This document shows, piece by piece, positions 1 through 53,036 of a stretch of 53,036 nucleotides of DNA. Origin of the DNA: an uncultured Methylococcaceae bacterium (GTDB lineage Bacteria; Pseudomonadota; Gammaproteobacteria; Methylococcales; Methylococcaceae); the NCBI GenBank assembly GCA_903934875.1, contig CAIZPP010000172.1:1-53036 (forward strand), given 5' to 3'. Under the pieces are notes generated by a model, which was not told the DNA's origin, did not search any database, and saw nothing but the letters and a program-made list of their open reading frames with translations. Made by a program: the position numbers and the translations under genes. How positions within the stretch are numbered: the stretch's first letter is position 1; each line of letters begins with the position of its first letter.

Positions 1-3000
1 CGCGGCAGGCTCGCCGCCGTTGAGTATGCCGTCGTTGGCCGTGCCGCCGCCTGCGCCGTTGTCTATCCAGACGCGGTTGCCCAGGCTGAAGTTGGGCACG
101 AAGCCAAAGTCCGCCACCAGATTGTCGGCGGCATCGCCGTTGGGGCCGTTCAGGCCCGCCCCGGCGGAACCCAGGGACTCGCCCGTCGGTTCGCCGCCCG
201 CGCCCAGGCTCAGCATTGCCGTCATGATGCCGCCCGGCACCACCGTGCCGCTGGCCAGGGGCGTGTCTATGCCGTGGTCTTGCAGGTCGCCAGCCAGGGC
301 GAAGCTGCTGCTGTTGCCGGTGCTGCTGGACATCTGTCCCAGTGCCGGGGAGCTGGCTTGGTCGACGATCACGACATACTTGCCGGCACCCAGCCCGTCA
401 AAGCGGTAGTAGCCGTTGGCATCGGTCACTTGCGCGCCCAGCAGGCTGCCCGTGGGGCTGCCGCTGGCATCGCTTTGGAATAGCTTCACCATCACGCCGG
501 CTATGCCCGGTTCGCCGCCGTCTTGCCTGCCGTTGTTCAGAATGCCACCGCCTGTGCCGTCATCGCGGAACACCCGGTTGCCCAGGCTGTAGCCGGGCGT
601 GAAACCAAAGTCCGCCACCAGGTTGTCGCTGGCATCGCCGTTGGGTCCATCCAGACCTGCCGCTGTCAATCCCAAGCCTTCGCCCAAAGGCTGGACTCCC
701 ACCGCAATGGTGACCGGCAAACTGGCGATGCCCCCCGGCAGGGCACTGGCATTGGACAAGGGCGCATCCACGCCGTGGTCGCTCAAGTCGCCAGCCAAGG
801 CAAAATTCGAACTGTAGCCGCTGCTGCTCACCAGGCCACTCAAAGCAGGCGAGTTGTTTTTATCGACCACGACCACGTAATTGCCCGCCGGCAGGCCGTC
901 GAAGCGGTAGTAGCCGCTGGCGTCCGTGGTTTGGGCAGCCGCCACGGGTGTGCCCGTAGGTGCGCCGCCCGCACTCAGATACACATCGACCGCGACCCCG
1001 GCGATGCCCGCTTCGGCTCCATTTTGGATGCCGTCATTGGCCACGCCGCCGCCTGTGCCGTCATCGCGGAACACCCGGTTGCCTAGGCTGTAAGTGGCGG
1101 TAAAGCCAAAGTTGTCTGTCAGAACGGGCCCGATGCTTAACGTGACGGCCTTGCTGACCGCCCCGTAGCCCGCCAACAGGTAGCCGGCGTTTTCGTTGGC
1201 TATGCCATTGTTAGGATTGACGATGCCTGTGCTGGCTATCAGGCCAGCCAGCGGTTGTCCCGCGACGAAGTTCATCGGGTCGATCTGGACGACGAAGGCA
1301 CCCGCAGGCAATCCGGTAAAGCTGTAGTAACCGGGATAGCCGCCGCTGGTATAGGTGGTGGTGGTGGTGTAATACTGGTCGATGCCAGGGGTGAAGGCAC
1401 CGCTGCCGTCAGTGTCCTCGTAGAGGTTGACCCGTATATTATTGATGCCCGACTCGCCGCCAAAGGGTTCGTAGACACCGTTGTTATTGGCATCCAGCCA
1501 TACCCACTCGCCCAGGCTGGCTGTGCCGGTCGGCAGGATGATCCCGGCATCCCAGGAGGCATCATACTGGCCCGCGACCAGGCTGAATGTTGCTGTCTGC
1601 CCGGTAGTTGCGTTGGCATCGGAGTCGGCTTGGTCGTTGCTGCCGACATCCGCCAGGGTAAATGTCGACCCGGCCGGCTTTGAGAACACCAAGTAGTAGG
1701 TTCCGGGGGGAAGGCCGGTTATTTGGTAGAACCCTGGATTTTTGTTGACATCATTGGCGGTGGCAACCGTGGCCACCGGCTTGTTGGGGTTGCTGGTGGA
1801 ATACGCTTTTACGATGACCCCATTGATGCCGTCAGCGGTGGGCTCGTCCTGGATGCCGTTGCCGTTTTGGTCATACCACACGTAATTGCCGACCGAACCG
1901 GTGGCGGAAACCTGCAACCCTAAGTCCCCGTAGCTATACGTCTGGCCCCAAGTCAATGCTGTGACTGTTGTGGTGTTGGTGGCTGGGTTCACCTCGGAGT
2001 TCAGCGCGGGATTGCTGCCCACATTCGCTTGCGTCACCGCATAGCCGACCGGCGGGTAAAACAGCGCGTAGAAACTGCCTGGGGTCAGGTTGCTGAATTG
2101 GTAGTAGCCGGGGTTGCCATTGCCGTTGTTGGTGGTGATGGTGGAATCCACCTGCACGCCGTTGGCTTGGTATAAATCCACCCGCACATTGTTCATACCC
2201 GGCTCATTGGGGTCTTGGATGCCGTTGCCGTTGCTGTCCAGCCACACATAGCCGGTGTAAATCGGCGGTGTCGGCGGCTGGATTGCCACACCAACCTTGT
2301 TCGGTTCAGTGGCCAGCAGGGAAACCGAGTTGTCGGAGCGGGTGGCGACATAGCCAAAGGAGTTCCAGGCCACCGCGCCGCTGGTCGGCGCGCCGATGGG
2401 TGCGCGCATGGGCCATGACAATTGCAGCATGTCCAAGGGGTTGACCACAATAGAGCCAAAGTCGAACTTCAAAGCCTGCACCGAAGTGATGTCGGCAGGC
2501 GGGGTAGCCGACCAATTCGGGCTGGTGCAACCGGTCGGCGAATAGCCCAACTCGGCGCGGCACGGGTTGGCCTGGGTGCTGTAGTAGACGGTCACACCCG
2601 CCGGGGCCACCACGGGCGCAGTCAGATTGGGCCGCCATGCACTTAAGCGGCTCTGCGGGTCCAGCACCCCGGTGTCGCCTACATAGGGCAAAATATCGAT
2701 GACCTGGGTGTGCGTCATGGGCACGTTGCCGACATTGCTGACTTGCAAGGTGTACAGCAAGCTGCCGCCGGCCACCGTCGTCCCGTTGGACGGATACTGG
2801 AGATTATTGGCATCCAACTGGCCCTTGACCAGCATGACCGATTGCATCGCCGCCGTGGTGCCGACAGTAATGGATGCACTCGACGATTTGGAGGCGCACA
2901 AGGTTTCCGTGGTATTGCCGTTGGCGTTCAAATCATAGGTATCCGCCGGCATCGGGCTGTAGCAATTGGATGTGGTGATCGCGCCATTGCCATAGCTGAG

Positions 3001-4872
3001 TAAATCAGCCACATTGGCGATGGTACCCGGCAGGGTGCCGAGATTAACCGTCACGTTGAATTTTAGGACGGCCGAGGTGTTGGCCGGCAAGCTGTAGGCA
3101 CTGGCACCGTCCCAATGGAAACGCAGCAAGGTGCGTCCGGTGTTGTTGTAATTGGCCAGGGTTTCCACCGTCGGGTTGGGCATGCCGGTGGGACGCGTGC
3201 TGACCGTCGCACTATTGGCCACATAAGTCAATCCGGATGGCAACAAATCACCCAACACCGGATTGATGAGGCCGCTACCTGCGTTGCTGGCATTGTTCAA
3301 AGTCAACTGATAAGTGACCGTGCCGCCGGGAAGCACGGTGGACGTGCCGGACACCGCCTTATCCAGCTTTGGAACGGCATTGGGGTCAGTCGTTTGCGTC
3401 GTCGGCTGGGCCACCGTCAGCGTAGCCGTACTGGTGCCGTTGCCAGGCGTGCCGTTATAAGAATAGCTGTAAGAGCCTGTGTTGGTGATGGTATTGCCGG
3501 GTGATACGGCACTGCCACTCCGGTCGGTCGCTAGCAAAGTCGCCGCAAAACCCGGCCCGCTGCTTGAACCCGTGGCTTTAAAGCCCACAGGCAGGCTTAG
3601 ATAGGTGTAGCGCAACGCGGTGATGTAAACCCCCGTGCCCAAGTTCAATGACGAGACGGTCACATTGGTGGACGAGGAACCCAGTGTGCGCGGGAAACCT
3701 GTGACGGGCGTCCAGCTCGAGTTGCTATTGGTCTGGTATTCAATCGCCAAGTTCGGTGTGATGTTATACGCAGAGTAGCCGGAATTAATCTGGGTGACAT
3801 TCAATTGCGGCGGAATATTGTCCACTATGGAGAAGGTACTGAGCGCCACATTGCCGGTGTTCGTCGTGTCGAAGTCATAGGTGACGCTCTGCCCGACGAG
3901 GACGGAGGAACTACTGCTTTTTTTGGTAACCGTCTTGTTCGGGACGGCTGCCGATAGCGAATGGCTTACACTGGCGGTCAGCGGTGTGATGGCACCCGAG
4001 CCGGAGAGGACCGGCACCGTCCCGGTGAGGGTAGCGTTATTTGTCACCGTCTGGCCGATAGTGAATGCGCTGGATGGGTATTGGATATCCACGTATTCGG
4101 TGTAGCAGCCGGATGCCGCAGTCAGCGTACCGAGATTCCAGGTTACGCTGCCGTTTGCATAGCTACCGCTGTTGTTGGCGGACACAAACACCGCCCCGGC
4201 TGGCAAGGTATCGGTCAGGACGACATTGCCCAAATTGACATTGCTGGTAGTGGGGCAGGCTTGGATCTGATAAACGACATCTTGGCTCAACGCCGCGCCG
4301 GTCCCGCCGGACAGGCGGGTCTTGGCGAGCGTCCAGGCATTGGTGGCAGTGGCGGCCACGGTCACCGCATTGCTGGCCACCGTCGTCGCCCCGCTGGCGC
4401 TCATACTGGCGGAATTGACCGCCGTCGCGCCATTGGCGGTGGTGCCAGTGGGAAATTTTACGCTTAATTGCAACTGGCCGGTCGAACCGGCCGGCAAGGG
4501 ATTCACAAAAGTCCACTTGGCCGTGCCGGTCGATGCGGTATACGATGTCGCAGTGGTCTGGGCGCTACCCACCATGCTCACGTCGGCGCTTGCCCAAGAC
4601 AGGGTTGCCGGCAACACATCGCTGACGGTGGCGGCGGCGCAGTCAGTGGTGATGCTGGCGCATTGATATTGGATCGTGTAGGTGAACTGGGTGCCGACCG
4701 CCACCGTCGCCACACTGGACGTCATGGTTAGCTGGACCTGTGGCGCGGCGGCGTAAGCAAGCGGCGCGAACAACAAACCCACTAATAAAAACACTAGGTA
4801 TCCGCAGTTCATGGCTTTATGCACTGCGGATACCTGTCTGGTTTTGGTTGACACCGAATAACGACCGATCAT
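1..4872 (-). CDS. Giant secreted repeat protein, DUF11-like plus SdrD-B-like domains (C-terminus beyond window)
   Basis: The minus frame is open from an ATG at 4872 to the window edge, giving 1624 codons and no stop, so the gene is partial. The N-terminus carries a long signal peptide whose core (FLLVGLLFAPLAYAAA) follows a second Met. Next come several DUF11-like beta-domains (phrases such as VTDTLPAG, VTNNATLTG and YQLTLNNASNAGSGL), covering about residues 50-860. At least six SdrD-B-like modules follow, with motifs such as GYVWLDSNGNGIQD and SLGNRVFRDDGTGGG. The last three modules are near-identical and spaced about 501 bp (167 residues) apart. The architecture suggests a calcium-binding, adhesin-like surface or matrix protein. 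The anchoring C-terminus is not visible. It lies 156 bp downstream of the exported 205-aa gene and may share its sigma-54 promoter. Confidence 0.85.
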   Translation of the reverse strand, partial: MIGRYSVSTKTRQVSAVHKAMNCGYLVFLLVGLLFAPLAYAAAPQVQLTMTSSVATVAVGTQFTYTIQYQCASITTDCAAATVSDVLPATLSWASADVSMVGSAQTTATSYTASTGTAKWTFVNPLPAGSTGQLQLSVKFPTGTTANGATAVNSASMSASGATTVASNAVTVAATATNAWTLAKTRLSGGTGAALSQDVVYQIQACPTTSNVNLGNVVLTDTLPAGAVFVSANNSGSYANGSVTWNLGTLTAASGCYTEYVDIQYPSSAFTIGQTVTNNATLTGTVPVLSGSGAITPLTASVSHSLSAAVPNKTVTKKSSSSSVLVGQSVTYDFDTTNTGNVALSTFSIVDNIPPQLNVTQINSGYSAYNITPNLAIEYQTNSNSSWTPVTGFPRTLGSSSTNVTVSSLNLGTGVYITALRYTYLSLPVGFKATGSSSGPGFAATLLATDRSGSAVSPGNTITNTGSYSYSYNGTPGNGTSTATLTVAQPTTQTTDPNAVPKLDKAVSGTSTVLPGGTVTYQLTLNNASNAGSGLINPVLGDLLPSGLTYVANSATVSTRPTGMPNPTVETLANYNNTGRTLLRFHWDGASAYSLPANTSAVLKFNVTVNLGTLPGTIANVADLLSYGNGAITTSNCYSPMPADTYDLNANGNTTETLCASKSSSASITVGTTAAMQSVMLVKGQLDANNLQYPSNGTTVAGGSLLYTLQVSNVGNVPMTHTQVIDILPYVGDTGVLDPQSRLSAWRPNLTAPVVAPAGVTVYYSTQANPCRAELGYSPTGCTSPNWSATPPADITSVQALKFDFGSIVVNPLDMLQLSWPMRAPIGAPTSGAVAWNSFGYVATRSDNSVSLLATEPNKVGVAIQPPTPPIYTGYVWLDSNGNGIQDPNEPGMNNVRVDLYQANGVQVDSTITTNNGNGNPGYYQFSNLTPGSFYALFYPPVGYAVTQANVGSNPALNSEVNPATNTTTVTALTWGQTYSYGDLGLQVSATGSVGNYVWYDQNGNGIQDEPTADGINGVIVKAYSTSNPNKPVATVATANDVNKNPGFYQITGLPPGTYYLVFSKPAGSTFTLADVGSNDQADSDANATTGQTATFSLVAGQYDASWDAGIILPTGTASLGEWVWLDANNNGVYEPFGGESGINNIRVNLYEDTDGSGAFTPGIDQYYTTTTTYTSGGYPGYYSFTGLPAGAFVVQIDPMNFVAGQPLAGLIASTGIVNPNNGIANENAGYLLAGYGAVSKAVTLSIGPVLTDNFGFTATYSLGNRVFRDDGTGGGVANDGIQNGAEAGIAGVAVDVYLSAGGAPTGTPVAAAQTTDASGYYRFDGLPAGNYVVVVDKNNSPALSGLVSSSGYSSNFALAGDLSDHGVDAPLSNASALPGGIASLPVTIAVGVQPLGEGLGLTAAGLDGPNGDASDNLVADFGFTPGYSLGNRVFRDDGTGGGILNNGRQDGGEPGIAGVMVKLFQSDASGSPTGSLLGAQVTDANGYYRFDGLGAGKYVVIVDQASSPALGQMSSSTGNSSSFALAGDLQDHGIDTPLASGTVVPGGIMTAMLSLGAGGEPTGESLGSAGAGLNGPNGDAADNLVADFGFVPNFSLGNRVWIDNGAGGGTANDGILNGGEPAA
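4797..4834 (-). other. 12-bp perfect inverted repeat inside the signal-peptide codons
   Basis: GGTATCCGCAGT (4797-4808) pairs perfectly with ACTGCGGATACC (4823-4834) across 14 nt. In the mRNA of the giant repeat protein this hairpin encloses the second in-frame ATG (Met before the hydrophobic core). The same GTATCCGCA word occurs once more in the leader near 4921. It could be a translational control hairpin or an operator. Confidence 0.6.
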
Positions 4873-5028
4873 AATTGTACCTACTTTTTATTATTGGCGA
4901 TCCGCTCGCCCTTTATCGCGTATCCGCAATAAGTTAAGTTTAGTATCATCTTCAGAGAATTGCGAATGAAGAGCATACACTTTTTGGCTGCGCTAAGGAG
5001 TACATCAATCAACAAACGACAATCAATA

Positions 5029-5646
5029 TTAAATTATCAAGGAACCTTGCACCTCAGCGGTCGGCGAGAAAATTTCATAAATCACCTGACTGACAGCCCA
5101 AGGCGCGCTAGCGGTGAATTTCAAGTTAGCTTCATTGGTCACGCGTCCCAAGAAGAATACCGTTTGCTGGGTTGGGTTGGCGGGGTTGACAGCATACACT
5201 TTCACAAACACCGTGTCTTGGCTCAGATTGAAGCCAGCCAATTCAGGCAGGTTGGCACCGCTGATGGTGACAGGTTTCTGGAAGTTGCTGAAGCTGAATT
5301 GGCGGTTGAAATTAAAGCCGGTGATCGTGTCTGAGAACTGCACGACCGTCACGGTGCGGGCAACCGGTAGCCAAGTAAAAGTGGGGAAACGGCCATCAAT
5401 AATCGTGACCGTATACGCTCCCGGAGCGATCTGGCTAAAACTATAGTTGCCTTTCGCGTCAGTGGTTTGTGTTTGCAGGCAATTCGGGGCGGCTGTCACT
5501 ACGACACTTTGTGCAGAGAGGCAGAGGGTGCTTTGCGAAATGGGCTGTCCGTTTTGATCGACAACCTCGCCACTGACATAGGCACCCAACGCCGCATTGG
5601 AAGCAGCCATCAGGAAGAGTATGAGCGACAATAAATATTTGATCAC
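5029..5646 (-). CDS. Exported protein with carboxypeptidase-regulatory-like (Ig-like) domain
   Basis: This is a 205-aa protein starting at GTG 5646, with an AAAGG ribosome site about 9 nt upstream. Residues 1-22 form a signal peptide (MIKYLLSLILFLMAASNAAL). Residues about 24-110 match the carboxypeptidase regulatory-like fold: VSGEVVDQNGQPI, then NYSFSQIAPGAYTVTI, a pattern common in bacterial surface and pilus-associated proteins. The last 85 residues are a second beta-rich domain of unknown type. There is no membrane anchor or sorting signal. It sits about 51 nt downstream of the predicted start of the sigma-54 promoter, directly upstream of the giant repeat protein. A partner or accessory role for that surface protein is an inference from position. 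Confidence 0.8.
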   Translation of the reverse strand: MIKYLLSLILFLMAASNAALGAYVSGEVVDQNGQPISQSTLCLSAQSVVVTAAPNCLQTQTTDAKGNYSFSQIAPGAYTVTIIDGRFPTFTWLPVARTVTVVQFSDTITGFNFNRQFSFSNFQKPVTISGANLPELAGFNLSQDTVFVKVYAVNPANPTQQTVFFLGRVTNEANLKFTASAPWAVSQVIYEIFSPTAEVQGSLII

Positions 5647-5707
5647 GGTAGTTGCCTTTCGTTAGATGAAATTGTTGGAATTGTGTTGCATAGTCTGATT
5701 TATAATT

Positions 5708-5723
5708 AGCAATACATGTGCCA
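5708..5723 (-). promoter_or_regulatory. Sigma-54 (-24/-12) promoter
   Basis: Read on the minus strand the sequence is TGGCACATGTATTGCT. It matches the consensus TGGCACR-N4-TTGCW at every defined position, and the GG and GC elements are 12 bp apart. The expected transcription start is near 5697, giving a leader of about 51 nt before GTG 5646. Confidence 0.85.
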
Positions 5724-5784
5724 TTATATTTATCTATTATAAATCATATAGATGAAAACAATATATGCCATTTCCCCTTATTCG

Positions 5785-5836
5785 TGAGACACTAATGAGA
5801 CAGCCTGACTTGTCTCACAACTGTATCATGAGACAC
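5785..5836. promoter_or_regulatory. TGAGACA heptamer cluster, probable enhancer for the sigma-54 activator
   Basis: Four heptamers are present: TGAGACA at 5785-5791, 5796-5802 and 5829-5835, and the inverted TGTCTCA at 5811-5817. The last pair forms a dyad TGTCTCA-N11-TGAGACA (5811-5835). Its centre lies about 100 bp upstream of the -24 element, the normal distance for an enhancer bound by a Fis-type HTH. The cognate activator is probably the divergent gene at 6087. Confidence 0.7.
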
Positions 5837-5853
5837 ATGCGACACCGTAAGGA

Positions 5854-5884
5854 CATTCAGTTAACGCTTCAAGTTAACTGAATG
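5854..5884. repeat. GTTAAC dyad with 7-nt spacer (copy 1)
   Basis: CATTCAGTTAAC and GTTAACTGAATG form perfect 12-bp arms around GCTTCAA. The same ATTCnGTTAAC-N7-GTTAACnGAAT design recurs inside family-2 repeats at 24136-24164 and 30004-30032. It is either an operator or a remnant of that repeat family. Confidence 0.6.
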
Positions 5885-5885
5885 A

Positions 5886-6052
5886 CTGATGTTACGCACA
5901 GGCCCCTTTGCTGTTATCTACAAAGGATTGCCGATGTGCGAAGATTCGTTTTGGAGTGTCAAGGCTTGCCGATGTGCGAAGATTCGTTTTGGAGTGTCAA
6001 GGCTTGCCTTGACAGGCAAAGCGAGCTTTGCCACTCCAATGCGTAACATCAG
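5886..6052. mobile_element. Family-1 MITE, copy 1 (167 bp)
   Basis: The termini CTGATGTTACGCA (5886-5898) and TGCGTAACATCAG (6040-6052) are perfect 13-bp inverted repeats, flanked by a 7-bp target duplication TGAATGA (5879-5885 and 6053-6059). There is no coding capacity. The interior differs from copies 2 and 3: it holds a 38-bp tandem duplication and a GGAGTG...CACTCC stem. It ends 34 bp before the GTG of the sigma-54 activator, so it separates that gene from its original upstream region. Confidence 0.85.
5928..6003. repeat. 38-bp tandem duplication (two exact copies)
   Basis: The unit starting TTGCCGATGTGCGAAGATTC occurs at 5928-5965 and again at 5966-6003 with period 38, inside the family-1 MITE. 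A third copy starts (TTGCC, 6004) but diverges at once. Confidence 0.85.
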
Positions 6053-6086
6053 TGAATGATAAAGTCTACTGTAGAGGAAATCACTA

Positions 6087-8222
6087 GTGACGGACATTGC
6101 AGATTTGGATTGGCTACACCGTGCGTTCGACGCCATGCCATGTGCCGTGGCGGTTGCCGAGACGGGTGGCCCACAGTTTCCCCTGCTCTATGTCAATCGG
6201 GCATTTGAGCGGTTGACCGGCTATTTGGCAGAGGAAGCGCAGGGCCAAGATTTTGCTTTTCTGGTCAGACCCGGCCAGTCGGCGCTGGACCGGCTACAGG
6301 AGGCGCTTGCCGCAGACCGCGAGTGCCGGATTGAGCTACAGTGCTTGCGTAAGGATGAAACCACATTCTGCGGCGAGGTCTCCGTCGCCCCCCTGTGCGA
6401 TGGGTTCGGTCTGCCCACCCACTATGTAGGCATCTACACGGATGTCAGCGGGCAACGCTACGCCCTTGATGCGCTGGCTGTCGAACGCAACCGTTTGCTG
6501 GGTTTCATCGAGCATATCCCGCTCGGCATGTTGGCCCTTGACTGGGTAATCAGCGGGGTTTTCATCATCGATGCGAAACAAGCGGACATGCCGATCATTT
6601 ACGTCAATGCGGCCTTCGAACGGCTCACCGGCTACCAAGGCGAGGAGGCCCTGGGCAGGAATTGCTGCTTCTTTTTTGACCAAGAGGAAGACAGGCGGAC
6701 TCTGGCGGAAGTTCGCCAGGCCTTGGCCGAGCGGCGGGAGATGAAGGCTGAATTGCTCAGCCACCGCAAGGACGGCTCGCGGTTTTGGAATGAACTGGTG
6801 CTTTCGCCGGTATTCGACGAATCCTCGCAGTTGATCCATTATTTGGGAATCCAAACCGACATCACCGAGCGCAAAGAGGCAGAAGCCCGGCTGCAGGAGT
6901 TGAGCGCCGAACTGAGAAAAGGCCGGGATAACTTAGTCTCGATTCTGAATGAATTTCCGTCCGGCACCTTGATCGTCGAGGCGGACGGGACGCTCTCGTT
7001 TGCCAGTACGAACTGCCGGTCGATTTTGGGGATAGACCCGGACAGCGTCCCTGGGCGGCCGTGGCGGCAGGTCTTTCCCGTGGACCTGGAGGCGGCCCGG
7101 CAGATACAGCGCACGTTGGAAACGCCGGCAGGGAATCGGGAGCCGCTGACCATCCAATGGCTGGAGGCGGACCTTGAGGCCCATTGGGTGGAATGTTCGG
7201 TCAAAGATGATCCACGCGACCCGGCAAGGCGGCTAGTCTTTATGGAGGATGTCACGGAGCTGCACCGGCTGCGGGACAAGCTGGGAGCCAGGCGGTTTGG
7301 GGGGCTGGTGGGGGAAAGCGAGGCAATGCTGGAATTGAACCGTTTGATTGCGGAAATCGCACGCGGCGATTGGACCGTGCTGATTGAGGGTGAAACTGGC
7401 GTCGGCAAGGAACTGGTGGCACAGGGCATCCATGAGGCCAGCCCGCGCCAGGGCGGGCCTTTCATCGCAGTCAACTCGGCCGGCCTCAGCGAATCACTGC
7501 TTGCCAGCCAATTGTTCGGCCACCGCAAAGGCGCATTCACCGGCGCCACCGCCGACCAGCAAGGATTCTTCGAGGCGGCCACCGGCGGCACAATCTTCCT
7601 CGACGAGATTGGCGACCTGCCGCTCCCCATGCAAGCGGCGCTGCTGCGGGTGCTGCAAGAGCATGAGATCACCCGCCTAGGCGATACGCGCACCCGGAGG
7701 GTCGATGTGCGCGTCTTGGCTGCGACGCACAAGAATCTCGTCGCCGAAGTCGCCGCCGGCCGCTTCCGCGAGGATCTGCTGTTCCGCCTGCGGGTGGCGC
7801 GGATTCACATTCCTCCGCTACGGGAACGCAAAACCGATATTCCGATACTCGTCGAACATTTTCTTAGGGTAGCCAGCCGACAAATCGGCAAGGCCGTCGA
7901 TGCCATCCAGGCGGATGCCATGCAATGCCTGCTGGCCTATGCTTGGCCGGGAAACGTTCGCGAACTGCGTTCTTGTATTGATTTTGCGTTGATTTACAGC
8001 AAAGGCTCGAAAATCCAAGTGGCCGACCTGCCGCCTGAAATCCGCAACCTGCGGCCCGCCGCCCCGGAAATAACGGTGGCCCCCGAGTTGGCCGGCGACG
8101 AGCGGCAGCGCATCCTGCAAGCCCTGCAACAAACCGGCGGCAACCGCTCCCAAGCCACCAAACTCCTCGGCATCAGCCGGGCGACGTTTTACCGGCGCTT
8201 GCAAGAGTTGGGTTTGGATTAA
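6087..8222 (+). CDS. PAS/LOV-like sigma-54-dependent Fis-family transcriptional activator
   Basis: This 711-aa protein starts at GTG 6087, with AGAGGA about 8 nt upstream. Domains in order: PAS1 about 8-125; PAS2 about 143-265; a short helix (KEAEARLQEL); PAS3 about 278-400; AAA+ about 408-640 with Walker A GETGVGKE, the sigma-54 contact loop GAFTGA and Walker B FLDEIGD; then a C-terminal Fis-type HTH (RSQATKLLGISRATFYRRL). PAS2 is LOV-like: GRNCCFFF places Cys193 where LOV domains carry the flavin-reactive Cys of NCRFLQ, and FWN and GIQTDIT are kept. The Arg, Gln and one Asn of typical LOV domains are replaced, so photochemistry is uncertain. The divergent sigma-54 promoter and TGAGACA sites make the surface-protein genes its likely target. 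Confidence 0.93.
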   Translation: MTDIADLDWLHRAFDAMPCAVAVAETGGPQFPLLYVNRAFERLTGYLAEEAQGQDFAFLVRPGQSALDRLQEALAADRECRIELQCLRKDETTFCGEVSVAPLCDGFGLPTHYVGIYTDVSGQRYALDALAVERNRLLGFIEHIPLGMLALDWVISGVFIIDAKQADMPIIYVNAAFERLTGYQGEEALGRNCCFFFDQEEDRRTLAEVRQALAERREMKAELLSHRKDGSRFWNELVLSPVFDESSQLIHYLGIQTDITERKEAEARLQELSAELRKGRDNLVSILNEFPSGTLIVEADGTLSFASTNCRSILGIDPDSVPGRPWRQVFPVDLEAARQIQRTLETPAGNREPLTIQWLEADLEAHWVECSVKDDPRDPARRLVFMEDVTELHRLRDKLGARRFGGLVGESEAMLELNRLIAEIARGDWTVLIEGETGVGKELVAQGIHEASPRQGGPFIAVNSAGLSESLLASQLFGHRKGAFTGATADQQGFFEAATGGTIFLDEIGDLPLPMQAALLRVLQEHEITRLGDTRTRRVDVRVLAATHKNLVAEVAAGRFREDLLFRLRVARIHIPPLRERKTDIPILVEHFLRVASRQIGKAVDAIQADAMQCLLAYAWPGNVRELRSCIDFALIYSKGSKIQVADLPPEIRNLRPAAPEITVAPELAGDERQRILQALQQTGGNRSQATKLLGISRATFYRRLQELGLD

Positions 8223-8259
8223 ACTGATACTAAAATGGATGCTGTAAAAGGTAAAAAGC

Positions 8260-8416
8260 ACTACTCCCGTATCACTCTAAAAATGGTTGATTGGTAGGAT
8301 GGGCAAAAGCCGCTAGGCCGTGCCCATCAAACCACGCCGACCAAGATGGGCACGGCCCTAAGGGGGCCTTTGCCCATCCTACACTTTGTCCAATTTTGTA
8401 GTGATTAGGGAGTAAT
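8260..8416. repeat. Family-3 repeat (TAGGATGGGCAAA), copy A
   Basis: This 157-bp element has imperfect terminal inverted repeats of about 27 bp (ACTACTCCCGTATCACT... against ATTACTCCCTAATCACT..., 21 of 27 identical). The core arms are GTAGGATGGGCAAA...TTTGCCCATCCTAC. It fills the gap between convergent genes, ends exactly at the stop codon of the 8417 gene, and can act as a bidirectional stem-loop. Copy B is at 52297-52436 in opposite orientation. No target duplication was found. Confidence 0.75.
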
Positions 8417-10906
8417 TCAATTTGGCTTTAACACCATTACCGACTCGCCATTATTATTCATACATGGTATATAAAGGCTGTTACCATCAGGAGAGAAGGT
8501 AGGATGAGGAAAGTTATTGTTGGTTTGATTGCACACATGAAGTTTTAGGACAATGCTAAATGTTTCTACCTGAATGAATGAGACATTCATACTCGTTTCA
8601 CTTAACACGATTGCGTAGTTACTATCTGGTGCAATGGCGATTGATATTGGTCCAGAATCCACTTGTATTGTTTGAACCAGAATAAACGTGTTCGCATCAA
8701 GTACAGATACCGTGTCAGTGCCAGAATTTGCCACAAACACATATTGACCATTAGGGGTCACCGCAATGGCTTTTGGATTGGCACCGACTGGAATTGTGGC
8801 AGTTACGCTTAAACTGCTTAGTTCAATCACCGACACCGTGTTATCTCTATCACTTACCACTAAGGCATACTGATTATTAGGTGTAAAGGCAATTGCGCAA
8901 GGATTTATATTCTCTAATACAACGCTTGGCAGCAGCGTATTTGATTGTACTAAAATAGGTACTATATAGCCATTGCCAGACACGTTATTACCTACACCTA
9001 TGAAAACATATTCGCCATCTGGTGTAATGGATATGAAAGTAATATCCGATCCTGCAAATTCGTGCATATATGTAGAATCGCTTTCTCCAGTGGCTAGATT
9101 AATGCGCACAATTTTTAGCATATTAGCCGCATACAGAAATGAATTGTCTGGTGTTAGGGCTGCGTTGGCATTCGCCGGTATCGGATACGTTCCTATGAGT
9201 TGTGTTGTATTAATGTCATAGGAAAATGCCGTATTGCCCTCAATTCTAAAAAGAGTGTTACCATCTGATGTGGCAAGCAATGTTGTAAAACCAATATTAT
9301 TTGCATTAGCCTGTATCTGATTTACAAGTCTTCCATTTGAAATAATATTCGCACCGTCTAAAAAAGTAATAGTACCTTGGTTATCTTCGAACCGTAGAAA
9401 TCCAAGGATGCATGTATTATTATTGGGAGCTATACAGCTAATCCAAGGGGCGTATTTCACTTGGATGTTGTTCTCCATAATCCAAGCCAAGTTAAAACTT
9501 TGTTGGGTCGTATTGCCGCTAAATAGACTATTGGCTGTGAGTGTATAACTCGACGCAAATGGAGGATGCAGTGTTTGTGTCCCTGTAGCTGGCAATGGTG
9601 TGGATTGGTCATTTTGCCATGAGCCATAGACAGATGAAACCGGCGAGTTTGCGTTTGCCGGTTCCACATTCCAGGACACATTCAGCACACCAGTCCCCAA
9701 ACTGTATGCAAATTTATTGATTATTGGAGCAGGGAAATATGACGCTGTATCTATGTTATACTCAGTTGCCACATCATTCAGCAGATATGCAGTTACCGTA
9801 TATATTGGTGCGAAAGGCGGATACATTTTAATGCTTGTATCAGTAGGTTTGAATATAGTGCTGTCCGATGTCCATGAACCTTTTACATAAAATGCCCCCA
9901 AGAAACTCCATGACAGCACAATAGAGTTGTCATTCACGTCATATTCTAATGTGGGTGGGCTATCAAAGCTGGGAGCAGGAAAATCACACGTTTGTATCAC
10001 TTGGGTATCAATACCATTGACAGTCAGTTGATATGCGCTGCTACCCCATTGCTCAGAAGTTGGGTCTATAGGCGGTAGTGTCGCCGTGTAGGAACCATCT
10101 AGTGCTATTGGCTCTTCATTGCCCCATGTGCTATAAACACTGGTAGCACCTTGGGTTGTCCAAGTCATTGCTAATTGCATGTTGTTAATATCTGGAATGC
10201 CAATAAAATTAATACTTGGTGAGACCTCTACCCTAAACTGATAGGGACCTAGTGGGTTCTCCCCTGTCTTTTTCAGTAGCAAACTAAACCAAGTTGATTC
10301 GGTAATGCTCACAATTTGTGAACTTTCATTGTCTGTTGTAGGTAAAAGATTAATGTTTCCGTAACTTATATCATAAGTCCAGCCACTCGGTCCGCTCCAA
10401 TATATTACAACTTTATCACCACAATTGATGCTAAGCGTATTTGTATAGAATGATACAGGTGTTGGGCTGTTGGGTTTATCAAAGGAGAAATCATACTCAA
10501 TACCTGTGTTTTGTGAAGTAGTATATTCATATAACTTGCATGTGAATATACCGGGGCAATTATTTACCGTAATATTATCAATTCCGAAATTCAAGCCACT
10601 AATGCCAGGGTTTATTGGGCAACCGGCATGATTACTATATGCAAATGTCACTACGAAATATTCACCTGTAGCATCATAGGCTAGACTTGAATTCCAAGAT
10701 TCCTGCGTATTGGCTATGATCGAACTGGTATCGTCGGTGGGCGTAAGATCATTGTCACCATCACCAACAGGAATGTATATCTGAAAATATCTAAGGTTGA
10801 TTGTGCTAACACTATTGTTTGTCACAGTAACCATGATGCTATAATCTGTAATTCCAGGTGTCGCATCTTGATTTTCATATATTGAGTAGTCTAGTTGGGT
10901 ATTCAT
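8417..10906 (-). CDS. Large Ig-like plus YVTN beta-propeller protein, paralogue A
   Basis: An 829-aa protein if started at the second ATG (10906), which lies 9 nt after AAGAG; the first ATG (10912) is only 3 nt away. An N-terminal beta-domain of about 150 residues (RYFQIYIPVGDGDNDLTPTDDTSS) is followed by several Ig/FN3-like modules of about 85 residues, each with SW...GA.YV.GSW and YT.TAYL signatures. The last 340 residues are YVTN-type propeller blades (AIAVTPNGQYVFVANSGTDT, TVSVIELSSLSVTATIPVG). No signal peptide, TM segment or enzyme motif is visible. It is paralogous over its whole length to the 11078 gene upstream and is the last gene of the five-gene train. A structural or binding role is inferred from the fold only. 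Confidence 0.85.
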   Translation of the reverse strand: MNTQLDYSIYENQDATPGITDYSIMVTVTNNSVSTINLRYFQIYIPVGDGDNDLTPTDDTSSIIANTQESWNSSLAYDATGEYFVVTFAYSNHAGCPINPGISGLNFGIDNITVNNCPGIFTCKLYEYTTSQNTGIEYDFSFDKPNSPTPVSFYTNTLSINCGDKVVIYWSGPSGWTYDISYGNINLLPTTDNESSQIVSITESTWFSLLLKKTGENPLGPYQFRVEVSPSINFIGIPDINNMQLAMTWTTQGATSVYSTWGNEEPIALDGSYTATLPPIDPTSEQWGSSAYQLTVNGIDTQVIQTCDFPAPSFDSPPTLEYDVNDNSIVLSWSFLGAFYVKGSWTSDSTIFKPTDTSIKMYPPFAPIYTVTAYLLNDVATEYNIDTASYFPAPIINKFAYSLGTGVLNVSWNVEPANANSPVSSVYGSWQNDQSTPLPATGTQTLHPPFASSYTLTANSLFSGNTTQQSFNLAWIMENNIQVKYAPWISCIAPNNNTCILGFLRFEDNQGTITFLDGANIISNGRLVNQIQANANNIGFTTLLATSDGNTLFRIEGNTAFSYDINTTQLIGTYPIPANANAALTPDNSFLYAANMLKIVRINLATGESDSTYMHEFAGSDITFISITPDGEYVFIGVGNNVSGNGYIVPILVQSNTLLPSVVLENINPCAIAFTPNNQYALVVSDRDNTVSVIELSSLSVTATIPVGANPKAIAVTPNGQYVFVANSGTDTVSVLDANTFILVQTIQVDSGPISIAIAPDSNYAIVLSETSMNVSFIQVETFSIVLKLHVCNQTNNNFPHPTFSPDGNSLYIPCMNNNGESVMVLKPN

Positions 10907-10941
10907 CGGCATATTCTCTTGGTAAGTTGTGAGTTATTTGC

Positions 10942-11043
10942 CGTAACCGTTTACCCCCTAGGAGGGCGGGCATCCTGCCCGCAGGAATGGCGGTCAAGAT
11001 GGCCGCGCTCCCAGGAAAAAGCAGGCGGGACTGAACGGTTACG
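10942..11043. repeat. CGTAACCGTT inverted-repeat element (102 bp)
   Basis: CGTAACCGTT (10942-10951) and AACGGTTACG (11034-11043) are perfect 10-bp termini around GC-rich stems (GGGCGGGCATCCTGCCCGC). It lies between the two propeller paralogues and may attenuate transcription into the second one. Confidence 0.7.
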
Positions 11044-11077
11044 CGTGTAGCGTGGATTGGGTTTGTAGCGGTATAGT

Positions 11078-13468
11078 TTATTCCCTGCGGAATATAATAA
11101 TCTTGCTGTAATCTGCCACACCTAGACTGTTACTATCAGGCGAGATGGCTAGAGGAATATTTTGACAGTTTACTGTCAGAGTTTGCGCCACGCTAAGGAC
11201 TTCCACATCTATCACCACTATGTTATAGGGGCTGGACACGAAGACACAACGACTATCAGGGCTAATTGCAAGTGACTGGGACAAAGACGATACCGGTATC
11301 GTTTTAACAACCGTGAAGGTAGCTATATCGATCACCGTGACCGTGTTAGAACTCGCATTCAATACAAACGCATAGCCGCCATCAGGTGTCGTTGCGATGG
11401 ATTGCGGGCTGCCATCAATCGAGATTATGTTGATTATGCTTAAGCTGCTCAGATCGAGTACTAGCACCGCATTATCTGTACATGCCACTAAGGCATACAG
11501 GCTATCCGGTGTGAATGCAATTGAAACTGGATTTTTATTTCCCAACACAATAGACTGGAGTCTAGTTTTTGATGGGGCATTTACAGGAACCAGATAGCCA
11601 TTGTTTTCAAAATCAGGTGCAACACCTATTAAAAGATATTCACTATTTGGAGAGATAGACATGCACGTAACATCCGTTCCTTGGTAACCTGGCATAGAGA
11701 TATCGATATGAGTGGTAGTGGCTAGGTGGCATCCAGTTATACTGTTTATATCTGCTGTGTACAAGCATGAATCATCTGGAGCAAGCACCACAAAATCGCC
11801 GATCAAATTTAGATAACAAGTCTTAATTTGACCTGTACCAATATCATAAGATACTGCAAAATTGGCGTTAGCATCGTAGAATATAGCAGTTTTTCCATCT
11901 GCCGTTACCAGTAGGGCTGCATAAGCTATGCTGTCATTGCCGATTCGACTTACAATATTTCCATCCGATACAACAACCGCACCGTAGTTAGGTTGACCAC
12001 ATCCAACTAGCCATGTAGTGTTGTCGATAGCAATGCAGTTAGAGTATGTCGGCTGGATTGAAATGCTTGTATCTGTCTGCCAATTGACTGGATTTAGGCT
12101 CCGCTGGCTAAATTGACCAGCGACTAAACCATAAGCTGTTAATGTATAACTAGAACTGAACGGAGTATAGATTGTTGCCGTACCTGCTGTAGGCAATGGT
12201 TCCTGCTGCCATGAGCCATTGACAGATAGCGCAATCTCTGTTGCATCCCATTGTAAAACTATGGTATTGCCACTATAATTATAAGTAAAATCTTTAATTA
12301 TAGTTGCTGGGACATAAGAAACTGTCTGAATGGTCTCTGTTGTTGAAACATCACTTAACACATAGGCAGTGATACTATATTCAGGTTCGAAAGGGGCATA
12401 ATGACTCTGTGGTTGCGATTGAATCGTATTTGATGCCCATGACCCAGTAACATAAAATGCCCCGGACACATCCCAAGACAATATAATATAATAACCAAAA
12501 TCATCTCGTTCTAATGTTCCAAGAAAGCTCTTAATCTCGGGAGGTGCAATCACACAGGTGCTAGTCGCATCAGTATCACCGCCATAGGCATGGATGGCGT
12601 ATTCAGTGCTTGTCCAATCATTGTAAGGTGCTATAGTAATAGGATTATCTGTACTGGTTAGAGCTATTGTATTTCCACCAACCCATGACCCATATGCAAT
12701 AGTGGCACCTGTGATCGTCCAGTTTAATTGCAATTGGTTTTCATTAATTACCGTGCCAGTAAAACTAATGGCTGGAATAACTCTGACCGTGAACGAATAG
12801 GGGCCAATAGGCTCTTTACCTGCCTGTTTTAGCATCATACTAAAATCAGTTGTGAAATCGATGCTCACACTTTGAGAGCTTTCGTTGTCAAGTGTGTCTG
12901 GCAGAGTTGTGCCTCCATAACTTATAGAATAAACCCAACCAACTGGTCCACACCAACAGATTACAAAATCCTCACCTGGTTTGACGTAACTAGAACTTGG
13001 ATAAAATGAAACAGATATTGGTGAGTCAACTTTCTCAATTGAAAAATCATATTCGCCCCCGGTGTTTTGTGACACAGTATATTCATACAAATTGCATGTG
13101 GCTATTCCTGGCAAGTTATTTATCGTAATATTGTCAATTGTGAAATTTAAAATGGTATTACTAGGGATTACAGGATAGCCGGCATGATTGCCGTATGAAA
13201 ATGTTATAATGAAATACTTCCCCGTTATATCATATTGTGGAGGTGGAGACATACTCCAACCCTCTGGAGCTTTGCCTATAATAGAACTAGTATCGTCGAC
13301 GGTAGTAAGATCATTGTCGCCGTCACCCATAGGAATATAAATCTGAAAATATCTAAGGTTGGTTGTGCTGCTTTCATCGTTCGTAACTGTAATTATGATG
13401 CTGTAATCATGCGTTCCTGGTATTGCATTTTCATTCTGGTATATTGCGTAGTTAAGTTGTGCATTCAT
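11078..13468 (-). CDS. Large Ig-like plus YVTN beta-propeller protein, paralogue B
   Basis: A 796-aa protein from the second ATG (13468), 8 nt after AGAGG; the ATG at 13474 is too close to that site. The layout matches paralogue A: N-terminal domain (YFQIYIPMGDGDNDLTTVDD), Ig/FN3-like modules (LSWDVSGAFYVTGSW, LQWDATEIALSVNGSW), then a C-terminal propeller (SIAFTPDSLYALVACTDNAV, SIATTPDGGYAFVLNASSN). The two copies are clearly divergent, so the duplication is old. Many Asn, Thr and Ile codons and lower GC than the neighbouring 13503 gene are evident. No export signal. The gap to the upstream gene is 34 bp, consistent with co-transcription. Function unknown. Confidence 0.85.
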   Translation of the reverse strand: MNAQLNYAIYQNENAIPGTHDYSIIITVTNDESSTTNLRYFQIYIPMGDGDNDLTTVDDTSSIIGKAPEGWSMSPPPQYDITGKYFIITFSYGNHAGYPVIPSNTILNFTIDNITINNLPGIATCNLYEYTVSQNTGGEYDFSIEKVDSPISVSFYPSSSYVKPGEDFVICWCGPVGWVYSISYGGTTLPDTLDNESSQSVSIDFTTDFSMMLKQAGKEPIGPYSFTVRVIPAISFTGTVINENQLQLNWTITGATIAYGSWVGGNTIALTSTDNPITIAPYNDWTSTEYAIHAYGGDTDATSTCVIAPPEIKSFLGTLERDDFGYYIILSWDVSGAFYVTGSWASNTIQSQPQSHYAPFEPEYSITAYVLSDVSTTETIQTVSYVPATIIKDFTYNYSGNTIVLQWDATEIALSVNGSWQQEPLPTAGTATIYTPFSSSYTLTAYGLVAGQFSQRSLNPVNWQTDTSISIQPTYSNCIAIDNTTWLVGCGQPNYGAVVVSDGNIVSRIGNDSIAYAALLVTADGKTAIFYDANANFAVSYDIGTGQIKTCYLNLIGDFVVLAPDDSCLYTADINSITGCHLATTTHIDISMPGYQGTDVTCMSISPNSEYLLIGVAPDFENNGYLVPVNAPSKTRLQSIVLGNKNPVSIAFTPDSLYALVACTDNAVLVLDLSSLSIINIISIDGSPQSIATTPDGGYAFVLNASSNTVTVIDIATFTVVKTIPVSSLSQSLAISPDSRCVFVSSPYNIVVIDVEVLSVAQTLTVNCQNIPLAISPDSNSLGVADYSKIIIFRRE

Positions 13469-13502
13469 ATTCATATCCTCTGAAGCTAAGTTTTATCATT
13501 TT

Positions 13503-16500
13503 TTATAAAAAAAGCTGTAACCAGCCTTCTCTTAGGCTAGGTGCTTGCGTCGGAAAGCGTGCCGTATCATCGGTATCGACAATGCTATCTTGCTCCCAAG
13601 TACCGCCCATCGCTTGCGTCCAACTCCATACCCCTTGGATGCCAGCCGGTTGCGGGGTGCGCAAGGTTCCCGGATCGGCCAGCGTCGGGCCGGTCTGGAA
13701 ATTGACTAACAGGTTTTTGAGGAACTCCTGCACCGTGTTGGCATCTAAGGCCACGCTGTTTACCGGCAGTATGCCCGTGTAAGCATGTACGCAACCCTGC
13801 GGGTCCAGTATCAAGGTGAGCCTGACACCGGATGCCGCATTCGGCGTGACGGCAACATCCCCTTGATAAGCTGGGTTGGCACCGCTGGTTTCCAGTATTG
13901 GCTGGATGAATGTGTCGGCAGGGTTTAATTTAAATTCGGTATGGACCGCATAGAATTTGGCGTAGTCGGATAGGAAATAGCCAATCAAACCGTCATCGCG
14001 CAGGTCGAGACTGCCCAGCCTAACCGGGAAGGACATCTTCAGCACTCCGCCGCTGTCTTGCACGATGGTGGGGTTTTCGACCGTGGAGTCCTGAGTTAGC
14101 ATGGAATTCCACAGTTGGTTGGTGATCGGATCGCCGTTCAGGGTTAAATTCAATTGCATCGACACAACCGCCAAGGGTCTTCCTATGAGCGCGGCCAAAC
14201 TGTCGTTGGCCATGCCATTTACCGGGTTGACCATCCACAGCGTCTCATCGGTTATCTGCATAAAATCACTTAATGTATCAGACCCTTGGTTGGCCAGCGC
14301 AGTGACTACCTTGTTTAAAGTCTGATTGGCAATCTGCGCCGGACTGGCCGGTGGAGGCAGGTTGTTGCCATCCGAACCCGGTCGTGGCCGCCAATTGGCC
14401 GGCGCGGTTTGTTGCGCCAATAATTCACCCAGCATAATTCCGTTGCTGTCATAAACGGCAATGCTATTATCGAGGTAATTCGGCAATAGCCAACCGCAAA
14501 TGGGGTTGCTGTTGGCGGAGGTCAGAATATCGTCACCGCTATTGTCATTGGCCAACACCGTCATATCCAGACGCGCACTTTGCGCCAAACGCGGCCCAAG
14601 CACGAAGGGGTATGCGGTGATTGATGGAATAATGACACCCGCAGGCGGTGTCAGTGCGGGACTGATTAAGGCTTGGAAGCCATATAAGGTATTGGGTTGG
14701 GATAAGTCGTAATATTGGCCGTAACTATCCAGTAACCAGAGTTGGTTTTTGGCAAACGTAACGAGACCGCCACGCACGGGGAAAAAAATATTTTGAAAAG
14801 GCAGGTCGAGGCTGGTGAGTTTGGGTGTCAAATGGTATTGGTCTTGGACTAAGTCACCGATCAATGGTGTAGGGCTTGGGCTTGAAGAACTGGGGGGCGG
14901 GAAGGTCTCCTGCGATAACAAGGTGGTCAGTTGATCGGTGAACCCCGACAAGGTCTGACCGAGGATGTCCCAACTCATCACGGTGTCCAACAGTTGTTCC
15001 ATTTGCACCGTGTCTAGCGTGCTGGACGTTGACAAATAGTTACTCAGCTTGGACTGGAACACCGTCTGCGCATAGGGGGTCACTACGGTGCGGCCCTGGA
15101 TTGGAATGGAATAGACATTATTCCCGGCATAGCCATTGCCGTTCCATTGGTAATTGCTGCCGTCGAATGTCCAGCAGGACAGGTCAAATTCTCCAGACGA
15201 ATCAAGGCTTGGATAATACTTGGCCTGCCATTCCAGCAAAATGGGCGACCAGGCTTGTTGCCATAGATCATAGCCTATAGGGCTAGGCGGCGTACCCACC
15301 CAACTATTCTGTCCGCCATCGTCATCTAGCAGTGCGGTGATCGCCGCTTTGATGGCGGCTTCTGACACTGCCGGCTCAACTTGGTTGATGATGCCTGCAT
15401 TTTGTGGGTCGCTGAAAAAGGCTTCGACGAGCAAACTTGGAATGGCCGGCACCGTTGGATACTGGTTCAGATAAGTGCCAGGTGCCGTAAAGGCTGCTAC
15501 CTTGGTAAATTCCGCTTCTGTGATGGAAAGATTGTTGACGCTGATACCCGTGACTGTCTGTCCGGGCAGGCGGCAACATAGGGTTCCGTCAGCCGTGAAA
15601 CTACCGTCCTCGCCATATTTGAGCCCGCAGCCGGCTCCCACAACGAGAACAACGGGATCGGTAGGATGCCAGTAGGGATTTGCCGTCGTACCTTTAAGTT
15701 GCAGGCCCAACGATGCGAGAGTGACGGTTGCCCCAGAATCCGTGGCGTCAGGAAATGTCCAGTTGGTGTTCGCCCAGGTGTTGGCCGCATCATTGTCGGT
15801 AGGATCGGGAAGAGCGGCCAGCAGGCTAGTCTGCGTTGCCAATAAATCGGCAACTTGCCCAAACCACGTTGGGTAGATATCATTGGCTAGCACTGGCTGC
15901 AATACGGTGTTGAAATCAGGAGAAGTAATGGGCGGGAAATCCCAAAGCGACTGGCTCAACTTTAGCCAGAGCCTATACAGTTCGCTCTGCCGGGTCTGAA
16001 GTTGGCTTTGCCCTTGGTCATAGGCGAGTTGGTCACGGTTGAGCTTACTGAGTTGCTGCAACAAGGCGGCATTTTGTGCGGGTGTGAGATTGTCATTGCC
16101 GGTCTCAACTTGGAGATCGTTAATCGCTGAAACCACCCGCCAAACCGTACCGCCCGGGTCGGTTCCAAACCAAGATTGCTCTATCTGCTGTTGAACTAGT
16201 GCAGAACCGCCCGGCACACCGTAATCATCCAGCAAATCAAGGGAAGCCGCCTGAATCAGGCTGCACAGCGTGTTACCGGCGGTGATCCATTGCGCGCTAT
16301 TGTTTGGGTCTTGCTGTCCCTCGTTGTTGGCATAACTTTGGATTAGCGCGGACAATGCATCAATGGCGGTATTGCCAATGGCTATTTGGACATTGCTGGT
16401 GTTCATTCCATTGAAAAATCCAGTGTTATAATTGGGAGGCCAAGCCACATCCGCGATAAAACTATGGTATAGGGTAGCGTTGGGCGGGTTGGTGGGCAGG

Positions 16501-17324
16501 TCTGTCCCAGCCGGGAGGCTCCATTGCAGGGTATTGAGGATGGTGTCAAAGCGCTCTTGTGCGGTTTGGCTTTGCCAATCGGCTTGGCTGTCCCAAAAGT
16601 TTGGAGTAAAGCCATCGACATAAGTGCTTACACCGGTCAGAGGATCACCCTCGGGGTTCGAATACCAGCCTACCACTAGGTAACTATAACTATAACTATA
16701 ATTGCCCGTATCCTCAGCAGGAAGATTGGTATCGACTATGGAAAATACGTTTTCCACAAATGGTTTATAGGCGGCGAACGATATATTGCCTGGACCTACT
16801 GCTTGCAGGAATAGTGGGGAGGTATTGCCAGCATCTCCCTGCCAGTTCTCTATCGGCACTGTGATGCCTAGGTTAACCCCATTGACAGTAACAGTGGAGC
16901 CATCAGAGGTGATTCCTGACGGGTTATTGGGGTCTAGGAAGGCGCCAGGGCCGGCCCCCGGTGTTTGCGTGGATTGTTGGCCGTCGCTTTGAATCACCCA
17001 AGCCGTAGTACTCAACCCGCTGTTGGCATTGGTGCCAGTTCGCACGACTAGCCAGCGATTGGGCACCAATGGGAAGTCAAACGATCCGTCGCTATTTTGC
17101 ACCCCATGGGTCAGCGCGTCGGGCAATGCCCAATGCAGGTGTATGCCGCGTGCCGGAGTGTCGGAAGAACCACTAAAAGGTGCCGGTATGGGGCTTTGGA
17201 AATTCTGCAAATTGTTATAGTCGGCATAATAAAGCGCCATGTTCTGTGTGTTGGTTGCCGAATTCACCCAAGCATCCATCGCCATCGGTACCAAGAGGCT
17301 ATTTTTATCATTTGGGAGTGTCAT
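13503..17324 (-). CDS. Giant protein of unknown family (HLHWALPDAL motif)
   Basis: A 1273-aa protein. The start is placed at ATG 17324, preceded by AAAGGAAAGG and lying 10 nt after the stop of the upstream gene; an ATG at 17372 would overlap that gene and lacks a ribosome site. The N-terminal third has a conspicuous RGIHLHWALPDALTHG segment followed by PNRWLVVRTG. The middle contains a glutamine-rich helical stretch (QLSKLNRDQLAYDQGQSQLQ), flanked by beta-rich sequence. The C-terminus is beta-rich. No signal peptide, TM segment, known catalytic motif or cysteine pairing pattern was recognised. I believe I have seen the HLHWALPDAL motif in other uncharacterised bacterial giants but cannot name a family. 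Its place between the 900-aa gene and the propellers suggests one complex. Confidence 0.8.
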   Translation of the reverse strand: MTLPNDKNSLLVPMAMDAWVNSATNTQNMALYYADYNNLQNFQSPIPAPFSGSSDTPARGIHLHWALPDALTHGVQNSDGSFDFPLVPNRWLVVRTGTNANSGLSTTAWVIQSDGQQSTQTPGAGPGAFLDPNNPSGITSDGSTVTVNGVNLGITVPIENWQGDAGNTSPLFLQAVGPGNISFAAYKPFVENVFSIVDTNLPAEDTGNYSYSYSYLVVGWYSNPEGDPLTGVSTYVDGFTPNFWDSQADWQSQTAQERFDTILNTLQWSLPAGTDLPTNPPNATLYHSFIADVAWPPNYNTGFFNGMNTSNVQIAIGNTAIDALSALIQSYANNEGQQDPNNSAQWITAGNTLCSLIQAASLDLLDDYGVPGGSALVQQQIEQSWFGTDPGGTVWRVVSAINDLQVETGNDNLTPAQNAALLQQLSKLNRDQLAYDQGQSQLQTRQSELYRLWLKLSQSLWDFPPITSPDFNTVLQPVLANDIYPTWFGQVADLLATQTSLLAALPDPTDNDAANTWANTNWTFPDATDSGATVTLASLGLQLKGTTANPYWHPTDPVVLVVGAGCGLKYGEDGSFTADGTLCCRLPGQTVTGISVNNLSITEAEFTKVAAFTAPGTYLNQYPTVPAIPSLLVEAFFSDPQNAGIINQVEPAVSEAAIKAAITALLDDDGGQNSWVGTPPSPIGYDLWQQAWSPILLEWQAKYYPSLDSSGEFDLSCWTFDGSNYQWNGNGYAGNNVYSIPIQGRTVVTPYAQTVFQSKLSNYLSTSSTLDTVQMEQLLDTVMSWDILGQTLSGFTDQLTTLLSQETFPPPSSSSPSPTPLIGDLVQDQYHLTPKLTSLDLPFQNIFFPVRGGLVTFAKNQLWLLDSYGQYYDLSQPNTLYGFQALISPALTPPAGVIIPSITAYPFVLGPRLAQSARLDMTVLANDNSGDDILTSANSNPICGWLLPNYLDNSIAVYDSNGIMLGELLAQQTAPANWRPRPGSDGNNLPPPASPAQIANQTLNKVVTALANQGSDTLSDFMQITDETLWMVNPVNGMANDSLAALIGRPLAVVSMQLNLTLNGDPITNQLWNSMLTQDSTVENPTIVQDSGGVLKMSFPVRLGSLDLRDDGLIGYFLSDYAKFYAVHTEFKLNPADTFIQPILETSGANPAYQGDVAVTPNAASGVRLTLILDPQGCVHAYTGILPVNSVALDANTVQEFLKNLLVNFQTGPTLADPGTLRTPQPAGIQGVWSWTQAMGGTWEQDSIVDTDDTARFPTQAPSLREGWLQLFL

Positions 17325-17334
17325 GACCTTTCCT

Positions 17335-20037
17335 TTAATTTGTAGGGGTAAATAACATTTGTTCTGGCACACAGACCATCTGCACCGCCAATGAGGCGGG
17401 CGTCAGCCCAGGTGAACCGGGCAGGGTTGCCTGAATGAGTTGAACCAGGCCATTATCTCCACCGGGCGTGTTGATGTTCAAAGCAGAATTATTGCCGCTG
17501 CGCAGGGTGCTTGAAATATCTACCCAAATAGACAAGTTATTCTGTTCAATGACCGTTCCAATATTACTGGATGAATACCCCGTGACACCCGGAATATAGC
17601 GCATCTCTATACCTTGATCCTCCACGCCGAATACCAAGCCTTCGCTAGGTTCGGTAAAAGTAAGCTTGACGGGTATGTCAGGGTAGAGGGCAAACAGCAG
17701 ATCACTGGCAAGCAACTCCAAACGCAAGGGTTTCATAGCGCCAAGCGCATCGTTCGCCGACCAGGCGCTGATTTCCAGATTGGGCCAACCAGCGACACCC
17801 TGTGAGCGCAACACGAAACCCGCCGGATTCAACTGAGCAGCGATTGGACTGGGTGCGTTGTATCCCAACAGCGCATCGCGGACTTCTGCCATAGCATCTT
17901 GCACCGCTTCGTATAGCTTGTTGCGCATCAGTTGTTGAAACAGCGAATCGCGGCCGGTTTGTATTCCCAAACTCAGTGCGCCATCCAATAAGGCATCCGT
18001 CCAGTTTTGGTCCAAATAGAAAAAGCGAATAGTCTCCGGGGGCAATAGACTAGGATGGGGCACCAAATTATTGAACGGCACGTTATTTAATAGGGCTGTT
18101 GCCGCCAACCAATTGATGACTTGCTGGGCATCTTGGTCGCTATCACTCACTTGTAGGCTGCTATTAACCGGTAAGCTAGCCACACCGGCATAGGTCTGAA
18201 TGTTGACACTGGTTGAGTTGATTGGAGTATCAGCGCTAACCGTAACCCAAGTGCTGCTCGTGCCATCGGGGCTGTAAATCAATATCTCAGTGCCGTTATT
18301 GATGGCTTCACTGATACCCGGTGCAGTGACTGAAAGGGAGGTGGCATTGGGTTGCAGTGGCGCGGAAAGTGTCCCCAGGTTATCCAAGCCGGCAAGATGT
18401 TGCAGCAGACTGGTGATTTGCGGCTGCTGCATTAGATTGATGATATCTTGCGGTGCCACCACCGGTTTCGCAGGTGTTGCGTCGTGAATAATCAGGGAAG
18501 CGTCCGCAGGGGTGAAGCCACCCTTCTTGCCGATTTTAGTGGCAATCGTTTGGTAAAGACCGGTCGCAAAAAAATCCTGAAATGCTTGAGTGACAATGCT
18601 TCCATCCAACAATTGCGCCAAATCGGTCACGCCTGTGGCGGTGAGGTTGCCCTGGGTGTCAATCAAGCCATCTTGGAACATTTTCGACGCATAAGCCGGA
18701 CTGTTCATGTACTCTAGGATCAGGTCTATCACGTTGTTTGCGTTGTTCCGCCAATTCAACAGGCTTTGCGTAAAGGATTTGCTGGCCAGAGCCAATGAAC
18801 GCCCGGTCTGAAAGGCGGTGGCGTAGGATAAATCGAACAGCCCCGTGTCGGTTTCAAAAATCTTGGCATCACCCGTTGAAAATGGAACGCGGGGATTAAC
18901 CGCTTGGCTAGGGCCGGTTGACTCCAAAAAGCGGGTCACTGGCACGGGCGATAGCGGACCGCGATACCAAGCGAAGGTCTGGTCACCACTGAGCATGGCG
19001 TAACTCAATGGCACATAGCCGTCTTGCAGGCGTTTTTGCACCATTTGAACGGTTGCCGATGGTTGCTCTGAGGGGGACGGACTCGGCAATGGCAAACGCA
19101 GCAGCAAGTCAGTGCCCGCATTGCTGTAGGCGGAGACTAAGTTCGTCATTAGGTCGTTAAAGCTCTGCATTGAATCCAGGCTTGAGGTATACGTCCAGCT
19201 ATATAGCGAAATCATGCGCACCGTCGAGTATTTAGTACTGTCCACCTGCGCCGGGCCGGTTTGGCTGAGGGCGGATTCAAAACCCTCCAATGAGACCAGA
19301 TGTACGATATTACCTATAGATGCCGAGGTGCTGGCCGGAGGCACACCAAACCGATTGGCAATCACGGTACTAAACCAGCCATTGGATAGATTTTCCGCCG
19401 ACAAGGCTTTATTTTGCAGGCTGACTAGCCGGGTATGGGTAAGAAAGCGCAAATCATCAATGCCAGGCGCAAGGCTGTTAAAACTGGCCACAGGAATATC
19501 GATCACATTGCAATTAATCTGTGTGGCAACTTCATCGGCTTCTAATATCAGAGTAGGCCCGAGTGTGTCTGCAGGCGGCGTTATAACCTTGTCCAAGGTG
19601 ACGGATGATGACCGGTCTCGATTTTGCTGGCTGCCCTGAGGTAGCGTTTCAGGTGATGGTAGCTCATCATCGGTAAATACCAGCAATGCAACCCAAGGGA
19701 TGGCTGTCGGGTCACTAAGGTCAAGATTACGCTCCCAAGGCAGAGACTGCTGATTCAGCACAAGCTGTGGCAAAAAAAGATGGTAATCACCCGTGGCATT
19801 GTCAGGAGGAAATACCTGGTTGACATAAGCAGGGGGCAATTGAAAACGTGGTCCCCGCACAATCAATGACTGGGATATGGGTTCCTGTGGCTGTGCGGGG
19901 ATATTGCCTGGATTACTGCCATTGACAGATAATGTCTGTGAAAGCGTGATGGTAAACTGCCCATCTTTAAGTGCAGGAACATAATTGTCGTAAAAGCTGA
20001 CTGTTATATCATTTGAATTTGTTGCGGTCTTGTTCAT
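17335..20037 (-). CDS. Large protein of unknown family, 900 aa
   Basis: A 900-aa protein with no recognised domain. The N-terminal part contains VRGPRFQLPPAYVNQVFPP, FLPQLVLNQQSLPWERNLD and a strongly hydrophobic strand PWVALLVFTDDELP. The C-terminal part has LEISAWSANDALGAMKPLRL and ends QMVCVPEQMLFTPTN. It is soluble by inspection, with no signal peptide. The start codon lies 8 nt from the edge of a family-2 repeat, and the only ribosome-site candidate (AGGTG) comes from the repeat junction. It is followed after 10 nt by the 1273-aa gene, so translation of the pair is probably coupled. Function unknown; association with the DUF6603-like neighbour is contextual. Confidence 0.8.
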   Translation of the reverse strand: MNKTATNSNDITVSFYDNYVPALKDGQFTITLSQTLSVNGSNPGNIPAQPQEPISQSLIVRGPRFQLPPAYVNQVFPPDNATGDYHLFLPQLVLNQQSLPWERNLDLSDPTAIPWVALLVFTDDELPSPETLPQGSQQNRDRSSSVTLDKVITPPADTLGPTLILEADEVATQINCNVIDIPVASFNSLAPGIDDLRFLTHTRLVSLQNKALSAENLSNGWFSTVIANRFGVPPASTSASIGNIVHLVSLEGFESALSQTGPAQVDSTKYSTVRMISLYSWTYTSSLDSMQSFNDLMTNLVSAYSNAGTDLLLRLPLPSPSPSEQPSATVQMVQKRLQDGYVPLSYAMLSGDQTFAWYRGPLSPVPVTRFLESTGPSQAVNPRVPFSTGDAKIFETDTGLFDLSYATAFQTGRSLALASKSFTQSLLNWRNNANNVIDLILEYMNSPAYASKMFQDGLIDTQGNLTATGVTDLAQLLDGSIVTQAFQDFFATGLYQTIATKIGKKGGFTPADASLIIHDATPAKPVVAPQDIINLMQQPQITSLLQHLAGLDNLGTLSAPLQPNATSLSVTAPGISEAINNGTEILIYSPDGTSSTWVTVSADTPINSTSVNIQTYAGVASLPVNSSLQVSDSDQDAQQVINWLAATALLNNVPFNNLVPHPSLLPPETIRFFYLDQNWTDALLDGALSLGIQTGRDSLFQQLMRNKLYEAVQDAMAEVRDALLGYNAPSPIAAQLNPAGFVLRSQGVAGWPNLEISAWSANDALGAMKPLRLELLASDLLFALYPDIPVKLTFTEPSEGLVFGVEDQGIEMRYIPGVTGYSSSNIGTVIEQNNLSIWVDISSTLRSGNNSALNINTPGGDNGLVQLIQATLPGSPGLTPASLAVQMVCVPEQMLFTPTN

Positions 20038-20045
20038 TCTGCACC

Positions 20046-20169
20046 TACAGCGTTTTTAATATCGAAGAGTTACTTGGTGAGTTATATCATTTTGCAAAGC
20101 AATTCACACAATGGGTGGTTTGATTGAGTTGTCCTTTATTATTTTTCTTTGTTAAGAAAAAACGCTGTG
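20046..20169. repeat. Family-2 repeat (TACAGCG termini), copy a
   Basis: This 124-bp element starts TACAGCGTTTTTAATATCGA and ends AAAAAACGCTGTG. It fills the whole gap between the stop of the 1291-aa gene (20170) and 8 nt before the start of the 900-aa gene (20037). Its first about 55 bp are nearly identical to 29807-29861, and its right end matches the sequence flanking the family-1 MITE at 46401. Confidence 0.75.
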
Positions 20170-23100
20170 TTATAGTATAAGTGGATTGCCGTTTATCCAT
20201 ATACCTGGATTGGCCGCAAAATTTGTTAGATCATCATTTGTTTGCGGGTTATATCCAAATTGTTGTATCAGAATATTATAAATATCTGTCCGAGTGGAAG
20301 TGTTTATATTAGGCCCTATGTATTGAGAACAGGAGTTTTTCACCACTATCGGCACTGGATCAGGGGCTAGGCTAGTACTGCTTAATGGCAGGTAGTTGGA
20401 TGGTTGATCTACTATATCAACTGTATAGGCTGTCGTGATGTCTATCGCTAGAGCATTATTGCCATTAGGGGTCAGTGAGGTCAATTTTGGCGTGATCGTC
20501 TGAAAACCGAACAATCGTCCATTCAGCACGGCATTTTTCTCAGGAGACGCATTCTTTGCGAGTGGTTTTCCCCATTTTGCGGCTTGAGTATTTACGATGC
20601 TCGCCGTCAGATCAAAATTTCCCGCTAGATCGTAAGTTTCCTGTGCGTCACTATCGGTTAGTGTCACGGTAAGGACCGAATGGTTCAGCGTGGCAGCCAT
20701 CGGTCGTATGCACACGTAATAATTATTCCCATCGGGACAGATATTTTCAGCCAGCCATTGGGTTTGTGCCGCCTCCGCTGCAGCGGGTGTAATATCAATT
20801 TCTGTCAGCGGGATAACGCTAAGTGTTGAGAAGGAAAAATCGGCAGGGCTGACGATCCACACAGGATTACCATTGGCATCGCTTATGGTGGAATTTACGC
20901 CACTAACTGCTGTGATTGACAGTATGGATGGGGTGCTGTTTGATGAGCCTGCGGGGTTTCCACCATTGGTATTGTTAGACTGGGGTACTAAGGTTTGTAA
21001 AAATCCCTGCCCTTTACTGTCGGTCCAGGCAATGGGTTTATTCGATGTTGAAGCCGCACTAGAACCGAATTTGATGGTGAAAGAAATGATATGCCAATCG
21101 ATATGGACTTTACCTCCCATGCGCGGCCCCCAAAGATGGAGGGTTGCGCCTAACTCAACCTTGAGCGTCACACTGACAAATAATACATGTATCCGGTAGG
21201 ATACGCCGACACTGACAGAAACCTCCGCAATATAATAAAAGGGTGACCATGTGACAATCACGTCCATTTGGGCGGTGAACCAGGCTTTCAGGCCTCCCGA
21301 ACTGAAAACAATTTGCAATCCCCCTCCTGCCATAATACAACTGGAGGTAATCGTATAATAATAATCGCCACTGATGGTGACATCTTTTTCCACCCGCCAT
21401 TTGTAACCAAGGCGCGGGACTTTTGGGTAATAAGACGGTGGCGTGAATGATGGACTATAACCCCCTAGCGTTACCACAAAATCACCGGCATGTGGATTGC
21501 TGCCAAACCAGCTATAGAATGCGAACCCGCCTGTCAAATGGCAACTGGGGTCTAATACATAGCTATTTTTACTTAATATTGCCGTGGCCTTAATCACACC
21601 CTGTGCAGGAATGATTTGAATGTCAATACCTAGCTCCGCATAGGAAAACAAGGTGCTACTCGGTGGCGAACTGGCATTGGGACTGGCGAGCGGCACGCTC
21701 ATCCAAGAATCACCTAATACGCTGATCTCCAGTTCGTTGCCAAACTCAATGTTCAACAAAGCAGAGGTATGCAAAAAGTCATACGAAGTAAAGCGCACCC
21801 CCGCCGCCAACCAGTACTCTCCCCGCTGCGGTGGAATGCTACTGTCCATTTTTGCCAATACGGCGTTAGGCGTCGGGAATGCCCAAGCCTTGCTTGTTGA
21901 GTTCTGCGTAGCGCCTAATAGGGCGGGATTGCTTAATGCCGCGACCAGTGGAAACGAACCCACCTGATCCGGGGCCGGTAGCAAAATGGCGCGGTTATAG
22001 CCGAAGCCACCTGCCAAGCCAGTGACATAGAAACACGCAGGCCCACCGATGGGCGCAAGTGCCGTGCCGAAAATAAACAGTGAGGCATATCCATCTTGCT
22101 GAGTGCCCACATAAGCATACGAACCCAGTGCCGACAATGAGAAAGTTCCGGTTTCCACTATAGCCGTGCCGTCGTATTCCGTATAGTTTTGGGTGGACGA
22201 GGCCGGTACTTTTACCAAAGCGGCATCAATGCTGATTGACCCGGCATTAAAGCTCACCCCCATCCCATCAAGGTCTACGCTGTAATCACCCAGTGTTGTT
22301 GGCGTAGTGGCCGGAATATTGACTGACAAATCGTCAAGTGTAATGCTTAATGGCCCAACGCTTATGCCACCATCAAAAAGCAGTGATAACTTATTTTCAC
22401 TGTCGATCCAGCCTATCCCTAAGGACGTGCATGCCAGCGGGCCTAGTTTGCGGTTGATGGGAAGATTTAATGGGTCGGCGGCGTTACCGTTTTGATCGTA
22501 AAGCCGTACATCGAAAGAACCTCCCTGATACCATGCCGTCGCCATGCCAAACGTCGGATTGACAGGCGTTTGGTCGCCCGGGTTTGTATCGGCATTGGAA
22601 TTGGAGTTACTTGACTGCAACAGGTTTTGTGCCACGGGGTTGCTGCCATCGCCTACGTTTCCACTCACGGCAGGCACCAGTGGAATGCCAAATTCATCCA
22701 GTTTGGCCGCAAAGCCATAAGTCCAGGACGAGGGCTCGTCCAAGGTCACCGCATTGAGGGTTGCACGTAACTGTGACCCCTGCAATGTGTAGCCTCCTTG
22801 GTTTATCAATGGATTTTGCGGGGTGCCGATAACATCAAACCCAATGCTGGAAAGCCCGAATCCTGGAGCAAAAGTATAATTACTATCGGCTGACAGGTTT
22901 AACAGGCTAAGCGTGATGCCGTCTAATGGCGGTGTAATGCCAGTTGGCATGGTGCGGGTCATCCAGTTCCCTTGGTCGGTCTCTTGCTCCAGCCACTTGC
23001 CTAGGCATAAACTGACTACAGCTTGCGTGCCTTTTTGATCATTATTCAAAGGAATATCCAACGCAACTTGTAGCCCGAAAATTGCAGAATTTCCGGTAGT

Positions 23101-24045
23101 AATGGTGCTCTTATAGAATGATATACTGCCATTGTCAGGCAGGTTCACTAGTACTTGACTGTCAGTATTATTAAGGACGTTGATTATCAGATTCTGGATG
23201 AAGTTAATTGCAATCGTCCTTGGGTCTGTGTTCTGTAATTTTTCCAACGACAGCCTGTACGTTACAGGGGTTGCCTGATTGACTGGTTGGATGAATCCCG
23301 TGTCATCAAGCAACTGTCCTGTAGTGAGTGCCGAATTCCCAATTGCCAGACGCAACCAGCTTGCCACGGTTGTATTCTGCAGTAAAAAATTTAAACAATT
23401 TGTTGCGTCAATGCTTGCAATCACCGAACTGATGGTGTCATAGCGATCCGGAGAGGTCGTGCCAGTCAAGGCCTGAAACTGCAATGACATCGTAGGTGTC
23501 GCTGCGCTAAGGTATATACAGGAATCAATCTGTATTCCAGTAAACGAAAGCGCATTAGTTGCACCCGCCACACTAAATGAAGTGCCATCAGTTTTCGCCA
23601 CGCCCAAGCCTAGTTGCAACCCTGCGTCGGTCTGGTCAAGTAGAAATTCTGCTCCTGAATTATCGAAATAGAAAAGAGGTATATATACATAAGCATTGAT
23701 AGTAACGTCATCAGATGTATATGGCAAAATGGCTCCCATTCCAATATTGCCAAAAATCGACCCCTGCTTAGGTAACACTAGGTAAAAAGGTAAATTATTA
23801 TTGCTGTCGTCAGGGTTGGGAATCTGTAGCCAATAAGTACCGGCAATAGGACTGTTTTTTATTGGGTCATCCAATACATCATAAAAAATGGAAACTAACA
23901 GGGCAAGGCGTGTATTGATGGTCTCTAAGCTATTGATAGGCGTATTAAACCAAGCTATGTCTACAGAATCGTTATTCTGTAGTAATCCAACAAACTTCCC
24001 CAAGTCGAGTAGTAATGAGTCACTAATTTGGTCTAATGTTGCCAT
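20170..24045 (-). CDS. DUF6603-like giant beta-rich protein
   Basis: A 1291-aa protein and the first gene of the five-gene train. Residues about 685-990 resemble what I know as DUF6603: GYNRAILLPAPDQVGSFPLV, WLAAGVRFTSYDFLHTSALL, YAELGIDIQIIPAQGVIKA and GPRMGGKVHIDWHIISFTIK, an alternating-hydrophobic pattern typical of a long beta-solenoid or barrel. The N-terminal half is also beta-rich with repeated NLPI/GPLSITLDD phrases. There is no signal peptide and no aromatic-terminal barrel signature. The function of DUF6603 proteins is unknown to me. It is divergent from mrcB, with a family-2 repeat occupying most of the shared 164-bp upstream region. Confidence 0.8.
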   Translation of the reverse strand: MATLDQISDSLLLDLGKFVGLLQNNDSVDIAWFNTPINSLETINTRLALLVSIFYDVLDDPIKNSPIAGTYWLQIPNPDDSNNNLPFYLVLPKQGSIFGNIGMGAILPYTSDDVTINAYVYIPLFYFDNSGAEFLLDQTDAGLQLGLGVAKTDGTSFSVAGATNALSFTGIQIDSCIYLSAATPTMSLQFQALTGTTSPDRYDTISSVIASIDATNCLNFLLQNTTVASWLRLAIGNSALTTGQLLDDTGFIQPVNQATPVTYRLSLEKLQNTDPRTIAINFIQNLIINVLNNTDSQVLVNLPDNGSISFYKSTITTGNSAIFGLQVALDIPLNNDQKGTQAVVSLCLGKWLEQETDQGNWMTRTMPTGITPPLDGITLSLLNLSADSNYTFAPGFGLSSIGFDVIGTPQNPLINQGGYTLQGSQLRATLNAVTLDEPSSWTYGFAAKLDEFGIPLVPAVSGNVGDGSNPVAQNLLQSSNSNSNADTNPGDQTPVNPTFGMATAWYQGGSFDVRLYDQNGNAADPLNLPINRKLGPLACTSLGIGWIDSENKLSLLFDGGISVGPLSITLDDLSVNIPATTPTTLGDYSVDLDGMGVSFNAGSISIDAALVKVPASSTQNYTEYDGTAIVETGTFSLSALGSYAYVGTQQDGYASLFIFGTALAPIGGPACFYVTGLAGGFGYNRAILLPAPDQVGSFPLVAALSNPALLGATQNSTSKAWAFPTPNAVLAKMDSSIPPQRGEYWLAAGVRFTSYDFLHTSALLNIEFGNELEISVLGDSWMSVPLASPNASSPPSSTLFSYAELGIDIQIIPAQGVIKATAILSKNSYVLDPSCHLTGGFAFYSWFGSNPHAGDFVVTLGGYSPSFTPPSYYPKVPRLGYKWRVEKDVTISGDYYYTITSSCIMAGGGLQIVFSSGGLKAWFTAQMDVIVTWSPFYYIAEVSVSVGVSYRIHVLFVSVTLKVELGATLHLWGPRMGGKVHIDWHIISFTIKFGSSAASTSNKPIAWTDSKGQGFLQTLVPQSNNTNGGNPAGSSNSTPSILSITAVSGVNSTISDANGNPVWIVSPADFSFSTLSVIPLTEIDITPAAAEAAQTQWLAENICPDGNNYYVCIRPMAATLNHSVLTVTLTDSDAQETYDLAGNFDLTASIVNTQAAKWGKPLAKNASPEKNAVLNGRLFGFQTITPKLTSLTPNGNNALAIDITTAYTVDIVDQPSNYLPLSSTSLAPDPVPIVVKNSCSQYIGPNINTSTRTDIYNILIQQFGYNPQTNDDLTNFAANPGIWINGNPLIL

Positions 24046-24080
24046 AAATTTAATCCTATTTCAGCGTTTTTACTATCAGA

Positions 24081-24202
24081 TACAGCGTTTTCAACATCAA
24101 ATAGTTACTTGATAGTGGGTATGTAAGCACAGGTTATTCGGTTAACCTGAAGGGTTAACGGAATGTCTGTTTTAGGTATATTTTTAAGATGAAAACGCTG
24201 TA
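24081..24202. repeat. Family-2 repeat, copy b
   Basis: This 122-bp element runs from TACAGCGTTTTCAACATC to GAAAACGCTGTA. It contains the GTTAAC-N7-GTTAAC dyad at 24136-24164 and ends 7 nt before the mrcB start. Another TCAGCGTTTTTACTATC fragment lies just outside its left edge (24061-24077). A nearly identical inverted copy is at 29966-30083. Confidence 0.8.
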
Positions 24203-24209
24203 GCTGTAA

Positions 24210-26582
24210 ATGCAAAAAAAAAGGCGTCGAATTTCCACCAAAGCAAAGCCACAGCCAGCCCCCCGCACTTTTTTCAGAAAATTGAAAAAATGGCTGTTTA
24301 TTATAAGCATTATGCTTATTATTGCACTGGTTCCCTATGTTTATTATCTGGACTATACCGTCCGCCAACAGTTCGAGGGCAAACGATGGGCTCTGCCTGC
24401 CAGAGTCTATGCCGCGCCCATTGAACTGTACGCAGGGCTTGCGATGGACGATGCCCGTCTTGCAAAAATCCTCCAGGAACTGAAATACCGGCCCGACCCC
24501 GACCTTTCCACCCAAGGCAGCTATGTACGCTTAGGCGGGGAAATAACCCTCAACACCCGCCAGTTCAAATTCTGGGACAAACCCGAGCCGACCCACCGGG
24601 TGCGCATCGTTTTTTCCGGTGGCACTATCGAAACCATCGAAGAGGTGAATGAAGGGAAAGAGCTTTCCCTGCTGCGTATGGAACCGATCCAGATCGGCAG
24701 CTTCTATCCTGCGCTGAAGGAAGACCGCGTTCTGATCAAACTGGACCAAGCCCCGAAGCCTCTGGTGAATGCGCTGCTGGCAGTGGAGGACCGGGATTTT
24801 TACGATCATTTTGGCATTTCCCCCAAGGGTATTTTGCGGGCGATGTGGGCCAATCTACGCGCAGGCGGATTGGTGCAGGGCGGCAGTACGCTGACCCAGC
24901 AATTGGTGAAAAACTTTTATCTCAATTCCGAGCGCACCCTGATACGCAAGCTCAACGAAGTCATTATGTCGCTGATTTTGGAGGCACGTTACTCCAAGGA
25001 TGCGATTCTTGAAGCCTATCTTAACGAAATTTACCTAGGGCAGGACGGGGCGCGGGCGATTCACGGGTTTGGCCTGGCCAGCCAGTTTTATTTCAGCCGT
25101 TCGCCGGACGAGTTGGAACTGCACCATTGCGCTTTGCTGGTGGCTTTGGTCAGGGGTCCGTCCTTTTACGATCCCGTGAAGACGCCGGAAAAGGCGAGAA
25201 AACGCCGCGATATGGTGTTGGACGAAATGGCCGATTTAGGCTATATCACCAAAGCCCAGGCGGACCAAGCCAAGCTCAAGCCTTTGGATGTGCTAAAAGA
25301 CACCCATCAAGCGATTAGCCGTTATCCCGCCTTTCTCGATTTGGTCAGGCGCCAGTTGCAGCAGGAATACCGCAACGAAGATTTGACCTCCGAGGGCTTG
25401 GGGATTTTCACCACCTTGGATGTGGAAGCCCAAGACAATCTTGAGGCGGCCATAGAAACCACCCTGAAGAAGCTCGACAAACAAACCAAGACCGATGTGC
25501 CCTTGGAAACGGCGGCCATCTTCACCCGCCGGACGACAGGCGAAATCGTCGCATTTGCCGGGGCACGCGATCCCACCGTCGCAGGCTTCAACCGCGCCTT
25601 GGATTCTGTCCGCCAGATTGGCTCGCTGTATAAACCAGTGGTCTACCTGACCGCTTTGGCCGATCCCCAAAAATACACCGTCATCACCCCGCTGCAAGAC
25701 ACAAGCTTCCGCCTCTCCAGCCCCGGCAGCGAGACTTGGGTGCCGAAAAATTACGACGGCCACGAGCATGGTACGATTGCTTTGCACAAGGCTTTGGCCA
25801 ATTCCTATAATCTGGCGACGGTGCGCTTGGGCATGGGTGTGGGGGTCGCACATACCGTGAAAACTTTGCATAAGCTAGGCGTCGAACGCTCGATGCCGGT
25901 GTTTCCGTCCACGCTGTTGGGGGTAGGGGAGTTAAGCCCTATGGAAGTGACGCAGATGTACCAAACCCTGGCCAGCGACGGTTTCGTCACCCCGCCCCAT
26001 GCCATCCAGTCGGTGGTGGCGCTGGACGGCAAGCCGCTGCAACGCTATGGTTTGAAAGTGAAGCAGACCATCGACCCGACCGCCGTTTTTCTGGTCGATA
26101 CCATTTTGCAGGAAGTGGCGCGTGAAGGCACAGCCAAGCCGGTTTATGCTTATCTTCCCCGCGATTTCAATGTCGCCGGCAAGACCGGCACCACCAACGA
26201 TATGCGAGACAGTTGGTTTGCCGGCTTCACTGGCGATTATTTGGGTGTGGTCTGGATTGGCCGGGATGACAACCAGCCCGCCAAACTGACCGGCGCACAA
26301 GGGGCGCTGCAAGTGTGGGGCGCGACCATGCGCAAGGTCAGCCGCGAGCCATTAACGCTGGACCCGCCTGACGATGTCTCCATGGTCTGGATCGACCGCA
26401 ACAACGGGCTGAGGGCCAGCGAAGCCTGCCCCAGCGCGGCCCGCTACCCGTTTACCGAAGGCTCCGCGCCGAAAGGTTTTTCCGCCTGTACGCAAGGCGG
26501 CGGAAGCCCGTCCGACAAACCCTCAGAGGGCGGGGGAGGGGAGGGCGAAAAAGACGAGTCTTGGTTGAAGGGCTTGTTTTGA
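24210..26582 (+). CDS. mrcB: Bifunctional penicillin-binding protein 1b (glycosyltransferase/transpeptidase)
   Basis: A 790-aa class A PBP that polymerises lipid II and cross-links peptidoglycan, anchored in the inner membrane. A basic cytoplasmic tail is followed by one TM helix (about 29-51), then a UB2H-like region (about 65-150). The GT51 domain shows EDRDFYDHFG and GGSTLTQQLVKN. The transpeptidase has GSLYKP (SxxK), SYN (SxN) and KTGTT. The C-terminus is a Gly/Ser-rich tail. The ATG at 24210 has no Shine-Dalgarno sequence and sits 7 nt after a family-2 repeat. Codons 2-4 contain an A9 run (24214-24222), a potential slippage site. Divergent from the five-gene train; no functional link is implied. 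Confidence 0.95.
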   Translation: MQKKRRRISTKAKPQPAPRTFFRKLKKWLFIISIMLIIALVPYVYYLDYTVRQQFEGKRWALPARVYAAPIELYAGLAMDDARLAKILQELKYRPDPDLSTQGSYVRLGGEITLNTRQFKFWDKPEPTHRVRIVFSGGTIETIEEVNEGKELSLLRMEPIQIGSFYPALKEDRVLIKLDQAPKPLVNALLAVEDRDFYDHFGISPKGILRAMWANLRAGGLVQGGSTLTQQLVKNFYLNSERTLIRKLNEVIMSLILEARYSKDAILEAYLNEIYLGQDGARAIHGFGLASQFYFSRSPDELELHHCALLVALVRGPSFYDPVKTPEKARKRRDMVLDEMADLGYITKAQADQAKLKPLDVLKDTHQAISRYPAFLDLVRRQLQQEYRNEDLTSEGLGIFTTLDVEAQDNLEAAIETTLKKLDKQTKTDVPLETAAIFTRRTTGEIVAFAGARDPTVAGFNRALDSVRQIGSLYKPVVYLTALADPQKYTVITPLQDTSFRLSSPGSETWVPKNYDGHEHGTIALHKALANSYNLATVRLGMGVGVAHTVKTLHKLGVERSMPVFPSTLLGVGELSPMEVTQMYQTLASDGFVTPPHAIQSVVALDGKPLQRYGLKVKQTIDPTAVFLVDTILQEVAREGTAKPVYAYLPRDFNVAGKTGTTNDMRDSWFAGFTGDYLGVVWIGRDDNQPAKLTGAQGALQVWGATMRKVSREPLTLDPPDDVSMVWIDRNNGLRASEACPSAARYPFTEGSAPKGFSACTQGGGSPSDKPSEGGGGEGEKDESWLKGLF

Positions 26583-26692
26583 ATAGATGTAGACATCCTC
26601 CCATTTAGCCGCTATGTTATTACGCAGGTTATAACAACGGGTAATGACATGCTGACACTAAAGCTAACAACTAATCGTCGAAGGCAATTTAT

Positions 26693-27346
26693 ATGAGCAG
26701 CTTTGATGAAAAATCTTATATAAAAAATCTCCAAGTTTATAATGATGAGACTAGGAAATTATTCAATAACAAAAATAAAATAAAGCGTGAACGTTTGGTT
26801 GTTAAAGCGTTTCTAAGAACATTAGGTATTTCTTTTGATGATATCGATTTAACTGCGCCAACTGAAGAACCAGTTGATGTAAAGTATCGAACAGCACACT
26901 TTCAAATTCGAGAATTATTAAAGAAAGAACGTAAGCGAGGTGATGAATTAAAACACGAATATAATAAGTACAATAATGTCACATCAATTGATGAATTACT
27001 TGAGCCGTATTCACCAAGCAAACCAGTAAGTTTGGCACAATTAGCTTCTTTTGAAATACCGAATTCCCTATCGAAAAAGGCAAGCGAATATCCTAAAAAA
27101 TATCCTAGGGGTTGTCAAGATATTGATGCTCTTGTCTATGTAAATATCGACGATAAATATTTGTCTAATTTTCAATTGTCAGAGGAAGATGTAAAATCCT
27201 TGAAATATCAAAATTGGAGATCTGTTTCAATCTTGTTTCCACCATATGGAGTGGTTTTAATTGCTGAAGCAGAAGCCCCTGATTTTCTAAATATAGTTAA
27301 ATGGCAACCGCAAAATAGATGGGACCCAGATACTCTTTTTGAATAG
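26693..27346 (+). CDS. DUF1780-family protein, putative nuclease-like
   Basis: A 217-aa protein; AAGG lies about 8 nt before ATG 26693. The order of conserved blocks fits the DUF1780 family known from Pseudomonas: FNNKNKIKRERLVVKAFLR, EPVDVKYRTAHFQI, DIDALVYVNI and WRSVSILFPPYGVVLIAEAE with APDFL. The family has been described as putative endonuclease. The E..D and F.I spacing in the second block would suit a PD-(D/E)XK core, but this is not proven. The gene is markedly AT-rich compared with mrcB and psd, has many Lys/Asn/Ile codons, and ends before a strong terminator. It looks like an independently acquired unit. Confidence 0.7.
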   Translation: MSSFDEKSYIKNLQVYNDETRKLFNNKNKIKRERLVVKAFLRTLGISFDDIDLTAPTEEPVDVKYRTAHFQIRELLKKERKRGDELKHEYNKYNNVTSIDELLEPYSPSKPVSLAQLASFEIPNSLSKKASEYPKKYPRGCQDIDALVYVNIDDKYLSNFQLSEEDVKSLKYQNWRSVSILFPPYGVVLIAEAEAPDFLNIVKWQPQNRWDPDTLFE

Positions 27347-27455
27347 CATTAACTGCAAGTTACCAGTAATACTGGATATTTGGTCACGATTTGTCTAGTC
27401 GCAGGCTTCCTTGTTTAACCGGGTTTCCTGCGGGAAGCAGGAGCTTCCGGGGCCT

Positions 27456-27482
27456 GGTTCCCAAGCTAGGAGCTTGGGAACC
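27456..27482. repeat. 12-bp inverted repeat with 3-nt loop
   Basis: GGTTCCCAAGCT / AGCTTGGGAACC around AGG is a perfect stem downstream of the DUF1780 gene, followed by six A. It is the kind of intergenic stem (CCAAGCT...AGCTTGG) often dispersed in genomes and may protect or terminate the transcript together with the next hairpin. Confidence 0.65.
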
Positions 27483-27490
27483 AAAAAACA

Positions 27491-27511
27491 GCCCCTCCGG
27501 GCGTTTTTTTA
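27491..27511. terminator. Bidirectional Rho-independent terminator
   Basis: GCCCCTCCGGGC is followed by GTTTTTTT on the plus strand, and the complement ends in TGTTTTTT on the minus strand. It serves the convergent DUF1780 gene and the 27545-28626 pair. Confidence 0.8.
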
Positions 27512-27544
27512 AGTAGGCTTTCTGTTGGATTGCCCACAGTCCCA

Positions 27545-27895
27545 TTAACTGGGTTGGACCGCAGTGATACGTTGCAAAGTTTCGGGTGTGATATTCAGCA
27601 GTTTGGCTGCGTCAACCGGCTGCTTAATCGCCAAATTGTGCAGGTCCGGGAACGTGGGCGCAATGACTATGTCGGCTAAGTTGTAATCCGGCGCGTGACC
27701 GCCGAATACCGTTTGGGCCTGGTTGGTCTTGCTGCGTGTCTGTGGTGTCCAATGGAAAACAGCTCCAGCGTTGCCATTTTGGGCGCTCACCGTGGTCGTG
27801 CCATCGGACTGCGAAACGCTTGACGTGATGCTGCTGTAGCCGCTCGCCCGCAGCAAGTTTTTAACGTCATCAATCAGTTTTTGATCAGTGCTCAT
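27545..27895 (-). CDS. Small protein of unknown function (116 aa)
   Basis: AGGAGAG precedes ATG 27895 by 6 nt. The first 30 residues look helical (DQKLIDDVKNLLRASGY), then a Ser/Thr-rich beta segment (SSVSQSDGTTTVSAQNG), then PDYNLADIVIAPTFPDLHNL. No signal peptide or known motif is seen. It is the second gene of a two-gene unit, 32 bp after the 232-aa gene. I do not recognise the family. Confidence 0.7.
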   Translation of the reverse strand: MSTDQKLIDDVKNLLRASGYSSITSSVSQSDGTTTVSAQNGNAGAVFHWTPQTRSKTNQAQTVFGGHAPDYNLADIVIAPTFPDLHNLAIKQPVDAAKLLNITPETLQRITAVQPS

Positions 27896-27927
27896 AGGTG
27901 CTCTCCTGAATATGTGTTAAGGCTGGG

Positions 27928-28626
27928 TTAACCCAGTGCTGGTATTAGCGCCAAAGCCAAATCGGCACTCGCGTCCTGGATAAAGATGCCAGGTGTCTTG
28001 ATGCCGTTGCCAGGTAGGTAATAAAGCGTCTTGAAGGGGACACCGGATGCCTGCGATATTGCTTTAGCCAGAACAGGCTTTACCTGGCTTATGACAGCCG
28101 GCAATGCGGCCGATAAGCCGTCCTGGATTTTCCCTGCGCAGAATGGTCCGCCACCGTTGAACGAAAACCAAGCGCCGTCTACGCTGCCTTGCAGGTGTTT
28201 ATTTTTGTCGAGAAACAGGAACAGATACACGGATATAGTGCCGTCGGCATCGCTGCAATACCAAGGTGTCTCGATGTGGAAGTCGAAATCAACGCGCACA
28301 AGCATATCAAAAAAATTGTGCGCCAATGGCTTTTGTAAAAAGTAGGGAACGAGCACCCACGGAACCCCTTGTACACGGATTTTGCTCGTCAACGACGCTC
28401 CTGCACTCACGAGTTGGTTGGCCACGAGCCCTGTGGTTTCATTAGTGGCTATCTGCGGTCCTAAATCTATAAGAATCTCGTCATTAGGTCGGTTTACAGT
28501 GAGAATCAAGCCATTTGATGAAGATGACTCACTAAATGCCTGGTCTGCTGGTTTCTGGGTGTTAAAAACGAAGAAGACACTGTTGAAGAAGCCGTTTAAA
28601 AAGGTATATTGGCTAGTAACTGACAT
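27928..28626 (-). CDS. Protein of unknown function (232 aa)
   Basis: AGGAGAGA lies about 8 nt before ATG 28626. The sequence is beta-rich with an amphipathic C-terminal half (SAALPAVISQVKPVLAKAIS) and many aromatic pairs (NSVFFVFNTQ, YLFLFLDKN). There is no signal peptide or TM helix. A perfect 14-bp palindrome CTGGGTTAACCCAG overlaps its stop codon. The gap to the downstream 116-aa gene is 32 bp, so they are probably co-transcribed. Family not recognised; the size and beta content would suit a partner of the giant proteins, but nothing proves it. Confidence 0.7.
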   Translation of the reverse strand: MSVTSQYTFLNGFFNSVFFVFNTQKPADQAFSESSSSNGLILTVNRPNDEILIDLGPQIATNETTGLVANQLVSAGASLTSKIRVQGVPWVLVPYFLQKPLAHNFFDMLVRVDFDFHIETPWYCSDADGTISVYLFLFLDKNKHLQGSVDGAWFSFNGGGPFCAGKIQDGLSAALPAVISQVKPVLAKAISQASGVPFKTLYYLPGNGIKTPGIFIQDASADLALALIPALG

Positions 28627-28771
28627 GACATCTCTCTCCTGCTATGGTTGGATGAGGATGCCATCCTTTCACCTTTCCCAACATAAGGCAACGTAAATAT
28701 TCACTATAGGTTATTGTGGAGATGGATGATATGATGCAAATTTTGTATTTTCTATGAAACCAACTTTATAA

Positions 28772-28898
28772 TACAGCGTTTTCAACATTAAATAGTTACT
28801 AGTTAGAACTTCGCCATTGAAAATTATTTCCTTGGATCAATAGCTTGGATTTTTGTCCCTATTTCTTATAGTAACTATTAGAATATGAAAGCGCTGTA
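28772..28898. repeat. Family-2 repeat, copy c
   Basis: This 127-bp element starts TACAGCGTTTTCAACATTAA and ends AAAGCGCTGTA, with inner arms AATAGTTACTA / TAGTAACTATT. Its interior is unrelated to copies a and b. It lies between psd and the 232-aa gene. Confidence 0.75.
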
Positions 28899-28937
28899 AG
28901 CATTGAATCTACTATATAGGTTAACGGCGCGGTGAAA

Positions 28938-29801
28938 TCATTTTACGTGCCCTAATTTCTGCCCAACCTTCACCTTATCCCCGGCTCGCAAGCCTTCCTC
29001 CCAAGCCACGGCCTGTTCGCCAAATAATACAATGATGGTCGAACCCATATTAAAGCGGCCCATTTCCTCGCCCTTGGCCAGTTGCGGTGCGTCTCCGCTG
29101 TAAGTCCAAGTCTTGACTTCTGGCACCGTCGGCGGGGTCACTTCGCCATGCCACACAGTCTCGATGCTGGCGACGAAAATCGCACCGACCAACACCAGCG
29201 CCATAGGGCCAGCCTCGGTGTCAAAAATCGCCGCGACGCGTTCATTGCGGGCGAACAGATTCGGCACGGTGTTGGCCGTGGCGGCATTGACACTAAACAA
29301 ACGGCCCGGCACATGGACCATCTCGCGCAGAGTTCCGCCCAAGGGCATGTGCAAACGATGGTAGTCGCGGGGCGACAGGTAAATGGTGGCGAACTTGCCG
29401 TTGATAAAAAACTTTGCCCGTTCCGGGTCGCCGCCGAGCAATTCGTCCGCGCTGAAATAGTGGCCTTTGGCCTGGAAGATGCCGTCCGCCGTGATATTGC
29501 CGATTTGGCTGATGGCCCCGTCGGCGGGGCAGAGCAGGGCATCGGGTTCGGCACACAGGGGGCGGGCATCCGGCCTCAGCGCACGGGTGAAGAAGGCGTT
29601 GAAACTGGCATAGGCTTCCGGGTTAGGTTCCTGGGCCTCGCTCAGGTTGACCCGGTAAAGCTGTGCAATCGTTTTAATGAAGGCATTTTTCCATAGCCGG
29701 TTTTCGCAACGGGCCAAGCGATACATCAAACTGGATAGCCAGTGATGGGGAAGAAGATATTGAGGCAGGGAGAAAAGGTGTTCGGTCAAGGTTTTCAACA
29801 T
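28938..29801 (-). CDS. psd: Phosphatidylserine decarboxylase proenzyme
   Basis: A 287-aa membrane-associated enzyme that makes phosphatidylethanolamine from phosphatidylserine; it self-cleaves to form the pyruvoyl group. Visible features: PADGAIS (Asp of the triad), YLSPRDYHRLHMP (His) and FNMGSTIIVLFG, where cleavage before Ser254 gives the pyruvoyl subunit. MGST replaces the usual LGST. Length matches the bacterial type I enzyme. The ATG at 29801 has no clear ribosome site and lies 5 nt from the edge of a family-2 repeat; the first codons (ATGTTGAAAAC) even resemble that repeat's inner terminus. Confidence 0.95.
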   Translation of the reverse strand: MLKTLTEHLFSLPQYLLPHHWLSSLMYRLARCENRLWKNAFIKTIAQLYRVNLSEAQEPNPEAYASFNAFFTRALRPDARPLCAEPDALLCPADGAISQIGNITADGIFQAKGHYFSADELLGGDPERAKFFINGKFATIYLSPRDYHRLHMPLGGTLREMVHVPGRLFSVNAATANTVPNLFARNERVAAIFDTEAGPMALVLVGAIFVASIETVWHGEVTPPTVPEVKTWTYSGDAPQLAKGEEMGRFNMGSTIIVLFGEQAVAWEEGLRAGDKVKVGQKLGHVK

Positions 29802-29806
29802 CGGAT

Positions 29807-29861
29807 TACAGCGTTTTTAATATCGAAGAGTTACTTGTTGAGCTATATCATTTTGCAAAGC
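29807..29861. repeat. Family-2 repeat, partial copy d-left
   Basis: It begins TACAGCGTTTTTAATATCGA and follows copy a (20046) for about 55 bp, to TTTTGCAAAGCA, then diverges. No matching right end is seen before copy d-right starts at 29966, so the copy looks truncated or decayed. Confidence 0.65.
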
Positions 29862-29965
29862 ACAGACACACAGGATAGCCCATTAGTGCATTATTATACG
29901 CGTTTAAATGATTGGTTGGCATACATTTCTGAAAAGGGTATGTGGAACATGAGGATAACTTTATA

Positions 29966-30083
29966 TACAGCATTTTCATTTTCAAAATATATCTAAAACT
30001 GATATTCAGCTAACCCTTCAGGTTAACGGAATAACCTGTGCTATAACCTACTATCAAGTAACTCTTTGATGTTGAAAACGCTG
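29966..30083. repeat. Family-2 repeat, copy d-right (inverted relative to copy b)
   Basis: This 118-bp copy matches the reverse complement of copy b over its length, including the GTTAAC dyad at 30004-30032 and the terminus TGATGTTGAAAACGCTGG. Its right 43 bp are translated as the C-terminus of RatB. Confidence 0.8.
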
Positions 30084-30352
30084 GAATGCTTTGCAGCCCG
30101 AATGCGCCTGGCCTCCTTGGGGTCGGCGAGCAGGGGGCGGTAGATTTCCACCCGGTCCCCTGCCCTAAGGGGTTGCTCCAGTTTGCACAGTTTGCCGAAT
30201 ATGCCCACTGCGTTTTTCTGCAAGTCAATTTCCGGGAAGCGCTGCAAAATCCCGGATGCAAGGATGGCCGCCTCCGCCGTGGCACCTTCGGCAAGCTCCA
30301 GGCTTAACAGGGCTTGCTCGTAGGGTTTGGCATAGGCCACTTCAATCCGCAT
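30041..30352 (-). CDS. ratB: RatB/RnfH family ubiquitin-like-fold protein (UPF0125)
   Basis: A 103-aa protein. Core signatures of the RnfH/RatB family are IEVAYAKPYEQALLSLEL, GIFGKLCKLEQPLRAGDRVE and YRPLLADPKEARRIRA. It overlaps the end of ratA by 11 bp, the usual ratA-ratB pairing. The last 14 residues (SSVFNIKELLDSRL) and the stop codon are read from a family-2 repeat, so the native C-terminus has been replaced or extended by repeat sequence. RatB was proposed as the partner of RatA, but its exact role is unclear. Confidence 0.9.
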   Translation of the reverse strand: MRIEVAYAKPYEQALLSLELAEGATAEAAILASGILQRFPEIDLQKNAVGIFGKLCKLEQPLRAGDRVEIYRPLLADPKEARRIRAAKHSSVFNIKELLDSRL

Positions 30353-30797
30353 CTTCTTGGTGGTGGTAATGATAGACGACTTTGGCGCGGTCGCTGAAGG
30401 CGCTGACCATGGTGTTGCAAATTTGGTTGAAAAGTGTGCCGAAGGCCAAATTTGCCAGTTTGCCGGTCATTTCGAATTCTAGGTCCAAGCTGATTTTGCT
30501 GGCATCTTTGCGCAAAGGGGTGAAGTTCCACACGCCTTCCAGATGGTTGAAGGGGCCTTCCAGCAAGCTGATGCGAATCTGGTCGGGCGCAAGCAGAGTG
30601 TTGCGGGTGGTGAACGTCCGGTGAAAACCTGCTTTGGAAATTTGCAATTCGACATCCACCACATCGCCCGAGCGGCGCAGGGTACGGCTGGCGGAACACC
30701 AAGGTAAAAAAAGCGGATAGGATTCGACATCCTCCACCAATTCGTACATCAAATGCGCCGGAAAGCGGACCAACGAGCTTTTGCTGACGGTAGTCAC
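30342..30797 (-). CDS. ratA: RatA-family START-domain protein (ribosome association toxin / coenzyme Q-binding type)
   Basis: A 151-aa protein starting at GTG 30797, which overlaps the symporter stop (TAGTG) and gives the family N-terminus TTVSKSSLVRFPAHLMYEL. Core: DVESYPLFLPWCSASR, FTTRNTLLAPDQIRISLLEG and the C-terminal helix LFNQICNTMVSAFSDRAK, all typical of the RatA/COQ10 START-like fold. E. coli RatA was reported to block 70S assembly, and homologues bind hydrophobic ligands. Its smpB neighbourhood is conserved in gammaproteobacteria. In-frame sequence upstream of GTG lies inside the symporter gene and is not used. Confidence 0.92.
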   Translation of the reverse strand: MTTVSKSSLVRFPAHLMYELVEDVESYPLFLPWCSASRTLRRSGDVVDVELQISKAGFHRTFTTRNTLLAPDQIRISLLEGPFNHLEGVWNFTPLRKDASKISLDLEFEMTGKLANLAFGTLFNQICNTMVSAFSDRAKVVYHYHHQEDAD

Positions 30798-32161
30798 TAG
30801 AGTAGCCCCATGGCATCCAGGAAAACCAGGGCCACCCCCAAAGGCGCAACATAGCGCACTAGGATTAGCCAGGCTTGGTAGTGGCGGGGGTTTTGCAGTT
30901 TGAGTTCGGACTCGCTGTCGGCCTTGGACATGATCCAGCCCGCGAAGACGGCGACCAGCACGCCGCCTATGGGTAGCATGATTTCGGCGGTCAGCATGTC
31001 CACCCATTCATAAACGGTCTTGTCCAGCCATTTCACATCCGACCAGAGGTTGAAGGAGAAGACCGTTCCAAGACCTGCCACCCAGCAGGCAAGCCCGCTA
31101 TAAAGGCAGGCTTTTTCCCTGTCCATTCTCTTGTTTTCGGACAGAAAAGCCACCGCCGGTTCGATCAAGGCGACAGAGGAGGTAATGGCGGCGAAGAAAA
31201 TCAGCGCGAAGAACATCATGCCAAACAACCATCCCCCCGGCATTTGCCCGAAGGCGATGGGCAAGGTCTCGAAAATCAGCCCCGGACCCATGGCAGGCGA
31301 CAAGCCATTGGCAAATACTAGCGGAAATATGGCCACCCCCGCCAGCAAGGCCACCAAGGTGTCGGCGGCGATCACAAACAGGCTGGAACGGGCAATGGAA
31401 ACGTCGGACGGCAAATAAGAGCCATAGACCATGATGGAACCCATGCCCAAGCCCAGTGAAAAGAAAGCCTGCCCTAGGGCGACCAGCACCCCTGCACCGG
31501 TCAGTTTGCTAAAATCAGGATTGAACAGGAAGGCGAGGCCCTGGCCGAATCCACCGGAGTTCATGGCGTAAACATCCAGCACCAACAGCATCAGCAGCAG
31601 GGCAGGCATCATAAAGCGCGAGAGGCGTTCCAATCCGCCGCTGACGCCCCGGCTGACGATGAACATCGTCGCCACCATGAAGAAGGTATGCCAAATTCCT
31701 AAGAATTCAGGCGAAGCCTTGAAGTTCTCAAACAGACGAGTGGAGCTGGCGGCATCAATATGCTCAAACAAGGCACTGTTGATCTTGAAGAAATAGGCCA
31801 TAGCCCAACCGGCAATGACGCTGTAATAGGACAGTATCAGAAAACCCGCGATGACACCCAGCCAACCGGTGTAACACCAAAGCGGGCTGGTCTTGGCCTC
31901 CTCGGCCAAGGTCCGCATGGTATTGATGGGGCTTTGCCTGCCGCGCCGGCCCAGCATGGTTTCGGCGATCATGATGGGAATACCGATGGCCACCACGCTA
32001 AGGAGATAGACCAAAACGAACGCACCGCCGCCGTTATCTCCGGCTAGGTAGGGAAATTTCCAGATATTGCCCAAGCCGATAGCCGACCCGCTGGCAGCCA
32101 GAATAAAGGCCAGCCGCGAGGACCATTGCGCATGGACAAAACGTTGTTCGGTCATATTCAC
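30797..32161 (-). CDS. Sodium-dependent transporter, neurotransmitter:sodium symporter (SNF) family
   Basis: A 454-aa inner-membrane protein with about 11 TM helices. The N-terminus has the diagnostic SNF block LAASGSAIGLGNIWKFPYLAG with NGGGAFVLVY, the sodium/substrate site of LeuT-like carriers. Residues ALGQAFFSLGLGMGSIMVYG form TM6-7. Substrate is probably an amino acid, not determinable here. CCGGGGTG precedes ATG 32161. Its stop overlaps the ratA start, so ratA is translationally coupled to it. Confidence 0.92.
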   Translation of the reverse strand: MNMTEQRFVHAQWSSRLAFILAASGSAIGLGNIWKFPYLAGDNGGGAFVLVYLLSVVAIGIPIMIAETMLGRRGRQSPINTMRTLAEEAKTSPLWCYTGWLGVIAGFLILSYYSVIAGWAMAYFFKINSALFEHIDAASSTRLFENFKASPEFLGIWHTFFMVATMFIVSRGVSGGLERLSRFMMPALLLMLLVLDVYAMNSGGFGQGLAFLFNPDFSKLTGAGVLVALGQAFFSLGLGMGSIMVYGSYLPSDVSIARSSLFVIAADTLVALLAGVAIFPLVFANGLSPAMGPGLIFETLPIAFGQMPGGWLFGMMFFALIFFAAITSSVALIEPAVAFLSENKRMDREKACLYSGLACWVAGLGTVFSFNLWSDVKWLDKTVYEWVDMLTAEIMLPIGGVLVAVFAGWIMSKADSESELKLQNPRHYQAWLILVRYVAPLGVALVFLDAMGLL

Positions 32162-32434
32162 CCCGGAGTTGATGTTGATTGGTTTAAATCTTGCTGCCCC
32201 TGCATGTGTCCTTATCCGGTGCTGCGGCCGAGTCGCAAACCGGGGGAGTTAGCATAGTGAGTATTTTAACACCGCCAACCTGTTTCATCTGCAAAATTCC
32301 CGCGACCAAAACGGCTTGGTTTTACAAACTGAGTCGGTCTCACTGTGTTATTTGGTATTTTCCCGTGCGAATAGCCCTTGATAGGGTAAAATAAACGTAC
32401 GCAACCACTTATAAAGGTACTGTCAAAACAACCG
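32162..32434. promoter_or_regulatory. Divergent upstream region of the symporter and smpB
   Basis: This 273-bp non-coding stretch drives the symporter-ratA-ratB unit leftward and smpB rightward. I see no strong sigma-70 hexamers, riboswitch or terminator in it. smpB has only a weak AAAGG about 18 nt before ATG. Confidence 0.4.
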
Positions 32435-32914
32435 ATGGCAACGAAGAAGAAAAAATCGGCGCATGGCGAATCAACTATCGCCGTTAACCGCCAGGCCACC
32501 CATGAATATTTTATTGAGGAGCGCTATGAGGCGGGGCTTGTACTTCAGGGGTGGGAGGTAAAAAGCCTGCGGGCCGGGAAACTCCAACTCAAGGAAAGTT
32601 ATGTCATCATCAAAGATGGTGAAGCTTGGTTGCTCGGTTCACATATTTCGGCGTTGATTTCGGCCTCTACCCATGTGGTCGCCAATTCCACCCGCACCCG
32701 CAAGTTGTTGATGCATAAGCATGAGCTTTTCAAGCTTATCGGCCTAGTCGAACGTAAGGGTTACACCCTCATCCCTTTGGCCATGTATTGGAACAAGGGA
32801 AGGGCAAAGCTCGAAATCGGGCTGGCCAAGGGCAAGCAACTGCATGACAAACGCGCTGCGGAAAAGGACCGGGATTGGGAGCGCGAGAAGCACCGGGTGA
32901 TGAAAGTGCGTTAA
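32435..32914 (+). CDS. smpB: SsrA-binding protein SmpB
   Basis: A 159-aa protein that binds tmRNA and brings it to stalled ribosomes for trans-translation. Signatures: [51 protein letters not shown], and the basic C-terminal tail [20 protein letters not shown] that folds in the mRNA channel. Length is standard. A basic KKKKS N-terminus is present. The tmRNA gene itself is not in the window. It is divergent from the symporter and ratAB unit. Confidence 0.97.
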
Positions 32915-32972
32915 AGCGATTTGCGAAAAATAAAATACCCTAAATCAAGTTACTGATGTAGAAGATACACCG

Positions 32973-34262
32973 ATGAAATTGCCAAATTTTTCCAAGGTTT
33001 CCTGTCATTTTGTCCGCCCGCTGGGGGTTTTGCTATGGTGGGGGCTTGCCACCTCGCTCATCTCGCCGCTTGCGGAAGCCGGGCCTTATTCGGCCTTAGT
33101 GGTTGAGGTAGACTCAGACCGGGTTCTGTACGAGCAGAACGCCGACGAATTGCGCCATCCTGCTTCACTCACCAAAATGATGACACTCTACCTTGTGTTT
33201 GAGGCGCTTTCCAGGGGTGAGTTGTCTCTGGGAGACAATATGGTGGCTTCGGCATTCGCGGTTTCCAAACCCCCGTCACGCTTGGGCCTTGCGGCTGGTG
33301 ACACGCTCACGGTCGAGGAAGGCATATTGGGCCTAGTAACCCAGTCGGCCAATGATGCTGCGACGGTGATCGCCGAAACTTTGGGCGGATCGGAGCCTGC
33401 CTTTGCCGAGTTGATGACCCAGAAAGCACACCAACTGGGCATGAACAGCACGGTTTTTCGCAATGCCCAAGGCTTGCCCAACCCTGACCAAGTCACCACG
33501 GCTAGGGACATGTACCGGCTGGCTAAGGCTTTGCTCAAAAACTTCCCTCAATTTTATTCGTATTTCTCCACCGACAGCTTCTGGTTTAGGGATCATAATT
33601 TCCGCAACCATAACCATTTGCTGGACAAATACCCAGGCACCGACGGCATCAAAACTGGCTTTATCAATTCTTCCGGGTTTAATCTTGTCGCTTCGGCCAA
33701 GCGCAATGGGGTGCGCCTAGTCGGAGTGGTGTTCGGCGGTACCTCCCATTCCCTCCGCGATGCCCACATGATGGAGATATTGGACGATGGTTTCGCCCAA
33801 ATCGAAGGCAAGGAACCGGCGTTCCACCTATCCAGCTTCGAAGGTTCCCAATTTCCAAGGCTGCTGCGCAAGCCCTCCGGTTTGGGGAAATTAGCGGGCC
33901 AACAGCCCATCGAACAGGAAGAGCAAGATGGGCAGGAGCAGCCCGCGAGTCTGAAATCGCGGGAGCCAACACTTAAAAAAGAAAAGGCCGTTGTACGTGA
34001 ACAGGATGATCACGAGCCTTCATGGGAAGTGAGGGTCGGTGCCTTTGATGAAGAGAAAGCGGCGCAACATCGCCTTGCCGAGGCCAGCAAAACCGCCCCT
34101 TTCGCATTTCGCCATGCTAAATCGGGGGTCATATCCCATACCCATCATGGAAAAAAGACTTATATCGCTTACTTCAATGGACTCAGCAAGGAAGATGTGG
34201 CTCTGGCCTGCCAATCCCTGAAGCGGAAAAAACTTGAATGCTCGCCTTCAGTATCCGGTTGA
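32973..34262 (+). CDS. D-alanyl-D-alanine carboxypeptidase (PBP5/6 type) with C-terminal SPOR domain
   Basis: A 429-aa exported enzyme that trims the terminal D-Ala of peptidoglycan stem peptides. The signal peptide is about residues 1-36 (ends LAEA). The active site is PASLTKM with Ser65 and Lys68, then QSAND (SxN) and DGIKTGF (KTG). After residue about 265 the usual PBP5 C-terminal domain and amphipathic anchor are replaced by a Gln/Glu-rich linker and a SPOR-like domain (WEVRVGAFDEEKAAQHRL to the end), which would target denuded septal peptidoglycan. A division role is inferred from SPOR. It is 58 bp downstream of smpB. Confidence 0.93.
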   Translation: MKLPNFSKVSCHFVRPLGVLLWWGLATSLISPLAEAGPYSALVVEVDSDRVLYEQNADELRHPASLTKMMTLYLVFEALSRGELSLGDNMVASAFAVSKPPSRLGLAAGDTLTVEEGILGLVTQSANDAATVIAETLGGSEPAFAELMTQKAHQLGMNSTVFRNAQGLPNPDQVTTARDMYRLAKALLKNFPQFYSYFSTDSFWFRDHNFRNHNHLLDKYPGTDGIKTGFINSSGFNLVASAKRNGVRLVGVVFGGTSHSLRDAHMMEILDDGFAQIEGKEPAFHLSSFEGSQFPRLLRKPSGLGKLAGQQPIEQEEQDGQEQPASLKSREPTLKKEKAVVREQDDHEPSWEVRVGAFDEEKAAQHRLAEASKTAPFAFRHAKSGVISHTHHGKKTYIAYFNGLSKEDVALACQSLKRKKLECSPSVSG

Positions 34263-34326
34263 TTGATAACTGATGTTAAGGATGGGCAAGGAAACCTCTG
34301 GCGGCAAAGGATGATGCCCTGCGTCT

Positions 34327-34471
34327 CACTGCCATTAAGTTAAGGTTTGCCGTTCGCCCTGAGTCCTGAGCTTGTCGAAGGGTCGAAGGGTGAACGGAAA
34401 ATCCCAACCTGTTTGAAGTTAAACCGTTCATGGTTCGACAGGCTCACCACGAACGGCTTAACTTGGCAGTG
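34327..34471. repeat. Family-4 repeat with CACTGCCA...AAG termini (TTCGACAGGCTC type)
   Basis: Termini CACTGCCATTAAGTTAAG (34327-34344) and CTTAACTTGGCAGTG (34457-34471) face each other around two CCGTTC...GAACGG stems (34350-34397 and 34424-34456). The stems carry the widespread words CCTGAGCTTGTCGAAGG and TTCGACAGGCTC. The rest of 34263-34678 shows only AT-rich unique sequence. Confidence 0.75.
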
Positions 34472-34678
34472 GCCCTGCGTCTGGGCCGCTAAATTAGAGT
34501 AATAGAAAACGCTATAGATAGTCTGTTCAGGAATAAACGGCTTGTATATTTTCGGGTGGGAAATTAAAATTAATGCTACTGTCAAATTAGTGTAGAAATA
34601 TTTTTTTATTAATCCACTCGTTGATAACTGTCCGCTTGGCGAGTCCAGCCATCGCCGGCTTAAGTTTAGGGGGTTGCC

Positions 34679-35269
34679 ATGATAGACGATGACTGTTGCG
34701 TATCCTATCGAATCAACGAAAATGACGAAATCATCTCCGTCAACGACGACTGGTGCCGTTATGCCAGCGACCATGGCTGGGGGGGGATTTCCCCCGATAA
34801 GGTATTGCATAAGCCGGTTTATAATTACATTACCGATTCAACCACTTCGAGGCTTTACCAGTATCTTTTCAAGCGGGTTCGCAGTGGTTCCACCGTGCGC
34901 TATCAGTTCAATTGCGAATCCAGCTCCCACCGGCGTTTAATGGAAATGACGGTTAGACCGTCCGGGGACACTGGCGATGTTGAATTGAAGGCGAGGATGG
35001 TGTCAAAACAAGACCGTGTGCGGCAATTCAACTTACCGAAGAGACCGCAGGCAGATGGATTCGTAAGGGCTTGTAGTTGGTGTTCCCGCATCGACATTGA
35101 TGGGAATTGGATAGAAGTCGAGGATGCGGCAGGCAAATTAGGGTTATTTGAGTTTTCTCATCTGCCGCAATTGACGCACGGAATATGTAAAGACTGCCTT
35201 GCAAATATGATAAAAGATGCCAGTGCGCCGGATGGGGTCAGCACCGCCCCCCCGCTTTCGACAGATTAG
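34679..35269 (+). CDS. PAS-like sensory protein with C-terminal Cys cluster
   Basis: A 196-aa protein; TTAGGGGG precedes ATG 34679. Residues about 5-105 look like a single PAS-type domain (SYRINENDEIISVNDDWCRY, VYNYITDSTTSRLYQYLF). The C-terminal part holds RACSWCSRIDIDGNWIEVED and LPQLTHGICKDCLANM, a CxxC...GICxxC arrangement that often follows PAS domains or precedes kinase modules in signalling proteins and probably binds a metal. No output domain is attached, so it may act through a partner. A G8 run (34779-34786) lies in codons 34-36. It is convergent with tesA. Confidence 0.75.
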   Translation: MIDDDCCVSYRINENDEIISVNDDWCRYASDHGWGGISPDKVLHKPVYNYITDSTTSRLYQYLFKRVRSGSTVRYQFNCESSSHRRLMEMTVRPSGDTGDVELKARMVSKQDRVRQFNLPKRPQADGFVRACSWCSRIDIDGNWIEVEDAAGKLGLFEFSHLPQLTHGICKDCLANMIKDASAPDGVSTAPPLSTD

Positions 35270-35302
35270 ACTAGTGCAGCCAGTAGACCGGAGCGTTTCA
35301 TT

Positions 35303-35905
35303 TCACAATAAAGGCTCCAGCTTTTCCCATACCAGGCCCATTAGCACTAGCTGTGCTTTGGCGTTTGGATGCAGCCCGTCAGGCTGCATGAGTTCTGCGT
35401 TGCCGCCAACCCCCTCCAGTAAGAACGGAACATAGGCCATGCCGTATTGTTTGGCTAAGGCAGGGAAAACCGCCTCAAATAAGTCGTTGAAACGCTTGCC
35501 ATAGTTTGGAGGTATGCGCATCCCCAGCAAAACAACCTTGGCACCGGATTGTTTTGCATGGAAAATGATCTGCTCCAAGTTGCCTTGGAGCAGCGCGGGT
35601 TGCAGACCACGCAAGCCGTCGTTGGCACCCAATTCGAGGATGAGGATTCCCGGTTTGTGTGTGTTCAGCAGTGCATCGACGCGGGATAATCCACCGGCAG
35701 ATACTTCGCCGGAAATACTGGCATTGACAATGTCCCAGGCTTTGCCAGCCGATTTGATTTTTTCGGCCAAAAGGCCCACCCAGCCGTGGGCCGGATTGTC
35801 CAAACCATAGCCGGCGCTGATACTATCGCCAAGTACTAGGATGACAGCGCTATGACTGGAAACAGGCGCGGCAAAAAACAGGAAACAGCATAGGAAAAGA
35901 CGCAT
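35303..35905 (-). CDS. tesA: Periplasmic GDSL esterase/lysophospholipase (TesA-like)
   Basis: A 200-aa SGNH hydrolase. The start is ATG 35905; in-frame sequence further upstream lies on the opposite strand of the ABC gene and is not coding. Signal peptide [20 protein letters not shown]. Block I is LVLGDSISAGYGL with nucleophile Ser28, block III is LELGANDGLRG and block V is PDGLHPN with Asp176 and His179. E. coli TesA hydrolyses acyl-CoA, lysophospholipids and aryl esters. Its start codon overlaps that of the divergent ABC ATPase (CATG), so the two genes share one very compact control region. Confidence 0.95.
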   Translation of the reverse strand: MRLFLCCFLFFAAPVSSHSAVILVLGDSISAGYGLDNPAHGWVGLLAEKIKSAGKAWDIVNASISGEVSAGGLSRVDALLNTHKPGILILELGANDGLRGLQPALLQGNLEQIIFHAKQSGAKVVLLGMRIPPNYGKRFNDLFEAVFPALAKQYGMAYVPFLLEGVGGNAELMQPDGLHPNAKAQLVLMGLVWEKLEPLL

Positions 35906-36584
35906 GTGTGAAGAAGAACCCATTATAGTGGCGGATAATTTAGGTAAGCGTGTAAAAACTGTGGACGGTGTCTTGGATATATTGACATCTGTTTGCCTTT
36001 CGATCAAATCCGGCGAAACTTTGTCCATCGTCGGCAGTTCAGGCTCTGGCAAATCCACCCTTCTTGGACTCTTGGCTGGATTGGATGTGCCCACGCAAGG
36101 CAAAATCGAACTGGCGGGTTCACCGCTGACCGAACTGGATGAGGATGGCCGGGCACTGGTCAGGGCCAAGCATGTGGGATTTGTTTTCCAATCGTTCCAA
36201 TTGCTGGGCAACCTGACCAGTTTGGAAAATGTCATGCTCCCCTTGGAACTGGGCGGCCTACGCAATGCCCAAAATCCGGCCCAGGCGATGCTGGAACGGG
36301 TGGAGTTGGGGCATCGCCTGAAACATTATCCGAACCAGCTTTCCGGCGGCGAGCAGCAACGCGTCGCCCTAGCCCGTGCGTTCGTCACCAATCCTCGTAT
36401 TCTGTTCGCCGACGAACCCACCGGTAATCTGGACAGCCGGACTGGCGAGCATATCATCGACTTGCTGTTTCAACTAAACCGTGTCCAGAATACCACCTTG
36501 GTGTTGGTGACCCATGATCCTGCTCTAGCCAAACGATGTGCGCGCAGCATCCGCTTGGAGGCTGGGCGGATGGTTGGAATGTAA
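35904..36584 (+). CDS. ybbA: ABC transporter ATP-binding protein (YbbA/LolD type)
   Basis: A 226-aa ATPase with Walker [11 protein letters not shown]-loop [11 protein letters not shown], signature LSGGEQQR, Walker B ILFADEPT and H-loop THD. Length and the [16 protein letters not shown] region fit the MacB/LolD/YbbA branch, which works with FtsX-type permeases. In E. coli tesA, ybbA and the permease ybbP are adjacent. Here tesA and ybbA keep that divergent arrangement, but no permease follows; the next genes are TPR-like membrane proteins. The permease must be elsewhere or has been lost. Confidence 0.93.
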
Positions 36585-36623
36585 ACCGATAGGCTTTTCT
36601 GAATGAAGGAGTTAGCCAATCCC

Positions 36624-38762
36624 ATGAACGAAAGTTACGATGTGATCTTGATGGGCATTGATGCTGATGTTATCGACCGCCAGGCAAGCATCAATAATAT
36701 CGCTCAATTGCTGGAAATAGACGCATCGAAATTAACCCAGTTTGTTGACAACAATTTCAAAACAATTGTCAGGCATGGCATATCCTTGGAAGATGCCCGG
36801 AGGTGCCAAAGGCAGATACTCCGCCTTGGCGGTTTTTGTAATTATCGTCCCACCGAAAATGGCGAACTAAACCTCCAACTTGCGCCTAAGGAAGAGGACA
36901 AGGGCCTTTTTGTTTTTGTGTGTCCGGCATGTAGTTATCGGCAAGAGTTGACTTTGCAGGAGGAATCCCCCGTCAATTGCCCAAAATGCGGTATCGTTCC
37001 TAGTAAATTCATCAAAATAGCCGCTATTAAATATCAGCGGGAATTAATCAAAAAGAGGCTGTTGGGCAAACATCAATTACTAGCACAACGAGCTAGGGCA
37101 ATGGAGGAGTTGAAGGAGGAGGAAGCAGAAAGGCGCAAATTGGAAGACGAAGTCAGGAAAGAATTGGGTCTTCCAAGAATTATCAACTCACGCTTACAGC
37201 TATTCGGTTCTGCGGCGATGCTTTGGGCACTAGGGATAGCTATGGGCCTGATCGGTGTTGGCCTTTATTCCAAGCAAACTACTGTTGCGTGGAACGTATC
37301 CGCAACGGCTGGGGAAGGTGCGAATTATGCCGAGTCGAAATCAACTCCACAACTGGAAACTTTGCGGCAGATCAACGGATTGTCTAAAGTGTCAGCATTG
37401 GCAGAGATGGAACCTAGCACCTTGTTGGTACCCATTCCGCGATTAGGCCATTATGGCGAAAACCCCCTGGCAAATTCAACATCCGCAAAAGTCCAGACAG
37501 GGGCCAACTCAGCCTTTTGGACAAGCGGCCAATGGAAGCCTGTACACATGGCAGGCAAGGCACTAATGCAAGAAATGCGGATGGATCGCGAGTGGGAGCT
37601 GTATTTGGCCGCAGAGGCTGAAAGGCTGGCCAAGCTAAAGCAACCGGCTCAGGCCTACCGTAGGATAGAAGCCATCAACTCTGTCCGCTTTAAATTAAAT
37701 ACCTTGGGAATATTGGCCGGACATTATTTTGCTACCAAAGACAAACTTGAAGTCGATAATGTGCTCGGCATGGCGGCGGCTTCCATTAAGACACTGCCAG
37801 ATAGGGTTGAACGCGTCGATAGCTGGGCTTGGCTGGCTACGACAGTGTGGCACTTGGGTGAAAAGGTGAAGGCTCAAAAGTATCTGGGGACGGCAGAAAA
37901 CCTGCTCTCGACGCTAAGCGATAGCGCGGAAAAAGCCAGAGGTTTGGCGAGCCTTGCGACCCGCCAAGCACAAATCGGCCAAATGAAACAAGCCGAAATG
38001 AACTTCCAGTTGGCCAACCAAAACATCCTTTCCGTCAGCAATCTGAACACTAAACTTCGCAGCTACCTCTATCTTGCCCATTGTTATGCGCAAATCGGGA
38101 ACAAGGCAGTACCGGCAGTCATGCTTATCAGCATTTTAAACACGGTGAACCGTTTCAAAGATAAAATTGATCAGCAAGGTTTGATCGGTGAAGTCGCGCT
38201 TGCATTTGTCGATATTGGCGAGGCCGATTATGCGTTTGCAGCATTGGAAAAACTCACCCCTCAGCAAAATGAGAAAATGCTCTTCAATGTGACGCGCGAA
38301 TTGACTTACAATGACCTGCCTTTTGACGCGATGAAGGGCTTGGGCAAACTGGCCGCTCCAGAATACCAATCCCGTGCCGCCGCCTTATTGAGCTTAGTGT
38401 TTAGTTTACGACCGGACATGCATCCACTTTCGTCAAGCTTTTTGCAAAATGCCGCGGCCACCCAAGACCAAATTGCCAATCCGCAAGACCAAGCAGTCGT
38501 CCGCGGAGAAATGTCACGTTACCAAGCCCATGCCGGTTTTCTCAAAGAGGCTGGGGATTGGGCAAACAAAGCCATGCAGAGTGCGCAGAGCATCAAAAAT
38601 GTGCAAGAACGTGACATTGCCTTCGCCTTGTTGGCAATCGATTTTGCCCGCTCCAAGCAAACCACCCAGGCAAGCGCGAGTGTGGCGCAAATAAAAGAGG
38701 TTGAACTTGCCGAAATCGTGGCAAAGGAAGTCTTCGGCATAAATCTTATTTTTAGTGAATGA
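36624..38762 (+). CDS. Membrane protein with N-terminal module, zinc ribbon, one TM helix and helical (TPR-like) repeats, paralogue 1
   Basis: A 712-aa protein. ATG 36624 is preferred: AAGGAG lies 12-13 nt upstream and the start then aligns with paralogue 2; an ATG at 36603 would add seven residues. Residues 1-85 form a small domain (YDVILMGIDADVIDRQASI, IVRHGISLEDARRCQRQI, GGFCNYRP) of unknown type. A two-knuckle ribbon follows (VCPACSY...NCPKCG), then a charged coiled coil (about 135-185) and a TM helix (about 193-215). The remaining 450 residues are helical repeats resembling degenerate TPRs (EKARGLASLATRQAQIGQ). Topology would put the repeats in the periplasm. Function unknown. Confidence 0.8.
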   Translation: MNESYDVILMGIDADVIDRQASINNIAQLLEIDASKLTQFVDNNFKTIVRHGISLEDARRCQRQILRLGGFCNYRPTENGELNLQLAPKEEDKGLFVFVCPACSYRQELTLQEESPVNCPKCGIVPSKFIKIAAIKYQRELIKKRLLGKHQLLAQRARAMEELKEEEAERRKLEDEVRKELGLPRIINSRLQLFGSAAMLWALGIAMGLIGVGLYSKQTTVAWNVSATAGEGANYAESKSTPQLETLRQINGLSKVSALAEMEPSTLLVPIPRLGHYGENPLANSTSAKVQTGANSAFWTSGQWKPVHMAGKALMQEMRMDREWELYLAAEAERLAKLKQPAQAYRRIEAINSVRFKLNTLGILAGHYFATKDKLEVDNVLGMAAASIKTLPDRVERVDSWAWLATTVWHLGEKVKAQKYLGTAENLLSTLSDSAEKARGLASLATRQAQIGQMKQAEMNFQLANQNILSVSNLNTKLRSYLYLAHCYAQIGNKAVPAVMLISILNTVNRFKDKIDQQGLIGEVALAFVDIGEADYAFAALEKLTPQQNEKMLFNVTRELTYNDLPFDAMKGLGKLAAPEYQSRAAALLSLVFSLRPDMHPLSSSFLQNAAATQDQIANPQDQAVVRGEMSRYQAHAGFLKEAGDWANKAMQSAQSIKNVQERDIAFALLAIDFARSKQTTQASASVAQIKEVELAEIVAKEVFGINLIFSE

Positions 38763-38771
38763 GGATATTGG

Positions 38772-41102
38772 TTGGTGGAAGAATTATACGATTTGATATT
38801 GATGGGTCTTGATGCGGAGGTTGCAGACCGCAAGGCAAGCATCAACAGTATCGCTGAGCTGCTGGGAATAGATGAGGCCAAAATAGAACATATCTTTGAC
38901 AAACATCATAAGGTGATTGTTAAGCATGGCTTGCAATTGCATGAAGCCCGCCATTACCAAAAACAGATACTGCGCCATGGCGGGTTTTGTAACTACCGGG
39001 TTTCCCCGGAAAACGACACAAAGCTTGAACTTGCCCCTATTGAGGTGAGGAAGGATGACATTGTTTTTAATTGTCCGGCTTGCAACTACCATGAAAAGGT
39101 CAGCACCGTTGAAGAACTACCCATTAATTGTCCCGAGTGCGGAGTCATCCCCAGTAAATACATAAAAATAGCCGCGCTGAAATCTGAGCGGGAAATGATC
39201 AAAAAAAGGCTGTTGAGCAATCAGCAGTCGCTCGAGCAACAGGCACGGGATTTAGCTGAACGGCAAGCTCAAGAGGACCGCCGGAAAAAAATGGAAGAAG
39301 AGATTAGAAAAGAGCTGGGTTTATCGACGCTCCTCAACTCTCGCTTCCGCCTTTTCGGTTCTGCGGCCCTGTTTTGGATTCTGGGGGTGGGCATGGGCGC
39401 TGCCGGGGTCGGATTCTATGTTCAAATGCGATCGCCACAGGATGACTGGCCTGTGGCAGCCCTCAGCGATAAGAGCAAAACCAGTTTGAGGGCATCCCCG
39501 CAGCAGGAAACTCTGCAACAAGTGGCCAGTGACTCAACGCAACTAGCCGCCTCATTGGGGGCAGACGCAAACCGAATGCCAAATGCAGTTGGCCAAGTCA
39601 GTTTGGGAGGCACAAACCCCCTCTCTATTCGCCAGGCGGCGTCAATCCTAGTCGCAAATAATTCCCCGCCCTCTACCAAGGGCCAAGATGCGCCGGGTCA
39701 GTTAGGCGCAAATTCCCTTGCCGCCCTCCAGTCAGCGACAGCCCCGGCCGGGGGGGGGAAATCCCCACCATCCAATGACCAGCTTAATCCTGCCCCGCAA
39801 AGCGCGAACCGGCTTGCCGCTCAGTCTGCCACAGCTTTGGCAGGGGAAAGCTCTGCATCCTCGCTCAATGCGCAATCCACAGCGGCCTTGGATGGAAAGG
39901 CTTTGCTGCAAGAAATGCGTTTGGATCGGGAGTGGGAGTTGTTCTTGGCATCGGAAGCCGAACGCTTGGCCAAGCTGAGGCAGCCGTCGAAGGCATTCCA
40001 GAGTGTCCAAGCAATCAACTCGGTCGAGTTGAAATTCAACACCCTTGGAAAGTTAGCCGGGCATTACCTCGCTAGCAATGATTTCCCTGAATATGATAAG
40101 GTTCTTGGTTTGGCGGCATCCACAATCAATGGCTATTCGGATGTTGCAAAACAGGCTGACGGTTTTGGGCGGTGGTCTGCGAACTTATGGGGGATAGGCG
40201 AAAAGGCGAAGTCCCTGCAGAATCTAAATGCTGCCGTTAAATTAGTCTCGAGCATAAGCAATATTGCCGAAAAAGCCAAGGGGTTGGCAAGCCTGGCATC
40301 CTACCAAGCAAAGGTAGACCAATGGAATCCAGCCCAAACCAATTTCCAACAAGCCAACCAACTCATTCTCTCCATTGGCGACCCGGCTACAAAACTGCAC
40401 ACGTATGTGCATCTTGCATTATGCTATGCAGAAAGCGGGGACAAGGATATCGCGGCATCTATCCTCATTAAAATCGTTGGCAACCTCAGCCGCATCAAGG
40501 ATGAGAAAGACAAGCCGAATCTGATAGGCGAGATAGCGGGCGCGTTTGCCGACATTGGCCAGGCTGATTATGCGATGGCGACATTGGACAAGCTCGACTC
40601 GCAGCTAAAGGACAAAATGCTTTTCAGTGTTACCCGCGAGTTGGCTTACACTAACCAGCCTATTGACGGGCTGAAAGGGCTAGACAGGCTGGTTTCGCCT
40701 GAATACCAATCCCGTGCGGCTGCGCTACTGAGCCTATTCTTCCATTATCGTGCGGGTCTGAGCTCTCTTTCGGCAAGCCTTCAGGAAAAATCCATAGAGG
40801 CCGAAGGCCGGATTGCCAGTCCGCAAACCCAAGCCGTCGTGCGTGGAGAAATTTCCCGTTATTTGGCCCATGCCGGGCTTGCTCAGGAAGCGGGGGAGTG
40901 GGCGGGCAAAGCCCTTGAAAGTGCGCGGGCCATTAATAATGCGCAGGATCGCGATATTGCCTTTGCTTGGTTGGCGGCCAATTTTGCCCGCGCCAAGCAA
41001 TCTGGCATGGCAAAGGAGAGTGTGGCTAAAATCAAAGATGCGGAACTTGCGGATATTGCGGCTAAGGACATCGCCGGCATAAACCGGATTTTTAGCGATT
41101 AG
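38772..41102 (+). CDS. Membrane protein with N-terminal module, zinc ribbon, one TM helix and helical (TPR-like) repeats, paralogue 2
   Basis: A 776-aa tandem paralogue starting at TTG 38772 or GTG 38775, 7-10 nt after GAGG and only 9 bp downstream of paralogue 1. Order of parts is the same: YDLILMGLDAEVADRKASI, ribbon NCPACNY...NCPECG, coiled coil, TM (FGSAALFWILGVGMGAAGVG), helical repeats (EKAKGLASLASYQAKVDQ). It differs by an extra Ala/Ser/Gln/Asn-rich linker of about 130 residues after the TM helix, which contains a G9 run (39750-39758). Its stop overlaps the stop of the convergent 41099 gene by 3 bases. Confidence 0.82.
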   Translation: MVEELYDLILMGLDAEVADRKASINSIAELLGIDEAKIEHIFDKHHKVIVKHGLQLHEARHYQKQILRHGGFCNYRVSPENDTKLELAPIEVRKDDIVFNCPACNYHEKVSTVEELPINCPECGVIPSKYIKIAALKSEREMIKKRLLSNQQSLEQQARDLAERQAQEDRRKKMEEEIRKELGLSTLLNSRFRLFGSAALFWILGVGMGAAGVGFYVQMRSPQDDWPVAALSDKSKTSLRASPQQETLQQVASDSTQLAASLGADANRMPNAVGQVSLGGTNPLSIRQAASILVANNSPPSTKGQDAPGQLGANSLAALQSATAPAGGGKSPPSNDQLNPAPQSANRLAAQSATALAGESSASSLNAQSTAALDGKALLQEMRLDREWELFLASEAERLAKLRQPSKAFQSVQAINSVELKFNTLGKLAGHYLASNDFPEYDKVLGLAASTINGYSDVAKQADGFGRWSANLWGIGEKAKSLQNLNAAVKLVSSISNIAEKAKGLASLASYQAKVDQWNPAQTNFQQANQLILSIGDPATKLHTYVHLALCYAESGDKDIAASILIKIVGNLSRIKDEKDKPNLIGEIAGAFADIGQADYAMATLDKLDSQLKDKMLFSVTRELAYTNQPIDGLKGLDRLVSPEYQSRAAALLSLFFHYRAGLSSLSASLQEKSIEAEGRIASPQTQAVVRGEISRYLAHAGLAQEAGEWAGKALESARAINNAQDRDIAFAWLAANFARAKQSGMAKESVAKIKDAELADIAAKDIAGINRIFSD

Positions 41103-41641
41103 TCTGAACGGGTTTGGCCGGTTGCCAATGGAATATTAGTGGCTTTCACGCGGCTGCGCTGCTCCAATCGTTGCCAAACCAATGAAGCGGTCACCAGTAT
41201 TAACAAGGCCGCCAAACTCAATTCCAAAGTCACAAACGCAGCGATTTTGAACCAGGCAAAAACGGGATGGACGAAACGCACCAGCCAGCCGGCGATTTCG
41301 TCCGCCACAGCGGAGAGGAAAGTCAAGCCGCTTAGCCAAACCTTAAGGCTTGCGGTCAATGCGGTGAATAATAATAGGTGAGTCAGCGTCACCGCCAACA
41401 TACCCATAGCGAACAGGTGGAAATGAGTGACTTCCAGTAGGCTTTGGTAGCTCTTCGGCTGGGTGAATTTTTCCTCGGAGCCAAGGTAATATTCAACCAC
41501 GGATGTGGGATTCAAACCCATCTTATGGAAGAACATCATGCCATTGCTAACCCAGAGCAGGGCAATGTAGCCGAGGAACATTAACACAATGGTATTTAGC
41601 AAAATTTGCCGATTCTGTTCGCCGGTGACAAAAAATCGCAT
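41099..41641 (-). CDS. Four-helix membrane protein next to FMN-binding protein
   Basis: A 180-aa protein with TM helices near 14-36 (NTIVLMFLGYIALLWVSNG), 75-98 (HFHLFAMGMLAVTLTHLLLF), 100-120 and 130-158. His residues at HFHLF and the helix-embedded TH could ligate haem b, but this is speculative. The start ATG overlaps the stop of the FMN-binding gene (TAATG), implying coupled translation and a joint function, probably electron transfer across the inner membrane. No family name recognised. Confidence 0.8.
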   Translation of the reverse strand: MRFFVTGEQNRQILLNTIVLMFLGYIALLWVSNGMMFFHKMGLNPTSVVEYYLGSEEKFTQPKSYQSLLEVTHFHLFAMGMLAVTLTHLLLFTALTASLKVWLSGLTFLSAVADEIAGWLVRFVHPVFAWFKIAAFVTLELSLAALLILVTASLVWQRLEQRSRVKATNIPLATGQTRSD

Positions 41642-42180
41642 TAGTTTTTCCCCTCTTTCAGGGCTATTAGGTAAATGGCCAGCACTTTGCGTATACCGTC
41701 CAAAGATGCGCGCGAACTCAGCGTGGCCCCGGCTATGCCGTCCACGCCTTGGTTTAGCCGCAACTCAGCCAAGGGACGCCGGTAAAGCCTCTCAAACCAA
41801 CGCGCAGGAGGCTGGTATTCAGGCGGTTCGTGGAAGGCCAGCATTTCCACGCGGATCAATTCGCCGGTCGGCGAGAGCAAAATCATCACCGTTTCCGGTT
41901 GGGTTCGGACATTATGGGATTCGATGGCCGCATAGCCCAGTATTTGGCCGCCGCGTTTGCCTACATGGAAGGTGTAAAGTTTGGAGTCCAATTTAACTTG
42001 GGCGGTTTTCTCGATTTGCTCAGACTGCTCGTCGGTCAGGAAGACCGCTAGCGATTCGACTTCCGCACCTGCGCCAAAAGCCAATTCAAAGGCCTCTTCC
42101 TTGCTATAAAAAACCGTAGCCTGCGAAGTGGATGCCAAAGCCAGCAAAAACAGGAATAGGATGCTAGTGATCGTGCGCAT
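41641..42180 (-). CDS. Exported FMN-binding-domain protein (covalently flavinylated type)
   Basis: A 179-aa protein; AAGGAG precedes ATG 42180. Signal peptide residues 1-21. The C-terminal domain has VDGIAGATLSS, matching the flavinylation consensus of FMN-binding domains (NqrC/RnfG type), so Thr153 is the expected site of ApbE-mediated FMN attachment. No ApbE is in the window. Predicted to carry electrons in the periplasm. It is coupled to the four-helix membrane protein and lies downstream of the di-heme peroxidase and porin, apparently in one iron-regulated unit. Confidence 0.88.
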   Translation of the reverse strand: MRTITSILFLFLLALASTSQATVFYSKEEAFELAFGAGAEVESLAVFLTDEQSEQIEKTAQVKLDSKLYTFHVGKRGGQILGYAAIESHNVRTQPETVMILLSPTGELIRVEMLAFHEPPEYQPPARWFERLYRRPLAELRLNQGVDGIAGATLSSRASLDGIRKVLAIYLIALKEGKN

Positions 42181-42260
42181 GTGGCTCCTTGTGTGTTAGA
42201 GTCGCTTGGCTTGGCGGCAAAGTCGGACAAGCCAAGCGGATAATATTAAACGGCAATGCC

Positions 42261-42293
42261 CATTCATGCTTCGACAGGCTCAGCACGAACGGG
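42261..42293. repeat. Family-4 repeat arm (TTCGACAGGCTC)
   Basis: CATTCATGCTTCGACAGGCT...GAACGGG is a single stem of the family also found at 34424-34456, 45823-45914 and 48351-48383. It lies between the di-heme peroxidase and FMN-binding genes. Confidence 0.7.
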
Positions 42294-42312
42294 GGTTTGT
42301 GTAAATCCTAAA

Positions 42313-43701
42313 TCAAATGCACCCTGCCTTTTTCAACCAAGTGGGCAAAGCACCCACATCTTGCATTACCCCGTTGGAGCCTAAGTAATACACATGGTTG
42401 TCGTCTGAGGAAACACCGAGGTAAGCATTGGCCGCTTTATAATAACGGTAGGTGTACGGGGCTTGGCTTTGTGTCACCGACCCTGCGGGTTGGAACAAGC
42501 CGGGGTAGGCACCTTCCGCCCAATTGAACAAACACTCACTCAAAGCGGGTGTCTGCCAATACCCGTCCGTCAAAGTGCCCAGAAAAGCCACTATATCGTT
42601 CTCATCACTGCCACTAAGCTGCAAATTACCCAATTCTTTGTGATTGACATTGGCAGGCGTTTCAGGCTGGGGCCAGCAGCCTTGCGCCAACGCCAGGTTT
42701 TCCGTTGTCATGGGGTCTGGGCAGGCAGGTTTGACATCGCGCGTGTTGTAGAAATCGACTACTCCTAGCAGGGTCTGGAAATATCCGTTGTGCATATACG
42801 GGTTGGTCAAAGCGATATTGCGCAAAGTCGGCACCTTGAATTTGCCGTTATCTCCCGTGTTGCCCACGATTGGACCTAGCCCCAAATCCAAGAAATTCAA
42901 TCCAGCGGGGTTAAAAGCCGCCGGCAAATTATAGAAAGGATTGTTCGGATTGCGGGGGACGCCTAGGTTGTCATAAGTGAAGTCGGTGAACAAGGGCGGG
43001 GTTCCGTCCGCAGAAGGGGTACTTGGGTGGCAGGCGGCGCAATTGCCTTTGGTCGGATCGTTGAAAAGTGTCCGTCCATGTTCTTCCGCAGCCGTCAGTT
43101 GGACTTGGCCCGCCAAATATGCGTCATATTTGGAGCTAAACGGGCTAAAGGTGGGGCTACGCTCAAATGCGGCAATTGCCGATGCGATCATCGCATAGGC
43201 TGGCTCCGTCTGGTTTAGCGCGGTAGGCCCAAACACACTCTTAAACAAGGGCGCGTAAGATGCGGCCCGTACCTTGTTAACTACGGTCGCCTTGTCGGGG
43301 TTGGCCATTTCCAAAGGATTCAACAACGGCCCCTGTGCTTGCTGTTCCAAGTTCGCGGCGCGGCCGTCCCAAAACAGGCCGCCTTCATAGGTCACCCCAT
43401 CCGAATCCAGTTGAAATAGCGGGCTGAGTGCGGCATACATCGCCGTGGGGCTGTTGCGGTTGCCGAAGCGCCCCGCGATGGCGCCCGGAGAGGTTGGTGT
43501 GTCGCGGCGCGGGTCGGTGAATGCGGCAGTGGGAGAATGGCAACTGCTACACGACTCTCCGGCAGGGCTGGACAGTTGCGGGTCGAGGAATAATTGCCTG
43601 CCCAAGTCTTGCAGCGGGGTTAGGGGGGCAGCTGTTGCCACAGACAAACCCAAGGCGGATAGGCAGACCCAAGTGCATAGGTATAAAGGTAGTGATTTCA
43701 T
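42313..43701 (-). CDS. Di-heme cytochrome c peroxidase / MauG-family protein with C-terminal accessory domain
   Basis: A 462-aa protein. Start at ATG 43701 gives a clean signal peptide (MKSLPLYLCTWVCLSALGLS); the ATG at 43740 would add 13 polar residues. Two haem c sites, CSSCH and CAACH, with family phrases RQLFLDPQLS, FWDGRAANLE, FKVPTLRNIALTNPYMHNG. After about residue 385 comes an extra domain (CLFNWAEGAYPGLF, YTYRYYKAANAYLGVSSDDN, LPTWLKKAGC) that I have seen on other exported proteins of methanotrophs and betaproteobacteria, perhaps a surface or sorting module. Periplasmic or surface oxidation/peroxidase role. It sits between the Fur-linked porin and the FMN-binding protein. Confidence 0.9.
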   Translation of the reverse strand: MKSLPLYLCTWVCLSALGLSVATAAPLTPLQDLGRQLFLDPQLSSPAGESCSSCHSPTAAFTDPRRDTPTSPGAIAGRFGNRNSPTAMYAALSPLFQLDSDGVTYEGGLFWDGRAANLEQQAQGPLLNPLEMANPDKATVVNKVRAASYAPLFKSVFGPTALNQTEPAYAMIASAIAAFERSPTFSPFSSKYDAYLAGQVQLTAAEEHGRTLFNDPTKGNCAACHPSTPSADGTPPLFTDFTYDNLGVPRNPNNPFYNLPAAFNPAGLNFLDLGLGPIVGNTGDNGKFKVPTLRNIALTNPYMHNGYFQTLLGVVDFYNTRDVKPACPDPMTTENLALAQGCWPQPETPANVNHKELGNLQLSGSDENDIVAFLGTLTDGYWQTPALSECLFNWAEGAYPGLFQPAGSVTQSQAPYTYRYYKAANAYLGVSSDDNHVYYLGSNGVMQDVGALPTWLKKAGCI

Positions 43702-43929
43702 AGTATTCTTATCACGTATATGTTTGATTAATTCTGACATTTAATGGGTCGAACTGCCCACTCCGTAGCCAGACCAGACGGTTGCCGCGCTCGGAAAAAA
43801 GACATGAGCTAATCTTGCTCCGAGTGACGGCAAAGTTTAGTCAGGGGAACCCATATAATCAAGCGATTTTATTTTCCAGTCGTTGTCGCTAATGAATATA
43901 AATCCAGAGTCTAATACTTGGTTTAATAA

Positions 43930-44097
43930 CCGATGTTACGCAGTCATCGCTAGAGGATGGCAACTTGTGGAGTGCGGCGACTCGTCGCCGCTGGACGGAA
44001 AAGGCGGCGACGAGTCGCCGCTGGATGGAAAAGGCGGCGACGAGTCGCCGCACTCCACAAGATCCGGGCTACAGCCTACACGGTTGCGTAACATCAG
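43930..44097. mobile_element. Family-1 MITE, copy 2 (168 bp)
   Basis: Termini CCGATGTTACGCA (one mismatch) and TGCGTAACATCAG, with a 7-bp target duplication TTAATAA (43923-43929 and 44098-44104). The interior has three GGCGACGAGTCGCCG-type palindromes within GTGGAGTGCGG...CCGCACTCCAC arms. The right duplication contains the stop codon of the porin gene, so insertion happened exactly at that gene's end. Confidence 0.9.
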
Positions 44098-45633
44098 TTA
44101 ATAAATAAACCCTAATCCTAAATTAAACTCATGGGGTAGCGGGCCGCCGGCCGAGTGGATGTTGCGATAGTCCGCCTTAATTGCCACGTTAGGAATGGGC
44201 TTGTAAGTCAGTCCTGCTTGGTAAATCCAACGGTCCCAGGTTTTGTCGTCGGCAAAACCCTGGGGCACCGAGGCCAGCGTGTTATAACGTTCGTAGCGGA
44301 AGAAAGGCGCAAGATACTGGGTGCTCTCTTTCCACAGTAACGGCATCATGTCGTAAGCCGCTTCTGTGTACCAGCCATAATTGCGGCTGCCGACGACGGC
44401 GTTTTTGGCGGTCGGGTCATTGGCAAGATTTTGAGCGCTGACCAAGCCAGCATTGCCGATATACCCCAAGGCACCTAGGGCGCGCATTTCCAAGCCTCGC
44501 CAATGCCACTGGACATGGCCTTCGTATAGCTGTGTCAGCACGTTCGCCTTTTTACCCATGTAGTATTGCCCTTGACCGGCATCACCTACATAGGACGAAG
44601 TGCCAAGCGTCAAGCCCGGCGCGTATTTTGGCCGGTAATCCAGCCGTCCCACAAACGCTAAATCCTCGGCGAAGGCATGGCTGCCCTCCTGCTTGCCTTC
44701 GGCGATGCCCGCACTGGAAAAGCCCTTGGCATTCAGGCCGTTCACGGCATACATGCGATATTGCAAATCGGGCAGCACTTCACCAAACAGGCCACCCCCC
44801 AATTCAGCCCAAGTTGATGGAATGATGATCGTTTCCACATCCGGTCTGCGGTTGCCGTGGAAGGTGACCGGTTCGTGGATTTCATTGATGAAGCCCATAG
44901 GCATCAGCATCAAACCGGCGCGTATATTAGCGTTTTTATGCAGGAAAAAATCCAATGTGGAAAACTCTGCGGAGACTTCGCCTTTGACCTCGCTACCCGT
45001 GCCGCTGCTGGCATGTTCCCATTCAAACTCGTTATTCAAGACGATCCAATCGTTAAATTTATAACCCACATAAAGCACCGCCCGAGTCAGATCGACCGTA
45101 TTCTTTAGGTCGCCCTTGTTCGCGGTGTAATCGGTATAGAAAGCCTCGCCGTAGCCGCCGATGGAAAGCCCTCGGTTGACCCGGTACACTTGGGAAGCGG
45201 CTGGGCCTAAGCCATATTCGCTTTTGTATTCCCGCTTGTCGGGAATGAACAGCTTGGATTTTAACTTTTCGACTTCCGAGGCGAGAATATCGGTTTTGCG
45301 CTCGGCCTCGGATTTTGCGGCCTTAGGGGCGGCTGGCACCGGCTGTGTGGCCGGTGAACTCAGCTCCGCCGCATTGCCTGGGATCACCGCTGCCGCCTGC
45401 TGCGGCTTCGCCTCTGCATTCTGTGCCCCCTGCAAAGATTTCACTTCCTGCTTAGAGGCTTCGTTTTCGGCAGCCTTGGCTTTGAGCATCTCGATTTCTT
45501 TCTGTTGCTGCTGGATGATTTTCCACATTTCCGCCAGCGAAGCGGGCTTGGCTTTTGCCGCACTGGCCTCATGGTTGCTGAAAACCAGAAGGGCGGCTAT
45601 TCCCACTGAAGCCAGGGTATTGTTTGCTTTCAT
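44098..45633 (-). CDS. Outer-membrane porin-like beta-barrel with N-terminal coiled coil
   Basis: A 511-aa protein. Signal peptide ends near ASAA (residue 26). Residues about 35-70 form a coiled coil (WKIIQQQQKEIEMLKAKAAE), then an Ala/Pro/Gln-rich linker; from residue about 150 the sequence alternates as a barrel (GLSIGGYGEAFYTDY, VLYVGYKFNDWIVLNNEFEW) and ends in Tyr (LGLGFIY), the normal barrel terminus. It resembles phosphate-selective-porin-like or uncharacterised iron-regulated porins. A Fur box lies about 58 bp upstream. The stop codon lies in the target duplication of a family-1 MITE. Substrate unknown. Confidence 0.85.
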   Translation of the reverse strand: MKANNTLASVGIAALLVFSNHEASAAKAKPASLAEMWKIIQQQQKEIEMLKAKAAENEASKQEVKSLQGAQNAEAKPQQAAAVIPGNAAELSSPATQPVPAAPKAAKSEAERKTDILASEVEKLKSKLFIPDKREYKSEYGLGPAASQVYRVNRGLSIGGYGEAFYTDYTANKGDLKNTVDLTRAVLYVGYKFNDWIVLNNEFEWEHASSGTGSEVKGEVSAEFSTLDFFLHKNANIRAGLMLMPMGFINEIHEPVTFHGNRRPDVETIIIPSTWAELGGGLFGEVLPDLQYRMYAVNGLNAKGFSSAGIAEGKQEGSHAFAEDLAFVGRLDYRPKYAPGLTLGTSSYVGDAGQGQYYMGKKANVLTQLYEGHVQWHWRGLEMRALGALGYIGNAGLVSAQNLANDPTAKNAVVGSRNYGWYTEAAYDMMPLLWKESTQYLAPFFRYERYNTLASVPQGFADDKTWDRWIYQAGLTYKPIPNVAIKADYRNIHSAGGPLPHEFNLGLGFIY

Positions 45634-45690
45634 ACAATCACTCGGTAAATAACGTGAAGTTCTGTAAGCAAATTATAGGGGATGACTCAA

Positions 45691-45709
45691 ATAAATGCAA
45701 ATCATTATC
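45691..45709 (-). promoter_or_regulatory. Fur box upstream of the porin gene
   Basis: ATAAATGCAAATCATTATC matches the 19-bp Fur consensus GATAATGATAATCATTATC at 14 positions, and the following CATTTAGGATAATGA extends the ATTATC-type hexamers. Position 58-76 bp upstream of ATG 45633 suits repression by Fe-Fur. Confidence 0.7.
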
Positions 45710-45822
45710 ATTTAGGATAATGACCATCGCCACGTGGTTTCCTTGTTGGTTCAGCAGTTATGCAAAAACGTCTTAATCTAAGTAGGTGACCCTATATTTT
45801 TTAACTTTTCGGCTGGCAGGAG

Positions 45823-45914
45823 ATTAAGCCGTCCGTGGTGAGCCATGAGCTTGTCGATGGGTCGAACCAGGAACGGCTTAATCGTCCATCCTTCGACAAG
45901 CTCAGGACGAACCG
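45823..45914. repeat. Family-4 repeat (GAGCTTGTCGA type) between BLUF and porin genes
   Basis: ATTAAGCCGT (45823-45832) and ACGGCTTAAT (45873-45882) flank a TTGTCGATGGGTCGAACC stem, followed by a second arm CCTTCGACAAGCTCAGG. It is the same family as at 34327 and 48291. It may serve as the transcript end of the BLUF gene. Confidence 0.65.
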
Positions 45915-45926
45915 AGTTTGGCGGAT

Positions 45927-46349
45927 TTATGACATATTTTTCTTGAATGACATCAGCAGCCTTTGGCAGCGCGTAAGGTCTGAGGAAAACTCCGCGCCGG
46001 TCAGGGGGGTATTTAAGAATTCACTGTAGCCTGGTGTGGAACGCACATCAACCGCAGTCAGATCCCTGAAGCCCATCGACCAATCAGGAAATTGCCGCTC
46101 CGCCAGTGGTCCCTGCAAGAGTGTGAGCAGCCCCCTATGCCGCGGGTCACGTTGAATTTTGGCATAGAGTGTCTGCACAGCTTCTTTCTCGCCTTCTATC
46201 ACCTGCATGAAGTTACCGTCTTTGTAGAGCAATATCCCAGTGATGCCCGTTACGGTGTTATTTGCATGGCATTTAGCGAGGAGTTCGCCCAGTTCAGTCG
46301 ATAGGAGTGGCTTGACGGCAGAGCTCACATAAATCAGATAAAACAACAT
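45927..46349 (-). CDS. BLUF-domain blue-light sensor
   Basis: A 140-aa protein; GGAGG lies about 5 nt before ATG 46349. Residues 1-95 are a BLUF domain, which binds FAD and reports blue light: Tyr7 in LIYVSSA, Asn31 in NNTVTGITGILLY and Gln49 in NFMQVIEGE form the expected Tyr-Asn-Gln set, with W near WSMGF. There is no fused output domain, so it is a short single-domain BLUF that must signal through another protein. Its upstream region is built from a family-2 repeat remnant interrupted by a family-1 MITE. Confidence 0.93.
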   Translation of the reverse strand: MLFYLIYVSSAVKPLLSTELGELLAKCHANNTVTGITGILLYKDGNFMQVIEGEKEAVQTLYAKIQRDPRHRGLLTLLQGPLAERQFPDWSMGFRDLTAVDVRSTPGYSEFLNTPLTGAEFSSDLTRCQRLLMSFKKNMS

Positions 46350-46375
46350 ATGTCCTCCGAATGGTTTGAATGGGT

Positions 46376-46400
46376 TTCCTTTAGTATTTCTCTTTGTTAA
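46376..46400. repeat. Family-2 repeat remnant, left part, interrupted by family-1 MITE
   Basis: TCCTTTAGTATTTCTCTTTGTTAA matches the right interior of copy a (TCCTTTATTATTTTTCTTTGTTAA, near 20130-20153). After the inserted MITE (46401-46538) and its duplicated TTTGTTAA, the same element continues as GATAAAAACGCTGTA (46547-46561). Confidence 0.7.
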
Positions 46401-46538
46401 CTGATGTTACGCAACCGTGTAAGCTGTAGCCCGGATGTTGTGGAGTGCGGCGACTCGTCGCCGCCTGTTGCGTCCAGCGGCGACGAGTCGCCGCACTCCA
46501 CAAGTTGCCATCCTCTAGCGAGGACTGCGTAACATCAG
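46401..46538. mobile_element. Family-1 MITE, copy 3 (138 bp), nested in a family-2 repeat
   Basis: Perfect termini CTGATGTTACGCA / TGCGTAACATCAG, with an 8-bp target duplication TTTGTTAA (46393-46400 and 46539-46546). The interior shares GTGGAGTGCGGCGACTCGTC and GTAGCCCGGA / CCATCCTCTAGCGA words with copy 2 in inverted order. Removing it restores an uninterrupted family-2 right end. Confidence 0.9.
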
Positions 46539-46710
46539 TTTGTTAAGATAAAAACGCTGTAAAAAATGCAAATCTGGAATGCTAGCGATAAAAGTAGCAC
46601 ATAGGCCGTTTTTGTCGGGTAACAAAAAACACGTTGCCAAAACGACGGAACACGCCTGTTGCGCCTTACTGCGTTGAGGGAAGCTCATTATTGCCCTTTC
46701 ATTCCAGTAA

Positions 46711-46742
46711 TCAAGTAACTCTTTGATGTTGAAGATGCTGCA
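46711..46742. repeat. Family-2 terminus adjoining the malic enzyme stop
   Basis: TCAAGTAACTCTTTGATGTT followed by GAAGATGCTGCA matches the 32-bp terminus of copies b and d-right, ending 2 nt before the malic enzyme stop codon. The 46562-46710 interval between the two family-2 ends shows nothing else recognisable. Confidence 0.7.
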
Positions 46743-46744
46743 AG

Positions 46745-48181
46745 CTAGGCCGAAAAAACTGACGCGCCAAGCAATTGCGATCGTGCGACACCGGTTCGCC
46801 GGGCGGCGGCCTCAACGGCTTTGGCAACCGCAGGCACCACCCGCTTGTCAAACACAGAGGGGATGATGTACTCGGCTTGGAGTTCGCTGTCTGCGATAAT
46901 GCCGGCTATGGCTGCGGCAGCGGCCATTTTCATTTCTTCATTGATCCGCGTGGCCCGGCAGGCAAGCGCACCGGCGAACATGCCGGGGAAACAAAGCACA
47001 TTGTTGATTTGGTTGGGGTAGTCGGAACGCCCCGTGGCGATCACTGCAACATAGGGCGCGGCCACATTGGGCATGATTTCCGGGACCGGGTTGGCCATCG
47101 CAAACACAATGGGGTCAGCCGCCATAGCCTTCAAATCCTCCGGTGTCAATATTCCCGGAACCGAAAGCCCGAGGAAAACATCGGCTCCTTGGATAATGTC
47201 ATGTATCGTGCCGCGTTCCTGTTTGGGGTTGGTGTGGGTCGCATACCAATCTTTGATGCTGTTCATATTCTCCACACGCTCGGCATAAATCGCGCCCTTG
47301 GTGTCGCAGCCAATGATGTTTTGCACACCGGCGGCCATCAGAATCTTGCTGCAAGCCACTCCCGCCGCGCCGACTCCATTGACTACCACTTTCAGGTCGG
47401 CCATTTTCTTGCCCACCAGCTTGGTCGCATTAATCAATGCCGCCAGCACAACCACCGCCGTGCCATGCTGGTCATCGTGGAAAACCGGTATGTCCAGTTC
47501 TTCGCGCAGCCTTTCTTCAATCTCAAAACAGCGGGGGGAGGAAATATCCTCTAGATTGATGCCGCCAAACGCAGGGGCAATGGCTTTGACGGTGCGGACA
47601 ATCTCATCCGGGTCTTTGGTGGCCAGGCAGATCGGGAATGCGTCCACGCCGCCGAATTCCTTAAACAGCATCACCTTGCCCTCCATGACCGGCATCGCCG
47701 CTTCCGGCCCTATGTCACCTAGCCCTAGGACTGCCGTGCCATCGCTTACCACCGCCACCATGTTCTTCTTGATGGTCAGGGTGTAAGCCAGTTCGGGAGA
47801 ATTGTGGATGGCCTCACAAATGCGCGCGACACCGGGGGTGTACGCCATGGATAGATCGTCCCGATTGGTTAGCGGGGTTTTGGAAATCACCTCGATTTTG
47901 CCGCCCTGATGCATCAGAAAAGTGCGGTCGGAAACACTGATCACGTCGATGCCCTCCACCTGGCGGGCGGCAACGACAATTTCTTCGGCATGTTTGCTGG
48001 AGGCGGCATCCACCGTGATGTCGCGCAAGACGGTGTCGTCAACCACCGCGACTAAATCGACAGCGCCAATATCTCCTCCTGCCCGGCCAATGGCGAGAGC
48101 CAAAGCCCCTAGGGTTCCTACTTGTTTGGAGAGTTTGACGCGAAGGGTGAAGCTGTAACTTGCACTGGGTCTAGTAGACAT
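46745..48181 (-). CDS. NAD-dependent malic enzyme with N-terminal ACT-like domain
   Basis: A 478-aa cytoplasmic enzyme that oxidatively decarboxylates malate to pyruvate. Residues about 8-90 form an ACT-like regulatory domain (KLSKQVGTLGALALAIGRAG). The catalytic part has SMAYTPGVARICEAI (catalytic Tyr), KKNMVAVVSDGTAVLGLGDI, PAFGGINLEDISSPRCFEIE and FHDDQHGTAVV (metal site), then a Rossmann fold with VVNGVGAAGVA. Length matches the short bacterial class. Cofactor preference (NAD or NADP) is assigned by family only. Neighbouring PPi-PEPCK acts on the same C3/C4 node. Confidence 0.95.
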   Translation of the reverse strand: MSTRPSASYSFTLRVKLSKQVGTLGALALAIGRAGGDIGAVDLVAVVDDTVLRDITVDAASSKHAEEIVVAARQVEGIDVISVSDRTFLMHQGGKIEVISKTPLTNRDDLSMAYTPGVARICEAIHNSPELAYTLTIKKNMVAVVSDGTAVLGLGDIGPEAAMPVMEGKVMLFKEFGGVDAFPICLATKDPDEIVRTVKAIAPAFGGINLEDISSPRCFEIEERLREELDIPVFHDDQHGTAVVVLAALINATKLVGKKMADLKVVVNGVGAAGVACSKILMAAGVQNIIGCDTKGAIYAERVENMNSIKDWYATHTNPKQERGTIHDIIQGADVFLGLSVPGILTPEDLKAMAADPIVFAMANPVPEIMPNVAAPYVAVIATGRSDYPNQINNVLCFPGMFAGALACRATRINEEMKMAAAAAIAGIIADSELQAEYIIPSVFDKRVVPAVAKAVEAAARRTGVARSQLLGASVFSA

Positions 48182-48247
48182 TTTTGTTAATCAAAGTTAG
48201 AGAATTAGTATGTTATTGTTATGAATACCCGGTTTTCGACAGGCAAA

Positions 48248-48278
48248 GACCGACTCGGTCTTTAAGACCGAGTCGGTC
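48248..48278. repeat. 13-bp perfect inverted repeat
   Basis: GACCGACTCGGTC / GACCGAGTCGGTC around TTTAA, 67 bp upstream of the malic enzyme start. No T-run follows on either strand, so it is more likely an operator or dispersed repeat than a terminator. Confidence 0.6.
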
Positions 48279-48290
48279 TAGTCTTACCAT

Positions 48291-48383
48291 CCGTTCGCCC
48301 TGAGTCCCGAGTACTGAGCTAGTCGAAGGGTGAACGGCACTGGCAAAGCCCATTCATGCTTCGACAGGCTCGGCACGAACGGG
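48291..48383. repeat. Family-4 repeat pair
   Basis: CCGTTCGCCCTGAGTCCCGA...GAAGGGTGAACGG (48291-48337) and CATTCATGCTTCGACAGGCTC...GAACGGGG (48351-48383), the same two arms as at 34350-34456. It lies between the PPi-PEPCK stop and the malic enzyme promoter region. Confidence 0.7.
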
Positions 48384-48401
48384 GCATTGCGTACGTCCTG
48401 C

Positions 48402-51400
48402 CTATGCCACAGACGGGTCCGTGCCCAAGGTGCCGGTCAAAGTTTCCAAATAGGCGGGACTGCCGACAGTGGCAAGCATTTTTTTCGCCTGCTCGATCCG
48501 GTTATTCAAATCCAACTCTACGCACCAATTCGATCCTGCACGTTTGCGCAGGAAGGATTCCAGATAGGCACAATGCCTTTGCCAAAGTGCCACATCTTGT
48601 TTTTGCTTGGTGACTAGGCGCTTATTATACCACTGCGAGGCCAGTAGGGATTCCCGGCTGAATAACTCACGAATCTCAGGGGCGTGGACATCCTTGCCTT
48701 GGTAGCTGCCCTCGGCCATGCAATACAGCAAAGCGCGGATCGGCGGACAGGCATCTTCGATGCTGCCATCGTCCAAGTAACGCTGGGCGACGCGGCGCTG
48801 GGTTTCGACAATATTATCCACGCCATCGGCGAAGGATTCTAGGTCTTGGGTTTCCGGCCTGAGAATGGCCTCATTGAACACAGCCGCCGGGCTGTCGAAA
48901 ATTTTGCCCAAGAAGCTATGCACGAAATGGCTGGTGATGCGGTAGCCGAGCCGGCTGGCCAGCACGGTGCGGCCTTGGTATGCAAAATCGTCAACCGGTT
49001 CAAGATGTCCTTCCTTGATCAGATTTTGCGGGTTGCGGGCTTTGCTCGACAGCCTCGACCAAATTTCCGGCATCAACAAGCTGATGTCGTGATCGACGCG
49101 CATATTCGGGCCGATGTGGCCTGCGGGTGTGCTGAATCCTGCGTAACCGGAAAGGATAAAGCCGACCAGCGTATTATTGAGATCAATGACGGGTCTTAAG
49201 GCGTTGAACGGCCCCTTGGTCAATGCGCCCTCGCTGCCCGCGCCCGTGGTGGAGGGGGATTTGCCGGTGAGGCTGCAAATATAATCCATGAACAATTCCG
49301 GCAATTCTTGATAATGGATCGGGTTGTAGACCGCCAAAGAGCGGATGCCGGTTTCAGGCTCAGGCGGATTGTTGCGGCGGCCTGCCAGAATGGCATCTAC
49401 AGGATGGCACAAGGGTTGGTCCAAGGGGATGCGCCGGTACAGGCGCACACCCATCTCCGCGATATGCGCTTTCAACGGGTCAACCAAATCGTCGCGCAAT
49501 TGCAAATAGCGCGGGTTTTTGCTGGGCTTGCCGTCCACCAGCCGGGTATGGGCGGAGGAAACGGTATACCCTGTGCTGTTGTTGGCGGCACGCTTGAGCA
49601 GGTCTTTCATCGGCTGGGTATATTGGTCGAAGCCGATGACATCCGCAACGATCTTCTTAACCTGCCCCCTGGTGAGCGGTTCGAAATTGGAAATGAAGTT
49701 GCCTGGCTTGGCCAAGTCGCTTTCCGTTTGCGGGTCCATGCCACGGTGCACGGCATCGTCGGGACGCTGGAACAGCCGGTACTCGCAGTTGTGGGTCAGT
49801 TTCACCACCGGCCACTCCAGTTCTTTATGCAGGTAGCCCAAGCGTTTGGACGGCACTAATATGGATGCGGTGATATCATCCTCCATCTGCGCCTTCTCGG
49901 CCGGGATGAAATCTTGGCGCAATTTGAACACGCGCCAGGCTCCGTTGGTCTCAAACCCCACCCGCAAGTTGGAGGCAATCAGCCGGCGGTCAACCAATTT
50001 CAGTTCATGGGCCGGGTGGCCGTTGATGTAATCCACGCAAAAATGGCTGCGCCAGTCATTCCCCCAATCGACGCGGTAGAAGCGCTTGATCAGAAAGACC
50101 AGGGATTTGATCCGGTTGGGAATGCTCTGCAACCAAGCATTGTACTCCGGGGTGTAATCGCGCGACGGGGTCAGCAATTTAATCACCGAGCCAAGGCTGC
50201 GCTTGGGACTCAGCACGGAGCGGCTGGTATGGCCCGGCACCCGCAGTTCGGGATGGACGCGGTCGGCATAATCCCGCGTGAATACGGCATCGACTTGGTT
50301 CAGGTCGTCGTCCAAATCGGCCACGAAAAACGGCATGAACAGAATGGCGGATTCGATGGACTTGGAAATCTCCGACTTGCCGCCGCCCGAGACAGTGCAG
50401 GGCTTATGGCAAAACGTGCCCTCGGGATTGGTGCCGATTAGCCGCCACGAAGGGCCACCGGGAAATTTCTGCATGAACACCTTGTAACCCGTCGGGTGCA
50501 TGTAGACCTTGTCCGGTTCCAAAGCCAGCGTTTGGCGCTTTCCTTCCCATTCCCAAGAGACGGTCTGGCTGGGCAAGTCGATGCGGACGTTTTCTTGGAC
50601 ATAAATGAGCTGCGGGTAAAGCCGGTCCACCGCATAGCCTTCCGCTTGCCATTCGATGACATCGCCAAACCGCTCCACCGCCTCGGCCAGACTGTAACCG
50701 GTGTCATGGAAGCGGCTGTCGGCACCGAACTCCTCGCCGTGGTTGTGGCGCGGGAAGGTCAGGGCACCGCCGGCATGTTCTTCTTCGACCAGGCCGAAAA
50801 GATTGGCCGCATAGCTGATTTGGGTTTTGACTTCTTTTTTGCAATAGCCAAAATAATTGTCCGCCAGCACGGTGACAATGACCCCGGAGGCGTCACGCGC
50901 GGTGATTTTGAACGGCAGGCCATTGTTGTAGCGCTCTGTTTCGTCGCTCCAACACATGCCGTCGGCCTGTTGCCGCGCACTTGCCTCGCTGACATGCGGC
51001 AGGCCCAATTCCTTCTTGGTCAAGTCGATCAAGTGCGGGGCCAAAATGACGCAGCCCGTGTGCCCGCTCCAATGCTCGGTGTCCAAGCCGGGGTCGTTGG
51101 TGGGCAGGAACGGGTTGCCGGCATTGCCGAAGATGCTTTCGACAAAATCCAAGTTCGACACCAGGCTACCGGGCGCGAAAAAGCGGATTTCCATAGATTT
51201 GAGGCTGAGGAAGCCCGGCACTTCAGGACAGATCACCGGCCTGATCAACAGCGAGACGAACACCTCGGCTTCCTTTTCCTGCCCGTGGGTGAACGGAACG
51301 CAGAGCAAGTCTTGCGGCGGGTTCAATGCGGACTGCAACAGTTTGGCAAAGACTGGTTTGGGCACGGCTTTCTTGTCGCCGGGTATGGGGAAGCCGCCCT

Positions 51401-51866
51401 CGGCGATGTGGAAGCTGCCTTCCGTGGTGCGGCGGTCATTCAGCGGATTGTGCAAGACACCTTGCGTGACCTTGTAACTTTTTAAGTATTTCGACTCATG
51501 GAAATCTTCCTGCGGCGGCAGGGACAGTTCGCGGGCCAAGCCATGCCGGTGCAGGGTCAGGGTGGAGGAGGGCAGCTTGGGAACCGGCTGGATTGCCACA
51601 TCTTCCAGATAACGGTCCAGAAACGCCTGGATGCGCTGGTCCGACGGGCACAAATATTCAACCAGCCGGTGGGATTTCTCCCGGTAGGAATCCAGCAAAT
51701 CTCGGGTGGTGGCGATAAACTGCCCGGTGTCCACCGCTTCGCAAACTGGCTGGCCTTCCGCTGCAAGCAGCAGATTGATATGCAAATGGCGCTGGTGCTG
51801 CAAGCCTAGGCTGCCGTCGATAACATGACTTTCGGAGGAGAGGCCCAGTGTGCTTTCAATATCCAT
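48402..51866 (-). CDS. Probable PPi-type phosphoenolpyruvate carboxykinase
   Basis: A 1154-aa cytoplasmic protein of a family long annotated as hypothetical. Size and a P-loop-like block near residue 495 (HKPCTVSGGGKSEISKSI) agree with the PPi-dependent PEPCK described from Propionibacterium and Entamoeba, which interconverts oxaloacetate + PPi and PEP + CO2 + Pi. Other conserved-looking blocks are WSGHTGCVILAPHLIDL, FPRHNHGEEFGADSRFHDTG and AGFSTPAGHIGPNMRVDHDIS. No signal peptide. Adjacent malic enzyme supports a role in C3/C4 interconversion, and PPi use would suit methanotroph glycolysis. I recall the family from memory; ATP/GTP-type signatures are absent. Confidence 0.72.
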   Translation of the reverse strand: MDIESTLGLSSESHVIDGSLGLQHQRHLHINLLLAAEGQPVCEAVDTGQFIATTRDLLDSYREKSHRLVEYLCPSDQRIQAFLDRYLEDVAIQPVPKLPSSTLTLHRHGLARELSLPPQEDFHESKYLKSYKVTQGVLHNPLNDRRTTEGSFHIAEGGFPIPGDKKAVPKPVFAKLLQSALNPPQDLLCVPFTHGQEKEAEVFVSLLIRPVICPEVPGFLSLKSMEIRFFAPGSLVSNLDFVESIFGNAGNPFLPTNDPGLDTEHWSGHTGCVILAPHLIDLTKKELGLPHVSEASARQQADGMCWSDETERYNNGLPFKITARDASGVIVTVLADNYFGYCKKEVKTQISYAANLFGLVEEEHAGGALTFPRHNHGEEFGADSRFHDTGYSLAEAVERFGDVIEWQAEGYAVDRLYPQLIYVQENVRIDLPSQTVSWEWEGKRQTLALEPDKVYMHPTGYKVFMQKFPGGPSWRLIGTNPEGTFCHKPCTVSGGGKSEISKSIESAILFMPFFVADLDDDLNQVDAVFTRDYADRVHPELRVPGHTSRSVLSPKRSLGSVIKLLTPSRDYTPEYNAWLQSIPNRIKSLVFLIKRFYRVDWGNDWRSHFCVDYINGHPAHELKLVDRRLIASNLRVGFETNGAWRVFKLRQDFIPAEKAQMEDDITASILVPSKRLGYLHKELEWPVVKLTHNCEYRLFQRPDDAVHRGMDPQTESDLAKPGNFISNFEPLTRGQVKKIVADVIGFDQYTQPMKDLLKRAANNSTGYTVSSAHTRLVDGKPSKNPRYLQLRDDLVDPLKAHIAEMGVRLYRRIPLDQPLCHPVDAILAGRRNNPPEPETGIRSLAVYNPIHYQELPELFMDYICSLTGKSPSTTGAGSEGALTKGPFNALRPVIDLNNTLVGFILSGYAGFSTPAGHIGPNMRVDHDISLLMPEIWSRLSSKARNPQNLIKEGHLEPVDDFAYQGRTVLASRLGYRITSHFVHSFLGKIFDSPAAVFNEAILRPETQDLESFADGVDNIVETQRRVAQRYLDDGSIEDACPPIRALLYCMAEGSYQGKDVHAPEIRELFSRESLLASQWYNKRLVTKQKQDVALWQRHCAYLESFLRKRAGSNWCVELDLNNRIEQAKKMLATVGSPAYLETLTGTLGTDPSVA

Positions 51867-51946
51867 ACGTCTTTCCCGTTACAGTTTATAAATAAAGCGG
51901 ATGCCGGCTATCCGGCGTTTTGGTTAAATTACTGGCTAGGCCTATG

Positions 51947-52006
51947 TGGAGTGCGGCGACTTGTCGCCGCTTTTCGTGCCGTGCGGCGACGAGTCGCCGC
52001 ACTCCA
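51947..52006. repeat. Family-1-type core palindrome without MITE termini
   Basis: TGGAGTGCGGCGACTTGTCG...CGGCGACGAGTCGCCGCACTCC is the same core as in MITE copies 2 and 3, but no CTGATGTTACGCA ends flank it. It is about 80 bp upstream of the PPi-PEPCK start. The rest of 51867-52296 contains no gene or further structure that I can support. Confidence 0.7.
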
Positions 52007-52296
52007 AAGCCCCAAGTTGCCGCTTGTGGAGGACAAACTCGTTGCCCAGCCAGTGGGCTGAACGATGATGCTAGCCAATTTTACCGCCCCGATTAGCCAA
52101 AGGCTAGGGTTTATCGACAGCTTACAGCATTAACTAGGCCAATGGAGTGCAGGGATCAAAAAAACCAAAAAATCAGCGCGATAAGCCTATCCATAGGCAA
52201 TAGAGGGGAACTTGCCAGCCCAAGTCTGTGCAGGGCCAATGCAAACGCATCAATACGGGGCAGGGGACAAAGGCTGGGTAGGCTGGAGTAAGCCTG

Positions 52297-52436
52297 TACA
52301 AAATTGGACAAAGTGTAGGATGGGCAAAGGCACTTTAGGGCCGTGCCCATCTTGGTCGGTGCGCTTTGATGGGCACGGCCCTGCGGCCTTTGCCCATCCT
52401 ACCAGTCAACCATTTTTAGAGTGATACGGGAGTAGT
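52297..52436. repeat. Family-3 repeat (TAGGATGGGCAAA), copy B
   Basis: From TACAAAATTGGACAAAGTGTAGG to GAGTGATACGGGAGTAGT, this is the reverse complement of copy A (8260-8416), with the outermost left terminus degenerate. As with copy A, it ends next to a minus-strand stop codon (52451). Confidence 0.8.
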
Positions 52437-52450
52437 TTTTGAGCAAATCC

Positions 52451-52954
52451 TTACTTCGGCAGATTCGCCAACAGCCAGTCCAACAGCCGGATAAAGCCGA
52501 TGATGGTGCCTACCGAACCGATGATCCAATAGGTTTGCCGGTGTATCGCCTGAGTCAGGCGCACTTCGGATTGCAATAACTTTACTTCGACTTCTTTGAT
52601 TTCCAAACGGACTTGCTCGATTTCTTTGCGAAGGTTGGCATCGACTTGCCTGATTTCTAAACGGACTTGCTCAATGTCTTTGCGAAGATTAGCATCGATT
52701 TGCCTGATTTCCAAACGGACTTGCTCAATGTCTTTGCGAAGATTGGCATCGACCTCCCTGATTTCCAATCGAACTTGCTCGATCTCTTGCACCAAACGCA
52801 GTTCAGTTTCGCGCAACTGGCCCTGTGTGGCAACTTCCTTTAAGTTCGGGTAACGCTCTTCCACTTGCTCAAACGCATCGGCAATGGCCTTGGCACGGCT
52901 ATTGTCGTCGGGGGCATCGCGCAATTGTTGGTAAAGGTGTAGGGCTACGCTCAT
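52451..52954 (-). CDS. Coiled-coil protein with 18-residue repeats and C-terminal TM helix (DUF1640-like)
   Basis: A 167-aa protein. Residues about 1-55 are helical (ADAFEQVEERYPNLKEVATQ). Then an 18-residue unit EQVRLEIRQVDANLRKDI is repeated about three and a half times, with the DNA unit 54 bp and nearly identical. The C-terminus has a TM helix (YWIIGSVGTIIGFIRLLDWLL). Such proteins resemble the DUF1640/coiled-coil membrane proteins (MCU-regulator-like fold) found often in multiple copies in methanotrophs. Probably a trimeric or tetrameric rod anchored in the membrane; function unknown. The right 82 bp of the window hold only its upstream region. Confidence 0.85.
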   Translation of the reverse strand: MSVALHLYQQLRDAPDDNSRAKAIADAFEQVEERYPNLKEVATQGQLRETELRLVQEIEQVRLEIREVDANLRKDIEQVRLEIRQIDANLRKDIEQVRLEIRQVDANLRKEIEQVRLEIKEVEVKLLQSEVRLTQAIHRQTYWIIGSVGTIIGFIRLLDWLLANLPK

Positions 52955-53036
52955 GGGGGTATCGACTGGGATGTCTGTTTTAGTCTAGCTGGATTATATC
53001 CCAAATTCCCACAGGCAGGCACACGGCAACCGACCG

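Follow-up and report, generated by a model that had tools for sequence, protein, structure and literature searches.

What do five giant genes that follow one another on the minus strand of an uncultured Methylococcaceae genome encode, and do they belong to one system? The window, i.e., the whole stretch of 53,036 nucleotides analysed here, contains these genes, designated A to E (Table 1), which a sequence-only reading had described as a train of large, soluble, beta-rich proteins in fixed order. The five consecutive genes are indeed present, with nearly identical lengths (798 rather than 796 aa for D, 831 rather than 829 aa for E), and the proposed spacing of 10-165 bp agrees with gaps of 132 bp (A-B), 10 bp (B-C), 28 bp (C-D) and 165 bp (D-E). 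The GTG at 17372 overlaps B; the likely start of C is the ATG at 17324. The possibility that A-E are chance open reading frames (ORFs) is ruled out by relatives of A, B and C with 78-86% identity, near full length, in three cassettes, together with the match of A to DUF6603 (E 2e-140).

Table 1. Coordinates of the genes, domains and repeats in the window
Feature	Position	Strand	Description
Gene A	20170..24045	-	1291 aa, ATG start; member of DUF6603; heads the core
DUF6603 domain of A (residues 530-1040)	20926..22458	-	PF20248, 469.1 bits, E 2.1e-140
Gene B	17335..20037	-	900 aa; no family above cut-off; two ORFs in several lineages
Gene C	13503..17372	-	1289 aa from GTG; 1273 aa from ATG at 17324
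Gene D	11078..13474	-	798 aa; fourth-slot protein: N-domain, Ig-like region, YVTN propeller
N-terminal beta-sandwich of D (residues 1-150)	13025..13474	-	Putative docking domain; model of residues 1-240
Ig-like part of D (residues 151-465, approximate limit)	12080..13024	-	First module modelled to residue 240; remainder is a sequence pattern only
YVTN propeller of D (approximate limit)	11081..12079	-	TIGR02276, 36.2 bits
Gene E	8417..10912	-	831 aa; paralogue of D with the same layout
Dispersed ~123-bp repeat	20046..20168	.	Fills most of the A-B gap
Dispersed ~123-bp repeat	24080..24202	.	Between mrcB and A
REP-like dispersed repeat	10942..11043	.	In the D-E gap

The family assignments of the sequence-only reading were confirmed. 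A is a member of DUF6603, with a Pfam score of 469.1 bits against a gathering score of 27, and matches no further model in Pfam, NCBIfam, PHROGs or PADLOC, nor among PDB sequences; its relatives range from 848 aa to about 3390 aa (the latter as an open frame), and the giant forms contain internal repeats. B and C, considered to represent unrecognised families, match no model above cut-off in these four profile libraries, apart from one sub-threshold Pfam row for B, and searching the PDB sequences with profiles of A, B and C (hmmsearch) returned nothing up to E 10. D and E are paralogues, both with YVTN repeats (TIGR02276) above the NCBIfam cut-off of 27.85 bits (50.3 for E and 36.2 for D). The literature library consulted contains no paper on DUF6603 or PF20248, and keyword searches on the system returned no titles that appeared relevant.

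Our analysis revealed that A, B and C travel together. Homologues occurring singly and scattered had been named beforehand as the outcome that would speak against a system; instead, of 21 examined loci with both B and C, 20 have the three genes adjacent, in the same order and sharing a strand. These loci come from Methylococcales, other Pseudomonadota, Streptomyces, Embleya and Paenibacillus, with Actinomycetota and Bacillota represented by plasmid records alone. The survey covered one of the three S. clavuligerus records (the other two being H2 and H3) and two of the three places at which Embleya NBC_00896 carries C (L012 and L064). Of 398 sampled genomes from the window's phylum, 9 carry C and 9 carry DUF6603, and these are the same 9; moreover, the distances among A proteins correlate with those among C proteins over 19 loci (r 0.94). 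The tie of DUF6603 to B and C emerged from this analysis, and the order of A-B-C supports the proposal that such large proteins belong to a multi-gene system not described before. A handful of loci depart from this pattern. L016 has B and C, the latter split over two ORFs, without A; G669 has DUF6603 with no C in the search and no match to the B or C models in the surrounding 19.9 kb; G710 has a 44-residue C match without DUF6603, which we read as a relic; and in G039, a C fragment lies directly behind what resembles, as judged by eye, the start of a giant A, an arrangement left either by a deletion or by the joining of sequences during assembly.

The fixed order does not extend to all five genes: it holds for A-B-C, but the position occupied by D and E is filled by an unrelated protein at some loci and duplicated or empty at others. 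The conserved unit is A-B-C, and D and E belong to a separate fourth slot. Among the loci examined, this slot holds a protein with the D/E-type N-terminal domain (N-domain) in 10, a weak or unproven candidate in 3, an unrelated protein in 4 and an unclassified one (L041) in 1, with no fourth gene recognised in 3 (L015, L016 and L042). L043-L046 carry a long protein unrelated to the D type; the fourth genes of L039 and L040 match the D type weakly (E 2e-5 for L039; a joint profile with L018 gives a probability of 9.9). The L018 fourth gene, which has a Fib_succ_major end, showed no D-type match in an independent test (E 1.4). Homologues of the N-domain are encoded by the fourth gene in Methylococcales, Streptomyces, Embleya and G691. 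A profile of the Methylococcales D/E N-termini aligns with that of the Streptomyces/Embleya fourth genes with a probability of 95.1 over 202 columns (91.7 over 175 columns in a first comparison, against 0.1 and 0.2 for unrelated pairs), and the Streptomyces/Embleya model alone finds all 7 Methylococcales D/E proteins in a set of 23 (E 1.5e-11 to 2.2e-4), with no control (A, B, C or surface protein) below E 0.8. The C-terminal ends of these proteins vary among YVTN propellers, PLAT (in one gene) and F5/8-type C domains, such that a constant N-domain with differing binding-type ends is apparent from the sequences of Methylococcales, Streptomyces/Embleya and G691. Moreover, D and E of the window are only 34-53% identical to those of the three closest cassettes, while A, B and C share 78-90% identity among the same four cassettes; among the three relatives, D/E orthologues are 63-86% identical. 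This strong divergence suggests changing targets.

Structure prediction for residues 1-240 of D (pLDDT 82.5) yielded an N-terminal beta-sandwich followed by the first Ig-like module. The closest solved fold of the N-domain is YcnI (8um6_A; Z 11.8, rmsd 2.2 A over 120 aligned residues, 14% identity); of the unrelated rows that come next, 3esm reaches Z 10.8 and the rest fall below 10. Foldseek with the D N-terminus gave many Ig-like rows, none of them specific, and neither D nor E has a DUF1775 row in a Pfam scan up to E 1.

The small repeats noted in two gaps belong to repeats that are dispersed through the genome. A single ~123-bp element makes up almost the whole A-B gap and has at least 39 other strong copies among the candidates scored (40 of 726); in the three closest relatives, this gap measures only 12 bp. 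The repeat in the D-E gap is REP-like, and 28 further matches to it were found. An exact-pattern repeat search had given 3 forward matches and 1 reverse match and was superseded by DNA similarity searches. Rfam yielded no match at the gathering score across the window. Promoter-like sites (40, versus 28.2, sd 6.4, in shuffles) and terminator-like sites (12 versus 15.8) carry no weight in our conclusions. Sigma-54 control of the train through the neighbouring PAS regulator (6087-8222) was rejected: the sole perfect match to the -24/-12 consensus in the window, at 5709-5723 on the minus strand, lies in front of the 5029-5646 gene, near matches number 78 against 78.5 expected by chance, and in G006 the regulator sits among surface-protein genes, apart from the cassette.

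The cassette is patchily distributed, being present in 3 of 7 congeners, in three different genomic neighbourhoods. An absence of secretion, phage-tail and toxin genes nearby had been claimed, which agrees with the Pfam matches above cut-off in 20 flanking ORFs but overlooks an SdrD-type surface protein at 1-4872. No sheath, tube or baseplate protein scored above the Pfam cut-off in the 20 ORFs; the 5029-5646 gene has a sub-threshold phage_tail_N row, and a DUF1780 "putative endonuclease" is the only remotely defence-relevant Pfam match among them. A phage or virus origin was rejected given that PHROG contains no match for A-C, phage records none for A or B, and viral contigs no relative of A, B or C. 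In composition, A-E (K+R 2.5-4.4%, pI 4.1-4.3) resemble the surface protein (3.0%, 4.3), with seven other neighbours at 9.8-20.1% K+R and a MauG protein at 6.1%; this surface-like character is absent from the Paenibacillus A-C (9.8-10.6%) and, in G295, from C (10.1%) and the fourth protein (9.4%). In keeping with the reported lack of signal peptides, a crude hydropathy scan shows no N-terminal hydrophobic segment in A-E.

Taken together, the A-B-C genes, which stand side by side in distant bacteria and in most cases have a varying further gene behind them, suggest a hitherto undescribed device of several proteins with an extracellular target. Our preferred reading, with a probability of roughly 40%, is that a mobile cassette encodes a recognition device composed of a conserved scaffold and swappable recognition subunits. 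A, B and C would form the obligatory scaffold, in which A is beta-rich, very variable in length and, in the giant forms, built of repeats, with B and C as its constant partners. D and E would dock on this scaffold via their common beta-sandwich, and the Ig-like modules would hold out the variable ligand-binding end, a propeller here and PLAT or F5/8-type C elsewhere, following the constant-base, exchangeable-tip logic of phage tail fibres or modular adhesins. Given that no signal peptide was seen, the device might exit the cell by lysis or through an unknown exporter. We infer mutual binding of A-E in one physical assembly of this kind, docking by the N-domain, binding of outside targets by the ends, departure from the cell, and exchange of D and E rather than merely fast evolution. 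This reading is favoured by the order and co-occurrence of A-B-C, the N-domain homology, the differing ends, the D/E divergence, the differing sites and the low K+R; counting against it are DUF6603 without B and C in G669, the non-universal fourth slot, the composition in Paenibacillus and G295, and the low-pLDDT model of A. PLAT, F5/8-type C and propeller domains are also found in intracellular and enzymatic proteins. More tentatively, A-B-C and the fourth slot might encode a protein particle of a novel type that serves in targeting, mobile across phyla, with the tip gene exchanged to alter recognition; that its three-protein scaffold is unrelated to phage tails, pili and secretion systems is an equally conjectural part of this proposal.

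Alternatively, the proteins could form a complex handling lipids or other hydrophobic material, the beta repeats of A making an amphipathic groove or shell, B and C serving as partners and the fourth protein targeting it to a surface. Two-residue hydrophobic alternation is stronger in A than in the other core proteins (power ratio 1.49, and 1.61 in S. clavuligerus A, compared with 0.98 for B, 0.91 for C, and 0.82 and 0.89 for two control proteins), the giant relatives of A are internally repetitive, one fourth gene encodes PLAT, and the cassette has a beta-ketoacyl synthase gene nearby in at least G250 and G691 (in G321 by sequence start only). Such alternation shows only beta strands, however, and is shared by D/E (1.37, 1.43); and a model of A residues 501-1291, built with two close relatives (three sequences), has a mean pLDDT of 26.8, i.e., no usable fold, leaving this alternative doubtful. 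A role in conflict between microbes or in defence against phages, possibly through effector delivery or sensing, is still less probable. The patchy distribution and differing genomic sites are compatible with it, as are a TIR/NB-ARC gene adjoining L002, CATRA/CHAT genes ~5 kb upstream in L013, and the lone DUF6603 of G669, located behind a large protein whose match to a pre-toxin model stays below threshold (15.7 bits against 23.5); yet A-E have no PADLOC-DB match up to E 0.1 and no toxin or nuclease domain in Pfam or NCBIfam, and the flanks offer DUF1780 alone. A shell or storage body built of beta-proteins inside the cell, with the fourth protein binding cargo rather than outside targets, would suit large, apparently soluble proteins lacking a visible signal peptide or N-terminal membrane segment, but the very low K+R shared with the surface-protein neighbour, the variable ends (PLAT and F5/8-type C being mostly extracellular domains) and the D/E divergence render it distinctly unlikely. 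Finally, a tail-derived device, contractile or not, with its remaining genes elsewhere in the genome, is very improbable: its tip logic resembles tail fibres, annotated baseplate genes lie ~9 kb upstream in Paenibacillus, and in G006 a VgrG-like ORF (our own sequence reading) is ~12.5 kb away, but in G006 unrelated genes intervene, and the phage and viral relatives sought above are missing.

Large gene sets of which the core matches no characterised family but which are kept together in Pseudomonadota, Actinomycetota and Bacillota are unusual. DUF6603, hitherto named as a family of unknown function, is now linked to constant partners that are absent from all four profile libraries used, and a fourth slot with binding-type domains differing among relatives turns hypothetical proteins into a testable system. 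With respect to known systems, the fold that the modelled D N-domain may share with YcnI/DUF1775, a copper-binding beta sandwich, would show no function; YcnI has an N-terminal histidine, which can have no counterpart in D if the Met start is kept. Modular Ig/propeller adhesins of the SdrD type resemble D and E in Ig-like spacers, variable binding domains and low K+R, whereas D and E have no signal peptide or anchor that we could see and stand behind C in the loci examined. Compared with phage tail fibres and receptor-binding proteins, the cassette has no tail genes among the flanking ORFs scanned, and its base would be three giant uncharacterised proteins. Tail fibres carry no signal peptide, and the likeness, here read from sequence, lies in a constant attachment part with an interchangeable binding end.

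The five minus-strand genes that the sequence-only reading grouped into one train, here A to E, are present where it placed them (see table), in a source genome of 5.4 Mb. As claimed there, A is a DUF6603-like protein, the paralogues D and E carry YVTN propellers, and B and C belong to unrecognised families: neither has a Pfam match above cut-off (B gives one sub-threshold row) or matches an NCBIfam, PHROG or PADLOC model, and none of the PDB sequences was hit by the profiles of A, B or C at E values up to 10.

Coordinates and family assignments of the five genes
Gene	Position	Strand	Assignment and remarks
A	20170-24045	minus	DUF6603, 469 bits (Pfam)
B	17335-20037	minus	no family above cut-off
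C	13503-17372	minus	no family above cut-off; likely start 17324
D	11078-13474	minus	YVTN propeller repeats
E	8417-10912	minus	YVTN propeller repeats

A, B and C make up a constant core. These genes lie on one strand, in that order, in 20 of the 21 examined loci with both B and C (the window, L002, L003, L017, L011, L012, L013, L014, L064, L015, L018, L039-L046 and L078); in the sole exception, L016, B is present and C is split across two ORFs. In several lineages, B is itself two adjacent ORFs. Relatives of C were sought in genome contigs, 61 relatives' genomes (own included), plasmid records, 398 phylum genomes and 337 genomes from the class to which G295 belongs; the count represents three S. 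clavuligerus records by one and leaves out the third site with C in Embleya NBC_00896 as well as G039 and G710, which hold C fragments only. Because the identity of C to that of the window drops to 26-31% in distant relatives, the A-B-C order has outlasted long divergence. Thus, the proposal of five genes as one fixed set, for which shared gene order in other genomes was the suggested check, stands for A-B-C and is not supported for D and E, the contents of whose slot vary between loci.

The distributions of A and C largely coincide. In an even sample of 398 genomes (own included), C and DUF6603 were each detected in nine genomes, the identical nine. In a second sample of 337 genomes, overlapping the first by at least G295, DUF6603 was found in three (G295, G691 and G669) and C in three (G295, G691 and, as a fragment, G710). 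Given its presence in the former set and not the latter, G669 carries DUF6603 outside the triad; the gene (L077, 11711-19900) is divergent, has non-triad neighbours and lies behind one whose large product matches the pre-toxin TG model below threshold. Across 19 loci, the pairwise A and C distances correlate with r 0.94, as would be expected simply from the co-inheritance of adjacent genes.

The length of A varies, from 848 aa in the shortest reported (Streptomyces NBC_01276, 2547-bp CDS) to open frames of 3247-3390 aa in G295, G337, G130, G306 and G091, which, as first-start ORFs, are possibly overstated. Profile self-comparison of the giant forms revealed an internal repeat (columns 179-549 against 396-795, 355 columns, probability 97.2) and a second one (1285-1475 against 7-246, 172 columns, probability 79). 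A small gene (205-296 aa) lies upstream of A in G130, G295 and G337, and a similar-looking one, by eye, precedes the fragment in G039. In Embleya NBC_00888 (L014, 11960-17482), A seems by eye to run past DUF6603 into propeller-like repeats, for which no Pfam propeller match was found; if this region is genuine, A and a propeller would be joined in one protein.

The gene place behind C, the fourth slot, is variable. By model, a D/E-type N-terminus occupies it in 10 of the 21 loci (the window, L002, L003, L017, L011, L012, L013, L014, L064 and L078). The fourth genes of L039 and L040 are weakly linked to D/E (E 2e-5 for L039 against the Streptomyces/Embleya model), and that of L018 scored E 1.4 with this model, so that a link is not shown; by eye, the layout of all three proteins resembles D/E. 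In L043-L046, the slot is filled by a different large protein family, propeller-like by eye, to which the L043 protein was assigned by model match and in three scanned members of which no Pfam family was detected. The 880-aa frame in this place in L041 is unclassified and seems by eye to carry a signal sequence, and in L015, L016 and L042 no fourth gene was recognised. Profiles of the Methylococcales and Streptomyces/Embleya N-termini match with probability 95.1 over 202 columns (91.7 over 175 in a comparison that also contained L018 and L039, against 0.1 and 0.2 for unrelated pairs). The Streptomyces/Embleya model alone picks up all seven Methylococcales D/E proteins supplied, the controls A, B, C and a surface protein scoring E >= 0.8 or being unlisted. 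Behind this N-domain lie different ends: a YVTN propeller in the window, PLAT in L011 and F5/8 type C in L064, where C likewise carries one; the L018 fourth protein has a C-terminal Fib_succ_major.

Pairwise identity of A, B and C across the window, L002, L003 and L017 is 78-90%; for the D/E orthologues of the latter three it is 63-86% per region, excluding two 54-residue comparisons (20 and 30%) where the truncated second copy of L002 meets the contig end. The window's own D and E share just 34-53% identity with any of these, and with each other 65% in the N-domain but 39% in the propeller. Judged from sequence, the simplest reading is that the fourth-slot genes of the window's cassette were replaced; alternatively, they may have evolved faster. 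The cassette occurs in 3 of 7 genomes of the genus, each time with different neighbours. That of L003 (JACDZF010000045.1), in a MAG labelled Desulfocapsa, is 78-84% identical to the window's in A, B and C (78% in A and C) and may reflect horizontal transfer or a misbinned contig.

The immediate surroundings offer several further observations. Dispersed repeats of ~123 bp at 24080-24202 and 20046-20168 have similar ends (CAGCGTTTT) and at least 39 other strong genomic copies each (among the 40 scored of over 700 candidates); a REP-like GC-rich repeat at 10942-11043 has 28 further genome matches. A perfect sigma-54 -24/-12 consensus precedes the 5029-5646 gene (5709-5723, minus), which is divergent from a PAS/sigma-54 activator (6087-8222); the next minus-strand gene codes for a surface protein of the SdrD type, 1624 aa or longer, that extends past the window edge. 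The congener G006 shows this arrangement too, with the cassette not adjoining. Two adjacent proteins of 719 and 776 aa (36603-38762 and 38772-41102) resemble each other at their starts and lack a Pfam family above cut-off, and a 1154-aa protein (48402-51866) has no Pfam match at E 0.01. Elsewhere, a beta-ketoacyl synthase lies close to the cassette in two lineages, L061 (G250) and L078 (G691), in the former alongside an M64 peptidase and a metallo-beta-lactamase match below threshold; a TIR-NB-ARC protein (L002, 110-1123; G005) adjoins another.

A to E contain 2.5-4.4% K+R (pI 4.1-4.3), similar to the surface protein at 1-4872 (3.0%, pI 4.3); seven other neighbouring proteins have 9.8-20.1% and the MauG protein 6.1%. 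The core proteins of S. clavuligerus and G059 have 3.8-5.4%, but low K+R does not extend to the Paenibacillus core (9.8-10.6%) or, in G295, to C and the fourth-slot protein (10.1 and 9.4%). A hydropathy scan of A to E revealed no hydrophobic segment at the N-terminus, in agreement with the reported absence of signal peptides.

What the comparisons show is a constant triad, a variable fourth slot, a common N-domain with different ends and differing genomic sites. The triad could serve as a scaffold on which the N-domain of the fourth-slot protein docks, with Ig modules acting as spacers and the end recognising a target outside the cell; release, given the lack of a signal peptide, would proceed via lysis or an unknown route. 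We give this reading a probability of roughly 0.4. The competing readings are a complex for handling lipids, a conflict system, a shell inside the cell and a relic of a tail.

We found no description of the system in the open-licence literature. The model of D residues 1-240 (pLDDT 82.5) comprises a beta-sandwich to about position 150, followed by an Ig-like module. Among solved structures, YcnI resembles the sandwich most closely (8um6_A; Z 11.8, rmsd 2.2 A, 120 residues, 14% identity), a predicted likeness in fold only. Compared with the libraries used here, the A-B-C core fits no known kind of system, and, mechanism aside, the cassette would be categorically new as a gene system.
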